A DNA stretch of 64,000 nucleotides from Akanthomyces muscarius (taxonomy: Eukaryota > Ascomycota > Sordariomycetes > Hypocreales > Cordycipitaceae): positions 372,001 to 436,000 of the forward strand of contig NW_026611614.1 of NCBI RefSeq assembly GCF_028009165.1. Reading direction: 5' to 3'. The position numbers and the translations under genes are program-made. Each line of letters begins with the position of its first letter. Within the stretch, counting starts at the first letter, position 1. Below the pieces are notes generated by a model. That model was not told the DNA's origin. It was given only the letters and a program-made list of their open reading frames with translations, and ran no database searches. Below are positions 1 through 64,000 of this stretch, piece after piece.

Positions 1-204
1 TTCGGATCCCTGCTCGTTCTCAATCTTAGGATCCGGCCCCCACTTGGGCTGCGACTTGGGCAAGACTTGACCCTTGACGAGATTAGCCGGTCTTTTCTTC
101 CTTGCTGTGGGTAAATGATCAATCTCGTGCTTGCGCAGGATGGATCGCGAGCGCAGGACAGTGACGCTGCTTGTGTTATCCGGAAGAGGGTGGGCTTTGG
201 ACAT
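1..204 (-). CDS. Partial gene, N-terminal 68 codons, function unknown
   Basis: Reading the minus strand from an ATG at 204-202, the frame stays open through all 68 codons to the window edge, so the gene continues beyond position 1. The visible protein begins MSKAHPLPDNTSSVTVL and is basic in the middle (RKHEIDH, ARKKRPANLVKGQ), with proline/lysine-rich stretches and no signal peptide or membrane segment. I do not recognise a family. It was found only by translating to the edge. The start is plausible because it is the first ATG of an otherwise closed upstream region, but it is unproven. Confidence 0.55.
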   Translation of the reverse strand, partial: MSKAHPLPDNTSSVTVLRSRSILRKHEIDHLPTARKKRPANLVKGQVLPKSQPKWGPDPKIENEQGSE

Positions 205-2399
205 GATGGGGCAAACTCTACTGGACTATGTTGAGTTTGAAAGGAGAGAGCGGTTGTACTGTGGAGCGGCCGTTCAAATAAAGTTGGCAATTGCGTAGCG
301 CGGTCAGTCTATATAAAGCTCTGGGTTGGAGAATCTTGGACAAAACACACGGTGAGCAAAGGGTCGAGTAACTTGGTTGAAACCGCCCGCGTATATATAT
401 TAGCAGTGTTTGGCTATCTGCGCATTAGGTAATCACATGTGCTGTCTTATCTACGCACGGTCTACTTGTAATCGCTAACGATTATGATTTCCTTGCCTCT
501 CGTTACCTTGCGATATTGCTCCTCCTGCTCCTGCCCTGGAACAAACCATGACAGGGCTGTTTGAGTCTGGTGAAGCCTATCGATCGTCTGACAAATTTTA
601 GCATAGCTCGACAATATAGTTTTTTGACTTGACCGATCATTCTACATATCCAGGACAAGGAAGTATTAATATTCTATGATGTGACTGTAAACCATTAAGA
701 GGATAAATAGTATAGTTATTTTACCAGCAAAGGAGTGGCCAAGACCCATTCAACTACAGTTGCACCAACTATAATACTTTATATGAGAAAAAGAGGTCTA
801 TTTCTATCTACCAATATCATTACATTCTGATATTGTGATGTGCAAAACCAGCCCGAGGCCACACTCTCTGTCTTTAAAAATTAGCGAGCGCTGTGACAGC
901 TATAGATAAGCGGTCTTTGCAAGCGTTTCCAGTTCGTTACACTAATTAGTAGGCCCGCGGGCCTGTAAACTAGCGCTTATGCCACCAATTTCTAGTTGTT
1001 ACAGCGCAAGGCTGATTCAAAAGACACAGAGTACTGTATTAATACGACCTCAAGCTGGTTTTGAGCATAAGAATATACTATGAAGTGCTCAAATCATAAT
1101 CTGGCGAGTTTCGCGAGAGCAGAACAATTGAGTGAAGAAGATATATACAAAAATGATCGTGCCCTATATAAGGAGGGAAATTTTCGCTGCAGGTGCTACT
1201 GTTAGTATAGGGTAGTGTGGTAGGCAGCTGGACAGAGGTAAGTGGTGGCATAATCACTCCCCTTTGTAGAGCAATTTAACGCTACTTCACTCCCATCCTT
1301 TATGCCCGTTCCGTCACGCCCCATAAGCTTGTAGGGGACCAACTTCCAGCCCGGCCACTCCATGGCGTTTGCTGCCGATAATGCTGCTGCCACCTTGTGG
1401 TGTGAACCCCTCTCAGATGCTGTACCTCCACGGAATGCTGAGCCCTGGCAACTTGCTGCTTCTCATTCAACGCCAGCACTCTCTCGGCAAAGACCGTCGT
1501 GCCAGACCAGCAGCCAAGGCTATTTTCTCGAACGCTACGTCGGTGTGGGCATCTTCGTCGTCGTCGTCGGTCGAATTTGAAGGCCGCTTTACTTTGTGGA
1601 ACTCAGTCAGGTGCTGGATTGTAGCCGTTGTCGACTCTGCCGCGAATAGCTGGCTGATATACCTCTTCTTCGCATGGCAATCCGCACAAGAAAGTATTTG
1701 TTATTACTATGCTCGAGCTCAGCTCCGTGTGAATAGATCCAGGAGACCTTTACTCGTCTACACACGCTCCTCTTATCTCGGATGTGATATTGTATACCCA
1801 TGAAAATCGTGCCATCCTGTCGCCGGATCAAGGCCCAATTAATTGGGATTGAGAGAGAATGCGGAGGACAGGTAGACCGGTGAAGACACTGATCGAACAC
1901 TTCTGTTTTCTTCTCATTCGAGGTTGGCGGCTCTTGCAAATCGGTGGACTGCCTTGAAGAACACGCCGAAGATGAGCTTCGGGTGCGCAATGTCTGATTC
2001 GGGCCCCAGAACGCGTGGAGCGACATAATGACGTCGATTCGACGCGTCGTGGAGAAAGGTTTGAAAATGGACGCGTGCGGGTCACCATCCCTGGCTTAGC
2101 CCCACGGGGCCGTTGCGCGGCTAGGCACGTAAAGACTCAAATTACTCTACAGCGACTTTTTTTTCTATGCCATCAAGTACTTGACGACATGACAGTCCTT
2201 AAACTTGGTTGATTGGATGACGGCCTCGAGCTTGAATTGATAACTTGAGTTGAGGAAATGTCAAACTTGATTGGAAAATGCCAAGTTTGAGCTTGCCTGT
2301 TAGCCACACTGGTCCGACCCTTCGACGTTGCTTTTGCGAGCGTGGCAGTGAATACAACCCACCTGAAGCATATTTTAAGATGTCCTCCTACATATCTTA
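205..2399. other. Intergenic region with possible degraded coding sequence
   Basis: No gene could be modelled here. Between about 1200 and 1620 the minus strand reads like protein (an acidic DDDDED run, then ERVLALNEKQQ, then EWPGWKLVPYKLMGRDG), but the readable frame changes twice within 250 bases and no splice signals rescue it. A degraded gene or transposon fragment is possible. ORFs on both strands at 1369-1803 and 1607-2026 overlap each other and resemble nothing I know. 2100-2399 is AT-rich flank downstream of the large receptor gene. Confidence 0.4.
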
Positions 2400-5300
2400 T
2401 CACCATCGTTCTGCTCTGTGGCCAGCGTAAGATATGGTCCCATCTGTGCTTTGGATTCTGCTGTTCGTTATAGGCCTGCCAAACACCACAACGCCATTTG
2501 AGTGATCAGTGGAGGGGTTGGTCGTGGGAGATGATGCATTGTTCATATTTTGTATGCGGTGCTCAAATGAAGAGCAATTAGAGCACTGCGCGAAAGCTGT
2601 GCTTTGGAAATTCCAACCAAATCCACTGGGGAGCCTGTCGTGTTGCGTAAGATACTCCAGGCAGGAAATTACAGCGGCCAGGTAGTTGTGCTCCCGTGGG
2701 ACATTCCTGCAGAAAGGGCATGTCGAATCGCGGACAATCACCTCCCCAAGCCCCTTGCAGAAGAGGACTCCCTTAATTGCCCCATTATTGAGTAGTTGAA
2801 CCCAGCCGCCGTGCGGACGTCTGACTGGACACTGTTTGACATGATGTTCCTTGTCTCTCATGGTAAGCTTGTAGAACTCCAGTCCGTAGATTGTGTCTTC
2901 TCCGAGAAGTCTTGCTGGGGACCATCTGTGCTGATGTCGAGCCTGCCCTTCGGCCCACTCAAGTCCTTGGGCTAAGTCATACAGTAGCTCTCTTAAACGG
3001 AATGTATTCCTTTCGGCCCTGTCTCCATCGCCATCATCGAGGAGGCGTCTGAGAGTAGGATCCCGGAGATGTTCAAGAAGCCTTGTCCTTGTATCCTTCA
3101 GATCCAAACTCGCTGGAGGTAATCTGTCTGAGGATCCATATCTTCCGATATTGATAAGAGCCATACTTTCTAGAACTGAGAGTTGAGGAACCAACCATCC
3201 ACGCTCTTCATCAGGTGCGTAGAGAAGTACTGGGGTGGTGTTGGACCGAGCAATCATTTCGTGAAATTCGGTCTCTCTTGAATGCATCACAGTGCCTTCT
3301 TGGACTTCGAATGTCGCAGTAACTCCGGCTGTCACAGGAGACCTTCCGAGAGCAGTATTGAACCCAATAGTCTTTAGCACCAGTTTCCTACTAGCCTTGT
3401 CAAGTCCGGTCACAGCAACATTCGAGTGGTTCACTGCGCTGAGCTGAATTTGATAGGTATCGCCCCAGCCAATAAATGTGCGAATAGCTTCTCTGATAGT
3501 TTCAAGCTGGGGTGGAGGTTCTTCTCCAACTTTCCAAATGTGGTACCTTTCATTATCGGCGTATTCCGAAAGGGAAATTCCACCGCTCGAGTCGACAAAG
3601 TGCCACTGAATTGCAGTTCCGGAGGCAGTTACCCATTTCGCGGTGACGACCAGTAGGGTATTGAAACCTCTCAGAGCAATGCCTCTCGCGTATTCGACAG
3701 GGTAATCAACAGCAGCTAGGTCGACCATGATGTCGAATGGGATATCGAGGCCTTTCGGCACAGAGAGACCTGGATACTCTGGTTAGCATTTTAATTATAA
3801 GTACTTTGGAATTAACAATCTCTGAACGACTTGAAAGGTCATCAGAGAAGCAAATAATCCAGAAATAAAATTAATACTAATTAGTTCTGGTCAGCAAGCA
3901 TACCTGTCTGATTTTCCTCAAGTTGTCCAAATTGGTTCCGGTCGGAAATAGGGCCATTTAGAACGATAATGGCCTTTTTGAATAAACCATGCCAGCAACT
4001 CCTCTTTTCACCCGCTCTCTGCCATGAAAGCTGTAGATTCACGACGACATCAGTACAAGATTGATCTCTTCTAGCATGGAGGTCAAACTCGAACGTAGAG
4101 AGGCTGAGATTTTCTGATAAGGCTGGTCGTATGGCGCAACAGAACCACGCAAATGCGCGTGCTACTTCTATGAGAGCGTCGGCTGTGCCGGATGCAGTGA
4201 TAGTCGCCGTCGTTTTGGGTTCCAAGCCACTTAGTTTTACCGAAAGATGTCGTAGATCCCCTCCGGCCGGGTCGCTCTCATATGATGTCCGTGAATCCCA
4301 CGCGGCCTGAACGGCATGTAACACAGTTAGGCCGGTTCTGAAATGTTCCTTTAAATAGCTTTCACAGGTAGCCGCCTGAGCATCAATCTCGTCTCCACTA
4401 ATGACCAAAATTGAAGAGAATCCTGTTCCCTTCTTATACAGAGGCATTGCTTGTTGTACTTCCCACTCGACGCTCAGTTCCATCCGATGGCGATCAAAGA
4501 GTGACGGTCCCTCCTCAGCAAGATAAGCGGAAGTCAAGTGGCTGTGTAGGTCTGCGAAACCTTTTCCTCTGCCGCCGAATATCTTCTTTGGTGGAGCAAC
4601 GTAGGTGGCGGAAGTCTCGTCGTGCGCACGCGGTGTCGCGGATCTCTCTCGTGTTCCAACGTGCTTCGAAACAGCTCTCTGAACATATCCGGTCTCACTA
4701 GGAATTGCTGTGCCATCTCTCGCATATAGTAATTTGATTACCCTCTCATGGCCATTCTCCGCTGCCCACCAGAACGGCGTGTGGCCATGCATATCCTTTG
4801 AGCCCGGATCAACGCCTGGCCAGTCGAGCAGAAGTATGACCACCGACTCGTATCCGTTCTCCGCCGCCCATGACAGCGGCGTCCGGCCAGCGCCGTAATC
4901 GCCAGAAGCTTTCGAGTCAGCATCGGTTTTGCCCGTGTCAAGAAGTAACTTGACAATATCCTTACGTCCATTCCCAGCGGCATACGACAGCGGTGTCCGG
5001 CTCCCATTATCCTTCGAGTCGGCATCGACTTGGTCCGTGTCAAGTAGGAGTCTGACGATGGTCTCATGTCCATTCCCAGCGGCATACGACAGCGGTGTCC
5101 GGCTACCAGTATCTTTTGAGTCGGCGTCGACTTGGTCCTTGTTAAGTAGGAGTCTGATGATGGTCTCATGTCCATTCCCAGCGGCATACGACAGCGGTGT
5201 CCGGCTCCAAGTATCTTTCGAGCCGGCATTGGCTATGCCCGTGCCAAGCAGTAGCCTGACGATGGCCTCGTGTCCATTCCCGGCGGCCCACGATAGCGGC

Positions 5301-8300
5301 GTCCGTCCATTCTTATTCTTCGAGTCCGGTTCCGCGTCTTTCTCAAGCAAAAGCCTGACAACGGCCTCATGCCCGTTCATTGCCGTCCATAAAAGCGGGG
5401 TCTGGTTATGTTCAGCGTCCTTCGAGTCTAATTCGACTTCCATTTCGAGCAGTAGCTTAACCACCGTCTCATGTCCGTTCTCAGCAGCTAGGGATAACGG
5501 CGTCTGGCCATGTTTATCCCTGAGGTCCGGGTCAAAAACACCTGTAGCGAGCAGTAGTTTTACCACTTCTTCATGTCCATTTTCTGCTGCCCAGGAGAGC
5601 GGTGTCCTCCCAAAGAGCGTGTCCTTAGAGCCAGAGTCAACAATATTTTCCGCAAGTAGCAGCTTAACCACCCCCTCGTGACCGTTCTCCGCGGCGCGTG
5701 ATAACGGCGTTCGACTATACCTGTCTCTAGAGACCGAATTAACGCCGTCGCCCGAAAGCAACAGGTCAACCACCTCCGTATGCCCATTCTCAGCGGCCCA
5801 CGACAAAGGCGTCCGCTCGTGTTGCAAATCCTTAGAGTCCGGTTCGACTTCTTTCTCAAGTAGTAGCTTTATCGCTGCCTTATGTCCATTCCCTGCGGCA
5901 TATGACAGCGCTGTCCGACCCGGAAGAGTGTCCTTCGAGTTCCAGTTGACGCCAGCCCTTGCAAGCAGCAGCTCCACAACAGCCTCGCGTCCCATCTGTG
6001 CAGCCCGTGACAAGGGTGTCTGACCGTATGTATTCTTGGAATCCAGATCAACACGATCAGTATCGAGCAGTAGCTTCACCACTGCAACATGCCCTTCCTG
6101 TGCAGCCCACCACAGCGGCGTCCCATTGTAATGGATATCCTTTATATCCGGATTCACGGCGTCCTCCGCGAGAAGCAGCTTGACTACCCCGCCATGTCCG
6201 TACCTTGCCGCCCACCAGAGAGGCGTTTGACTGAATTTGTCCTTGGAGTCCGGTCTGGCTTTATTTTGTAGCAGCAATTTTACCACGGCTTCGTGTCCTT
6301 CTTGTGCGGCCCGTGACAGCGGCGTCCGTCCGTGATCGTCCTTTGAGTCTGGCTTGACATTGTCACTCACGAGCAACAGCTCCACAGCTACATTGTGTCC
6401 TCGCTCGGCGGCCCACGACAGCGGCGACCGACCATCATTATCCTTCAAGTCTGGCTCAACACCTTCGGTTGCAATCAGCGATTTGACGACGGCCTCGTAC
6501 CCGTTCTCGGCACCGTACGACAGGGGAGTCCGACCGTAACTATCTGTCATGTCCGTGCCATGCCTCAACCAAAGTAGGGCTTGTGCTACTTCCTTCAGCC
6601 CGAAGTATGCAGCCAAGTGGACCCCTGTCATGTGTCGCGGAAAATGTTGACTGTAGCCACGATAACGGTATTCAGGGGCCATCATTGCTTGGCTCGACGC
6701 CTCCACGTTGGCTTCGCCTCTAAGAAAGTCTAAGACTTCCTGACCTAATGTCGAAGCCTGTCGAGCATGATGCCCCCAGTTGTGTGCAGCGTAGTCGTAG
6801 AGCTGATTTACTTGTAGCCGCTCTTCAAACTCGGTGTCTGTCTGACAAAACCCGCTTTCAAAAACTCTGAATGAGAGGTAGGTAATGCAGACTTTGGTAA
6901 TATGATCCTGTGCATTTGGGAACCAAGATTTCTGCGTTCGCTCGAAGTATTCTTGCGTCGTATAGTGGACTAACCGGATAATGCCGCTTTCTTCGTCGGC
7001 CGTGACTAGTCCAGCGCACACGGAGACCATATCTTCAATGTCCGGAAAGTTGTCCTTATCAAGCTTGGTCTCATCAATTTCCACAGCAAGTGCATGCTGA
7101 AGCTCAGACGTTGTTAGCGGTCTCTTAGCGTTGACGATCCACGACAAAACTTGCATGGCAAGTTTTGTCTGGCCTTTAAGCTGCCCTTCAATTCGCTTCA
7201 TTGCATTGTTATAGACACGATCATAAGCGTCCGATCCAGTCGCTAGTTCTGCAAGTTCTGTAAGAGCTTTGCGGATCGCCATAGGTGTTCTCTTCCCCTT
7301 TAATGTGTCGATATGAAGTTTTGCAAGCAGGAACCTAGCAAGGTTAGTGTGGTTTTGTTGTGATTCGACAATCCACATACGTCCCACCAATAGCTTTCAT
7401 GATTTTAGTCTTGATCTCCCTCTGCAAATCAGGCTCACGTCCAACAAATTTTGGTAGTTCGGACATAACACCGTCCAAGTATCTTCCCACGTCTTCGTCG
7501 CTAGCACCGATGTTTAAAGTCTTGGTTCCGTCAAATTTTTCTGACATCTGTTGGATAATGTCTGGAATGAGCCTTGAAGTCGCAAAGACGTTAACTCCGC
7601 ACTTCGCTTGGAGGCTAGAGATTTCTGATAAAAGTTTTGTCCGACCGCCATCGGATTCTTGACATTCATCAAGTGCATCCACGACAATGAAGACTCTCGA
7701 GTACATGGTAGCCACAGTCTGGAGTGTGTTCGAGATCTCGTGGAAGGATGGCCGTGTCCGCTTATTGTTGTGACTTTTGTAGAGGGATTTCACACTGCCT
7801 GGTAGAGATGGCAGTGCTTGAGCCAGCTGCCGCAATAGACTTGCAAGGAGATTGTCGGTTTTTTGCTCGCTTTGCCGCTGGAAGCTGCAGTAAAGGTATG
7901 CAATACCCACTTTCTGGACATTTCCAAAGCGAGAAAAGAGATCCTCGACAACGATTGATGTCAATATCGTCTTTCCGACTCCGGGATTGCCTGGACAGAA
8001 CAAAGTTTGTTTCTGCATGTCCATCCACGTCTGATACTGCGCTGAGTCCAAAAGCCATTGGCCTGTTCCTGGTTCTCGCACCTTCAGGAGGTCGCTATAC
8101 TGAAGACCATGGTCGATCGGCATTGGCGTTAGCCAGTTGAGGATTTCGTTATCCTTGTCTTTGACTACCCTGGACTCGATATGGTCTTCCTGTTGAAGCG
8201 CAACTTAAATTAAGTTAATAAAGGACTTTTCCTCAGAAAAAGGGCCCAATGCTGTAAGACTGGGGGAAACTAACTGACTTTTATCAAGAAGCTTGCCTAT

Positions 8301-9275
8301 ACCGACTTCACGCTCCAGCTGGTTCGGAAGAATCTCGGTTATAAGATCCTTAGCATAGGTCGCAGCGGACATGGCCGCATACCCGCGCCACCCTTTTGAC
8401 CAATGCGCATCAGAGTAATCGCAGATGCCACGTATAACAAGACAGGGAAACTGGTTTATCAGTCCTGCAGCTTCCATCTCGAAGCAAAGAACACCAAGTT
8501 CCCCAGCAAGTATATCCCTGATTTCTGCGTCTTCCATGAAACCATCTGCCGAAGCGATGAGGCCGTAATGAACAGCAGGATTATCTTCTGTTTCGAGCGT
8601 CGGATCGCGCTGGATCAATTGATTCTCGTGCGTTTCCTCATTGTTGCTGTCGGTTTGACTATTCTCAATCGGGATGGAGTCGCTTGTATAGAGCCGGTCA
8701 GTGCTTGCCTCTGGTCGACCATACTCCCCTCGTAGCAGCGGTGTCTTCTCAAGGACACCACTAATGCTTGCGTGAATGCCGTTGCCATCGCGTTTATGCT
8801 TCGACATGATTGCACTCACTGCAGTGAGGCATACCCTCGGCGGTTGGTTCATATAATGTAAGCTTTGAAAGCTTCTTGCTTCCACAGTCGCTGTAAAATC
8901 ATAATGAACCACACCGCCATGATTTTGCCCACTTTCCGTGGGCATACTAATAACGACGTCTCCTAGGTGTATATCATGCTCTTTGAGGGGGGCACCACTA
9001 CCAATACCAACCATGACACAGAATTTCACATTTGGGAAGGAGTGCATCATGTCTTTCGCCACCATTGCCGCGGCAGCAACACCATCCTCTTCTGCGCCCG
9101 AAACGGCGAGGACCACTTTATGTCTGCCAATGCTGCCTAGAGTATAGTGATTCTCATCACCATGGTGCACGTATTTTGGCGGGTCGTGTTCTTCGTCAAG
9201 TTGGACTTGGGCAGCGGTGTACTCTAGCGCGAGAGCACTAATCCACCCGATAGTGTAGTCTTCTGGATCGGACAT
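2400..9275 (-). CDS. PNP_UDP-NACHT-ankyrin NOD-like receptor, 2,206 aa, four exons
   Basis: Model: exons 9275-8279, 8203-7381, 7334-3904, 3769-2400. Introns are 8278-8204 (GTCAGT..AAG), 7380-7335 (GTATGT, CTAAC, TAG) and 3903-3770 (GTATGC, GCTAAC, CAG); all phases agree. Residues 1-325 are a nucleoside-phosphorylase-like (PNP_UDP) domain: start [48 protein letters not shown]. The NACHT ATPase follows: the pre-motif [13 protein letters not shown], Walker A GNPGVGKT (404-411), Walker B VVDALDE (506-512), and a winged-helix region at about 660-730. About 19 ankyrin repeats run from roughly 841 to 1490. The last 700 residues form a separate globular region ([22 protein letters not shown]) resembling C-terminal modules of other fungal ankyrin proteins. 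Such receptors are STAND switches: ligand binding by the repeats releases the N-terminal effector. Related PNP domains in immune proteins cleave ATP; that activity here is inferred. Joining of the last exon is the least certain step. Confidence 0.85.
4925..5230 (-). repeat. Three near-identical ankyrin units in tandem (102-bp period)
   Basis: Within the ankyrin array three consecutive 34-residue units ([20 protein letters not shown] and close variants) repeat with a 102-bp period and differ at only a few bases. The other units in the same array are far more divergent. This indicates recent unit duplication or gene conversion. Confidence 0.75.
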
Positions 9276-9786
9276 AGCGACAGCGCTTGGAAGTTGTAGT
9301 AAATGTGTGCGACAGGAGATTAACTGGTATTAATATATTAATATGGTATTGTTAGGTTATCCAAGATAACAGGACCACTCGTGGGTGCGTGGCACGAGTC
9401 GCCGTGCAATTCTCGCCTTAAGTACTCAGTAGGAAACGAAGCGGCTAAAAGCGGGGTAATCAGGCAGTCAGTGGAAAAGAGGCGGGCAGGATGCCTTTGC
9501 CCCATTGTTCCCACCTCACTTAAATTGGGCCGCATTCGTAAACTTTGCGTTCAAGTAAAGTCTATGTTGAAAAATATACGTGTCTACGTGTGTCTATGCT
9601 ATTAGCGGACGGCAAGCTCAGCTAGAACTTGGTGTATAAATGGGCCGGCTCTGCGACGACAATACTCCTCCGGCAAGATGACAATATCCACGTAACAGAA
9701 GGGAGCGCACCAGATCTGATCTACGTAAAAGTGTTTAAGGCAGTTACCAGTTCCACTACTAATTCCTCCGCAGCCCCACAGTGCAT
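9276..9786. promoter_or_regulatory. Shared 511-bp divergent promoter region
   Basis: The start codons of the minus-strand receptor (9275) and the plus-strand DUF6594 gene (9787) face away from each other across this interval. An AT-rich palindromic stretch (attaatatattaatat) lies near 9330-9350 on the receptor side, and a TATA-like GTATAAAT lies near 9632 on the DUF6594 side. Joint regulation is inferred from geometry only. Confidence 0.45.
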
Positions 9787-10744
9787 ATGGGTTCTGTTCA
9801 TACAAGTCAAAGTCCCCAAGAGCAGTTTTCCAGCCATTGGCAAGCGAGCACGGCTGACAGCAACCTCACACTACAGGGCTTTCGTCGCTTCAAGACTACG
9901 CATTTGCTCAACTTACGCTGCTTGGAGGGTGAGATTGCTAAAATGGACCATCTTTTATTCCAGCTTGGTCTAAGCCTAGACTTAGAACCATCCGCAGACG
10001 ACAGGCTGGGTTTGAAACACAGCAAGAGAGGTGCAAATGTCCCCTCCGTTGATAAAGCTGTCTCTGAAAAGCTCCTTAGCAAACTTCATTGACTGCTAAA
10101 AGAATATGGTAAGTTTAAATTTCATTTCACTCGGCTACTTTAACACTTTTCTAGATGAGGCAATCATTAATTTCAGCACCATTATATCTATTGATACATC
10201 CTCGCCCCTCGACGATGAGAAGCAATGCTGCTCTAGAACAGATCTGAATTTATACGAAATGTATAAAACCAGGCTTATGAGGATGGACCAAAGACATCGA
10301 ACCCGTCAAGATCCCTTGCAGCGCCTCATACATAAGCTTCTGCGGCAGTTTCGGTACCTGCGGATATTGCGGTCCTTCCAGGAGAATGCGGAAAGCGCTT
10401 CTCCAGTGACCATGGCTAACGGTCGTCAGCCTTACCAGAACACTGCGCTCATCACCGATGTCGTCTCTCGCATCATTGTCGCTGTCTTCGCCGCAATTTT
10501 TTTAACCGTCCCGCTTGCCGCCTTATCCCACGAGCCGCGAAAGAGCGTTCAGATAGTATTTATCTCTGTCTGCATTGTAAAACTTGCAGGCCTTGTGTCG
10601 ATGACATTGAGGGCGTCAAATCTAGAGATGCTGGTTGTTTCTGCTGCTTATGCGGCAATTATCTCCATTTTTGTGTCTAATAGCCCGGTGCAAAATTATA
10701 TCCACCCGACATTTTCTTTGCCTGTCATAGCCCAGAAATCCTGA
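9787..10744 (+). pseudogene. DUF6594 membrane protein interrupted by one in-frame TGA
   Basis: The first frame starts at ATG 9787 and contains the DUF6594 N-terminal signature (GFRRFKTTHLLNLR, EGEIAKMDHLL). It hits TGA at 10090-10092, but the same frame continues as LLKEY into a clean intron (GTAAGT at 10109, TAG ending 10154). The intron joins in phase to DEAIINFS and then to the family's C-terminal part with three hydrophobic helices: IIVAVFAAIFLTVPLAAL, VQIVFISVCIVKLAGL and LEMLVVSAAYAAIISIFV. The full frame would be about 303 residues, the usual size for this fungal family of unknown function, which often occurs beside NLR-like genes. The stop is a single change, perhaps CGA to TGA. The gene is a young pseudogene, or the stop is read through, or there is a sequencing error. 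Confidence 0.75.
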
Positions 10745-11068
10745 CATATTACTTTGTAATAACTTAGACGTAGTCTAAACGTAAGTACAGAAGTCTGTCA
10801 AAGACCACACAAATCATTGTATGGTTCTTGAGGGCAGCGCTCACATTTGGCGAGATCGGGATTTGTACGAATGCTATTCGGAGATGATTAGCTGTTACGG
10901 CCGTTTGCTAAGCCTCGTTGGTTGCCCAAGCAGATTCTGCACACCTTCTTCACTGTGCCTTCATGTTGTGCAGGAGGTACGGAGCCCAACCGGAGAAGAA
11001 CGGGGTAGAGCTGTATGATAATTCATTGTTATGTCTAATGAAGGCCATCACGACCAACGCTCGCTGTC
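10745..11068. other. Convergent intergenic spacer
   Basis: This stretch lies between the 3' ends of the DUF6594 pseudogene (plus) and the S8 protease gene (minus). Two short plus-strand ORFs here have no coding character. I see no repeat or RNA gene. Confidence 0.5.
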
Positions 11069-13627
11069 CTAGCTATACAGATGACGACACGCGTCCAGCA
11101 AGCTGCTGTAAAACGACTCTCTCTTCCTGACCAGGGCCTCTGGGGGTATGTAGCCCCGATTGTCTGCAACGAGCCGAAGAGCCATTTTCATGAAAGTAAA
11201 GTCCTTCAACAAGTCACTGAGTTCATCGGGCTGCTTTTTCTCAGCCCCGCACTCCCACCGCCGGACGAATACCAAAATGACAACCGAAAGCGCGGCCAAT
11301 ATCGGCGTTGCCACCGACGTCCCCGTTTCGCGTCGTAGCATCAAATCCATACCGTCGTCTGCCAGGCCCCAGCTGGCCACATCGAGACCCAACGCACCGA
11401 AGCTCTTACTCGCATCTTCTGGCTTCGGGTTCAGTGGCAGCTCGGCGCCGAACACATCCGTGGCGAAGACACTGAATACACCGTGGTGCTTGGCCGGAAA
11501 GGATTCAGCATGGTTGGCGCCCGAGTTGGAGGCCGCTGCGAAGAGTAACGTCTTGTTAGCGACAGCGTGGTCCACAGCCGCAACGAGCGCTGGGTCGTGC
11601 GCGCGGATGCCAAATGCTAGGACCATAACGTCTACTGCCCAAGTCTCGGTGGCGTAATTGATAGCCTGGTGGCGTCGCAGTTAGTAATCGATGCAGCTAT
11701 AGCGTTGGCGGTGTTAGCAAGCAGTCGGTCGACCGTACTCACCTCGGCAATTGCCTTATACTGGTCTTTGGAAATTTGCTTGGAATCGGAAACTTTGGCC
11801 ACATATATGTCTACATCGGCGGCCTCGGTCAGAGATATAAGAAGCCCCAGAATATGGGTCCCATGCCCACAGCGGTCGTCTACATGGTTCTCGTCGGGGC
11901 CACAAAAATTGCGCCGGCCTTTGATCCGGCTCTGAGTTTTGGCCCAAGCTTCGTGGATACCCGTATCCAGCACCGCGACGCGCACCGGGCGGGCCCGTTG
12001 ACGCGGATTGGAACTCAGGAACTCGTCTATAGAGTCTCGCAGGTTTATGCACCATTTGTCCCGCCCGTCAAGTTTTTTTCTAAGAAGTGGTGTCAGCTGG
12101 CGCTCGCTACCCAATTGGTCAAGCATGGGTGAAGAGGATACTTGCGTTCTACTGTCTACCTTATCGTCGACGCCTAATAAGTCCATACCCGAGACATGGG
12201 TTGGTTTGGCGGAGCTAGCCCCAAATACCACACGTAGAAAAGCCTCGCTGCCGGGGCCCCAGGGGCTATCTACCCCGCACATCAGCGCGTTACGATCAAA
12301 TAAGACCTGTGTCTCGGCAGCCCATAGCGGTTGAATCACCAAGTCAACAAAGTCCCTCTCGCGAGCGGTCGACCCATGCCATGCGAGGCACGATTTGACG
12401 GCCATATCATAGCCAGGTTCAAAATCGCTATGTAAGCGGCGCGCCATGTACTGACAAGTCTCCAGGAGCGAATCGATACTGTTGCTTCCATCACCAGCGT
12501 TCTGATCCTCTTCCTGGTCGTCGTGTAGCGCCTGGCCGTACTGGAATTTCCAGCTCCTCAAGGAACCAATGTAGTGGAGCTCGCACAGCACCACGGCTAG
12601 GTGGTACACGCTTTCTGTGGCGGCCTTGGAGCTCCAGCAGTCATCGTGATTAGCATTCTGCGTGGCCTCTTGCCGCGTAAATGGTCGGCGAAGTTGTAGA
12701 AACGGCCGACCCGGGTTTGGCGGGCGTGCCTCTCTATCGCACGAAGGCACGAAGAAGACGTGCCGGCTCTCAACAACTTGCCCTGCCGCTATCGTCTCCA
12801 CGCAAAAAAAGGTGGCCGCTGCGAGTGCCAGCGCGAGCAGGAATCGACACTGCCGGGTCAGTACATTATGCCGGCGGGGCAGCGTCTGCAAGTGCTCCAG
12901 GACCTCTGCCAGAGAGACGTGGCGACCGCGCAGCATAAAAAGTTTGGTCGCATTGGGTTGTGCGCGTGTGATTCGACCGTAGCCATCTATAGTGAGCAGT
13001 AGGCGCTGGCTCCTAGACTGCCAGTTCGAAAGGACCTGGCAGAGTGATTGGGAGCAGGCTTGGGGCTTGTCGAACAATGGTGGAGTTGCCGTATCTCTAT
13101 GAACGGAAGCATGAGCATCAGCCGCAGAGCAACAAAAGGGAATAGAAAATAAAGAAGAGTATGACAAAAAATTCAGCAAAAGATCAGGCTTCGTACCGTA
13201 TAGTCAACTGTACTTCCTGGTTGCTCAAATTTGGCAGAATGAGGTCAAAGTACGTTTCGGTCAGGCAGCACAAGCTAGGCAGGCAAAAAGATATCAGCAC
13301 TTCGGTACAGATATTGCACTTATTTTCAGTGCAGCGGTCAAATGCCCCGCAAAGGCGCAAATAATGGTGTTGCTGAAGGGCAAGGCTCTGATGTAGGCCT
13401 CGCCGCGACGCATCCTCACCAGTGTCGCCTTGCACCGTAAGTTGATTTTCAAGTAAGCTTGTTTTCGGCCGCCGTGTTCCTAGTATCGGGTTTTCGTTAC
13501 ACGGTGGGGTGGGACTGGTCGTAAGATGGTTGGCTACCAGGCCTCGCGGCTGTCGTGCCCTGGTTGCCTGTGTCAGGCGGCGCCATGCCCTGTGCATGCG
13601 TGATATCAAGGTCTCAGTCTCTGACAT
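11069..13627 (-). CDS. Subtilisin-like (S8) serine protease with long helical N-terminal region, 793 aa
   Basis: Exons 13627-13197, 13096-11743 and 11665-11069; introns 13196-13097 (GTACGA..TAG, 100 nt) and 11742-11666 (GTGAGT..CAG, 77 nt); all phases fit. The start MSETETLISRMHRAWRRL is chosen because the longer in-frame upstream part is unlike protein. The S8 triad is complete: Asp521 in VAVLDTGIHE, His555 in GHGTHILG, Ser712 in GTSVATP, plus the oxyanion Asn642 in AAASNSG. Exon 3 begins AINYATETWAVDVMVLAFG, the usual spacing after the His motif. There is no signal peptide and no classical propeptide, so a cytosolic enzyme is likely. Residues 1-480 resemble helical N-terminal regions (DUF7580-like) seen with S8 domains in fungal cell-death proteins; that resemblance is from memory. 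The enzyme may be a receptor-type or executor protease for the neighbouring NLR; this is inference. Confidence 0.8.
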
Positions 13628-13903
13628 AGCGACGAGGTGTGGAAAGACAAAACTATGTGAAAGACTGAGAAAGCATAAAAGCGTAGGACAACTCCCTAAC
13701 ATATATGAATAGTCGGGCCCAAATTCACTACCGCACGGAGATTTATTGCAATCGCGGTCCCTAATGTTCCAGCGATCTTGTGCTTAGTTGGTTTTGGGTA
13801 AACATCGCTGGATTCACGACCCCGCGCCTAGTACATGAAGCACCGCGCAATAACTAATTGTAAGCTCTTCTTTCTCTAGTTTCTCCACAGCAGTCAATTT
13901 GTT

Positions 13904-14012
13904 GGTCAAGTGTCGCGATAGGATAAAAACAGTATTCCGTTCTTATTCGTGGTGGTGAAGGTCTATGGTACCTAGAACTCGTTTGTGGCCATCCAGAGCT
14001 CTGTGGTGGCCA
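13904..14012 (-). repeat. Dispersed repeat copy A
   Basis: On the minus strand this stretch shares about 90 bp with 33919-34005 (plus): GGCCACCACAGAGCT, then ACCTTCACCACCACGAATAA and CTGTTTTTATCCTATCGCGA, with about 26 extra bases in copy A between the first two blocks. The copies are in inverted orientation 20 kb apart. The element type is unknown. Confidence 0.65.
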
Positions 14013-14569
14013 TCGTACAAAAGCGGGCCGATCGGTGATTCTGGCCAATGAGAGGGCTCCATTCAGACCCTCGGCCAGTCATTGCCACCAGAGGTTGGGC
14101 AGGCTGCAGCACAAGTCGTCCATCATTTGTAGACATGGGTTTTTTTGTCCTTGCTTTGTTCCTCGCGTGGCGGCTTCCAAGCTGATCGCTACAATGGGTG
14201 CTAGCCTGTGCGTAGTAGCGGGCCCGAGTATTTGTCGCGCTAGCTTTTGATGAAGTGCTGATTATGAAACCGCGCAATGGGAATTTGTTTTCTGTCGACT
14301 CTTGCATTACAATGATAATGCACTGTGGTAGCCGAAATCAGAAGAAAGAAATCTCACGGTAATAAGCTCGGTGTGTTCTTTTGGCCTACGCGACACGGCT
14401 GAAGGACCAATAAAGAACTAACAAAGCGCGAGGATGACAAAACAGAAAATATACCTAGATAAAGAGCAAAGTTTATTGCAAAAGATCCCGAGTCTGGACA
14501 ACATAGAAACTCGGACCCAATATAAAGCGAGCCACGAAGAGAGCAGATATATGGGCCATTGCCGCGAGA

Positions 14570-14577
14570 TATATAAA
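14570..14577 (+). promoter_or_regulatory. TATA box of the zinc-finger/ankyrin gene
   Basis: TATATAAA lies about 150 bp upstream of the ATG at 14726, a normal distance for a fungal promoter. It is the only good match in this flank. Confidence 0.45.
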
Positions 14578-14725
14578 GGGATGCTGTTTCCTGGGGTCCT
14601 CAGGATTAAGCCAACATGAAGAGCAGTAAAATCCACTTGAGTCATTGATTCCCTTTTTTTTGTCGAAGTTCACACGCTACACATAATCTACCCGAGCAAC
14701 TGAAATTCATCTTCCAAGTTAAGTA

Positions 14726-17626
14726 ATGGCGTTTTCGGATCTACTGCTTTCGGACGCTCGCCACATGCTAAATCCACTTCCTAGCATCGCGGAGCGCTCA
14801 CAACAATGCCTTGACGTCTTTGTCGAATGTGCTCGAGACCACCAAGCACTAGGTGTAAGTCCACATGTTTTCAATGATCGAATCGAGTCTTTGGCCGCGT
14901 GGCGAACCTTCATGGGCGTCGACAGACTCGAACAGAAGCTAGCTTGCCACCCACGAGCGCTATTGATTATCCATGCCATATTAGACAAGCTGTGCATACA
15001 GCTTGATGCAGGTATTTCAAGTACCATATTCAGAAAGTACATTCGAAGTGCTAACTTACTCATAGTAACCACAAAAGCAATGTATGTCCAGAGGCAAGGC
15101 GCACGACCCGGACGAACAGAGACATGCAAAAACAAGAGACGAGGAGACCGAAGCGACCATAACCTGGTAATGAAGACCACCGACGAACTCATGATACAAA
15201 TTGAAGACTCAGTAAAATGCCTCAATCGAATCGGCTCTGAACTTGCGATCTTCTGCCAGACGGTCAAGGCTCACGAATTGAGTAACCTGTCGCGCTCGAC
15301 AAGGGCAAAGACACGGAGCATCATCGGCCGTGTCCGCGCGGCTACAGAGCAGCATATTGACCAGAAGCTGCCTAAGGTATCAAGATCTCTTTATAGCGCC
15401 CTTGTTGCCGCTAACGCTCGCCGCATAGAGTACCTACTATGCACCAAGGCTGCGCGGTCACTCTCTAATGATGAAAGCACACTATTGAGGGCGAGGCAAC
15501 TGGGCACGTACCTGGAGCCGTTGATGTGCGTGTCGGACTTGTGTTGCGATAGGCCTGATGACGAGGTGCTCACATTTGCATCGACGGAGGATTGGATTGC
15601 ACACATGAGCAGCGCTGTGCATAGGCCGCGGTGGGCCTGCTCACGGGGCCATGATGACGACGTGAAGCCTGTGTTTGATGATGTCGAGGCGTTCAAAAGG
15701 CATATGCGGATGACACATGGAACGAAGGAGGAGAATATGGAATGCAGAGTTGAGATGGCGTGGTTTGCGGGAGCAAGGGTTACGACAGTGGAGCGGCTGA
15801 TAACGGACTGCATGTTTTGCGATGAATTTGCCGCGGACAATGAAGGAGGTCCCTCATGCGTGTTTGTAAATGCAGCACTTGAGACCCACGTTCGAGAGCA
15901 CTTATTGGGGGTGGCTGACGTCTTGTGGCGCGAGGCTGGAGACGTCTTGCTGGGGTTAGGCGCCGACGACCAAGTGCCCACGTACGAGGACGACATAAAA
16001 GCTACGGCGCCCACTGACTACATAAATCGCCGCGACCGTAATATCCTCCACTATGCCTGTCTTCATGGTAGCACCGAGCTTCTCTCGGCGCTTATTCACG
16101 GGTGCGATGTCATATACCCCCTCATCCGCCAACCCGACGCGAAGGGTCAAACGGCGCTCCATTACGCAGCGCGGCACAACTTAGTTGCCGGCATTAGGGT
16201 GCTAATGGAGGAGTCTGGGGAGCCGACAAGATACTCATCACGCAATGGTCGAGATGGTCCCGATGCCTACAAGCCGCCACTGACTGCTGCCCAGCGGGCT
16301 GAGCGCCTTCGCTTGCTACAGATGCGCGACGGCAATGGCTTCTCGCCCTTTCTCGTGGCGGTGATGCACGGACACTACGCCGCCGCGCGTGCCATGCTTG
16401 TGGACTTCAACGTTCCGGTCGATGCGGTCGATGAGCACTTCGGCGCTTCGGCGCTGATCTGGGCGGCCAGTCGCGGCGATGTGTACTTGACGGAATTGCT
16501 ACTACAACACCGCGCTGACGTTATGTTATCGGCTAGTAACGGACTCGTTCCGCTCCACGAGGCGGCGGCACGGGGTCACGATGCCGTTGTACGCATACTC
16601 CTTAGGGAGAATGACGCGGATGTCGATCGCAGAAGCTCGCGCGGGTTAACGGCGCTGCATCTCGCAGCTGGGGCGGGCCACTTGGCCACCGTGAAACTGC
16701 TTCTACAGCACAAAGCCAGTGCCAACGCTGCTAGCATCGACGGCGTCTCCCCCCTGCACTGTGCTGCCAATGCTGGAGTGGACGCCAATCGCGCCGGCGC
16801 GACCCTAGGCGACCACGTTGCCATTGTGGAACTGCTTCTTCGGCATAATGCCTGTGCGACTGCTGCTACCACCGACGGTGTCTCTCCGTTGCATTGCGCG
16901 GCCAACGCCGGTCACCCACAGATCGTGAGTAGGCTCCTCCTAGAAAGCGCGGCGCCCACGCTCATGGAGGCAACGACTTACCGATGGACGCCGCTACACT
17001 TTGCTGCTACGGCAGGACATACGCGTATCGTAGAGCAGCTCTTAGCCGCTAATCCTACCGTCGATCTCTACGACGCCAACGGGTGGTCAGTCCTTGATCT
17101 CGCTTCGTACCATAATCACTGGTCAACCTTCAAGTTTCTGCTCGGCGTTCCTAACATAACTGACGTCTGCAGCATTAGTCGCACCCGTGTTTCGCATCCC
17201 CACGCTACGCCGTTCCTCCTCCCCCAAGCGCCGATGACGCCCCTCCAGGTCGCCGCCGCCGCTAACAACGTGTCGCTCGCCACATTTCTTCTCGCCAGCA
17301 CCTCAGCCGTGAACGAGACTACCTTCACCCGTCAGACAGCTTTCTATTACGCCGCGCGTGCCGGACACACCGACATGGTCGCCTTGCTTCTCAGCGCGCC
17401 TCATAACGCTGATATCCACATCCTTCCACCTGGAGTGCCCTCGTGGAAGCGCGTCGTCGCTTCCGACACGGCTATTTTCAACCTGATTCGCAAGGTAGGA
17501 CCGATTGGTAGGAGCCCGCCCCAAGCTTTAGATGACGCTGTTAACATCTGGAACGCTAGGCAGCAACGCGGGCTTAAGGACGTCCCACAACAGGGCGTGG
17601 AAGAGAAAAGGTTCCTTGCGGAGTGA
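14726..17626 (+). CDS. Zinc-finger-like/ankyrin-repeat protein, 966 aa, single exon
   Basis: One uninterrupted frame starts MAFSDLLLSDARHML. Residues 1-280 are helical and charged without a recognised domain. Residues of about 300-420 carry a degenerate C2H2-like pair: WACSRGH followed by FKRHMRMTHG, then CMFCDEF followed by ETHVREHL. Such clusters stand between a helical N terminus and the repeats in many fungal ankyrin and NLR-like proteins. About 10 ankyrin units follow from residue 430 (NILHYACLHGSTELLSALI to TAFYYAARAGHTDMVALLL), several interrupted by short insertions. There is no NACHT P-loop. The role is unknown; a repeat-based sensor or adaptor fits the neighbourhood. High GC at third codon positions makes long antisense ORFs here, which are shadows. 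Confidence 0.8.
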   Translation: MAFSDLLLSDARHMLNPLPSIAERSQQCLDVFVECARDHQALGVSPHVFNDRIESLAAWRTFMGVDRLEQKLACHPRALLIIHAILDKLCIQLDAGISSTIFRKYIRSANLLIVTTKAMYVQRQGARPGRTETCKNKRRGDRSDHNLVMKTTDELMIQIEDSVKCLNRIGSELAIFCQTVKAHELSNLSRSTRAKTRSIIGRVRAATEQHIDQKLPKVSRSLYSALVAANARRIEYLLCTKAARSLSNDESTLLRARQLGTYLEPLMCVSDLCCDRPDDEVLTFASTEDWIAHMSSAVHRPRWACSRGHDDDVKPVFDDVEAFKRHMRMTHGTKEENMECRVEMAWFAGARVTTVERLITDCMFCDEFAADNEGGPSCVFVNAALETHVREHLLGVADVLWREAGDVLLGLGADDQVPTYEDDIKATAPTDYINRRDRNILHYACLHGSTELLSALIHGCDVIYPLIRQPDAKGQTALHYAARHNLVAGIRVLMEESGEPTRYSSRNGRDGPDAYKPPLTAAQRAERLRLLQMRDGNGFSPFLVAVMHGHYAAARAMLVDFNVPVDAVDEHFGASALIWAASRGDVYLTELLLQHRADVMLSASNGLVPLHEAAARGHDAVVRILLRENDADVDRRSSRGLTALHLAAGAGHLATVKLLLQHKASANAASIDGVSPLHCAANAGVDANRAGATLGDHVAIVELLLRHNACATAATTDGVSPLHCAANAGHPQIVSRLLLESAAPTLMEATTYRWTPLHFAATAGHTRIVEQLLAANPTVDLYDANGWSVLDLASYHNHWSTFKFLLGVPNITDVCSISRTRVSHPHATPFLLPQAPMTPLQVAAAANNVSLATFLLASTSAVNETTFTRQTAFYYAARAGHTDMVALLLSAPHNADIHILPPGVPSWKRVVASDTAIFNLIRKVGPIGRSPPQALDDAVNIWNARQQRGLKDVPQQGVEEKRFLAE

Positions 17627-18477
17627 ACTTGTCGGAAATACAAGAAAGTTAGGAATGAATTTCGTATGATTATTTTAACGCCTGGCCGGTTTCCTCTCCT
17701 TTTTATCATATCAAAATGTGTATGTTTTTTTGGTCACAGGGTGAGTGCAATAGGTACTGTGATGCCGGAAGCGCACATGCGCCACTGCAATTTGCATCAC
17801 AACTATAAAAGCCTACTGCCTAGTACCCTGAAGTAAATGAGAAAAAAAATTCCCCTTCCAAAACATACTTTTGAGGTGCTCAATTGATACATTGTACAGC
17901 CCTACTTTTGCAGGTGGGAATTGCCCTCGCGAACATTCTGCTTTCGTCTGAATTCTGGGGCAGTTGATCAAGCTGCAGAAGGTCATGGAAGCCGATGGAA
18001 GTACAGGAGCTGCTACATTCACCTAGGTAGTCCCGGGTAGGTAGCTCGCACGCTTCGGAGCCTGGAACGGCTGCCACTGTTCTTCTTGCTCGTTGCAATG
18101 CACGATATTCACTTGCTTTCGTCTGTAGCATGAATGCACTGCACTATTGGTGTCGTCAGTCGTATCCCTACATCTATTACTGCATGTCAGATACCTCCAG
18201 GATAGGTTGGCCGGTGGATTCGCCCACTGGTCGCCGTGTTCAAGAGAGGGGCCAGTTTTTACCTCGGCAGCTTCGAGCTGCGTATTTCCTGACTACTGGG
18301 GTTAAAAAAAAACGGCCTTTTGCCTGGGAGTGTTCGCGGTTCAGAGCGAGGACTCTCGATATCCAAAAGGTGCTGAACCTTCGAGTGACTGAGGTCCTCG
18401 CTAAAAGAGACATAATAACGACAAATCCGTCATTGCTGCCACAGGGCGGGACATACAACCCGGAAAGCCTGTCGAAG
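17627..18477. other. Intergenic spacer with one small ORF of doubtful status
   Basis: The only open frame of note is 18130-18480 (plus, 116 codons, starting MNALHYWCRQSYPYIYY), which runs into the copia relic and resembles no family I know. I see no repeat or RNA gene. Confidence 0.4.
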
Positions 18478-19735
18478 TAGATCCTGGATCTTCGATGGGT
18501 TTATGCCTATAAATTCGATTCTGATGGGCGACTTAATGAATGTAAAGCCAGGATCTCTGTTAGAGGAGACCAACAATATGAGAGCCTTTTATCAAAGACA
18601 GCGATAACTCTAGTTTCTAGAACCTTCAGACTGATGATGGCATTGATGGCAGCTTTGGCCTTAAATCAGCCTAATTCGACTTTGTGAATGCCTTCCTGAA
18701 TGCAGATCTTGATGAAGAGGTGTACACTAAGTTGCCTCTAGGGTTTGGAGGAAAAGAATAATACTGGCGGCTCTTGAAGGCACTTTATGGCCTTCGGAGA
18801 TCGCCTCTTCTTTGGCATAAAGACCTATCCGTATTCTTCACCTCTCTGGGCTTCACTTCCTGCCCTGAAGATCCGTGTGTCATGGTCAACAACGGCATTA
18901 TCCTCTTCTTCTATGTGGTGACCTTGTGATCTTATATTATCCCTCCAGACGGAACGAATTCCTGGCTCTTAACAAGGTCATAACCTCGGATTCTAATGTG
19001 AAGGAAATGGGAAGCCTACATTGGTTCCTCCTAGGCATTGAGGTTATCCGAGACGAGGCAAAGAAGAAGGTCTGGTTATCTCAAAGATCTTATACCCAAA
19101 AGATCGCCTTTAAATATGCATGCCATGACGGTAAAAAGGCTGAGATACCTCTTGCCACAGAACCTCTTCTTGAATTCGACGGCACGGCAAGCGAGAAAGA
19201 TGTCAAGCTTTTTGAAGGCATCATTGGATCAATTGGATACCCAGCTATTATCACTCGGCCAGATATTGCGTTGGCTGCCTCAAAGCTGGCCCAATTCCCG
19301 ACGAATCCATCGCCGAAACACATCGAGGCTGGGCGTGACTGTATCCTTCTGGACCAACAAAGGTTATGTGTTGAAGCTATTCGGAAATCCGATTCACTTC
19401 CGTTCAGGAAAGCAAAACACAGTAACAACCTCCTCATCAACAGAGGCTGAGCTCTTGGCTCTATCGCAATCCGGAAAGGAACTATTCCAATGTAACCGCC
19501 TCTGCACAGATATCAACTTCGAATTCGATTGCAAGCTCGTCACAAAGCTGCGCCATGTGGATATCCATCATCATTGGCTCCGACAATCCTATGGCGAAGA
19601 GGCCTTTGATCTTCGAGGGAAGTCAACCCATGAGATGCAAGCAAAAAAGCAATTTCCAGGAAAGGAAGTCCTCGACGCTGGCCCCGACCAATTGCATTGG
19701 TTTGGAGGCGGGGAAGACGACGATTAACCCCGCGA
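18478..19735 (+). pseudogene. Ty1/copia pol relic (reverse transcriptase and RNase H)
   Basis: Copia reverse transcriptase is recognisable across frame shifts and stops: LDLRWVYAYKFDSDGRL, FDFVNAFLNADLDEEVY, LLKALYGLRRSPLLWH, EDPCVMV, then a frameshift inside the catalytic FFYxDD box, MGSLHWFLLGIEV, WLSQRSYTQKIA and finally LRHVDIHHHW of RNase H. The Gln before FDFVNAFL is TAA, the same change as in the other copia copy in this window. Gag, protease and integrase are absent, so this is a 5'-truncated remnant, about 70 percent similar in protein to the element at 21284-33015. Confidence 0.85.
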
Positions 19736-21283
19736 TCAACCTGGGGCCCCGCGATCAACTCCGGGATCTCTGCCGCCGGCGATAGTGGCACAAGCCACCA
19801 TATGAGTCCTTCCAAGGGCGTATAGATCAGAATTCCTTATGATCACCTGACGAAACGGTTCATACTTCCATAGGAAGTTTATATTGTTTCGATAGATAAG
19901 GTTAGGAAAGCCTCTCCAGGTCGCTGGTTCGAATCCAGTCCTTATCGTCCTTTTCCTTTTTGCTTCAACTCCAGAGAACACCCAAAACAACGTCGCGATC
20001 GGGCATTTGCAGCTTCATTGAGCGTCTGAGGTACCTATGACAGCACCGGCCGAGGTACCTATCACTGAGGGTTTCTAAGCAGCCTGCGCGTGCCAATCAG
20101 AACTGACGATGGCTTCACTTTTTGCTACCTGTATAGCGCCCCGCAGTCCTGAGCCCCCGTATGCTGAGTAGCAACATTTCGTCAGCAGGATAGAAGGGTG
20201 CGTAGTGACTGTCACGCGTCACGCGTCGCGCTCGCGTGGTGTGGCGCAGGCAATACGCGGACCAAGCGGTCTGGAGCGGTGGCTGACGCAGACGTGGGTC
20301 CTTCCACGTAATTAAGATTTAATGTTTATGGGTGGATGTACAGGCCGCGGCGGAGTAAGTACATAAAAAGAAAGCGCTCTTTGGTCTCACTCGCAAGAAA
20401 GTACCTTCCACACGCACAGCTCTGCCCTACCCTAGCTAGGCAACTCTCACTACTCCGTACTATTTATCACAGAATATCATCGGCCTGCGCACCCGCACGG
20501 AGTTTTCCCCAACCATCGTTCCTGATCATCATCATTGAGTTGCAGTTCTTTTGCGTTTCATGAGCACAAATAGCCGAGAGAAGACTGCTTATCTTTCGGA
20601 CCTTGATAGTAAAAAGGGTGGTCCAAAAGGGCGCAGCGACGAATCAATGGACGTCGAAGGACAAAGAATGCTAGGGACGAGCAGGCTACAGTACTAACCA
20701 CTCCTGCAACTGTCTTCGAGGAGCAGCAGACCGAAGCTCAGTGCCCCAGATCACCCGCCAACCCAAACATCCCGTCTGGAAGTCAAATTATCGGAACCAG
20801 ATGCTGTCATTCAACCAACGAATCTATAGAGCAGCCTCCAGAACTACTCTCTGTTGGTCTATCCGCCATTTTTGGTAGGTGTTAGAAACAGGTAAGGAGA
20901 TTTCCTCAATCTCGCTATCTTGCTAACGAATGGTATAACTGGCATCTGAGCATCTCCTGTGAATGAATTCCACTTCTGGAGCTGACTGTGAGCAGCTGTT
21001 AGTCGGCCGTGGTTTCTGGCGTAGAAAAGATCTTACTAAGATACGTAGCGGATGTCATGTAGCCAGACTGCCTGCGACGGCACTTCCTTCTATGACTAAT
21101 AACTGCCCTGCGTGATAGTTATGAGCCCGGTTTGCAAGAATCGGCTCTTTCTGGATTGCTAGAAAGTGCGAATAGCTTCACTGCTCGTTTTCTGCAAGCT
21201 GTTAGGTCATAGATAGTTGGTTCAACCAAGAATTACGATTACACCTTTACCCCTTTTACCCCTGCATCCCTGAGACTTGAACC
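19736..21283. other. Intergenic region leading into the copia element
   Basis: No coding frame of substance. It contains a tRNA-like fragment (19895-19947) and a CG-rich stretch (gtcacgcgtcacgcgtcgcg near 20211-20230). The last 400 bp before 21284, ending in a pyrimidine-rich leader (accccttttacccctgcatc), are probably the copia LTR/leader. I could not define LTR boundaries because no second LTR copy is visible. Confidence 0.4.
19895..19947 (+). other. tRNA-like fragment with intact B box
   Basis: GATAAGG at 19895 pairs perfectly with CCTTATC at 19940-19946 as a 7-bp acceptor-like stem. A T-arm with the B box GGTTCGAATCC sits directly before the 3' strand. Only 38 bases separate the strands, too few for D and anticodon arms. 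It is therefore a deleted tRNA, a tRNA-derived element or coincidence, not a functional tRNA. Confidence 0.35.
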
Positions 21284-24200
21284 ATGGATTCCGGGCAGTT
21301 CAAATTAACCAGTTCATTGACGAAGAAAATGGACTGGATAGAATGGGACGAGGCATTCAGGAATCGTGCCAAAGAACTCAATGTGTGGCAGTTCTTCGAT
21401 CCTGAATCCACGGATGCCCTCGGCCCGCCACCACCCTCTGATGAGGATATGCAACGCGCAACAGCCCTCCGACTCGAGGAATTGCGTGCTGGAGGAGTGT
21501 TCCCGAGCCTCGAAGAGTCTCAGGAATCCTTCCCTATCCAAAGACGCAGCAAAAGCACAGCCGATAGAGCCTTCGCAGCGCGAGCTGTGGAACAAAGCAC
21601 GGAAGAGGAAGCCGCCGGCGGAGCGCAGAGCTCCCCCGCGCCCTCCGCAGTTACCCCAGCTTCCCCGGAACGATCGCAATACCGAGAGATAGCCGACTTC
21701 ATAATGCGGCAACACACAGCCCAAATGTCGCTGTACACAGCAAAGAACAACCGCTGGGAGAGGGCCAACAAGTCAATTCAGGCCCTTAACCAAGCGATTA
21801 TCGCTTCCTTAAGCGAAGAATATCGTGGTCATGTCAACCACATCCCAAATCCTAGGGAAAGATATCGTGCTCTTGAGAGACGAGTCAAACCCCATAAAAG
21901 GGATATCATTAAATACCTCTCATCCGATCTATCAAACCTGCTATAGCTGAAGGAGATCAAGAGCCAATCTCTCAGCCAGTGGTGCAACAGGGTGGAGAAG
22001 GCATACCTTTATTGCTGTATCTACCAAGTCCAGCGTTTCTCGGACGAAAGGCAGACTATGGCAGAGATCCTGGATGTGATTTAGGATAGATACGATGTGG
22101 AGGGCAATATCCTGGCCAATGAGGTTGAAAGAGACGATGAGATCAACCTCCCAGACTTTCTTGATTGGATATAACATATAATCCCGGATGAGAAGATTAC
22201 GAAGGTATGGAAGGCAGGAAGCTTTACTCTTAATGGAGAGCCAGCATCGATCGAACGCTCCATAAGCCAGTTAAAAAGCTTAGAAAGATTAAAGAGCTTC
22301 GCAGAGAGAGAATAGGCACGAAGAGATAGAGGTTATACTAATTGCCCTGTCTGTGAGAAGGTTCACGTGCCTCCAAACTAGGAATTCTGGAAGTCCTGCT
22401 GGTTCTGTGTCCCTGAGATCTGCCGAGATGATGATCTGAGAGATTGAATTGCAAAGAACCCGATCTACCAAAGACAACTTGAACATCTCTGCCAGGAATC
22501 TCCTTCGCTGAAAGCTAAGATAGCGAATTTCTGAGCCGAGAAAGACGAAGGAATATTATACTCTGAAGCCTCTGGATTATTAAAAGAGAAGACTGTATAC
22601 TATGCTCGAAAAGCGATAACGGTGGATCTAATCTGTAGAGGAAGAGGAATAGAGCGTCTAGGCTGTGCGAGGAAGGATGGCGAGAGTGATAAAAATAGAA
22701 GATCTGGAAGATCTCAAGCCTCCTATGCATGCCTACTCCTTAAAAGTCGTTATGAGGCTTCGCACATAAGAGAAGACCTCTCTAGGAGAGATAATCATTG
22801 ACTCGGGAACCGATGAACACATCTTCCAACACCCTGTATGGTTTGAAGAGCTTAAGCCGGCTTAAGGAGAAGTTATTGAAGCTATCTACGGCAACCAGCT
22901 TCCAATTGAAGGCCGAGGAGACATTCTCTTGCACCTCCATGGAAAAGAGTGGCTAGCGCTGCCGAATTCAATCTACACACCACAAGTCGGTACGAATTGT
23001 CTATTAGTGTGGCAGCTTAAGTAGAAGAAGGTCTTCTAGTGCTTGGAAACTAATGAAGTGTTCGTCTGTGAGGATAATGCTAGAATGCCCTTATTTAAAG
23101 CTATTTGGGTAGATTGATAGGCAACTGTTCCGCACATTATAAATCGAGATATAATGTTATTCTTGCAGCTATTATAAAGGCATCACGACTTCCATAACTG
23201 TTGGTGGGAATATCGGCTAACCTGTGGCATAACCGGCTAGGCCACCTATTGGCTGAAACACTCGAACACGCTATTACATATATGACTGGTATTATGATCA
23301 AAGAGACGCCACCTTTAAAGGCAGACTGTGAGGTCTGTATGGTCTCAACAGCCTTAAGAATCATATCGAGGGTTGATTGAGAGAAGAGCTTTCCATCAAT
23401 GCCTTTCGCATGCATCTTAGTCGACCTATTTGCGATGGATTAAGCGTATAATGGCGATAGAGTCATGGCATTATTTGCCTTCCGATGGAGCAGATGCCGC
23501 CTTAATGCTCGCCAGAAAGGACGAATTCCCGGATTCAACGAGGCTCACACTGGCGTACATTAAAAGGCCTTTTGGAATTGATGTGGCGATGATCCTAATG
23601 GACAACGAGACGTCCTTTAAAGTATCAGATAAGAAAGATCTTGAAGAACAAGGCATCTCCTTCCCTGATCACTCGCCCTATCACCCGAATCAGGGAGGTC
23701 ATCAAGAACGCTCTAGAGGAATTACAAAGCAACTCGCAACACACCTTCGTCAACAGGCAGGAATTCCATCAGAATTCTGGAACATAGCCTGCGCACACGC
23801 GATCTATCTACTTAATAGGAGACCAAGGAAGACTAGGAACTAGCAATCACCTATTGAGATAGTCAACTTGTGGCTAAGAAAGCATCGGCCTAAATGGAGT
23901 CACCTTATAGAAGATCAACGACTAGATGTGAGGCATCTCCGAGCCTATGGCTGCAAAGCCTATTGTTACGAACGAAGAAAGAACAGAAGCGGGCGCAGGA
24001 GCGGCCCAAGGCAGCGGCCATGCCGGCGCATGCAGATTGCCCGATTAGGACAGTTAGTCACGTGACCGATCACCTCGCCCACTGGTGAGCGTGGTGAGCG
24101 TGGTGAGCGGCGCGCACTGCGATCACTAGTGAGCGCAGTGAGCTGAAAAGCCTACAATAGAGAGATAGATGAGTACTTAAGAAGAAGGTACTCCCGTCAC

Positions 24201-25590
24201 CAGATAGTCCAGATCTCTATTGATCAATCTAAGCAATAGTTTCACTATTGAGAGTTCTACTCTTAACGACCGACTCACAATACTGCTCAACGTGCTACCC
24301 TATAGCTTCAAGCCTGACGTACTTCCTAAGAAACAGACCTATTGTGACTTAGATTTAAGCTATCGTTACACCTATGTACTCACAAAAGACTAGCTGAAAG
24401 GTCTTGCCACAAAGCTTGACGCGAGAGCATATATTGGATACCTGATTGGCAGCATCTCTTCAACCTATTATCTAATCTGGGTCCCTTCTCCTACGAGACA
24501 CACAGTTTTTAACACCACTCACATCAAGTTCGACAAGAGCAATTTCTATAAAGACGACTGTAAGAGCCACGAAGTAATGATGGCTTAAGAGGCTAAAGAG
24601 ATTATTCGCATCACAAGGCTAGATATAGAAGCATAGGCAGAGGCAGCCGGCAAAGGAGCCTTGTAGAGCCCTACAAGCAGCGCGATAGACCTGCTTAACG
24701 AACCTATTATTAATACGACTCTACAAAGCTCAGGGGGTGAAGGCGCTGAGGAAACAATTCCCGAACAGGTAATTCCTAATCAGGCAATTGCGGCAGCCAT
24801 ACCCCACAGGTAAGAGGCATTAACCCCAGGTTCCCCGGACTCGTGGAACCTCATCTCCCCGCCAGAGACGCCGTGTCAAGAGCCTAACCCCAAAGACTTT
24901 AAACCTGGTGACACAGACGCAGAGGACATAGTCACTAGAGCACTCCTTAGTGCTGTGACAAGCCTCAAACTTAGCAGGCCACATAGAGACTCAATGCCGC
25001 CTCCGCCAAATGGCTATCAAGAGGCTCAAAAGCACCCATAATAGGCCCAACTGTGGGGAGCAATGGCTCTTGAGATGCGGAGACTCGAACAACTTTAGGT
25101 AGCAGAGACGCTCGATAATTGAGTCTAACTTCCGAAGAAGAAGCCTCTTGATCTCCACTGGGTCTACACATAGAAATTCAATCACGTTAGATATCTCAAG
25201 AGATGCAAAGCACGCATCTATGTACGAGGAGACCAACAACTCGAATCCTATCTGTCAAAAGCAGCTATCACATTAGCCTCAAGGACATTCAAGATCTTGA
25301 TGGCGATACTATGTTACTTTGTCTATAAGAGTCGTTAATACGACTTCGTTAATGCCTTCCTTAACGCCCAGCTTGATGAGGAGGTCTATACGAATCTCCC
25401 ACTAGGCTTCGAGCAAAAAGGGAAGTATTGGAGACTATTGAAGGCACTGTACGGCCTGAGGAGGGCACCTCTCCTGTGGCATCGAGAGCTCTTAGCCTTC
25501 TTTCTCAAACAAGGCTTCAAATCAGTGCTAGAGGACCCCTGTGTCATAATAAAGGAAGGTATTATTATCTTCTTCTATATGGATGACCTA
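21284..25590 (+). pseudogene. Copia gag-pol, 5' part, RIP-like nonsense mutations
   Basis: The first 220 codons are intact and show a copia-type Gag start (KLTSSLTKKMDWIEWDEAF, NVWQFFDPES, with the typical W..W...A and VW.y.dP pattern). From 21944 (CTA TAG CTG) the frame continues with many stops: Gln to TAG/TAA and Trp to TAG (for example KDxLKGLATKLD after the solo LTR). Protease, integrase and reverse transcriptase can still be followed. The pattern of CpA to TpA changes on either strand is what RIP leaves in ascomycetes. It cannot encode a functional polyprotein. Confidence 0.8.
23964..24370 (+). repeat. Solo gypsy LTR with 5-bp target duplication
   Basis: The 407-bp sequence begins TGTTACGAACG and ends CTATCGTTACA. 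Its inner part (ctctattgatcaatctaagc and the following lines) matches the LTR of the gypsy element at 56537, although the first half is more divergent. CCTAT at 23959-23963 is repeated at 24371-24375. Removing the LTR plus one CCTAT restores the copia reading GCKAYVLTKD. It is a solo LTR left by LTR-LTR recombination of a related, older element. Confidence 0.85.
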
Positions 25591-25618
25591 CCGCAATAAC
25601 CGAAATGGGTGTCGCGGG
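25591..25618 (+). repeat. Left terminal inverted repeat of the NLR-carrying element
   Basis: 28 bp beginning CCGCAATAACCGAAATGG directly after copia GATGACCTA. About 20 further bases (cgcatttagtgagtt) resemble the inner side of the 45507 end of the second element. Confidence 0.85.
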
Positions 25619-26252
25619 CGCATTTAGTGAGTTTTATTAGTAAGGTGGAGAAGATGACCGCTATTTTTGGCCGCCGTGGCTGCTGAGTACCTCGCTTGTA
25701 CTCCACTGCAGCGCCGTTAACTGGCACTAACGACGCTACTGGAAGCCGCAACGCTCGACTGTGAATCGTTTGTGCCTCGACTAATGACGCAGAAAACAGC
25801 TGCTTTAATGACCCTGCCCTTGGTGATCTGCTGAATGTGGACGACCTGGTGTGATGCTACAGATAGGATTCTCGACACAAGTTGCAACCATGCGGACCGA
25901 GGCAGCTTGAAAAGCCGGAAACCAAAATATCACTGCGCGCCAGGCGACACTTTGAGTCGCACCTAGGAAAAAAATAATTATGTGGCAAACCGACCGAAGA
26001 ACATTATGCTATATTTGAAGAGATGGTATTAATATTATAGCCAAGGCAATGTGACGTAAAGCTGGTTCGTCTGGTGCATTCGACCGGGCGGTATTGCTAC
26101 CTTGCATCGCATTATGCAGCCTGGCAAGCTTACCCCTCACTTGTCCGATTCCACGTTTCTGACACAACACGTATCGATTCGGCGCCGGGAACGTTTGACA
26201 ATTTTATTCGAAACGGACCCGGTTCGCGTGCTGAATACGACCGCTCTCAAGC

Positions 26253-29200
26253 ATGACAGCCTTGATAAGCACAGAGTCTTACGCTATAGGGTGGATTGCC
26301 GCGCTCCCCACCGAGCGTGCTGCCGCTACAGCCCAACTCGATGACCGCCACGAACCGCCGGAAGACTTTGAACAACACCCGTCCGATACAAATTCATACA
26401 CATGGGGCCGCATGTGCAAGCACAATATCGTCATAGCATCACTTCCTGCCGGTGTGTATGGCACGACGGCTGCGGCGACGACAGCGTCTAACCTGCTCGC
26501 ATCCCTGCCGGCGATTAAAATCGGTCTACTCGTTGGGATCGGGGGTGGGATCGCTCGGCATCTGGATCAGGATGTTCGGTTGGGTGACGTGGTTGTTAGC
26601 CAGCCTAAGGGAACTACCGGTGGCGTTATTCAATATGACCTAGGAAAAGCAAGACTCAATGGAAAGTGGGAGCCCAAGGGCATGCTGAACAAGCCGCCCA
26701 AGGTTCTACTGAACGCACTGGCTGCCCTGCAGGCGGAGCATGAGATAGCTCCGCCAAAGATCTCAGATCTTCTCGAAGAGATGTTGACCAAAATGCCACA
26801 GATGAGGAAGCCAAAGAAGAAAGAGCCAGGATATGCTCATCAGGGCTTCGAGAATGATCGGCTATTCGCGTCTAGCTATGGTCACATTGGAGGGCCTACT
26901 TGCGACACATGCGACTCATTGGAAGAAATTCAGCGCGATGAACGAGACACAACCGACCCTGAGATCCACTACGGTATCATAGCCTCTGGAAACACACTTG
27001 TTAAGGATGCTAGCAATCGGGATAAGATCGCAGAGTCCACTGGAAGCGAATGCCTCTGTGTTGAAATGGAGGCTGCCGGCTTGATGGATCATTTTCCGTG
27101 CTTAGTAATTCGGGGGATCTGCGACTATGCTGATTCCCACAAGAATGATCGATGGCGTCGATATGCATCGGCTACTGCGGCAGCGTATGCAAAAGAGCTC
27201 TTGGAATACGTGCCAGCAAAGATGCTCGAAAAAACAACACGAGCAGTAGATATACTAAAGTCAGGTTAGTGTCTTTTTTACGAATATATACAAACCATAC
27301 TAATCGGATAGTAGTCAGTGGAGATGTAAAAAGCATGCGATCCGCGGTGGCTGAAGTGCAAGTGGGGGTTCAAAGCCTTGAGTAAGTCCGCGCGCGCTAC
27401 TCCAATATTTTCCTACTTGACTTGGCCTAATACCTTCGAAATTAGCAATACTGTGCTTAATATACAGCAGACCACTGTGCTTAACCGACTCCGCGTTGCC
27501 GAAGGTGCCTCATTCGACTCATCCGCTCAAGAACATGATCGACATTGCCTGCCGAATACGCGAGTTGAACTGCTCCAACAGGTCTCGGAATGGGCGAAAG
27601 ACTTACATGCAGAGCCAATCTTTTGGTTGAATGGAATGGCGGGAACGGGGAAGTCAACAATCTCTCGCACTGTGGCCAGGTCGTTGGCTGATAATGGTCA
27701 ACTTGGTGCCTCGTTCTTCTTTAAGAAGGGAGAGACTGATCGAGGCAGCCTGTCTAAGTTCTTCATGACTATTGCGGCTGATCTAATTATGAAGAAGCCA
27801 TCAACTGCTCCCCATATTGAAGCCGTTCTTAATGCTGACCATTCAATCACATCGAAGAATTACACTGAGCAGTTTCAGAAGTTTCTACTTGAACCGCTGA
27901 CAAAATGCGACATAGGAGATAGACCTGTCGTTATTGTCGTTGACGCACTAGACGAGTGCGAGCAAGAAGGCGATATTGAGCGCTTTCTCTACCTTGTTTC
28001 TCGGCTTGAGACCGAACTCCCAGACCGCATCAGGATTTTCCTGACGAGCCGACCAGAGGAACCCTTTCGTTCTCAGTTCAAAAAAATTAAAAAGAAAGAT
28101 TCCCGCGTTATCTTACATGAGATACCCAAATCCGTGGTTGAGCATGACATTGACCTATTTCTGAGATACGAGCTCTATTCCATTCGGGCAGACTTTAATA
28201 GCCGGGTACCATTAGAACGACACCTGACAGTGGCTTGGCCCAGCGAATCTAGTTTTGATCGACTTATGAAGATGGCTGTTCCGCTCTTCATTGTTGCTGC
28301 TACTCTTTGCCGCTTTATCAGTGACAATAGAATTGGAACACCCAAGAAGCTACTGGAAAGAGTGCTTTCTCGATCGGGTGACGGGCTATCGCAACTAGAG
28401 ACAACATACCAGTCTGTTTTGGACAACCAAATATCGGCTAGGGCGTCGGTTAGCCAACGAGCAGAAATTATCCAACAGTTTCGCCAAGTCGTTGGGTGTA
28501 TTATCCTGCTCGCAAGTCCTCTGTCGACGTCTTCGCTAGCGGTACTACTCATCATGGATAAGGACGACATTGACAGCAGGCTAGATCTGCTGCACTCTGT
28601 GCTTAGCATCCCTGCATCAGCCCAAGCACCAGTGAGGCTGCTACACCTATCATTTCGAGACTTCCTTCTACATCCTGAGGAACCTGCAATGCCGTTTCGA
28701 GTTGATTGGAAGCAAACTCATGCAAATCTGGCAGCCCACTGTCTACGTATATTACAGTGTCTCAAGAAGGACCTCTGTTATATGAACTCTCCAGGTATGC
28801 CTCGATCTGATATAAGCTCCAAAATAATCGACCGCTATTTACCGCCCGAGGTGCAATATTCCTGCCTATATTGGGTGTATCACTTTGCAGAGGCGGGCAT
28901 TTCTGTCTCTGATGACACAGACGCATATACCTTTTTACAAAAGCACTTTCTTCACTGGATAGAGGCGTTAGCTCTTATTGGCAAGGCATCCCAGAGCCTA
29001 GACTTTCTCAGAACATTACAATCACAAGTTAAGGTGAGAAAAACTGATTATTATAGCTTATTATATTGGAAAGCATGCTTATAGACCTATAGGAAAAGTC
29101 TAGTCGAGAAATATCACTTTTTCTTGAGGAAGCCACTCGATTTATACAGACATATATGTCCACGATTAGCTCAACCCCTCTTCAGCTATATTCGTCGCTG

Positions 29201-31264
29201 CTCATATTTACGCCGAAGCAGAGCAAAATAAGAAACATGTTTGACGGCTCTAACGATAAATGCGGATGGATTTGTCTAGAACCGCGGGTAGAAGAGTACT
29301 GGAGTAATTGTCTGCGGACGCTGGAGGGCCATGAAGGCCAGGTCTCGTCCGCGATCTTCTCGCCCAACTCAATGCTCGTGGCGTCGGCCTCATTCGATAA
29401 AACGGTGCGAATCTGGCGCGCCGACACGGGCGAGTGCGTGCAGACGCTAGAGGGCCATAAACACTCGGTTAGGTCCGTGGTCTTCTCGCCCGACTCGATG
29501 CTCGTGGCGTCGGCCTCATACGACGAAACGGTGCGAATCTGGCGCGCCGACACGGGCGAGTGCGTGCAGACGCTGGAGGGCCATAAACACTCAGTTAGGT
29601 CTGTGGTCTTCTCGCCCGACTCGATGCTCGTGGCGTCAGCCTCATACGACAAAACGGTGCGAATCTGGCGCGCTAACACGGGCGAGTGTGCGCAGACACT
29701 AAAGGGCCACGATAACGCGGTTATATCCGCGGTGTTCTCGCCCGACTCAATGCTCGTAGCGTCGGCCTCCTACGACAAAACGGTGCGAATCTGGCGCGCC
29801 GACACGGGCAAGTGCGTGCAGACGCTAAAAGGCCACGACGACGCGGTTACATCCGCGGTGTTCTCGCCCGACTCAATACTCGTGGCGTCGGCCTCCTACG
29901 ACAAAACGGTGCGAATCTGGCGCGCCGACACGGGCGAGTGCGTGCAGACGCTGGAGGGCCATACACGCGCGGTTAGGTCTGTGGTCTTCTCGCCTGACTT
30001 GGCGCTCGTGGCGTCGGCCTCAGACGACGGTACGGTGCGAATCTGGCGCACCGACACGGGCGAGTGCGCGCAGACGCTGGAGGGCCATACACACGCGGTT
30101 TGGTCCGCGGTGTTCTCGCCCGACTTAATGCTCGTGGCGTCAGCCTCAGACGACAAAACGGTGCGAATCTGGCGCGCTGACACGGGCGAGTGCGTGCAGA
30201 CGCTGGAGGGCCATGAACACTCAGTTAGGTCCGCGGTGTTCTCGCCCGACTCGACGCTCGTGGCGTCGGCCTCAGACGACAAGACGGTGCGAATCTGGCG
30301 CGCCGACACCGACAACTGCGCGCAGACGCTGGAGGGCCACGATGACGCGGTTACGTCCGTAGTGTTCTCGCCCGACTCGACGCTCGTGGTGTCGGCCTCA
30401 TACGACAAAACGGTGCGAATCTGGCGCGCCGACACGGGCGACTGCGCGCAGACGCTGGAGGGCCATGAATACTCGGTCAGGTCCGCGGTGTTCTCGCCCG
30501 ACTCGACGCTCGTGGCGTCGGCCTCAGACGACAGTACGGTGCGAATCTGGCGCGCTGACACGGGCGACTGCACGCAGATGCTGGAGGGCCATACACGCGC
30601 GGTTAGGTCCGCGGTGTTCTCGCCCGACTCAATGCTCGTGGCGTCGGCCTCAGACGACAAAACGGTGCGAATCTGGTGCACTGACACGGGCGACTGCGTG
30701 CAGACGCTGGAGGGCCATGAACACTCGGTCAGGTCTGCGGTGTTCTCGCTCGACTCGACGCTCGTGGCGTCGGCCTCAGATGACGGTACGGTGCGAATCT
30801 GGCGCGCCGATACGGGCGAGTGCGCGCAGACGCTGGAGGGCCATGAACACTCGGTCAGGTCCGCGGTGTTCTCGCCCGACTCGACGCTCGTGGCGTCGGC
30901 CTCAGACGACAAGACGGTGCGAATCTGGCGCGCCGACACGGGCGAGTGTGTACAGACTCTGGATATTGGATATGCTTCACAACGCCTTTTTTTTTGCCCG
31001 AATGGCTCTTGCATAATAACCGATATTGGCGCTATTTCTATCAATATCGGTATTTTACAATCCTCTATAGAGCGCTCTGGCATCGGGATTGATGAAACTT
31101 GGATTACATGGGACGGAAGAAAATTGCTCTGGCTTCCAATTGAATTTCGGCCGCACTGCTCATCTGTGTCAGGGTCTGCAGTTGTAATCGGGTCTAGTTC
31201 GGGAAAGGTAATCATCGTAGGACTATCGAATGATTGCTCTACAGCGTGTGGGTGGTCTTCATAG
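26253..31264 (+). CDS. PNP_UDP-NACHT-WD40 NOD-like receptor, 1,613 aa, four exons
   Basis: Exons 26253-27264, 27312-27381, 27446-29033 and 29093-31264; introns of 47, 64 and 59 nt (GTTAGT..TAG, GTAAGT..TAG, GTGAGA..TAG) with matching phases; 4,842 coding bases without a stop. Residues 1-330 are a PNP_UDP domain (YAIGWIAALPTERAA, LVGIGGG, GDVVVSQP, CVEMEAAGL, GICDYADSH). A short linker (AEVQVGVQSL, VLNRLRVAEGASFDS) leads to NACHT with Walker A GMAGTGKST (424-432), Walker B VVDALDE (525-531) and the FLTSRPEEP sensor. WD40 repeats span 966-1511, followed by a 100-residue tail. This is the architecture of HET-E/HNWD-type non-self recognition proteins with a PNP effector instead of HET. Homologous PNP effectors in bacterial and animal immunity cleave ATP; the same is inferred, not shown. 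The gene lies inside a TIR element. Confidence 0.9.
29318..30955 (+). repeat. Thirteen exact-length 126-bp WD40 repeats
   Basis: The array is exactly 13 x 126 bp (42 residues each) with no length variation. The framework (GH....V..S..FSPDS, LVASAS.D.TVRIWRADTG) is almost invariant in both protein and DNA. Variation is concentrated at the three residues after GH, the residue after the following Val, and two positions in SASxDxT. The array also keeps long antisense frames open; these are shadows. Confidence 0.95.
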
Positions 31265-31391
31265 TATCACTATATATGGTACTTGAAGCTGTACTTGGAA
31301 ATTTCTTCTGGACATCGCTAGGAGCAGATCATCCGGCTAATTGTTCCTAATGTAGCCGTAATAGATACAGACAGGGGTATTTCTATTAAAT

Positions 31392-31600
31392 TGCCTGTCG
31401 GCTTTCCAGTCACTCAGTTGCCGCAGTTGGAGTCGCCGCGGCGGCGTTGCAGTGTCAGCTTGGTTGGCTCTTTGGTGGCGGTATTTACGCTGAAAGCCGT
31501 CCCATCCAGGGTGCGAAAACCATAATTATCGTCAAAATTCTCAAAATTAACATTTGCCATGTTCATCTGGTCTCGCACAGCAAGTACAGGCAAGGAAGCG
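31392..31600 (+). other. Block conserved between the two TIR elements, copy 1
   Basis: This noncoding or cryptically coding stretch downstream of the receptor gene aligns with the reverse complement of 38468-38665 in the second element. Shared segments include GCCTGTCGGCTT, GTTGG.TCGG-type and TTTGGTGG-type stretches and TGGTCTCRCACAGYAAGTAC. One frame gives LGWLFGGGIYAES and HLVSHSKYRQ here, and GLFGGGFYVG and PLVSHSKYRQ there. Both copies lie several hundred bases inside the same terminus. The function is unknown. Confidence 0.65.
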
Positions 31601-32201
31601 CCATCATTGAGAGGGTGCAGCGCGACCGAACCAGTCAGCAGCCGACCAGCCAGCGACGTTGTGGCCACCGTGGCCTCTACGCTAGTTTCTATCGATTTCT
31701 ACGCGTCTCCATCGCTAATTCATCGTCACCTACCTATACCGCTATGAATATACGATTGGTTTGTCCAGGAAGTAGAAAATTAGAATAAAAATCGTTGAAA
31801 TCGAGCTGAAAAATACTTGGTTTTAATGGTGTGGACGCTTAGACAATCGACCTGGAAATCTAGGAACGCCTGTAGCATTGCGACTAGATCCGGCGGTAAT
31901 TCCCACCAAATATGAGTACACCAGGGCTGAGATGCATCACAGTGCCTGAGTAGCCAAGGTGCCTAACAAATGGTGAAGGTGCTCTGAGGCAGCTGATCCA
32001 GACTACATACCTCCATAAAGAGACGCCTATAGGCATCTTAGAGCCTCAGCATTGTGCGGAACGACGCATCGGCTGAAAATAGTTGGTTGGGAATTAGGCG
32101 ATAACTAGCCGTTAGGTCCTGTTAAGAGTAGACAAGAAGGTACTTAGCAGCTACAAGCTATTTGTGGCCGCTCCCCACTGGGTTTGTTATGTAGGTGTAG
32201 A

Positions 32202-32229
32202 CCCGCGACACCCATTTCGGTTATTACGG
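32202..32229 (-). repeat. Right terminal inverted repeat of the NLR-carrying element
   Basis: Reading inward on the minus strand it begins CCGTAATAACCGAAATGG. About 125 bp from this end (32105-32229) match 38054-38178 of the second element at roughly 80 percent, including CTGCTAAGTACCTTCTTGTC. Confidence 0.85.
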
Positions 32230-33015
32230 TACTGGTCCTATTTCCAAAATCCAAGTAGCAGCAGTACGAAGAACTGCATACAAATATCATCAAGTCTTAT
32301 AATGTGAAGCGTATGGGAGAACTTCGCTGGTTCCTAGCGATTAAGGTCACCAGAGACCGTGTTCAAGGGAAGCTCTGGTTATCTCAACGCTCATTCATAT
32401 ATGCAGAAGATCGCGAAAAGATTCTGCAACGGAACAAAGAAGGTGAGAGCACCTCTTCTAACAGGAAAGCTTCAGCCCTATGAGGGAATAGCCTCAGAGG
32501 CAGCCATCAAAGAGTACCAAGCGATCGTGGGGTCGATCGAATACCCCGCGAATACCACCCGGCCAGACGTGGCACACAGTCACTCAAAGCTGGCCCAATT
32601 CCTTCAAAATCCCAGCCCAGAGCACATCAAGGCAGGGATACACTGCATCAACTATCTCGCGACCACTCAAAAGCTCTGTATTCGATACGATAGAAGTATT
32701 GAAGCCGTGGAGGCAATGAGTGATGCAGCCCACGGCGATAACCACGATCGCAAGAGCAGCCAGGGCTTCATCCTCAAGATGTTCGGTGGGCCAGTTATCT
32801 ATCGAGCAGGAAAGCAAAATACAGTGACAACCTCGTCAACTGAGGCAGAGCTGTTGGCCCTCTCGCAAGCAGCGAAAGAAGTTATGGCGTATCGACGATT
32901 GTGTGCCGGGATCGGATTCAACTTCGAAGGATCAATGGATCTCTGCGTGACAACGGACCTCTTAAAGAGTACTAGTCTAAACCTAAAAGGGAACATTTCC
33001 ACCACCACTTTTTAG
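32230..33015 (+). pseudogene. Copia pol, 3' part (end of reverse transcriptase and RNase H)
   Basis: Continues the copia reading after the TIR element: VLFPKSK, a TAG where Gln is expected, QYEELHTNIIKSYNVKRMGEL, WLSQRSF, then a frame change, IVGSIEYPANTTRPDVAHS, KLAQFLQNPSPEHIKAG, QGFILKMFGGPVIYRAGKQN and STEAELLALSQAAKE of RNase H. Sequence after about 32960 no longer matches copia, so the 3' end is truncated. Confidence 0.8.
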
Positions 33016-33918
33016 CTTGAGATGTTTACTAGCCATAATAAAGTATTACATACAATTTTTATTTACCTTGCCAACATCAAATAGTACTTTTATGTTTTCG
33101 ATGGTATTTTTTTATAAGTAGAGTAAAGGATATATTGGATGTTAGATGGACAAAGGTTCCGTCTTTGCCGCTCAGAAAATTGCACCTGTTTTCGAACCGG
33201 GAATGAAGAAAAAAAAACCCCTCAAACCCCAACCCAAATAAGTCGTAGCATTAGAAGCCTGTCTGAAAGAAAATAAACCGAGCCGCGTACCGGCCAAGAA
33301 CAGCCAGCGCACAGAAAAGAGATAATAAATTTCTCATTGACTGGCCGGCCCCGTCTGCACCATTAACCAAACGTTAACTTTTAATGGCAGCAGCCTATTC
33401 TTTTTTGTTACTGGCAGTCAACATGCTGGTTGGCGCCAAAAAAAAAAAAAAAAAAGAAGCCCCGCTGGGCTCACATCACTAAAAAGCTCTTTCAAAGATG
33501 CAAAAACGAGACATATCCACACCCTTTTTTGCAATTGAATTTTAATCAGCACCATTTAAAAAAAAGGATCGATTAAGGTCCCGAACATTTCGTTTTTATT
33601 TTGCTTCAGGTATGCTACATGTAGCACGATTGACTCAGGGGAAGCTTTTACTTCCTTCGCGCGGTGCTCTCTAGTCAGACAAACCACCTGCCATTTCCTT
33701 GCTGGCCACTCGGATCCATTCCAGCGCTAGTATGACTGTATTAGAGATTGGTTTCCAGGCGATGTACGAGCGAAAGGGCGCTGTACCTGGCCAAGAACGA
33801 CGAAGCTTTCTTTGACTGACAAGTTCAATAGTTGATTACACTAGCTCGATTGGCAGCTTGAATTCAAGCATCACCTGCGACGATTGGGAATGTATTGATC
33901 TTGTCAAACCTCCTATTG

Positions 33919-34005
33919 AGGCCACCACAGAGCTTTGGGTGGACCTTCACCACCACGAATAAGAACACAATACTGTTTTTATCCTATCGCGATACTATCA
34001 CCCTG
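33919..34005 (+). repeat. Dispersed repeat copy B
   Basis: Inverted partner of 13904-14012, sharing GGCCACCACAGAGCT, ACCTTCACCACCACGAATAA and CTGTTTTTATCCTATCGCGA. It is followed at once by the 14-bp minisatellite, which copy A lacks. Confidence 0.65.
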
Positions 34006-34015
34006 TTACCAACAG

Positions 34016-34085
34016 TTATCCTGTTCCCGTTATCCTGTTCCCGTTATCCTGTTCCCGTTATCCTGTTCCCGTTATCCTGATCCCG
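34016..34085 (+). repeat. 14-bp minisatellite, five copies
   Basis: Five head-to-tail copies of TTATCCTGTTCCCG, the last with one substitution (TTATCCTGATCCCG). Confidence 0.95.
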
Positions 34086-34292
34086 TCATCATCTACACCG
34101 CCGAGAAAAATCCATAAAATATCCTTCATCTAAGCGGCTTGAGGTATGTATATCCAGGGAAGGCTGCAAGCTAGCGGATGTTAGTCAGGGAGTAATAGGA
34201 CGGAGGTGCGCAGTCTTACGTCCTTGTCCAACTTGTTGAGGTTGCGCGGACGATGCTGACCGATTCATTCAGACTGTGAAATGGCAGATGGA

Positions 34293-35165
34293 TTAAGAGC
34301 TTGGCTCTGACAGCCATCGCAGGATATACGCCCTGTCGTAGCTGCGTATCTCGCTTCTTGTGCTATGAGCAATGCGTGGCAGGCAGCCGTGAGGCAGGAT
34401 CCCAATTGCAATTGTGATCTGCTCGTCAATTGCGCTGTCGAAGGGTGCAAATAATCGGGTTGTCTGGCTAGACTTCTCGTTTCCAGTCATGGTGACATGA
34501 ACACATCCGCAAAGTTTCTCGACCTCCAAAGCTTCTTCTTCTTTGACCGTGGTAGAACGGCCAAACTCAGATTCGTCGTACTTCTCCCTATCCTCACGTT
34601 TCGCGACAGACGAGGTGGACCCAAACCCACCCCAGCTTTCCTCAACATCTAGAACCGTCACGGAGGAGGTAGATCCGAACCCAGCCCAGCTTTCTTCAAC
34701 ATCTTGGACCGTCACGGACGAGGTAGATCCAAATTCATCCCAGCTTTCTTCCACATCTGGAACCGTCACAGAAGAGGCAGATTCGAATTCATACTGGCTT
34801 TCTTCAGTGCCTCGGACCGTCACGGACGATGTAGATCCAAGCTCGTCCCAGCTCTCTTCGTCGTCACGGACAGTAACAGAGCAGGCAGATTCGAGGTTAC
34901 CGTAGTTCGTGACGTCGTTACAGCCGGGGCAGCCACTCTCGTCGTCGGAGGTTGCAGAGGTGGGCTCAGAGGCAGCTTCACTTTTCGCGTCGGTGTTCTT
35001 CGCAACGAGATGTTGAGGAAGGTCGCCTGTGTACTGATTGATGGGCGTCGCAGCTAGTTCAGCAAGGCCACCAACTCCCTAGTTGGGGGTCTGCATCTGC
35101 TGGAGCGTTCCACGATTAACCATTCTATCGTTGCAGCTGCCGGATGCAACCTTTTCCTGCTTCAT
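34293..35165 (-). pseudogene. Acidic protein with 18-residue tandem repeats, interrupted by an in-frame TAG
   Basis: From ATG 35165 one minus-strand frame runs to 34293 (291 codons including stop) with a single internal TAG at 35081-35079 (codon 29, following MQTPN). After it come GVGGLAELAATPINQ, a cysteine pair (CPGC) and five 18-residue repeats of the form SVTVxDVEESWDEFGSTS (34880-34611). A C-terminal region follows with LCGCVHVTMTG and a basic tail. The repeats are acidic and serine-rich, as in low-complexity linker or scaffold regions. The TAG may be CAG to TAG, or the true start may lie downstream, or CTAG could be a splice acceptor. I do not recognise a family. Confidence 0.5.
34611..34880 (-). 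repeat. Five 54-bp coding tandem repeats
   Basis: Period 54 bp (18 residues), units starting SVTVRDDEESW, SVTVRGTEESQ, SVTVPDVEESW, SVTVQDVEESW and SVTVLDVEESW. Frame is kept throughout, which supports past or present coding function. Confidence 0.85.
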
Positions 35166-35675
35166 GCTCAGGTTTGCGAATGCGTAGGGCGAAGCGGATG
35201 AGGAAGGGCAAACTCACGCACTCGAGGGGCAAACGCGTGTTGAGGTAGGCGGGGCACCACATGTGGCTTTGTGCAGCCACTGGCAGAATCAAAGGCGGTG
35301 ACTGTCACTTTTACCACCACCCACACTGAGAATGACTCGGGCGTGGACGGAGACGTCAAGTTCTAGTTATACCATTGAAGAGAGTACTGTAACTTTCTGT
35401 GATGTCATACTTATTAGAAAAGGAAAGAGAGACGATGTTGCGCGGTGGCAATGCATGGTTACAGAGACTCAAATCTTGATGAGACACCCCGCATCGTATC
35501 AACGGATTTCATATAGTTACAAGTTAGGAAGTGCAACGATGTCGATGGCAGAAGGCACAAATCATTTGTCAGACCATCGTAATAAGGCATGTATGCTATC
35601 CAGGACATAAAAACATAGCACGTAGAATAAATACGGAGCCCATCGCTCGCGATCTTTGTCTGTGCGAAGTGCAAA
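35166..35675. other. Intergenic; possible upstream exon on the minus strand
   Basis: A 63-codon minus-strand ORF (35359-35168) with a GTGAGT-like donor near 35219 could be an upstream exon of the repeat protein, but I found no acceptor that keeps the frame. Otherwise I see nothing. Confidence 0.3.
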
Positions 35676-36249
35676 ATGACAATGAAACGCTTTGACAGAG
35701 AAGAACCGCAAGGAATTGCAGGCATTTCTGAATTTGACCGCCATGTCCTCGCTACAGTACAGAAATGGGCGCATTGCCTGGACAAGGGCCTGTTTTCTTT
35801 CCTACGGGTTAGTTTTGGGTGGAGCAGTGTAATAGGTTTAGTTCCACTGCAAGTTGGCCGACGACCCGATTAGCTTGCCCTACTGACAAATGCTTAGAGC
35901 GGGCGACTTGGCCGACAGCATTCTTGCGCTTCTAGTCGTACGTACAGCTTGCCGCATAGAGGACGGGCTGCCCGTATCGCTCAAGCTCAAGATGTTTCTC
36001 AACGTTGCTCTCGATTTTGTCGTGGGGCTGGTTCCCATATTAGGTGACCTCGCTGATGCCCTACTCAAGGCCAATGTCCGTAACAGCAGATTACTAGAGG
36101 AGTATCTGACGCAGAAGGGCCAAGTCAGCATCGCATGCGCCGATGAGAAGAACTCGGACTTCACAAACCATCCACCCTTTGAGCCAGAGGCCGAGTCTCG
36201 AGCTCTGTCGCTGTCTGCGCCAAAGCTAGAAGCTGCCTCGCTGCCATAG
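35676..36249 (+). CDS. DUF4112 membrane protein, 174 aa, GC-AG intron
   Basis: Exon 1 (35676-35848) ends in WAHCLDKGLFSFLRVSFGWSS and VIGLVPL. Exon 2 (35898-36249) begins AGDLADSILALLVVRTACRI. Only a GC donor (GCAAGT at 35849) joins them in frame; it is the canonical form of GC-AG introns, with branch ACTGAC and acceptor TTAG at 35897. The two hydrophobic VGLVPxxGDLAD motifs are the hallmark of DUF4112, a small membrane family of unknown function in fungi and bacteria. The second is LNVALDFVVGLVPILGDLAD. Length is normal for the family, with a charged C-terminal tail. Confidence 0.8.
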
Positions 36250-36836
36250 AGGAAGACCTTCTAGATTTGCCAACCTCTACGGAAGATTACATACTATTAC
36301 AGACAAGTTTGTCGCCGGTGCATAACCGTCGGTTCCATTTTGCTCTGTCGGTGGATGTAGCAACTGAGTAAGCTCTGTTCCGTATGTCTTTGGGAGCTTA
36401 TTCTTCTGTGGTATTATCCTTCGGGTGACAGTCGAATATGCTGGTAATGCCTCTAATATGATCTATTACTATCGACATACCATCACAAGTACCTGCTAAA
36501 TACATCTGTAATACATCTTTCTTTGCTATTCGAGATGTTTGACAAGCTCCCTCTTGCTGAATAAAAACCCAAGAAACGACATGACGTTAACCAATACCTG
36601 CTTCTTACTGATTGACAATATTACAGGTCTTCACGAAGCCTGGCTTTGACTCTACCTGTTCGAGGAGCACCGTATTGCTGGCGGGCTCAACACCGCATAA
36701 TTCATCCATGATAACTTGTGAGACAAAACGACAATCATACTGCATTGGCGCTAATGTTGTAGTTCCCATCATTGTTGTGAACCACGTACCACGTATCTGT
36801 AGAAAGTCAGCATAGACCGATTTCGCTGCGCTGCGG
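36250..36836. other. Intergenic spacer between convergent genes
   Basis: Short plus-strand ORF at 36612-36815 without coding character; no repeat, RNA gene or transposon end seen. Confidence 0.5.
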
Positions 36837-37775
36837 CTACTTGCCCAAATAAATTGGTTCCCGTGTCACTTGTATCGAGTTCGTGCCTCCGGACAAGCAT
36901 GTTGCATATAAAATGAACTGGCCCAACAGCATGATAGCTGGACACGTTTTCGAATAATCCGCACTGCTTACTGTCAGCTTACCGAAAGGGAAGAGTTTCA
37001 TGGAAGGCACCGACCCGTTGAGTACGAGTTGACCTTCTGTATTTCCCAAAAATTTATCCAAGTCACCATAGACTTTCTGCCCGTAACAGTCGCAGAAAAT
37101 CACTGTTTCATTAAATCCGTTGAGAAAGCAGGACTCGCAAACTTTACCAACAGCACCAGTCACTGGCGTTGCGCTTGGTGATGTTGAGGCCTGTACGGAG
37201 CTAGAAGATGGGACAGAAGTCGAAGTAGAAGATGATGCTAGGTTGGTCGATGGAGCACTTGAAGGAGAACTTTGCGTCGGACTTGTGGCCGAGCTTGGAC
37301 TTGTGGCCGAGCTTGGACTTGTGGCCGAGCTTGGACTTGTTTCGGGGTTTGAGGTCGATTGGGTCCTCGGCGTTGAGCTAGATCCCGAACTTGGTCTTGA
37401 GGTTTCCGCATTACTTTGCAGATCCGTTGAACTGGTAGCAATCGGAAGCTTAAGGAACGCTGTAATGGTAGCAGAAACAGTGGAAGCCAAAGACCACGAA
37501 GCAGAGGCTGCTACAGCAGCAGTAGGGAGCGTGTTCATATATTGTACGGCGTAGATAGACGTCGGCAAGATCATATCATTAGTCGCAGGGAGATTATTCC
37601 ACGAGTTGAATGAAGGTTGTGCATTGCTTCCATACACGACTTCAAGATCGCTGATCTGTTGACTTTCCAGCGGCTGCCACCGTCCCACTGTTGTGGGCGT
37701 GTCTGAAGATGTCGGGCAAGCTGCCACTGTTGGAATGGCAAGGCCGATGTAAACGCAAAGACTATCAGCGCGCAT
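36837..37775 (-). CDS. Putatively secreted Ser/Thr-rich protein, 312 aa
   Basis: The N terminus MRADSLCVYIGLAIPTVAAC can act as a signal peptide. A 70-residue region without a known domain is followed by a long Ser/Thr/Pro linker (residues about 120-200) with repeats of SSATSP encoded by 18-bp tandem units (37276-37329). A C-terminal module carries CESCF, CDCYGQ, SKTCP and ATCLSGG cysteines. Such linkers are typically O-glycosylated in fungal cell-wall or secreted proteins. No catalytic family is recognised. No GPI-type C terminus is seen. Confidence 0.55.
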   Translation of the reverse strand: MRADSLCVYIGLAIPTVAACPTSSDTPTTVGRWQPLESQQISDLEVVYGSNAQPSFNSWNNLPATNDMILPTSIYAVQYMNTLPTAAVAASASWSLASTVSATITAFLKLPIATSSTDLQSNAETSRPSSGSSSTPRTQSTSNPETSPSSATSPSSATSPSSATSPTQSSPSSAPSTNLASSSTSTSVPSSSSVQASTSPSATPVTGAVGKVCESCFLNGFNETVIFCDCYGQKVYGDLDKFLGNTEGQLVLNGSVPSMKLFPFGKLTVSSADYSKTCPAIMLLGQFILYATCLSGGTNSIQVTREPIYLGK

Positions 37776-38053
37776 CCTGCAGGCCGATGAAAATATTCCG
37801 TAGAGTTGGTCTCCGTTATATGTTACTTTCGTGAGGCCAAAATAGAGTTGGTCCCACCCGCTATAATATAGAACTAAGGAGTTGGACAGCTACAATAGCG
37901 CCGAGTACCTATTCTCTCTATTTTGATGCGTCTATCAGGAGGACGTATATGGATTTAGGGCTGATTTACACGTGTCAATCAGTGCCCGCACGTCGAGACC
38001 CTCCACACATATCGAAACCACCACCAGCACATGGTCTGAGATATCTGAGGTAC

Positions 38054-38081
38054 CCGTGATAACAGAAATGGGTGTCGCGGG
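38054..38081 (+). repeat. TIR of the second element, left
   Basis: Differs from the 32229 TIR at two positions (CCGTGATAACAG against CCGTAATAACCG). It is preceded by TAC, so one extra C separates it from the TA. Confidence 0.75.
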
Positions 38082-38467
38082 TGAGCAACTACATAACAAA
38101 CTTAGTGGGCAGCAGCCAAAAATAGCTGATACCTGCTAAGTACCTTCTTGTCCGCTCTCAACCGGACCTAGCAGCTAGGTACCTACCGGTACTGGTAGTT
38201 GTCGCTTACTAGTTACTCAATGCTTTACCAAGTACTCTCACGCAGATCATTGTTACACACAATACTGAGGCTGTGAAGGTATTTCTAGCTCTCTGCTACG
38301 AAATAAGATATTTTAAGAATAGAAATAGATTATTTAGGCTCTACTCAATATAGTCTTCACCTTTTGTTAGGTAAATCTAAAGGCTGTCTGGAGCAGTGAT
38401 GGCTTGTTATTGCTGTAGCCAGGGACTGTTTTTTGTGCTCCTAGTGCCTACTTCATCAGTGCTGCTG

Positions 38468-38665
38468 CCGGTACTTACTGTGTGAGACCAGAGGGACATG
38501 GAAGATTTGAATTTCCCAAAATTTAGCAACGATTATAATCTCTGAGCCCTCAGAAGGGACAAAAGTCCCCACGTAAAACCCCCCACCGAAGAGCCCAGCC
38601 GAGCCAACGCAGTAATGCGAAACAACTCCCACTGCTGCGACTAAATGACTGGGAAGCCGACAGGC
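38468..38665 (-). other. Block conserved between the two TIR elements, copy 2
   Basis: Reverse complement aligns with 31392-31600. A minus-strand frame (38671-38456, 71 codons) includes AGLFGGGFYVG and PLVSHSKYRQ, paralleling the other copy. The position relative to the shared terminus is also similar. Confidence 0.65.
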
Positions 38666-38976
38666 AAACATGGTATTCTGTATCCATTACAACTTCAAAT
38701 GGAAAGTGCCCCTCTGTGAAAGCATTAGATCATCAGTTTTGGTAAAGATAATCAGAACGCTTCTTCTTCAATGGATCGAGTGGCTCTGGAAGAGATTACC
38801 CGGTCCTCTGTGTAAGAATGATCACGGGTACACACTATTACGGCGCCGCTCTTAGAATCAACCTAAATTAGGCACGCCAAAATGGAGGTTCGTTATAGCC
38901 AACAATCTATGTCCTTATATTTCATACATCTGATTTCCATAAAATCTTTATCTTTCTCTACAAGCCTATTGAAAGA

Positions 38977-40242
38977 ATGGCATTAGCAAGCACTACACAA
39001 CAAAAATATCCAAGTTGCCTACCAGTTGAAGTTCTTGACGAGATTGGAAACAACATACAGAAAGTCAGAGATTTAAAAGCTTTTGCTACAATGAGCAGCA
39101 GCATATACAATAAAATTGGCTATTCTGTTATCAGACGAGATCCCATAAAGGCCCTGATCCATTATGCAGCAGTCAACAATACTAAGGGTATTGGGGAGGC
39201 ACTCTCCGCTGGAGCAGATATTAATGCTATATACAAGCTAAAGGGTGACGAGCGAAAGAAGCTCCTTCGAGTAGATAAATTTATCTGCGCTGAAGAGTTT
39301 ATGCCTCTACATATTGCTGTAATTATGGGGAGTGTGGACGCCACCGCATATCTTCTAGAACAAGGAGCCAGTCTTAACGCGACAGCTGGCTACCGAAAAA
39401 CTACAGCTTTCTGGCTTGCTACTGACCTTGGATCGGTAGCGACGATGCGGCTGCTGCACAGCAGAGGCAGCGACATCAATCGTGGGGACTCATACGGTAC
39501 CACTCCACTGCATCTTGCTTCTAGGAAAGGCAATAAAGAGATAGTAGAATGGCTCCTGGACCTCGGCGCTAATATAGACGCAAAAGAAGTGGGGTGGGAG
39601 GGCGATACTGCTCTAGGAATAGCTGCAGGCGCTGGGAAGTTAGATATATGCCATCTATTGCTTGAGAGGGGCTGCGATATCGACATGGGAGACAGGACTC
39701 CGTTACATATCGCTGCGGCCAGAGGCAATCAGATGCTAGCCGAGTATCTACTTAAGCGGGGGTCAAAAGTGGATTTAATCGATAGTTCTTGCTCTCATAC
39801 CGCGCTATTAATCGCTGCACACCGCGGCGATATAGCTATGGTTTACTTGCTGCAGACAAATGGCGGCGATATCAATCACGCAGACCAAGGGGGCTCCACC
39901 GCACTACATCACGCGGCCCTATTTACAGATCTAGAGCTCACACAGCACCTTCTTAAACATAATGCAGATGTGCATAAGCAAGACTATAACGGTAATATTG
40001 CTCTTGGGCTGGCCGCTCAGGAGCTAGCAGCAGCCCCGTTTCGTTATGGCTACTTTTCTCAAGGCGCACTTATATATGATCCTCAAGAAAAGACATATAG
40101 GTCGAGGGAAATTTATAAGCTACTGCTTAAAAGCAATAGTAACAGGTTTCATAGAAATAATGAAGGTGATGCCCCTATAGAGATATATCAAAGACGACGG
40201 CAACAGTGGATGCGGTACATCAGGGACGGTGGGTCATGGTAA
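38977..40242 (+). CDS. F-box-like/ankyrin-repeat protein, 421 aa
   Basis: Single exon. Residues 15-50 (CLPVEVLDEIGNNIQKVRDL followed by KAFATMSSSIYN) have the LPxEVLxxI..L...L......S pattern of an F-box. About eight ankyrin units follow (FMPLHIAVIMGSVDATAYLL, GTTPLHLASRKGNKEIVEWL, RTPLHIAAARGNQMLAEYLL, STALHHAALFTDLELTQHLL), then a charged C terminus. The frame is intact and AT-rich compared with the ankyrin genes at 3-17 kb. F-box/ankyrin proteins usually act as substrate receptors of SCF ubiquitin ligases; that is an inference. It is the only clear gene inside the second TIR element. Confidence 0.75.
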   Translation: MALASTTQQKYPSCLPVEVLDEIGNNIQKVRDLKAFATMSSSIYNKIGYSVIRRDPIKALIHYAAVNNTKGIGEALSAGADINAIYKLKGDERKKLLRVDKFICAEEFMPLHIAVIMGSVDATAYLLEQGASLNATAGYRKTTAFWLATDLGSVATMRLLHSRGSDINRGDSYGTTPLHLASRKGNKEIVEWLLDLGANIDAKEVGWEGDTALGIAAGAGKLDICHLLLERGCDIDMGDRTPLHIAAARGNQMLAEYLLKRGSKVDLIDSSCSHTALLIAAHRGDIAMVYLLQTNGGDINHADQGGSTALHHAALFTDLELTQHLLKHNADVHKQDYNGNIALGLAAQELAAAPFRYGYFSQGALIYDPQEKTYRSREIYKLLLKSNSNRFHRNNEGDAPIEIYQRRRQQWMRYIRDGGSW

Positions 40243-43200
40243 ATCCGTTCGCGACAACTTCGGGATCGTAGCCGAAGTTGGAATTACTGCCGCATACTTT
40301 AGGAAGAGCTAGGTTCGCCCGTTGAAAGCGGTTTCGCGAGAAAGATAGGTGAAGCTGGACCCAGCGTTGTGAATGCTCATGCATAGCGTGGAAACCCGTG
40401 ACGCGAGCAGAGCAGCAGAAGATTCGAGGACAACAGATGAAAAGGTAATTCCCGCCGATCAGTTGATATGAGCGTTACATTATCTAGGGATTATAGGAAG
40501 ATACATAAAATTGGCCAGCGCAGTCATCATTGTCACACTCAGCTACTGTAAGGGGCCGGCTTTCACCCAATCATTCATCGCCATTGATGCCTGTGCTCCG
40601 GACTGCTCGAGAAATGGTGTGCACGTCCAAGAGGGACAAGAAGGACCGCTCGTATACTGGAGCCAAGGAGGATGTCTCATTACATCTCGATATCCTCGAG
40701 GAGGATCAGAGAGTCCCTATGAGGTTTTCCAGTGAATTCCTTCGTCAGAATTGATATCATAACTTTGCTTAATAGAGTCCATATCGCTGGTTCCGCCTGG
40801 ATCGAAGTCATTGCCTTCTCCCGGGGTTTCCGGCGGGGTTGCAAGGCCTGCATCTTCCGGGGAGGCCGGAGAGGTTGGGAATGCGGAGAATCTGGGGAAT
40901 TTCACGTGCGGTCTTCAACGTCATGTGTTTCTTCGTCTTCAACTCTTGACTCTGTGGCTTCCGTGCTCTGCCCTCCACCCCTCGAGCTCTGGAAGAGTTC
41001 AATTCCAGTGTCATTCCTCAAGCAGGGCGGTGGCTTGTTGAGCGAGGCGTTGAAGATCAGTTGCTGTGTCAGCAGTTATATCAGGAGTTGAAGCTTCCCG
41101 TGTATTGGTCTCTTGTGGAATCGTCTGGGTTGGCTGGCAGGCCAGCTCATGAGCTCCCGAATCGATATAGAATTGGGTTTCGTCAAATGTGACGAAACTA
41201 GAGTTGATTACCCTCGTGCCTTGAGGGAAGGACCCAAATCAGGTATTGGGTGGATGATTCAATTCCGCCAAATATCCGATATGAGCCCTTTCTAAAAGCT
41301 TGTTAGCTCGTCCGAGGATTCTGTCAGTAGTCATGACAAAGGCTTTATTGTTGAGCAGATAATAGGGTATAGGCCGTCCACAACTAGTGGTCGGCCACGA
41401 TCTTTGCATGACATAAATAGCCACTCTTGTGCAGGGTAACTTACTCCGCAAAAGAAAACAGACACGATCTAGGAATGTTGCAAGGCTACGCCGGCTGGGG
41501 CGTTGCTAGACTAACTGTTGCTCATTGGCGCCTTCTAACCTGCTACTTTCGATCTATCTCGTAGCTCGCTATACCAATCGCTTTACTGGCTCAGCTGGCT
41601 CGATTTTACAAATAGGTTTACGTTTTCACTACTAGCTAGCAGCTCTTCGCCTCCTCGTTCGACCCAGCCGACACTATCATCCCCAATTTGTCGCCGCCTG
41701 ACCCACTGTTGCACCGGTTTGTCGATGGCCTCGCATAGCCTCGCAGCTGCGTAGCGCCGAATTCCCTTCGACTTCCGGCATACCTCACCATAGATCGTGC
41801 CACTGCGCAGCTTTTGAGCTGACTGATTCATCCCTCGCGCCACGGTTGTTGAAAAGCGGCTCCGAGCCGACGCTCCACAACCATCAGATCTGCGCTCCAC
41901 GCCTTTTCCGAGAACCACTGCGCGTACTCGACCCCCTCGCCTGCTCTCGGGTACTGCTGCAACACCAGGACGGGGTGCACCAGACTGTTTGCTGGTGCCC
42001 GATTAATTTAAACAATAGAATAGATAGCTTGCCATTCTGTCACCGGGTTCCTTCGAGTTTCCTCTCTAGGTTTGACCGCTCCTGCCTCACCCTGGTCCGG
42101 TATGTTGTCCTGCTATCTCAAGCGATACACCGCGTCACCAGTTTGGTCGTGCTGGAGGCCAACGGCAGAGCATCGAAACACATCTGTCCCCCAGCCCACA
42201 CTTCCTAGCCTCTTTTCAGTTTACTCTTTGTCAAATAACTGATAACTGCTCTGCGTGACATTTTCTCACTAGATTAATGCTGCCCTCAGACAGCTGAACA
42301 CAGAATCGCTAGTGTGAGGCATGGTAGCACAAGGGGTGTTCGTTGACGTAAAATAATGTTGCAGGTGCTTGACAATGTGCGCTCAGCGCGTAACTTTTCG
42401 ACTGATTTTCCGGCCGCAGAAGACTGGAGTCATTCAGTGTAATACAGATGAAGAAGAAAGAAATGTCACTTCTTCACCAGATAAAAGAATGGTCTAACCC
42501 ATTAGAAGTAATGCGCCCGTCGTTTCAGTCGGGTTGCAGATGGCCAAGAACGTGAACGCTACCCAGATCACAGTGCCAACAGCATACATCACTCCACAGA
42601 GTGGAAATCCGTCACATCTAAGAGAATATCCCAAAGAATGACCAAGGTCGCGTTAACGCCCCGAGTTTTATCGTACGCCCTTTGGTAGACGTAGCTGGAC
42701 ACAATGCTGTATGTGCAATGCTAATGATGAAATTGAAGACTTGCCCACCGGGGCGATTGTTTCGTCGCTTCGGGTGGCAACTGTCTTAATAAAGTAGCAT
42801 GCGACAGGGTGAAGAGGATCTGGGTTGAAATGAAGAACCCTACGTAGCTCGCACAGTCCACCTGCTGCAAGAATGAGGGCCTTCCTATATAGCCCTTTGA
42901 CTGTCAAGGAGGAGCAAGCAGGTCACGAAACCCACCAGGAAAAGAACCAAGAGTTACCAGATAAGCTCCTATCAGAGTGTCAGATAAGTGCTATCAGAAG
43001 TAGACCCTGGTTCTTGCCTGCGCTGCAGTACTTCTCCTGGGTGGCTTTTTGCTTATACCGTAAAGTACCTGGTTTTATTATAGCACATGATTGTTTATTA
43101 CCTCTGCAAAGTACCTGCTTGCTCCTCCGCATCCAAAGGGATAGAGACACTATCAACATAAAATATTGGCACTTACGGCTGCCGCATTCGTTTGTCCTAT

Positions 43201-45479
43201 CCCGAGGGGGGCAAAAAACACCGCCGGTCAATGACAGGCCACAGTAGCTGCCAGCCATCACCACTCTAGCTAACCTTTATCTTTAGATAATAAAAATATC
43301 ATTGGATAATAACTGGAGTGTAAAATAATCTCTAAGTATTTTTGAAATATTTTATTTACCTATACATGGCCCTGAATGACTGTTTGTAGATGACCTCGAC
43401 CGGCGTTATTTTTTGTCCACTAACTAGGCCTGCATAGCATCTGTTGAAAGCAACGCCAGCCCCACGCCAGTGAGTTTTAGCAAAAAGGAGGCACGCCGCC
43501 ACAGCCCTACCTGAACATGGACAGAAGCTGCAGCTGCCAAGGAAATGTAAGGACCAATGGTGAGATATAGAATGGTCAAAAAAAGATCATGATGACTCTG
43601 TTGGGTGGCGGCGGCGAAATCGTGCTCGCATTGACGTCTCGTGCATCGCGTTTCTTGATCTGCCCTTTTGGCATCACGTTGCTCCAATCAAGGCTATTTT
43701 TAGATTGATGCTTGGGAAAGGTAATTATTATGCTCATACTGTCTTCTTTCGCGTATTCCGTATTGATTTTTGAGCTGTAACTAACTGTAGGAGCGCGCGC
43801 TCGGAAAAAGTCCATGGATCCGACAGTATACCCCGTACTTGTTGCTCCATCGACTCCTGGTTATTTTATGTTTTCGTACAACCGAGCGCCGCTAGTGATT
43901 GCTTTGTGACAATTTATTATGCCGTTTTCTCATAACACGTGAGCAAGTTGTTATAATTGAAGACTTCGCTGAGCAGTCAGGAATCTAAGAGGGTGGAGGT
44001 CAATCATACTGTATGAGCTACTCGAGTTATAAAGACCGTCGTGTCCAGCTTTTTGCTACTTTCAAGTGAGAACATGCCAGAGAGAAGAGCCAGACGAGCT
44101 GTGCCTTCGAAATCAAAGCCGATTCCGAAACTCCACCGCGCAGATGAGGTCATATATGAAAAGGCCACTAATAGACCACCTTCGCCAAGGTGTAACAAGC
44201 CTCTCCTCGAAACAAATCGTTCTACCAACCGCGCGCTCTACAGGGTGGACCAGACAGACGACTGCTCACTAGTAGTACCATAATATTGATCGGGCAACTG
44301 TATTAGGTTCGGGATGACAAGTTTATGGGTATCTGTTGCAAGCACCAGTGACTAGACCAACTTGGCTGCCTAGCAGGACCTCTATGGCTTCTTCTTCCTC
44401 CATATTACCGATAGTCCAAGTCAGGTTGTGGAGCTTTATATTCGCCGTCGTCAACTTTCACAGCATGTATTTTACTAATTTTAATGCTTGAGTTGTCTAA
44501 ATATCAGAGGGTGATTATGTGATGATGTGTGCTCTCAGAGCCAAGTAACCAACCAAGCATCAGTAAAAGAGTTCCATAATAATGTAGCGCCTGTGTCCAT
44601 ATAAAGGAAGTTGTCTTTTAAAGCCACAATTCTTACTACACGAGAATTTTGCTAATAGCGATAGTATCCAAGCAACATTGTCGCCGTTGATATTGGAACT
44701 GCTGCAGAACCAAGTTCACTTTAGGAAAGTTAGCGTTATTCATATTGTCTATATCCATATTAATTCATCCATATAAAAGCTCATCATAAGGCCATGATGA
44801 TGTTTTTTTTTCAATACTCGTTATTTCGTTATTTTTCTGGGCACGGGTACTTCACAAGCTCTGACCAGCACTGGCTGGCTGACCTTGGCTGCTGTGTAGC
44901 TTTGTGTGGGCATATCGTGGGGCATTCGCTATGTTCGAAAACAGTGAAAATGTACACCAAAAACCCATTCTCTATTTCCTTGCTTTCAGTGCGCTCAATG
45001 GAGACACATTTTTATTGTAGTAGGGGTGCCCTGTCTGTTAACCACGGGTGCTAGGTCGGGACAAAAAGAGTATCGCGATTCGTACGGCATCATTTTGCTT
45101 ATAACAGGGCATATTTCCACAGTTTTTATATATAAGTTAGCCACAGAAAAAGGCTACTACGAATCTAGAAATAACATTAGTTCTTGAGATAATCATACTA
45201 TATTAAGCTTCTCGAGCACTCATAGAAAGTCAAAGGCTAGCCTATAGGCAATCTGTCGAATTTTTCGCTAATCGAGCTGGTCGCACAGCATGCCCGCCTC
45301 GATAACGCGCTTCCTCACCCTTTTCTCCTTGGATTTCAGCCTGCCCTGATGCTACCAAGGCTGGCCATGGTGCCGGATGCCGAGAAGCCTCTTTCCAGCC
45401 TAGAAGAGAATGAGGCAGTGGCAGTGGGTAACTTTCATTCGGCCCTCCCCAACTCACTACTAAGAACTAACTAAATGCA
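40243..45479. other. Long gene-poor interior of the second TIR element
   Basis: 5.2 kb without a supported gene. ORFs of 60-124 codons (for example 40732-41091 plus, 41583-41918 minus, 41846-42208 plus, 42873-43247 plus) overlap on opposite strands and match no family I know. A short stretch near 42238-42260 (aactgctctgcgtgac) resembles the copia leader at 21100-21118. Cargo here may have decayed. Confidence 0.4.
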
Positions 45480-45507
45480 CCCGCGACACCCATTTCGGTC
45501 TTTACGT
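45480..45507 (-). repeat. TIR of the second element, right
   Basis: Minus strand ACGTAAAGACCGAAATGG.. then GTGTCGCGGG. The outer bases have diverged from the other three copies, the inner 19 are identical. Confidence 0.7.
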
Positions 45508-46501
45508 CAAATGATACAGTGAAAGGTGGTCCTTTGGCGGGAGAAGCCGTAGTGGCCACGGGCTGCGGCATGAGTGGCTGCAAGCGCAAGTCGAACCTGA
45601 CAAGAAACAAAGCTGCGGCGCAATCATTGACAAATCCACACCAGCATTCGGGACAATAATCTATCCTTTACAGTACATATATGAGTTGATACAGGAGCAG
45701 AAAGAAAGGTGATTTCTATTTCAATTACCTGGAAGTCGACATATAGCGACGATGAGCTCCTGACGAGGATCGCTTTTGGGCTTGCAGGAGGCAAAGACTA
45801 ATTTTGGATGTGCATAGGTAACTTACCTAGTGAGCGGGCGCTATATTGGTTCCTATGTATAGGTACCTGAACTTGATAGAGTTGCTTGGTGGCTGTCGGC
45901 AGGCGCGCCTGCGTTGTCATTATTGTACTCGCTGGCTTCGTGCCATAGATAGCCACCTGAAAATTCGGAATGCATTCCTTTTTACCCTTTCGTCTATCAA
46001 CAGTTAATTCTTTTTCTGCGCCTATTCCGTTCCAGTTGACTGCCGGCCGATAGTGGCAGATGGCGAAACTGCGCTCCCGATCGTTGTAACCGTGTATTGG
46101 CGCGCACGCCAGTGATAGATGCTCGTTAATACCGCAGATTGGCTAGGATTAATACATTCCATTAATCAATACGCTCCCTCAGCCCAAAGTCAAAGCGATC
46201 ACAATCCACATGTGCAGGAATTCGCAGTACTATGTATCCTAGACTATAGAGTCGCTCATGCCAGGAGAGAGCTTCGCTCGCGAGACCCTAATCTGCCACA
46301 GCACAATACACGAGGGGGGTATCTAACCCCGTTGAGGGATTTAAGCGGGTACCTAGGTACATATAGATCCGGCTAGTCAAATAATGTATCTTTTTAGTGC
46401 AAGCAATGTAATCAATTAACTAATTATTAACTTGGAAAAGGAAGTTGAAGCTTGAAAGGCGCAGAATTGCTTCTGATTGCGACTAGCAGCTGATGCAACT
46501 G
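45508..46501. other. Intergenic region
   Basis: AT-rich with one 85-codon plus-strand ORF (46119-46376) lacking coding character. No transposon end beyond the 45507 terminus and no RNA gene seen. Confidence 0.45.
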
Positions 46502-47497
46502 TCAGATTGCTAAACCCTCCTTTAGTTTTGCCGCCGTGGTGAGATTTTGGCGGCCCTGCTGCAAAGATTCACACACCAACGGGCTTATACTTCTACCCGT
46601 GTATCTATAAAACTGCTCAATATCGGATTCTTCTACACCGAGAACCAGAGCCAGCAACATCACCGTTACCACTGAAAACCAAAGCGCCAGCTGTTGCCCG
46701 GTGAGCTGCATCTCGAAAGCGACTTGGTCCATTTTCATTAAACACAGGCAGTCAAGAGATGGTTTCAACTGATCCCCCTCTGGGTCTTTTAGACCCTTAT
46801 TATGGTTCTTCTCAAAGTCTCGAAGTATTGTTGCAGCCATCTCCATGGTTCTCGATCGGGGCCGCTTTTCCATTGGACCCAGATCCGAATCAAATGGGCT
46901 AAGCATCTTTGCTAAGACCTCTAGCGATGTCATCGCCCATAGAGGAAGATCGAAACGCAGCCCTGGACGAGAGACAAGATCTTTAGAACTTGTTGAGATT
47001 TTCATGAGGCGTAGGTAGGTAGCTACCGGCCACAAGCAGGCTTGATCCCAGCAATCAAAATGTTCCGTAGCGTACGTGACGTCTGCTAGGACCGTGTTCG
47101 ACTGGCTTCTGGTAGAATCCTCCTTGCTCCTGGGTGGAATAAAGATGCTGACCCTGTTGAAGTATTTTTCGACAGCGTCAAGGAGCTTCTGCCTCATTTC
47201 GGAAGATGTCATGCCCTCCCAATCCAATAATTGCAGGCTATTGATCATCTGGTCGCAAGATTGTTTCATACATTCGTGAGATTGATTTGAGTTTTCTAGT
47301 ATGTCCATGTCTATACGCATCCATGGGCAAGGCTCGGAGCTTAAGTTCGTCGTTGGTTCAACCATGATGATGTGTAAAATGTTGTCGGGGTTCGTAAAGG
47401 ATAAATAGAGAGCGACGAGCCTGGTCATATACTCGCGACTCCTTCCGCGCACTAGACATAATAAGTCGCACAAGTAAGCCTTATATAGTTGGCTCAT
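46502..47497 (-). CDS. Hypothetical protein, 331 aa, one hydrophobic segment
   Basis: A single open frame from ATG 47497. Most of the protein is predicted helical, with a tryptophan-rich centre (DCWDQACLWPVATYLRLMKI) and one hydrophobic segment near residues 275-295 (LALWFSVVTVMLLALVLGV). I recognise no domain. The composition (balanced charges, conserved-looking W, C and P spacing) is coding-like, and the length makes chance unlikely. An upstream exon cannot be excluded. Confidence 0.55.
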   Translation of the reverse strand: MSQLYKAYLCDLLCLVRGRSREYMTRLVALYLSFTNPDNILHIIMVEPTTNLSSEPCPWMRIDMDILENSNQSHECMKQSCDQMINSLQLLDWEGMTSSEMRQKLLDAVEKYFNRVSIFIPPRSKEDSTRSQSNTVLADVTYATEHFDCWDQACLWPVATYLRLMKISTSSKDLVSRPGLRFDLPLWAMTSLEVLAKMLSPFDSDLGPMEKRPRSRTMEMAATILRDFEKNHNKGLKDPEGDQLKPSLDCLCLMKMDQVAFEMQLTGQQLALWFSVVTVMLLALVLGVEESDIEQFYRYTGRSISPLVCESLQQGRQNLTTAAKLKEGLAI

Positions 47498-48645
47498 TGA
47501 TACGCCAACCCGAACTAGAGCCGTTGCTCGCTTGAGTCAGAGTGTAGCAAATCATGACACATTTCCAGTCGGTAAGTACACAAACGGACAAAAAATGTTA
47601 TAATCTGAACGGCGAATGTTTTTCACAGCCACACTGCGGTAGAAGGTGAAAAAATGTCAAAAGACGTGAAACATTGCACCTGAATATGTGGTAGCGCAGC
47701 ATATGTCCATGTGTGACTCAATCGACGACAGGCCCAAGTTGGCGCACATGGTGCCAATCGATCCAGAGGTCGCTGGTCAAAATTGGGTTAACCGGCTCGG
47801 CCGCTGCTGCGAGGAGATTTGCCGTCCCGCGAATGATTGATATTCCATTTCCGCTCAATATGACACAGAATCGCGTGGTTGTCTTTGTCCGAAGCCTTAC
47901 TGGCCGAGTCAAGCCCGCAGGCCTTGAGCCGCTTCAACGAGTAGGAAATGCATTTTGAGACGTTGCCCCCCCACAGTTACGGGCGGAGACACGAGACAAG
48001 TACCTATTTTCGCAAGTTGGGGGTTTCCATTGGGTTTGGTGGGCTTTCGGTCAAATCCCACCGAATTACACAATAGTTATCCTTTCCTTTGTTGCCTCAG
48101 CCTGATGGTCACTTAAAGGCGAGTAGTATGGTAAACCAATATCAATAGAACTGGAAGCTTTTGTGGATTTTGCACGTATTTTCAGGACGGTCAATTAGTT
48201 TACTGTGGATGTTTAACACGAAAGGCGCGTCTTGTACAAATATACTTCTATCGATGATGAGACCAGGGAAAACCGTAGCGCTGCGGATCCGCACTAGCCC
48301 TGGGTGGCAGTATTTCAATTGACTAGATAGGAAACATGTGCTCCTGCTTGCTTACAAGCACGAAATTCTCATCCTTTGCAAACCGCATGAGTTTTAAACT
48401 TTGCCGACCAGGGACTAATATAGGGTAGCCTGTAATTTCTCCAGCGAGCGGGACGCAACGCGTGGGGATTAAAATGACCGCGTTAGCGTGAAATATAGCC
48501 CTGCACCAAATCGAATCTGCACTGGCTCGTAGTAACCCGATCGTTTAGCCCAATGTCGCGCTGGACAGCTTCAACGCATGGTCTATTACGCGCCGAAGGA
48601 GACTGGCATGACCGTGCACTTCCGCCCCTATCCACACCGCGTGGG
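47498..48645. other. Intergenic region
   Basis: Contains paired short ORFs on both strands at 47713-47958 with no family match and the 3' flank of the weak ORF below. A C-run (47965-47975) is the only low-complexity stretch. Confidence 0.4.
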
Positions 48646-49167
48646 CTAAACACGACCCCTTCTCGATCTCCTGGAAGCTCTTCCCCCCCGCGGCTCCCCC
48701 GGGCTCTCTTGCACGTCCTGCAATCTGGGCGCCGTCGGAGGTACCCCGACAGTGGCATGGCTTCTTCGAGACCTAGGAATCCGACCGACGAAAACCCATG
48801 ACGGTGGTGAAGAGACCCCGAACAAACAGCAGATTGCAACAGCTCCCTCTCGAACTTCCGACGCGCGCTGGACCTGCAGAGCATCCTCATCTTTTACAAG
48901 AGGCACGATATCACCCAGCGATGGGTACCGATAGTCAGCGGGAGAACATTGTCGATCCCGATACAGCTCCGCCCAGGATAGCTGCTTCTGCACCTCGTCC
49001 TCAATCAGTTGGTTCGGTATCTCGAGGTCGACGCATCGCTCCAATTCCAGAACACATCGTTCTAATTTAAGAAGAGCACTGCGCAGGTGCGGCCGCTCGT
49101 CCGGGCCAGCCTGGGTTATTAGATCGCGGATTGTAGCCTGGAGTCTAGCAAGCACATGCATCCGCAT
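48646..49167 (-). CDS. Hypothetical helical protein, weakly supported
   Basis: 173 codons from ATG 49167. The first 100 residues look real (amphipathic ARLQATIRDLITQAG, LLKLERCVLELERCVDLEIP, WAELYRDRQCSPADYRYP), but the last 60 are Arg/Pro/Ser-rich and probably out of frame. A downstream intron is likely; CTGCAG followed by GTCCAG near residue 97 could be a boundary, and the other minus frame to 48483 may hold the real end. No domain is recognised. Confidence 0.35.
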   Translation of the reverse strand: MRMHVLARLQATIRDLITQAGPDERPHLRSALLKLERCVLELERCVDLEIPNQLIEDEVQKQLSWAELYRDRQCSPADYRYPSLGDIVPLVKDEDALQVQRASEVREGAVAICCLFGVSSPPSWVFVGRIPRSRRSHATVGVPPTAPRLQDVQESPGEPRGGRASRRSRRGRV

Positions 49168-49253
49168 CTCTGTATCTCAGACTTCTATATTCAGGCGTCT
49201 ACGCTATTTCTGAACGGCGCGCATACGAATATATATAACCAGGGCCTGCCGTC

Positions 49254-50021
49254 ATGCCTACATTATACATCATGCTCACTAACACCTTAAGCCTGGAACT
49301 TATCAACCACTGCCCACAGCCTGTGTGGCCAGCCATTGCAGCCAACTCGCCGTGGCAGAATGCGCCTAATCCACTCACGGACACCTCGGCTCTGCACTTG
49401 GGCGACTCACGTCACTTTTCGCTGGCAGTGCCTTGGTCTGGCAGAATATGGGGTAAGCAGTTGTGCGACGAGGATGGGACTAACTGCTTTCTAGGTGACT
49501 GTGGCCGGTCATCGTGCTGGAACCAGACCGGCAAGGCCACCACTCTCTTTGAATTCGACACATCGGGAGGGCAGGTCTCCTACGATATTAGCCTAGGTAA
49601 GCACTACTCCCGCATACCCAATACTTATGCTCATTAGCACCAAATAGTCGATGCCCTTACCCTCGGCATGAAGATCATACCCGCGAATCCTGCGTGTCCC
49701 CCTACCGAGTGCGATGTTCCTGCTTACGTAGGATCAAATGCAAACGGCGTCCTCTGCCCAGCCAGTAATCTGATATGGCGCAATGGCGCAAATGGAAACC
49801 TGTCCGATGTTCTAGGCTGTAATTCGGACTGCACTTTGCACACGGGGGTAGCGCGCTTTTGCTGTGAACCAGGGCCAGAAGGGCGCAAGATGTGTAGCGG
49901 CGCCAACCCTTGGTTCAAGACCGTTTGTCCAAACGTGTATACGTACGCCTCTGATGACGAGACCGGTATGAAAGCATGCAGCACAGATGCTTTCAAGGTC
50001 ATTTTCACGTGCCCACAGTAG
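49254..50021 (+). CDS. Thaumatin-like protein, 238 aa, two exons
   Basis: Exon 1 49254-49596, intron 49597-49647 (GTAAGC..TAG, 51 nt), exon 2 49648-50021. The protein has 16 cysteines, the number in plant-type thaumatin-like proteins with eight disulfides. Family features are visible: LELINHCPQPVWPAI at the start, SGRIWGKQLCD, a GDCG motif, YDISLVDALTLGMKI across the splice site, CPTECDVPAYV, and YTYASDDETGMKAC near the end (the family has YSYAxDDxxSTF.C). These proteins are usually secreted and bind or cut beta-glucan. Here the ATG lies about 15 bases after a TATATATAA and gives no convincing signal peptide, so an upstream exon may be missing, or the true start differs. Confidence 0.8.
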
Positions 50022-50136
50022 TCTGTCATGATGAGCAGATGTCTTTGTAGTACTTACCTTACCTATAGCTAAACATGCTCTCACAACAATACAAAGTTTC
50101 TTTATATATAATCCTTGTGCGCATTGTAGTTGGGCA

Positions 50137-51057
50137 ATGGGGCGGAAAAAGGTTGTGATTAAGAGAATCGAAAAGGACAGGCAGAGGAGAGCTACGTTTC
50201 TTAAGCGGAAACAAGGTATCCTGAAGAAGGCCTATGAGTTCTCAGTGCTTACAGAATCGGTCGTGACAGTCTCAATCCTTAACCAAAACAAAAAAGAGAA
50301 GCATACTTTCCAGAGCTCGGGCGAGTCACAGTTTGAAGTCCAAACTGATGAGATTCAAGTTTCCGAGCCTGTAGTAGAGCCAGAGCTTCAGGAATGGCGG
50401 GTTGACAATGCTGCTGATACATCACGGCAGCTGGTCCCTGCGCGTGACACATCACCATCTAAAGACTCTGGCATTGATATAGAGTTTGAGCCACCAGACT
50501 CGTCTCTCGGCACAATGATACCTGAAAATAGTACTGGTACTGAAGTGTGGGAGCTCCTCCCCGCATCCAAGCCTAACAGCAATGTAGAGCCGGAGCTACA
50601 GAGCTGGTCGAAGGACATAGTGATAAATGAGAATATTGCCGAAAATGTATCAAGAAATTTTGCGCATATGCCCACAAGAATGGAGCTCGCCTCTCCTGCC
50701 GTATGGTGGGAGGATCACTCTATTGAGTCTAGCAACGAAATAAGGCTAGACTTACATGACTGGCCTGTCAGCACAGTAGTACCAGAGGATAAATGGGACT
50801 TATTAGGCACGGCATGGGAGATGGCAAATTTGCTCTCAATGGAATCAGATTCATTTTGGCCAGTCGCAACGTTACAGAATGCGGAGACTACTAGTCTGTC
50901 ACACAGCTATGATAATGTGGTGGGCAACATAGGGGAGAATTGGTTTCAGCAAGATGATTTCATGCTTGAGCAAGTCCCTGAGAATTGGTGGCAGTTTGAT
51001 GAGTGGCAAACTCGTGCCAGATGCTTAGACTACGTGCAGGCACAGGCAGCTGCCTGA
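50137..51057 (+). CDS. Divergent MADS-box protein, 306 aa
   Basis: The N terminus MGRKKVVIKRIEKDRQRRAT continues FLKRKQGILKKAYEFSVLTE, the DNA-contacting half of a MEF2/Rlm1-type MADS box. The next strand that normally reads CDxEVALIIF is replaced by TESVVTVSIL and NQNKKEKH, so the dimerisation half is unusual. The remaining 240 residues are acidic, with repeated Trp in acidic surroundings (ELQEWRVD, EVWELLP, ELQSWSKD, AVWWEDHS, NWWQFDEWQ), as in activation domains. A TATATATA lies at 50103-50110. It is probably a DNA-binding regulator; targets are unknown. Confidence 0.75.
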   Translation: MGRKKVVIKRIEKDRQRRATFLKRKQGILKKAYEFSVLTESVVTVSILNQNKKEKHTFQSSGESQFEVQTDEIQVSEPVVEPELQEWRVDNAADTSRQLVPARDTSPSKDSGIDIEFEPPDSSLGTMIPENSTGTEVWELLPASKPNSNVEPELQSWSKDIVINENIAENVSRNFAHMPTRMELASPAVWWEDHSIESSNEIRLDLHDWPVSTVVPEDKWDLLGTAWEMANLLSMESDSFWPVATLQNAETTSLSHSYDNVVGNIGENWFQQDDFMLEQVPENWWQFDEWQTRARCLDYVQAQAAA

Positions 51058-52441
51058 TAAAATAAATGGTTGAAACAGGGCCATGTTACGCAACGGAAGG
51101 GTGGTTGCGTGATGGTGTGTAGAAGCTACGAACCTACTAATGTGTGTCGTTTCTTTGAAAAAATGTATCATAAAAACCAGGCGTTCTGGAATTTCATCTT
51201 GTCTCCCTTGGTAGAATTATGCAGTAATGTTGGTTTGATTTTGTTTTAAAACCCCTCTGGTGGGTTGGTGCAGACTTAATCATGACGTTAGCTGTGCTGC
51301 TCATACCTTTCCTCCACCGCCAGCCTTCTGCAATCTCCCTCGTACCACGCAGAACCGTGAGGGGCCGAACGATGGGGTAACGTTCGTGTGGGTACACTAA
51401 TTGATTACTAGTCTGCTACCTCATCCAGATATCGACCTTGGCCTGGGCTGCTGACTCGAAGAGTACGAGAGGGCTGCTTTTGAGGAAACGAGAACAACTC
51501 ATACCTGCTGAGTATATAGGACTAGCTTCCACCATCTGCCCCACCAGACTCAAGTTAACAGCTGCTACCTCCTTTATTGTCAGTTATCCCTATTAACCTG
51601 TGTGTTATGGCGCAGAGAGGGCAGCTGCCTTGTGGCCTTTGTTAGCGCTATTTGACATGCTGTTGAGGCTGTGATCACGAGCTCGAGACTGGAACTGGAA
51701 GTGAGTCTCCAGGGTACTAACTTATCAAGGTACTGTACAGGTCCGGAGTTCCAGTTCCGTCCTTTTCTGGTCTCTTTAGGTAATTTCTGGATACTTGCCA
51801 GTAAGGTTGCTGACAGGGGAGGCGCTGGGGGCCCTGCTAGTGCGATACCTAGGTCACAGGGGTTGGTGAGCGTTTTTGATGGTTATGCAAGAATTGCGCA
51901 ATGAAGACTCAGTTCCAGTTCTAGTCTCGAACTCGTGATCACGGCCTAAAGTATTTAAGAAGGCAAATGTGCGCGTGGAGGGAGTGGGGGCGTGGCACAT
52001 GTGTCCAATTTCCAACCTCGTGACGGCTGATTCAGCGCCTCGGAGGCTCGCAACAATAACCCTATCATCCTTGAAACTGCGTCAAAGTCCATAAAAGAAT
52101 GGTGTTTCAACGCGAAATAGGCAGCTATCAAAGAACGGAGAATATCGGAGAGGATGTACAGGTCCCTCGCCCGGACGTCTTATCCTTCACTCTCGCTGGC
52201 CGATCCCAGCCTGCAGAAAGAGCTGATGAGCAATGTCCCGCCGCCGAATGGCTGAGACCTTCATAATCACCCAGTAATAATAATATCTACGTATGCTCGT
52301 CCGCTGACCGGATCGAGCCAAGCGACACTTCCAATTTCGTCGAGAACACGACGAGCTCATCCTCTGCACCGTCAGGAGTGCCCCACACCACAAAAAGTCA
52401 GCAAGCACAGAAACCAACACATGCTTCTGAGGTAAGTTTCG
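51058..52441. other. Intergenic region containing a MITE
   Basis: Apart from the 280-bp MITE at 51667-51946, I see only short ORFs (51194-51397 minus, 52187-52420 minus) without coding character. Confidence 0.5.
51667..51946. mobile_element. 280-bp MITE with about 40-bp inverted repeats
   Basis: The ends GGCTGTGATCACGAGCTCGA and (minus strand from 51946) GGCCGTGATCACGAGTTCGA continue as imperfect inverted repeats for about 42 bp (GACTGGAACTGGAA against GACTAGAACTGGAA). The interior has no ORF of note. Flanks are GA and TA, so the target duplication is unclear. Its TIR is unrelated to that of the two large elements. Confidence 0.8.
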
Positions 52442-55400
52442 TCATCGTCTTCGCTGGCTTTTATTGGCCGAGGGTACTTCGGGGTCTCGCTCTCGCTTTG
52501 TGCGCGGCGGCGGGGTGTATCCAGGGATGACAAGCCCAAACGGGTTGTCGAGCCCCTGCTCCTGGATGAGCCGGGACAACGAGAACGGAGATCCACTGAT
52601 CGGATGCGTGGACCCGTTCGGCCAGCGGATCGAGATCTGGAAATTTTCATCGGACAAATGCAGAGGCACTGACATGGCAAATCCGCCTGTGCAGCCCGTG
52701 ATGGATTTCAGGCCCGCATCCAAGACCCAGCTATTCGGTAGATCCGACCCGTTGATGACAAACTTAGCTCCTCTGCTAGTAAATTCTTCTATGAGTAACT
52801 GTAACGCCGGGTCACCCCTACGGCAGCGATAAATGATGGTGCCTGTAGCTGTGTACTTTCTACCGTGCTGGCGTGGCAGGGAGTCGAGCTCAAAGAAGAA
52901 CAGCGATGCCTTTATTACCAGCGCCGTTTTTTTGATGGCTGTACTCAAGATGGGATCTGACCTTACCCTGGCCTTGAGCTTAGATATAGCGCGGATGTCG
53001 TCCAAGCGGAGCTCTGTGTCGAACTCTGTGTCTAGACGGATATATCGATCTTGCATCCAGCAACCGGTAGCCCAACCTCTTCGCCACCTGTTCCAGGTTG
53101 GAGCCCCGCTAATGAGACGGCAATAACTGGACACGAGTCTGCTCGCGGCGCTGTCCCGAACACGGTCCCACACCCACATGATGACGCTGGCGTGACGATG
53201 TGTAGACCGCGAGGGAAATGATCCCGTCCCAATGTTTAGAAGGAACTGGCAGGGTTTCGCCGTCCCATAATACGCATTCATCTCAGACTGCAGCAATGCG
53301 ACAGCATTGTTTTCTATAAGACCCGGGTCTTGAACCTTTTCTCCAATCACGTTTAAATATACAAGTGGAAAGTAACTAGCAGACAATTAGTGATTAACCT
53401 CATGGTTAAGCGCGACGACTCACATCGGGGCTGCTGTGCAGCTTGCCGCCCTGGACTGTATTAGCAATACCGAGCTACAACTGTTGGGAGGATAACTCAC
53501 AGATCAGAAAGACTCACGTCCCCAGAATTATCATGGACTCGATAATCTTCGCGCCTGTTAGTATCCAGCTGCTGTCGTGCCCGAATTTCAACTGACCAAG
53601 CCGCATTTTGTTGTTACCCGCCCCATTGTAGTTCGTAAACGCTATAAGTGATGTGTCTCGCACTGTGGCTACGGGTAGTATAATACGTGTCCCTACAGAT
53701 AGCCCAAATGATGGCTTCAGCAGGGTTGCATCTGCACCATAGGCCTCAATGAACGCCTCTTTAGCCGCTCGCGCTGCATAAATGGGAACGTCGAGGAGAC
53801 AAAGGAGCAGTGAGAGCAGAGGAATTCTGTGACGGAACCTTTTCTTAAATATTTTGCCAGCGAGACCTTCGTATAGTTTTGTACAGGCTGAGGGAGGGAG
53901 GCCCTTGGAAAACAAGCCGATGATATTTAAAGCACCTGAAAGTTTATTATTAGCCACATCCGTGCTTGCTATTCCGTGACTGGGAGGCTCACCTGCGCTC
54001 ACTCCACAAGCCATCTGGATGTGATCCTGCATGTGTATTGGCAGCCCGATTTCCCTATATAGCATATCGAGAATCTCTGTCGGTACCACGCCGCGAACGC
54101 CTCCTCCGTCCATACATAACCCACCTACCGCCGCGGTGGGCGACCTAAAATGCACGCGCAGCCCACAATACTTTCCGCAGAGTAAACAGCAAGGAAGAAG
54201 ACGATCGTTATTGCCCAAGTCAATAGCCAGTTCCCACATACAATAAGGGCAAATCATATGGGGGCACTCTGGCTTGTACTCAGGACGGCGTCGCAGGCAA
54301 TTGAAGCACGTCTCCTGGCCTGAGCCTATCTTCTGCCAGGAACTTCTGTGCTTACGCATTACACTCTGCAGCGTCCCGAAGATGTCAGATCTAGGGTCGT
54401 CGCATTCGTTCTCCAGTAACTCCATATAGTTCACAATCTCTGAGCAGCTCGGTAATGAGCGATATTTGGCAAGCACGTTGTACAAACCTTCATACAGCCG
54501 CCTGAAGACTTCTTTAGTATGGAAATCTATTAGTTGATGATTAGCGCCAAGCTATAAACAAACTGAAAAGTATATCTTTACGGTGCATGTTCTTGCTCCA
54601 GTGATCAAAAAGAAATCTTGAAGCAAGGGTCTCAGCAATAAAATCGGGATCTGCGTCATCTGGAAGAACGAATATAAAGTTCTTCAGATGCTGCTCGTAA
54701 TCTGATGTTACTGGATTTCCAGTGCGAGAAGCTCCTATAAAGCAGAATGGCTTGTATTGCTTCTGCTCTTGGATTTCGCTGTGAATGGTCATGGAATATG
54801 AGAAAAACTTGCTGAAGTGCTTTGGAGAGAAGAGCATCTTGCTAGCCTTTCGTCTTTGTCGAGATCTTTCCAGTGCCAAGCGAGCCTGGTTACAGATGGG
54901 CCTCAGCCCGTCCTCACTGTAGCTGCGCCAGTCGATTCTGTGCACAGTGATTCGGAACGGTGTTATGTGGCGTGATGACACGCGATGCTGCGATATGCGG
55001 TGCTGCGATATGCTGCTGTGCTGTGATCTGCGGCGCGCTGAAAATCGGCGCTGCGGTTCTCGCTGAACAATGCTATGTAGGTCCTGCCGCAGTCGCCTAA
55101 GTTGACTATGATCCCAGGTGCAGATGAGAATTTCGGGCATTGAGAACTGTTTATGAACTTTATCGTGGACATCCTTCCAGTACTGTACCTGTGCCTTGAT
55201 GCGCTCGGTATCGCGGTCATCTTTGTACAAAAAAATTAGTGTATGCACAAAGGGGAAAAGCAGCTTCGGTACGGGTTGATCTGTAGAGTCTCCTCGCATT
55301 GTGATTTCTTGTGTCACAGAGCAGCCGTGATCGTTGGAAGGATCATCTCGGTTGCGCCACTGCGGCGATGAGATTTGCATACTAGCGACGAAGACCGGGT

Positions 55401-55611
55401 TATTGCGGCCATTCTCGTGCTCCAACCGTAGGTATACTCCACTTCGCTCGTCCTTCGGGAAGAATTGCTTCTGGGAAGACTCGAAAACCAGTATCATGGA
55501 GGGACACTGTCTTCGAGATAGTCCCAAGGAAAGATTGGCCAGCCGCGCCATTTGCCTCACCCTTTGGCCCTCTTCGGAAATATCGAGCCAAAGCGTCTGA
55601 TTGCACTCCAT
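52442..55611 (-). CDS. RING-like/patatin-type phospholipase, 990 aa, five exons
   Basis: Exons 55611-54582, 54526-53993, 53935-53518, 53480-53424 and 53375-52442; introns 55, 57, 37 and 48 nt with matching phases (the 37-nt intron is unusually short). Residues 1-343 form an unrecognised N-terminal region rich in His/Arg/Ser near 190-230. Residues 417-464 are a RING-like cysteine cluster (CFNCLRRRPEYKPECPHMIC, then CPYC and CCLLCGKYC). The patatin domain follows: GGLCMDGGGVRG (oxyanion, 484-489), GVSAG with Ser520, FTNYNGAG, and the catalytic Asp696 in QDPGLIENN. Patatins hydrolyse acyl lipids with this Ser-Asp dyad; fungal patatins of this layout occur as effectors of NLR-type systems. DPG replaces the usual DG(G/A), so activity should not be taken for granted. 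Confidence 0.85.
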
Positions 55612-56536
55612 GGTAGACTGCAGAATACAGGAGAGAGCACACAGCGTATTTAAACTACCGCCTTTAGGATTAAGATGAGGCAGAGAGCTATTCCCGCTAC
55701 AAGTTTGTGTAATCGTTCCTAATATCGCTTCGTAAATCTTGAGAATCTACCAAGCTTCTTGGTGCAGATATAAAACAAGATAAAAATGGACGACCAGATA
55801 TTCCAGTTTCTCCAGGCACGAAATGAGTGCCTCTAAAAAGGCACGAATCCCTTTATCATCAGACCTAGTCGCGCCAAATTCTGGGAGCTAAATGTGACAT
55901 AGTTCATACACTCCCTCAAAGTGTAAGCGCATCAGAATATAAGTGGGTAAGCACGAGGCTTCCCAACACGAGGCAGAAATAGCTACATAGCAATTATTTC
56001 TATATTAATACTACCCTAATTTGCTGCACTGATTCGATCAAAGTCACATCTAAACAGAGGCTATACAGCCTACTGCAAACCATGGTAAGGCGACACGCTA
56101 CTAGAAAAAGCCAGCGATTCCACAAGAGCATTAATTAGAAGCTTAGTGGATGCGCGGGAATTGTTGGCTTCCAGTGGGTAAGAAGCTCAAATGCGAATTC
56201 ACTGCTCGCTAATTAAGGCTGATATCACTGGTCTGTGCAGCTGCAAATTTGTGTGTGTAGGTGTATGTCTTTGCAATTTACTCCACACTGCCACGCAGCG
56301 TCAGAGTAAATCTTAGGACATTCTGTTGAAGCGCAATATACATTATGATCCTGCTAGATAATACACTTAAGTTTTCTCTTTTGTTTCTTTGAACGTTTCT
56401 TTGCCTCTGTCGTCAAAGGATTCGACTAGACCTCGAAGTGCGAGACACATTCCGGCCTTTAATTGCTGAGTGTCCGACTCCGTGTGGTGATTCTAGTGGT
56501 TAGCGGCAGCTCAGCACAAGTAAACGCGAAACAAGG
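55612..56536. other. Intergenic region upstream of the patatin gene and the gypsy element
   Basis: No coding frame over 60 codons and no repeat apart from CAAGG at 56532-56536, the left target duplication of the gypsy element. Confidence 0.55.
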
Positions 56537-56931
56537 TGTTACAAACGCAAAGAAGCCTGGCCGGCGGAACGGCGGCCAGCGGAAGTGACGCAACTGCTAG
56601 GAAGCCCGATTAGGAAAGAGGGGCAGTGTCACGTGACTGCTCACCTTGATCAGTCTGCTCAGCCTGCTCAGCACTGAGCACACTGAGCAAGGAGAGCATC
56701 ACCGAGCAATAGAGATTGGTTCTAGTATATTAAGGAGCCCAAAGGCCACAGCTAGTCTAGATAGTTTAGATCTCTATTGATCAATCTAAGCAATAGTTTC
56801 ACTATTGAGAGTTCTACTCTTAACGACCGTTTATCGCCTACTGCTCAAGATCGTGCTACCCTGTAGCCTCAGCCTGACTCACTTCCTAAGAAACAGACCT
56901 ACTGTGACTTAGTAAATAAGCCATCGTTACA
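56537..56931 (+). repeat. 5' LTR of the chromovirus
   Basis: 395 bp. A TATA-like tatattaagg near 56728 and the downstream tctctattgatcaatctaagc suggest the promoter and transcript start region. The solo LTR at 23964 shares its 3' half. Confidence 0.9.
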
Positions 56932-56945
56932 TTTTGATCAATCCT
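56932..56945 (+). promoter_or_regulatory. Putative self-priming primer-binding site
   Basis: The bases after the LTR (ttttgatcaatcct) do not match the 3' end of a common tRNA. Their ttgatcaat can pair with ATTGATCAA at 56776-56784 in the LTR, near the expected transcript 5' end. Tf1/sushi-group elements prime this way; pairing here is inferred. Confidence 0.45.
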
Positions 56946-56981
56946 GTTCAGTGAGTTACCCTGAAACCTTGAGCAGCTAAC

Positions 56982-58814
56982 ATGTCTACCGCAAGCGGAA
57001 GAACCACCAACCCTGGAATGGAGATCCAGCAACTCATGGCCAAGATTGCCGAGCTCGAGAAGCAGAACCGAAGCCTTCTCTCTCGTACCAATGCCCTCCA
57101 TGAAACCATGGAACAACATGAGAACCAAATTGCTGCCTCCGGGATGCCTGAAAGGGCCCAGGCAAACAAACCCAAGTTTCCCAAACCCGAACCATTCGAT
57201 GGTTACAAGGGAGATGTGAGGAACTTCCTCACCCAAGCCCAGGCTTACCTCCGAGTCAATGACAAAACACTCAACACTGCTGAGGACAGAATCCTCTGCA
57301 TCGGAAACCTCTTGACCGGAAAAGCAATGGAATGGTGGGAGCCTACGCTGCGGGCATACCTAAAGCACGGCGCTGAAGCCGGTGCAGACGTTGTCCACGT
57401 CTTTTCGGATTACGAAACCTTTGAGGACCGACTCCTTAGTGCTTTCGGAAACCCCGATGAACATAAGGAAGCTACTCGACAGCTTACTCGTCTCCGACAA
57501 ACCGGATCCGCCGCTCACTATGCAAGAGAGTTCAAACGGATCGCGGCCAAGCTCAACTGGGGACAGGAAGCTTTGATCGAAATCTTCTACCAAGGCCTCA
57601 AAGAAGAAGTTAAAGACGACATCTACCGAGAAGAACGACCCGAGCTGCTCGACACTTTCATCGAGACAGTCATTAAAGCGGACAACCGACTCTATGAACG
57701 ACGTCAAGAAAAGACGGGTGGACGAAAATTTAACAACTATGCAAGGTTCAACAAACCCAATACAAGCAAAAACCGACGAACCTCCACTGCGTATGGACAC
57801 CACGCCGGACCAATGGAACTTGACGCCGCACATAAAGAGAAGGGGAAGACTTGCTACAATTGTGGTAAGACCGGACATTTCGCGAACAAATGTCACGCCC
57901 CCAAAAAGAAACAATGGAAGCCCGTTGGAGAAGGACGAAAACTCCACGCGGCCAACCGCGAAGATTTGCCTACTCGAAACCTTAGTATGGCAAACAGCGA
58001 AGAATACGTCTCTGACACTGAACGATACCTGGAAGCGGACGAACACCGCTCAGTAGACGACACCAGTTCGGACGAAGACTGGGACTTCGGAACCCAGCCG
58101 GTACCTGAGGAAGAAGATTGGGAACACGGCACTCAGCCACCAGCATATACAACCAGGCTCGACCTGACCGACGCTTTCACGTGTGTTCCATACCCTCAAG
58201 GACCTAGCAACCTCGTCAGTGCACTATCAATGGAAGAAGGGGACCCCGAACCTACAGCCGTCGTGATCCATGGCACGGATATCACAGATCCCGCGATGCT
58301 CGTTGAATTACTATACCGACCCATCGGAATGAGTACCGCCTATATCCGACGAAACCCTGTCGTAAGCATATCACACAGGGAACACGCCATGATTTCATGG
58401 GCCTCTTGCCCACACCACGGATGCCAGAGACACCTCTGGAAGAAACTTGAATACAGATGGTTCCCCAAGCCACAGCACACGGGCCAAGGACCCTTTTTGG
58501 AGACAGACCTCCGACACTGGAAAATTTGGAGAAGAACCTCCAACACGTTGCTTCTCAAGAAGAACGACGACGCAACTTACTATGTTGAGGACGAAAACGC
58601 ATACACTATCCGAGCCATGACCTCACGTTATGAGGATGGAGGAAACCGTGTAATGACGAGAAACTCGCCTAGTCCGAGTTCGATCAACATAGCCGGCAAG
58701 CAAACAGAACGCTGCCCAAGCTCCGAACAATCGGAAGATTACCACCGACAATTACGAAAGAAGGAACGCGAACAAAAGAGGAATTCGGGAAAAGACAGCC
58801 GTCGCTGCAAGTAA
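56982..58814 (+). CDS. gag: Gag of the chromovirus, 610 aa
   Basis: The start MSTASGRTTNPGMEIQQLMA leads into a coiled coil (IAELEKQNRSLLSRTNALHE). The retrotransposon Gag capsid domain follows at about 60-230 (PKPEPFDGYKGDVRNFL, WWEPTLRAYL, FGNPDEHKEATRQL, FYQGLKEEVKDDI). A CCHC zinc knuckle, CYNCGKTGHFANKC, lies at 291-304. About 300 further residues after the knuckle, acidic then basic, are longer than in typical gypsy Gag. The frame ends at 58814; pol is in another frame that is already open before this stop, so pol is made by frameshift or reinitiation. Confidence 0.9.
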   Translation: MSTASGRTTNPGMEIQQLMAKIAELEKQNRSLLSRTNALHETMEQHENQIAASGMPERAQANKPKFPKPEPFDGYKGDVRNFLTQAQAYLRVNDKTLNTAEDRILCIGNLLTGKAMEWWEPTLRAYLKHGAEAGADVVHVFSDYETFEDRLLSAFGNPDEHKEATRQLTRLRQTGSAAHYAREFKRIAAKLNWGQEALIEIFYQGLKEEVKDDIYREERPELLDTFIETVIKADNRLYERRQEKTGGRKFNNYARFNKPNTSKNRRTSTAYGHHAGPMELDAAHKEKGKTCYNCGKTGHFANKCHAPKKKQWKPVGEGRKLHAANREDLPTRNLSMANSEEYVSDTERYLEADEHRSVDDTSSDEDWDFGTQPVPEEEDWEHGTQPPAYTTRLDLTDAFTCVPYPQGPSNLVSALSMEEGDPEPTAVVIHGTDITDPAMLVELLYRPIGMSTAYIRRNPVVSISHREHAMISWASCPHHGCQRHLWKKLEYRWFPKPQHTGQGPFLETDLRHWKIWRRTSNTLLLKKNDDATYYVEDENAYTIRAMTSRYEDGGNRVMTRNSPSPSSINIAGKQTERCPSSEQSEDYHRQLRKKEREQKRNSGKDSRRCK

Positions 58815-58882
58815 GACCGACTCTTCGACGGAGATCTGACAGGTCTCTATGTACTGCAGACATCGGCAGTACCGCACACCTT

Positions 58883-61800
58883 ATGATTACCATGAAGATC
58901 ATGGGAAGAAAGATCCAGGCAATGATCGATAGCGGAGCACAAGGAAACTTTATCTCGCCGAATCTCGTCAACAAATTACGATTGCCTTGGAATATGAAAG
59001 ACGAGCCCTACCGACTCACGACTGTGGAAGGACATGCAGTAAAATTCGGCCAAGGAGTAGTCGATATGGAAGTAGCGCAACTTCCGATCGATATACAAGG
59101 CACGAAACACCATGTTACCTTGGACATCACAGTGATCTCAAAACACGATGTTATACTAGGGATACCCTGGTTGCGAGCGAGCAATCCCCGAGTCAACTGG
59201 AGAACAGGCCAACTCCAATGGGATCCACCAGGATGCGATTACGACAATGAGAGCGGCTCACAAGGAGCACCTCAATCGAATCAAGACAGGCCTCTAGGAA
59301 TATATGTGATCGCCAGAGAGCCCAAAGCTAGTACAACGGAGATTCCCGAGGAATACTCAAAGTACAGCAAGCTGTTCAGCGGAGAGCTAGAAACAGGACT
59401 ACCGGAGCATTCACGCTGGGACCACGAGATCAAGCTCCAGCCCGGTACTGAACCAACGTTCAACAAGATATATCCCCAGAACCCTGCACAAGACAAAGCT
59501 CTTAAGGAGTATCTGGACGAGATGCTACAAAAGGGATACATACGACCATCAGAATCCCCAGCAGGATACCCAATCCTATGGGTACCAAAGAAAAACGGAA
59601 AGCTACGACCATGCATCGACTATCGGCAACTTAACAAGATCACAATCAAGAACCGATATCCGTTACCACTCATTGCGGAGATACGAGACAAGCTTGGACA
59701 AGCCAAGTGGTTTACCACCCTCGACCTAAAAGGAGCTTACAATCTGATTCGTATGGCTAAAGGTCACGAGTGGAAAACCGCCTTTCGAACCACGAGAGGA
59801 CATTTCGAGTATCTTGTGATGCCATTCGGCCTCACCAACGCACCCGCAACATTCCAAACCATGATCGACAATGTTTTACGGAAACAGCTCGACAAATTCG
59901 TTGTTGTCTATCTTGACGACATCCTCATATTCTCCAACACACTTGAGGAACACAAGAAACATGTACATGAAGTACTACAGACGCTACAAGACAACCAGCT
60001 CCTCGTTGAAGTAGCTAAGAGCAAATTCCATCAACACAAAGTCGAGTTCCTAGGATACGAAATTACACCAGGACAAATCAGGATGAGTCCATCCAAAATC
60101 GAAGATGTTCGGAACTGGCCCACGCCAACCAACATCAGAGAAGTAAGAGGATTCCTCGGATTCGCAAACTTCTATCGACGCTTCATCCGCGGATTCGGAG
60201 AAATCACCATTCCTCTTACCAACCTCACGAAGAAGGATAACGAATTCCAATGGACAGACAAGGAAGCCGACGCCTTCCAGAAACTAAAAGAGAAAATCCT
60301 AGATGAGCCAGTTCTACTTACAGCCGACCCCGACAAACCATTCGAAGTTGAAACCGACGCTTCAGACTACGCACTCGGCGGACAACTTGGACAACGAGAC
60401 AACGAAGACCGACTTCACCCAGTCGCATTCTTCTCAAAGAAACTCCACGGACCAGAATTGAACTACGGCATACACGATAAAGAACTTATGGCTATTATCG
60501 AAGCCTTCAAGGAATGGAAGCATTACCTAAAAGGAGCGAATCATAAGATCAAGGTCTACACCGACCACAAGAACCTAACCTCCTTTACGACTACGAAAGA
60601 TCTGAACAAACGACAGATCAGATGGTACGAAACCCTCACAGACTATGATTTCGAAATCATATATCGCAAAGGATCCGAAAACGGAAGAGCAGACGCGCTC
60701 AGCCGAAGAGAGGATTTGAAGACAGAACAGCAAGTGGACAATGCACCCTTGCTACGCCAAACCAAGGACGGGAACCTTGTACTAGGCACCCGAGAAATCA
60801 ACATGACTTGGCAAGTACAACCAGATGACATCTGGCTGCGAAGAATCAAGTCAAGAATCCAAGGAGACCGTCTAACCGACACTTGGAGATCGACCCCATT
60901 TCTCACACGGAAAGAAAATGACTACTTTTACAACGATCGACTATACGTCCCAGCTGTATTACAAAAACAGCTTGTGGAAGAAATACACGCACACCCGCTA
61001 CATGGACACCAAGGTGTTGCAAAAACAATTAGTCGACTACGAAGATCATATGACTTCCCTGAGAGCAGGAAGATTGTGCAAGAAATTATCAGAAAATGCG
61101 ACGTTTGCAACAAAGCAAAGTCAGCACGACATGCACCTTACGGCGAACTACAACCGATATCACCACCTGAAAGAGCATGGCAAACTGTTACCATGGACTT
61201 CATCGTCAAGCTACCAAAGTCCAAAGAACCCATGACAGGAGTACACTACGACAGTATCCTGGTCATTGTCGATAAACTCACAAAGTATGCCTACTATATT
61301 CCTTACATGGAATCTAGCGACACCAAAGACTTGGCGTACATGTTTTTCAAAACAGTTATCGCTCAACACGGATTACCAACAAAACTTATATCGGATCGCG
61401 ACAAATTGTTCACATCAAACTTCTGGAAATGCCTCATGGAGACAATGAAGATCAAGCAAAGCTTATCTACGGCATTCCACCCACAGTCAGATGGTCAGAC
61501 TGAGATTCTGAACCAAGTACTGGAACAATACCTACGAAGCTATGTCAACCACCAACAAGATGATTGGGTAGAGTGGCTACCACTCGCACAATGGGCTTAC
61601 AATAGCTCCGAAATCGACAACATGAAGATGTCACCATTCAAAGCGAATTACGGATTCGACCCTGTGATCGCAACACACGCGACACGGAATGTCAACGCAC
61701 CAGCAGCTACAGCACATGCAGCAACAATCACGGAAATACAAAAACAACTGCAACAAGAATGGATATTTTTACAAAACCGTATGAAACACTATGCGGACAA

Positions 61801-62245
61801 AAAGAGATTGCCAGCGCCAATCCTAGAGGAGGGACATAAAGTCTACCTCATACGCAAAAACATCAAAACAAAGCGACCCAGCGACAAACTCGACTGGAAG
61901 AAAATCGGACCATTCCTTATCAAACGAAAAATATCGAACACCAACTACGAACTATCATTACCCGATGGAATGAGAATCCATCCCATATTCCATATCTCAT
62001 TACTGGAAAAAGCACCAGATGACATCACAGTCACTACAGACATTGTTGTGGAAAACAACGACGAATACGAAATTGAGAAAGTACTCAGAGCACGAGGAAA
62101 CCACAAAAAACGCGAATATCTCATTAAATGGAAGGAATACCCTAACTCCGAGAACACCTGGGAACCAATCAAGAACCTGTCTGGCTGCTCGGAACTGCTT
62201 GCGCAGTTCCACCGAAAAGCAGAGACTCATCCCACATCCAGTTAG
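58883..62245 (+). CDS. pol: Pol of the chromovirus, 1,120 aa (PR-RT-RH-IN-chromodomain)
   Basis: Aspartic protease with DSG at 16-18 (AMIDSGAQGNFI); reverse transcriptase with YLDD at 343-346; RNase H beginning FEVETDASDYALGG; integrase zinc finger (HPLHGHQG to CDVCNKAK) and catalytic Asp772, Asp838 and Glu874, the last two with the D-35-E spacing; C-terminal chromodomain at about 1060-1115 (DEYEIEKVLRARGNHKKREY then LIKWKEYPNSENTWEP). All catalytic residues are present. The same frame is open upstream of the ATG into the end of gag (TADIGSTAHLMITMKI), so the true N terminus may be further upstream. Chromodomains steer integration toward modified histones. Confidence 0.95.
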   Translation: MITMKIMGRKIQAMIDSGAQGNFISPNLVNKLRLPWNMKDEPYRLTTVEGHAVKFGQGVVDMEVAQLPIDIQGTKHHVTLDITVISKHDVILGIPWLRASNPRVNWRTGQLQWDPPGCDYDNESGSQGAPQSNQDRPLGIYVIAREPKASTTEIPEEYSKYSKLFSGELETGLPEHSRWDHEIKLQPGTEPTFNKIYPQNPAQDKALKEYLDEMLQKGYIRPSESPAGYPILWVPKKNGKLRPCIDYRQLNKITIKNRYPLPLIAEIRDKLGQAKWFTTLDLKGAYNLIRMAKGHEWKTAFRTTRGHFEYLVMPFGLTNAPATFQTMIDNVLRKQLDKFVVVYLDDILIFSNTLEEHKKHVHEVLQTLQDNQLLVEVAKSKFHQHKVEFLGYEITPGQIRMSPSKIEDVRNWPTPTNIREVRGFLGFANFYRRFIRGFGEITIPLTNLTKKDNEFQWTDKEADAFQKLKEKILDEPVLLTADPDKPFEVETDASDYALGGQLGQRDNEDRLHPVAFFSKKLHGPELNYGIHDKELMAIIEAFKEWKHYLKGANHKIKVYTDHKNLTSFTTTKDLNKRQIRWYETLTDYDFEIIYRKGSENGRADALSRREDLKTEQQVDNAPLLRQTKDGNLVLGTREINMTWQVQPDDIWLRRIKSRIQGDRLTDTWRSTPFLTRKENDYFYNDRLYVPAVLQKQLVEEIHAHPLHGHQGVAKTISRLRRSYDFPESRKIVQEIIRKCDVCNKAKSARHAPYGELQPISPPERAWQTVTMDFIVKLPKSKEPMTGVHYDSILVIVDKLTKYAYYIPYMESSDTKDLAYMFFKTVIAQHGLPTKLISDRDKLFTSNFWKCLMETMKIKQSLSTAFHPQSDGQTEILNQVLEQYLRSYVNHQQDDWVEWLPLAQWAYNSSEIDNMKMSPFKANYGFDPVIATHATRNVNAPAATAHAATITEIQKQLQQEWIFLQNRMKHYADKKRLPAPILEEGHKVYLIRKNIKTKRPSDKLDWKKIGPFLIKRKISNTNYELSLPDGMRIHPIFHISLLEKAPDDITVTTDIVVENNDEYEIEKVLRARGNHKKREYLIKWKEYPNSENTWEPIKNLSGCSELLAQFHRKAETHPTSS

Positions 62246-62719
62246 GATCCTCCAAAGCAATCATAGACCCAGGAGGCTCGTCTAGGCTGTCCAAAGCCAG
62301 CGCCTCCTGACGAAGCATACGAGACTGCGTCTCTGTGAAATGATCCAGCTTGGACGCGATGTTGATTTCCTCCTGTTGTGCCTGAGCCAAGGCGGAGTAT
62401 GCCGCCGCAGCAGCGGCTGCAAGACGGCCAACCTCCTGACGCTTGCGCTGCGCCTCCTGACGAAGACGCTCCTTCTGTGATTCGATATGGTCGAACTCCT
62501 CGGTCGAGAAGTTACCATCGCAGTGAGGGGTTTGCTTCTTCAGACAAGCCGAACATTTCGTGTACCCTTCAGAACAAAACAAAGAGAGTTCCTCTCCCGA
62601 CAAGGTGTACATCGACCCATGTCGAAAAGTTGAAGGCCGACTTTTTCAATTCGAGAAATAAGATCGTGGCGGCGCTGAGTGGAGGAACGATAGGATTTAC
62701 TAACGCGTGCGTTAGACAT
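62169..62719 (-). pseudogene. Antisense Cys-rich/coiled-coil ORF between pol and the 3' LTR, frame-shifted
   Basis: A minus-strand protein starts MSNARVSKSYRSSTQRRHDL at 62719 with a cysteine cluster (CTPCRERNSLC). It changes frame near 62570 and continues YTKCSACLKKQTPHCDGNFS, then a long coiled coil (ESQKERLRQEAQRKRQEVGR, an alanine run, AQAQQEEIN) and ends EDPNWMWDESLLFGG at 62169. The two parts fit together with a one-base change, giving about 183 residues with six or more zinc-type cysteines. It overlaps the end of pol by 77 bp on the opposite strand. I recall similar antisense proteins in other fungal gypsy elements but cannot verify this here. Confidence 0.6.
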
Positions 62720-62835
62720 GGTCAAGCCATGAAGAAAAAAGGATGCAGGAGGGAAGTTGCTCACCGGCGGCTGAAACCTGTGCGGAGGCCTGTTGTAGCG
62801 GCCTTGAGGACAAGACCAATGGAGGAGGAGTATTA

Positions 62836-63230
62836 TGTTACAAACGCAAAGAAGCCTGGCCGGCGGAACGGCGGCCAGCGGAAGTGACGCAACTGCTAGG
62901 AAGCCCGATTAGGAAAGAGGGGCAGTGTCACGTGACTGCTCACCTTGATCAGTCTGCTCAGCCTGCTCAGCACTGAGCACACTGAGCAAGGAGAGCATCA
63001 CCGAGCAATAGAGATTGGTTCTAGTATATTAAGGAGCCCAAAGGCCACAGCTAGTCTAGATAGTTTAGATCTCTATTGATCAATCTAAGCAATAGTTTCA
63101 CTATTGAGAGTTCTACTCTTAACGACCGTTTATCGCCTACTGCTCAAGATCGTGCTACCCTGTAGCCTCAGCCTGACTCACTTCCTAAGAAACAGACCTA
63201 CTGTGACTTAGTAAATAAGCCATCGTTACA
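62836..63230 (+). repeat. 3' LTR of the chromovirus
   Basis: 395 bp, identical by eye to 56537-56931, followed by the CAAGG target duplication at 63231. Confidence 0.92.
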
Positions 63231-64000
63231 CAAGGCTGGAAGTTGCGGATACTGGTACTAAAAAGTCTATAAGACTATATATTAGTGATATAATTAATAT
63301 GAATATTATAATTAGCTATAAGTAGTTATTTATACAATCCTTTTTACTATTTCTACAGTGAAAGGCGAAATTAGCGCCCCAGGTTTTTTTTTAGATATTT
63401 ATTTTAGGCGCAGCGGTTTTGTACGCTTCTTGCAGCACTGCCCCACCCTCCTTTACCGCTGGTCGATTGAGACGTCCTGTCAGGGTCGGCGGGCAGCGGG
63501 TAGGACGGGGAGCACACAGGCGCGTTGAATTAGATCTATTGCTACGGATAGGCACTCCTCAGGTAGGGCAGGCTCTATATACAAGACGTAGCTCGAAGAG
63601 CTACGATCAGAAATCTACAGAGGATTCAGCTAAATGCAGGGTCCAACGCGTGGACACGTGACTGGGGTGCAGGGTAGGTCCATGACTGGACCAGCTGTGA
63701 CACCTTCGACCTACGATAACGACTCATTGTTAAGGCCCCCGCCACAACGCGCAAGACGCGAATTCGACCTACGCAGAGCAACTCAACCTAAATTAACTTA
63801 ATTCTTAAAGATCGCGATTGATCGCTCAAAGGCGCCTTTTATTATACCAATATTCAACACACAACCCTCACAGGAGTAATACCTTGATATTGGAGCATGT
63901 GGAATATTTCTACGAGTCAGCGCACGGCTTTGCTTGGTGTTTGTGTTCCCAGAATCACACCAAGGAAAAAGATACTTAAAACTAGATCGAGTGCGTGACT
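63231..64000. other. Intergenic to window end
   Basis: Contains an 80-codon plus-strand ORF (63419-63661) without coding character. AT-rich 63260-63360 and a T-run at 63385-63393. No further element end seen. Confidence 0.45.

Follow-up and report, generated by a model that had tools for sequence, protein, structure and literature searches.

The locus described here raises the question of whether a small transposable element can carry a complete fungal immune-type receptor gene. In the window, by which we mean the whole 64,000-nucleotide stretch of Akanthomyces muscarius DNA that was analysed, positions 25591-32229 form a single 6,639-bp element (E1) with a TIR at each end. The 28-bp L-end TIR (25591..25618, + strand) and the 28-bp R-end TIR (32202..32229, - strand) are identical at 27 of 28 positions, and a TA target-site duplication lies directly outside them (left copy 25589..25590, right copy 32230..32231, neither assigned a strand), the flanks reading ...CTA on the left and TAC... 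on the right. The first-pass annotation had proposed a unit of this length with inverted ends and TA duplications, which is borne out, and had placed it inside the YMDDLLVL motif of a copia pol gene. This insertion site holds as well: a decayed copia reverse transcriptase (25339..25590, +) runs up to the element as ...IIIFFYMDDL and aligns with positions 82-171 of the 244-position RVT_2 profile (E 1e-14), and on the other side LVLFPKSK, which opens the segment 32232..32480 (+) and which we take to be copia pol from its motifs, keeps the frame of the left flank. Since the right flank resumes this frame from 32232, a single TA was duplicated. Stops interrupt the copia copy on both sides of E1. 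The right-hand fragments (74 aa, and 218 aa in another frame) had no Pfam match, a PDB search with the 74-aa fragment returned none, and the copia fragments gave nothing useful in PDB, so the right side is assigned by frame continuity and copia motifs. When an empty-site paralogue was sought in this genome, the copia left flank matched itself only, and the genome showed no empty site, no excision footprint and no transposition event. The RIP index TA/AT is 1.05 in the left copia flank and 0.83 in the right.

The ends of E1 recur elsewhere. The 24-bp TIR core, at three mismatches or fewer, matches the window four times compared with a mean of 0.00 over 100 shuffles, and the genome holds 14 core matches compared with 0 for a reversed-pattern control. 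A 3-mismatch core was rejected because its nine matches with exactly three mismatches are background (the reversed-pattern control gave 15 in all). Searched across this genome, as had been proposed, the TIR and subterminal sequence reveal a family of at least six elements of 3.2-7.5 kb (E1-E6), each bounded by an L-type end and an R-type end; five of the six paired elements lie on a 0.78-Mb contig (C7) and E2 lies on another (C1). TA flanks both sides of five of the six, and E6 has TA on one side and CA on the other. When the ends are compared over bases 29-125, identity averages 64.5% between L ends, 82.9% between R ends and 45.4% between L and R ends. The E1 L end resembles those of E2 and E3 over ~158 bp, those of E4 and E5 over ~110 bp and that of E6 over ~60 bp (TIR included in each case). 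Its L-type subterminal region (25619..25750, +) contains GCTATTTTTGGC ~70 bp from the end, and the R-terminal region of E1 (31357..32201, +) is common to E3 (71%) and E4 (65%). The variant AATAACCG is present at both ends of E1, with the related GATAACAG at the E6 R end, and a CAGT variant is common to both ends of E4. E6 itself is a second, degraded family member in the window (38053..45507, -; R end at 38053, L end at 45507). At E5, an additional L-type end adjoins the R end, and this element may be composite. The RIP index is 0.72-0.81 for E1-E5 compared with 0.82 for the window, and 0.93 for E6.

An autonomous-type copy, which the earlier annotation had suggested looking for, was found in E4, whose ends are as in E1 and whose transposase gene (C7:488079-489059) is open. 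The catalytic triad D149/D233/E268, with 34 residues between D233 and E268, is DD34E, and the protein matches DDE_3 (E 2e-22) and the NCBIfam IS630 transposase (139.7 bits, cut-off 100). Sleeping Beauty is its top PDB sequence relative by E-value. It is the sole full-length match in the genome (seven matches, the rest partial; 26 of 46 matches were used in the alignment), and a transposase query against the six elements found no match at E<=1 in E1, E2, E3, E5 or E6. The TA duplication, the common TIRs and a DD34E member with the same ends place E1-E6, as judged by sequence, in the IS630-Tc1-mariner family. DD34E Tc1 elements such as Sleeping Beauty use a TA target and have TIRs; E4 is like them in its DDE transposase fold, as predicted from sequence, and the family differs from them in that its transposase-bearing form has the extra gene ORF2 and its non-autonomous forms carry large genes as cargo. 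ORF2 is the second conserved gene of E4 (38 of 43 matches used in its alignment); it has relatives in many further fungi, it matched no Pfam or NCBIfam family, and no credible relative was found among solved structures (best E 0.22). By tblastn, a truncated ORF2 is kept near the R end of E1 (31283-31593, -), E3 and E6 (about 38354-38729, +), and these scars contain stops and gaps. The degenerate E1 copy lies tail-to-tail with the receptor stop codon, and the distance between scar and stop codon is 20-60 bp in E1 and E3.

The main gene of E1 is an open PNP_UDP-NACHT-WD40 receptor. Its predicted splice model gives 1,625 aa and is one among several GT-AG solutions predicted from sequence alone (intron 1 has nine candidate pairs and intron 2 has 11). 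Exon 1 (26253..27264, +) encodes the PNP_UDP phosphorylase-fold domain (PF01048, E 4e-10), exon 2 (27334..29033, +) the NACHT/NPHP3_N nucleotide-binding domain (PF24883, E 2e-33; PF05729, E 1e-7), and exon 3 (29099..31264, +) the WD40 repeats up to the stop codon (PF00400, E 4e-170, 13 scored stretches). The profile search thus found the NACHT, the superstructure-forming repeats and the N-terminal effector-type domain that characterise a fungal NLR. This intact receptor had been described as the only recognisable gene of the element; it is open, but the truncated ORF2 is also inside E1. Its closest database relative, from Cordyceps javanica, matches at 64% across the PNP-NACHT part, among the best 120 of 5,174 relatives found from 7,999 scored candidates. 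In fungal NLRs, the WD40 repeats recognise a ligand, the NACHT domain drives oligomerisation and PNP_UDP is the effector, and by analogy the E1 receptor probably acts as a STAND switch in allorecognition or immunity. Its domain order is like that of fungal PNP_UDP-NACHT-WD40 NLRs, which bear HET-E-like names among the database relatives and are also treated in PMC9815663; unlike these, it sits within a small transposon.

NLR-type genes occur in four of the five elements without a transposase, in three architectures: PNP-NACHT-WD40 in two (E1 and E3), PNP-NACHT-ankyrin in one and NB-ARC-TPR in one. The comparisons confirm E1 and its relatives as a family of what would be small cut-and-paste transposons with whole immune-receptor-type genes between their ends. 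Yet real elements might have acquired NLRs by chance, with no specialisation, since in an NLR-dense compartment internal replacement would tend to catch an NLR; we give this reading an even chance. C7 holds nearly all of the paired elements, relatives of the PNP domain are common (37 matches in the genome), a PNP-NACHT-ankyrin gene at 3881-9275 of the window has no family ends found beside it, and the cargo of E6 is an ankyrin-repeat gene (38977-40242, +) rather than an NLR. The share and variety of receptor genes in the non-autonomous elements and the position of E2 on C1 may speak against it. Tentatively, the Tc1/mariner family might instead be a dedicated carrier of innate-immune and allorecognition receptors, whose loaded, intact-ended elements would maintain complete NLRs by selection, spread them in trans and serve as swap points for effector and sensor modules. 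The nearest genes without family ends (three mismatches or fewer), at C3:108 kb and C1:3487 kb, are relatives rather than an identified donor; the former resembles the receptor at 84% in PNP, 62% in NACHT and 64% in WD40, with a single match kept per query and target.

The starts of E1 and E3 are separated by ~41 kb on the same contig, and the two elements are alike over the L end, the NACHT-WD40 part and the R end (75-78% nt). No similarity was found between their flanks over the compared stretches of 1.5-5.6 kb each, in an analysis that set the ends against 18 selected loci and 12 stretches of flank. The most plausible reading is that both derive from a single loaded element and have since diverged at unrelated sites. 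Their proximity on the contig would suit an origin of the copies by segmental duplication or ectopic recombination instead of transposition, but we rejected this very unlikely explanation because of the lack of similarity between the flank stretches compared and the TA duplications on both sides of most elements. In the NACHT part, dN/dS between E1 and E3 is 0.18 at a dS of ~0.84, a rough value, as are the others, because dS is high (0.84-1.34 in seven of 10 pairs) or saturated (three of 10). This dS and the ~22-25% nucleotide divergence indicate an old separation and give no sign of present activity. The PNP domains of E1 and E3 belong to different lineages: the PNP quartet groups E1 with C3 and E3 with C1 (1000/1000), the NACHT quartet groups E1 with E3 and C3 with C1 (1000/1000), and the E3 PNP domain matches that of E2, suggesting that receptor parts were exchanged. 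A scan of the first intron of E3 for a canonical donor found none. Directly outside E3, its flanks contain an unexplained 34-bp inverted repeat (94%).

As for the single-unit claim, the first-pass annotation had set against it two separate MITEs; such MITEs or solo ends flanking a resident NLR, with no movement as one unit, are now highly improbable. Solo ends are possible, as six of the 18 genome matches with one mismatch or fewer are unpaired TIR-like ends, partnerless at three mismatches or fewer. We rejected this model because the insertion divides a single copia frame and duplicates one TA, each of the six pairs combines an L end with an R end, and variants are common to both ends of E1 and likewise of E4; moreover, the arrangement of NLR and ORF2 scar is found again in E3 at an unrelated site, and no convergent L/R pair among the ends detected spans less than 3.2 kb. 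That the receptor belongs to the cargo of a Starship, the small TIRs being incidental, is scarcely credible, since, although NLRs are reported in Starships in the parts of the literature compared (PMC12134995, PMC9815663, PMC9594970), matches to the DUF3435 captain occur at two places on C3 only and none on C7, and the unit of 6.6 kb has TA duplications and DD34E-family ends, in agreement with the earlier proposal of a system distinct from tyrosine-recombinase Starships.

We return to the single element and consider it highly probable that E1 is a Pack-type non-autonomous Tc1/mariner (DD34E) cargo element that a transposase of the E4 kind moves in trans. A complete NLR gene would have taken the place of the transposase gene together with the 3' portion of ORF2, leaving both ends intact; an E4-like transposase would bind these ends in trans and move the complete unit to TA sites by cut and paste; and loaded elements may have exchanged receptor modules, namely the PNP domain, via recombination. 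As outlined in PMC8903248, Pack-TYPE elements (Pack-Mariner) are plant non-autonomous TIR elements with TA duplications and host coding DNA inside. E1 is similarly non-autonomous, with coding DNA between ends of a known superfamily; unlike the plant examples given there, which hold short coding pieces or single exons, it contains a complete multi-exon receptor in a fungus and retains the scar of ORF2 from a transposase-bearing element. ToxhAT, as summarised in PMC6737239, is likewise a TIR-bounded fungal DNA element with a full accessory gene, but it is hAT-type, ~14 kb and without identifiable target-site duplications, whereas the E1 family is Tc1/mariner-type, with TA duplications, siblings with varied cargo and a transposase-bearing sibling. 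Starships, described in the sources compared as elements of 15-700 kb that move by means of a DUF3435 tyrosine recombinase, are also fungal mobile elements bearing NLR or HET cargo, and so is the putative 'Icarus' (294 kb), which has TIRs and DDE endonucleases but lacks a captain and is possibly disabled according to its authors (PMC12134995, PMC9815663, PMC9594970). Unlike Starships, E1 has no DUF3435 captain found on its contig, and 'Icarus', far larger than the 6.6 kb of E1, comes closest to hinting at DDE-linked NLR cargo among the systems compared. No title or abstract opening in the open-licence literature searched describes a fungal NLR inside a small TIR element, whether Tc1/mariner or of another type.

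NLR repertoires of fungi differ among strains. If the family is indeed a dedicated carrier, receptor presence/absence and modular diversity in these fungi would be due in part to a transposon of 5-7 kb instead of to Starships, and we predict presence/absence variation of receptors via E1-type elements. Receptor gain and loss becomes testable as TA-flanked empty versus filled sites, and the ORF2 scar provides an internal, decaying yardstick for constraint on the cargo receptor after capture. Where the sources compared name NLR carriers, these are giant, namely Starships and 'Icarus' (PMC12134995, PMC9815663, PMC9594970); an element of 5-7 kb with short TIRs, whole-receptor cargo and a transposase-bearing sibling would be a simpler and experimentally handy vehicle. 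Transposition may also be linked to module swapping, as in E3, which combines an E2-type PNP domain with an E1-type NACHT-WD40 part. Such a small element would thus offer a compact route for receptors to move and swap parts.

E1, the element at window 25591-32229 (6,639 bp) inside a decayed copia pol gene, ends in paired 28-bp terminal inverted repeats (TIRs) that differ at a single position, with TA on both sides. The first-pass annotation held that it splits the copia pol gene inside its YMDDLLVL motif, and we find that the left flank reads as copia reverse transcriptase up to YMDDL and the right flank takes up the same frame as LVLFPKSK. The left flank matches positions 82-171 of 244 in the RVT_2 profile, a Pfam search with the right piece gave no match, and the host copy carries stops on both sides of E1. 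In the window, which lies at G000:C7:372001-436000 (C7 is a 777-kb contig of the genome, G000, which spans 36.2 Mb in 12 contigs), the 24-bp TIR core with up to three mismatches has four matches, compared with a mean of 0.00 in 100 shuffles. Counts from the genome searches are lower bounds throughout; for the TIR they are 14 matches at the same tolerance against 0 for a reversed-pattern control, and 27 for a shorter, looser core, 18 with at most one mismatch and nine with three. We treat these nine as background because the reversed control totals 15.

The ends thus recur, as the annotation had suggested checking, and six convergent pairs can be assembled from 12 of the 18: E1, E2 (C1:5523829-5529083, 5,255 bp), E3 (C7:356789-363366, 6,578 bp), E4 (C7:486076-489292, 3,217 bp), E5 (C7:585310-590296, 4,987 bp) and E6 (C7:410053-417507, window 38053-45507, 7,455 bp). 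Five of the six have TA on both sides; the exception, E6, has TA and CA. Every pair combines an L-type with an R-type end, and mean identity over end bases 29-125 is 64.5% for L-L, 82.9% for R-R and 45.4% for L-R comparisons. Allowing up to one mismatch, the motif GCTATTTTTGGC occurs about 70 bp into five of six L ends and its complement about 60 bp into all six R ends; our guess is that it may be a second binding site of the family transposase. Contig C7, 2.1% of the genome, holds 13 of the 18 ends and every pair except E2. Unpaired ends at C3:4809885 (in locus L068), C3:4302541 (in locus L067), C6:1636137, C7:80377 and C7:314214 are probably remnants of more elements; four have L- or R-type subterminal sequence, and C3:4302541 has the TIR alone. 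Directly adjoining the R end of E5 (G000:C7:585310-585490, L035 2311-2490) we also observed an L-type TIR whose L sequence extends for just 38 bp, and a similar 39-bp L stub at C7:314 kb (L036), where the L sequence continues later; the pattern looks like a recurrent short insertion or recombination at that point. E3 is flanked, outside its own ends, by a 34-bp inverted repeat of 94% identity (L033 1683-1716 and 8499-8532), as if nested within another inverted-repeat element.

A copy with the same TIR and a transposase, also proposed as a check, is E4, which carries two convergent genes, an open transposase gene and ORF2. The transposase (C7:488079-489059, minus strand) has 327 aa counted from a conserved MAP start; its longer open frame matches DDE_3 (E 2e-22) and HTH_32, and the protein exceeds the cut-off of the NCBIfam IS630 transposase model. 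Its catalytic residues are D149, D233 and E268, the last two separated by 34 residues. By E-value the best PDB relatives are Sleeping Beauty and then SETMAR, with retroviral integrases making up many of the remaining matches, and IS630 transposases of bacterial plasmids match at 23-25% among the five matches listed. Among seven genome matches, only E4 is full length. ORF2 (L034 3773-4927) is an open frame of 428 aa, or 385 aa from its likely start, and family and solved-structure searches assigned it to no known family. The ORF2 protein is conserved: many other fungi have relatives of it, and one Cys/His-rich stretch is conserved as well. For both E4 proteins the database matches nearest in sequence come from Beauveria bassiana (96% identity), which would make Beauveria the probable host. 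Relatives of the two genes, with adjacency judged from locus tags only, are neighbours in Paramyrothecium foliicola (HJFPF1_13484/13485) and Colletotrichum sojae (CSOJ01_15944/15943), and the two-gene element therefore looks widespread.

With the transposase as query, no remnant was detected at E<=1 in E1, E2, E3, E5 or E6, and four of these five non-autonomous elements carry NLR-type genes: PNP_UDP-NACHT-WD40 in E1 and E3, PNP_UDP-NACHT-ankyrin in E2 and NB-ARC-TPR in E5 (NB-ARC 24.5 bits, cut-off 23.5). E6 carries an ankyrin-repeat gene and further open frames of 100-168 aa. The receptor had been called the only recognisable gene of E1; it is present and, in a splice model that predicts two introns, reads open for 1,625 codons, but E1, like E3 and E6, also keeps a truncated ORF2 beside its R end. 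In E1 and E3 this scar lies tail to tail with the receptor, starting about 20 bp (E1) or 60 bp (E3) from its stop codon. E1 and E3 share 75-78% nucleotide identity along the L end, NACHT-WD40 and R end, and no similarity was found in the flank stretches compared. The simplest reading is one capture, after which the loaded element moved; the separation of E1 and E3 is old. Their NACHT regions give a dN/dS of 0.18 (dS 0.84), and seven pairs range from 0.07 to 0.21, dS being saturated in three further pairs. Because of this low dN/dS and the open frame, set against the stops and gaps that interrupt ORF2 in E1, E3 and E6, we conclude that the receptor was maintained while the scar decayed, a reading that presumes a receptor/scar junction older than the E1/E3 split.

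Among the genes compared, the nearest relative of the E1 PNP domain is a C3:108 kb gene without family ends (84%), that of the E3 PNP is E2 (85%), followed by a C1:3487 kb gene, and that of the E1 NACHT is E3 (74%). Quartet bootstraps conflict outright, with E1+C3|E3+C1 for PNP and E1+E3|C3+C1 for NACHT (1000/1000 each), and PNP and NACHT therefore differ in history. E3 has a PNP of E2 type fused to a NACHT-WD40 of E1 type; a splice-site scan found no canonical donor for its first intron. The best protein-collection match of the E1 PNP-NACHT part is from Cordyceps javanica (64%), and none of the best 120 of 5,174 matches is named Beauveria, which would fit an accessory gene; the search scored the 7,999 best candidates at 0.55-1.75x query length, so that differently annotated orthologues may escape it.

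The region around E1 is NLR-rich. Outside any element found lies a PNP_UDP-NACHT-ankyrin gene (window 3881-9275, minus strand; PNP 8205-9275, NACHT 7344-8123, ankyrin 3881-7390). The window also contains a 966-aa ankyrin protein (14726-17626, plus), a MADS-box (SRF-TF) gene (50137-51057, plus), a weak patatin match under its cut-off (53514-54485, minus) and a gypsy-type retrotransposon (56982-62245, plus) whose gag (56982-58814) is open and whose pol (58883-62245) includes a chromodomain.

E1 is distinct from Starships, as had been proposed, given that DUF3435 captains occur at two places only, both on contig C3. These two captain-type genes (C3:411319-412610 and C3:549669-550960) have equal scores and opposite orientation, lie about 138 kb apart and are possibly a Starship pair. 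The literature states that transposon carriage of fungal NLRs is possible, citing the Starship paper (PMC9815663), and describes 'Icarus' (PMC9594970), a putative element of 294 kb that has TIRs, encodes DDE endonucleases and carries NLR/HET genes but lacks a captain; in the literature compared, it comes closest to NLR cargo linked to a DDE enzyme. Titles and abstract openings of open-licence literature yielded no report of a fungal NLR carried by a small TIR element. ToxhAT (PMC6737239) is a parallel to E1, but belongs to the hAT type and has no identifiable target-site duplications. E1 appears to work like a Pack-TYPE element (Pack-Mariner in plants, PMC8903248), but its cargo is a complete gene. 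The earlier observation on E1 is confirmed and can be extended: E1 belongs to a Tc1/mariner family in which one sibling bears an open transposase gene and other members are loaded with NLRs.
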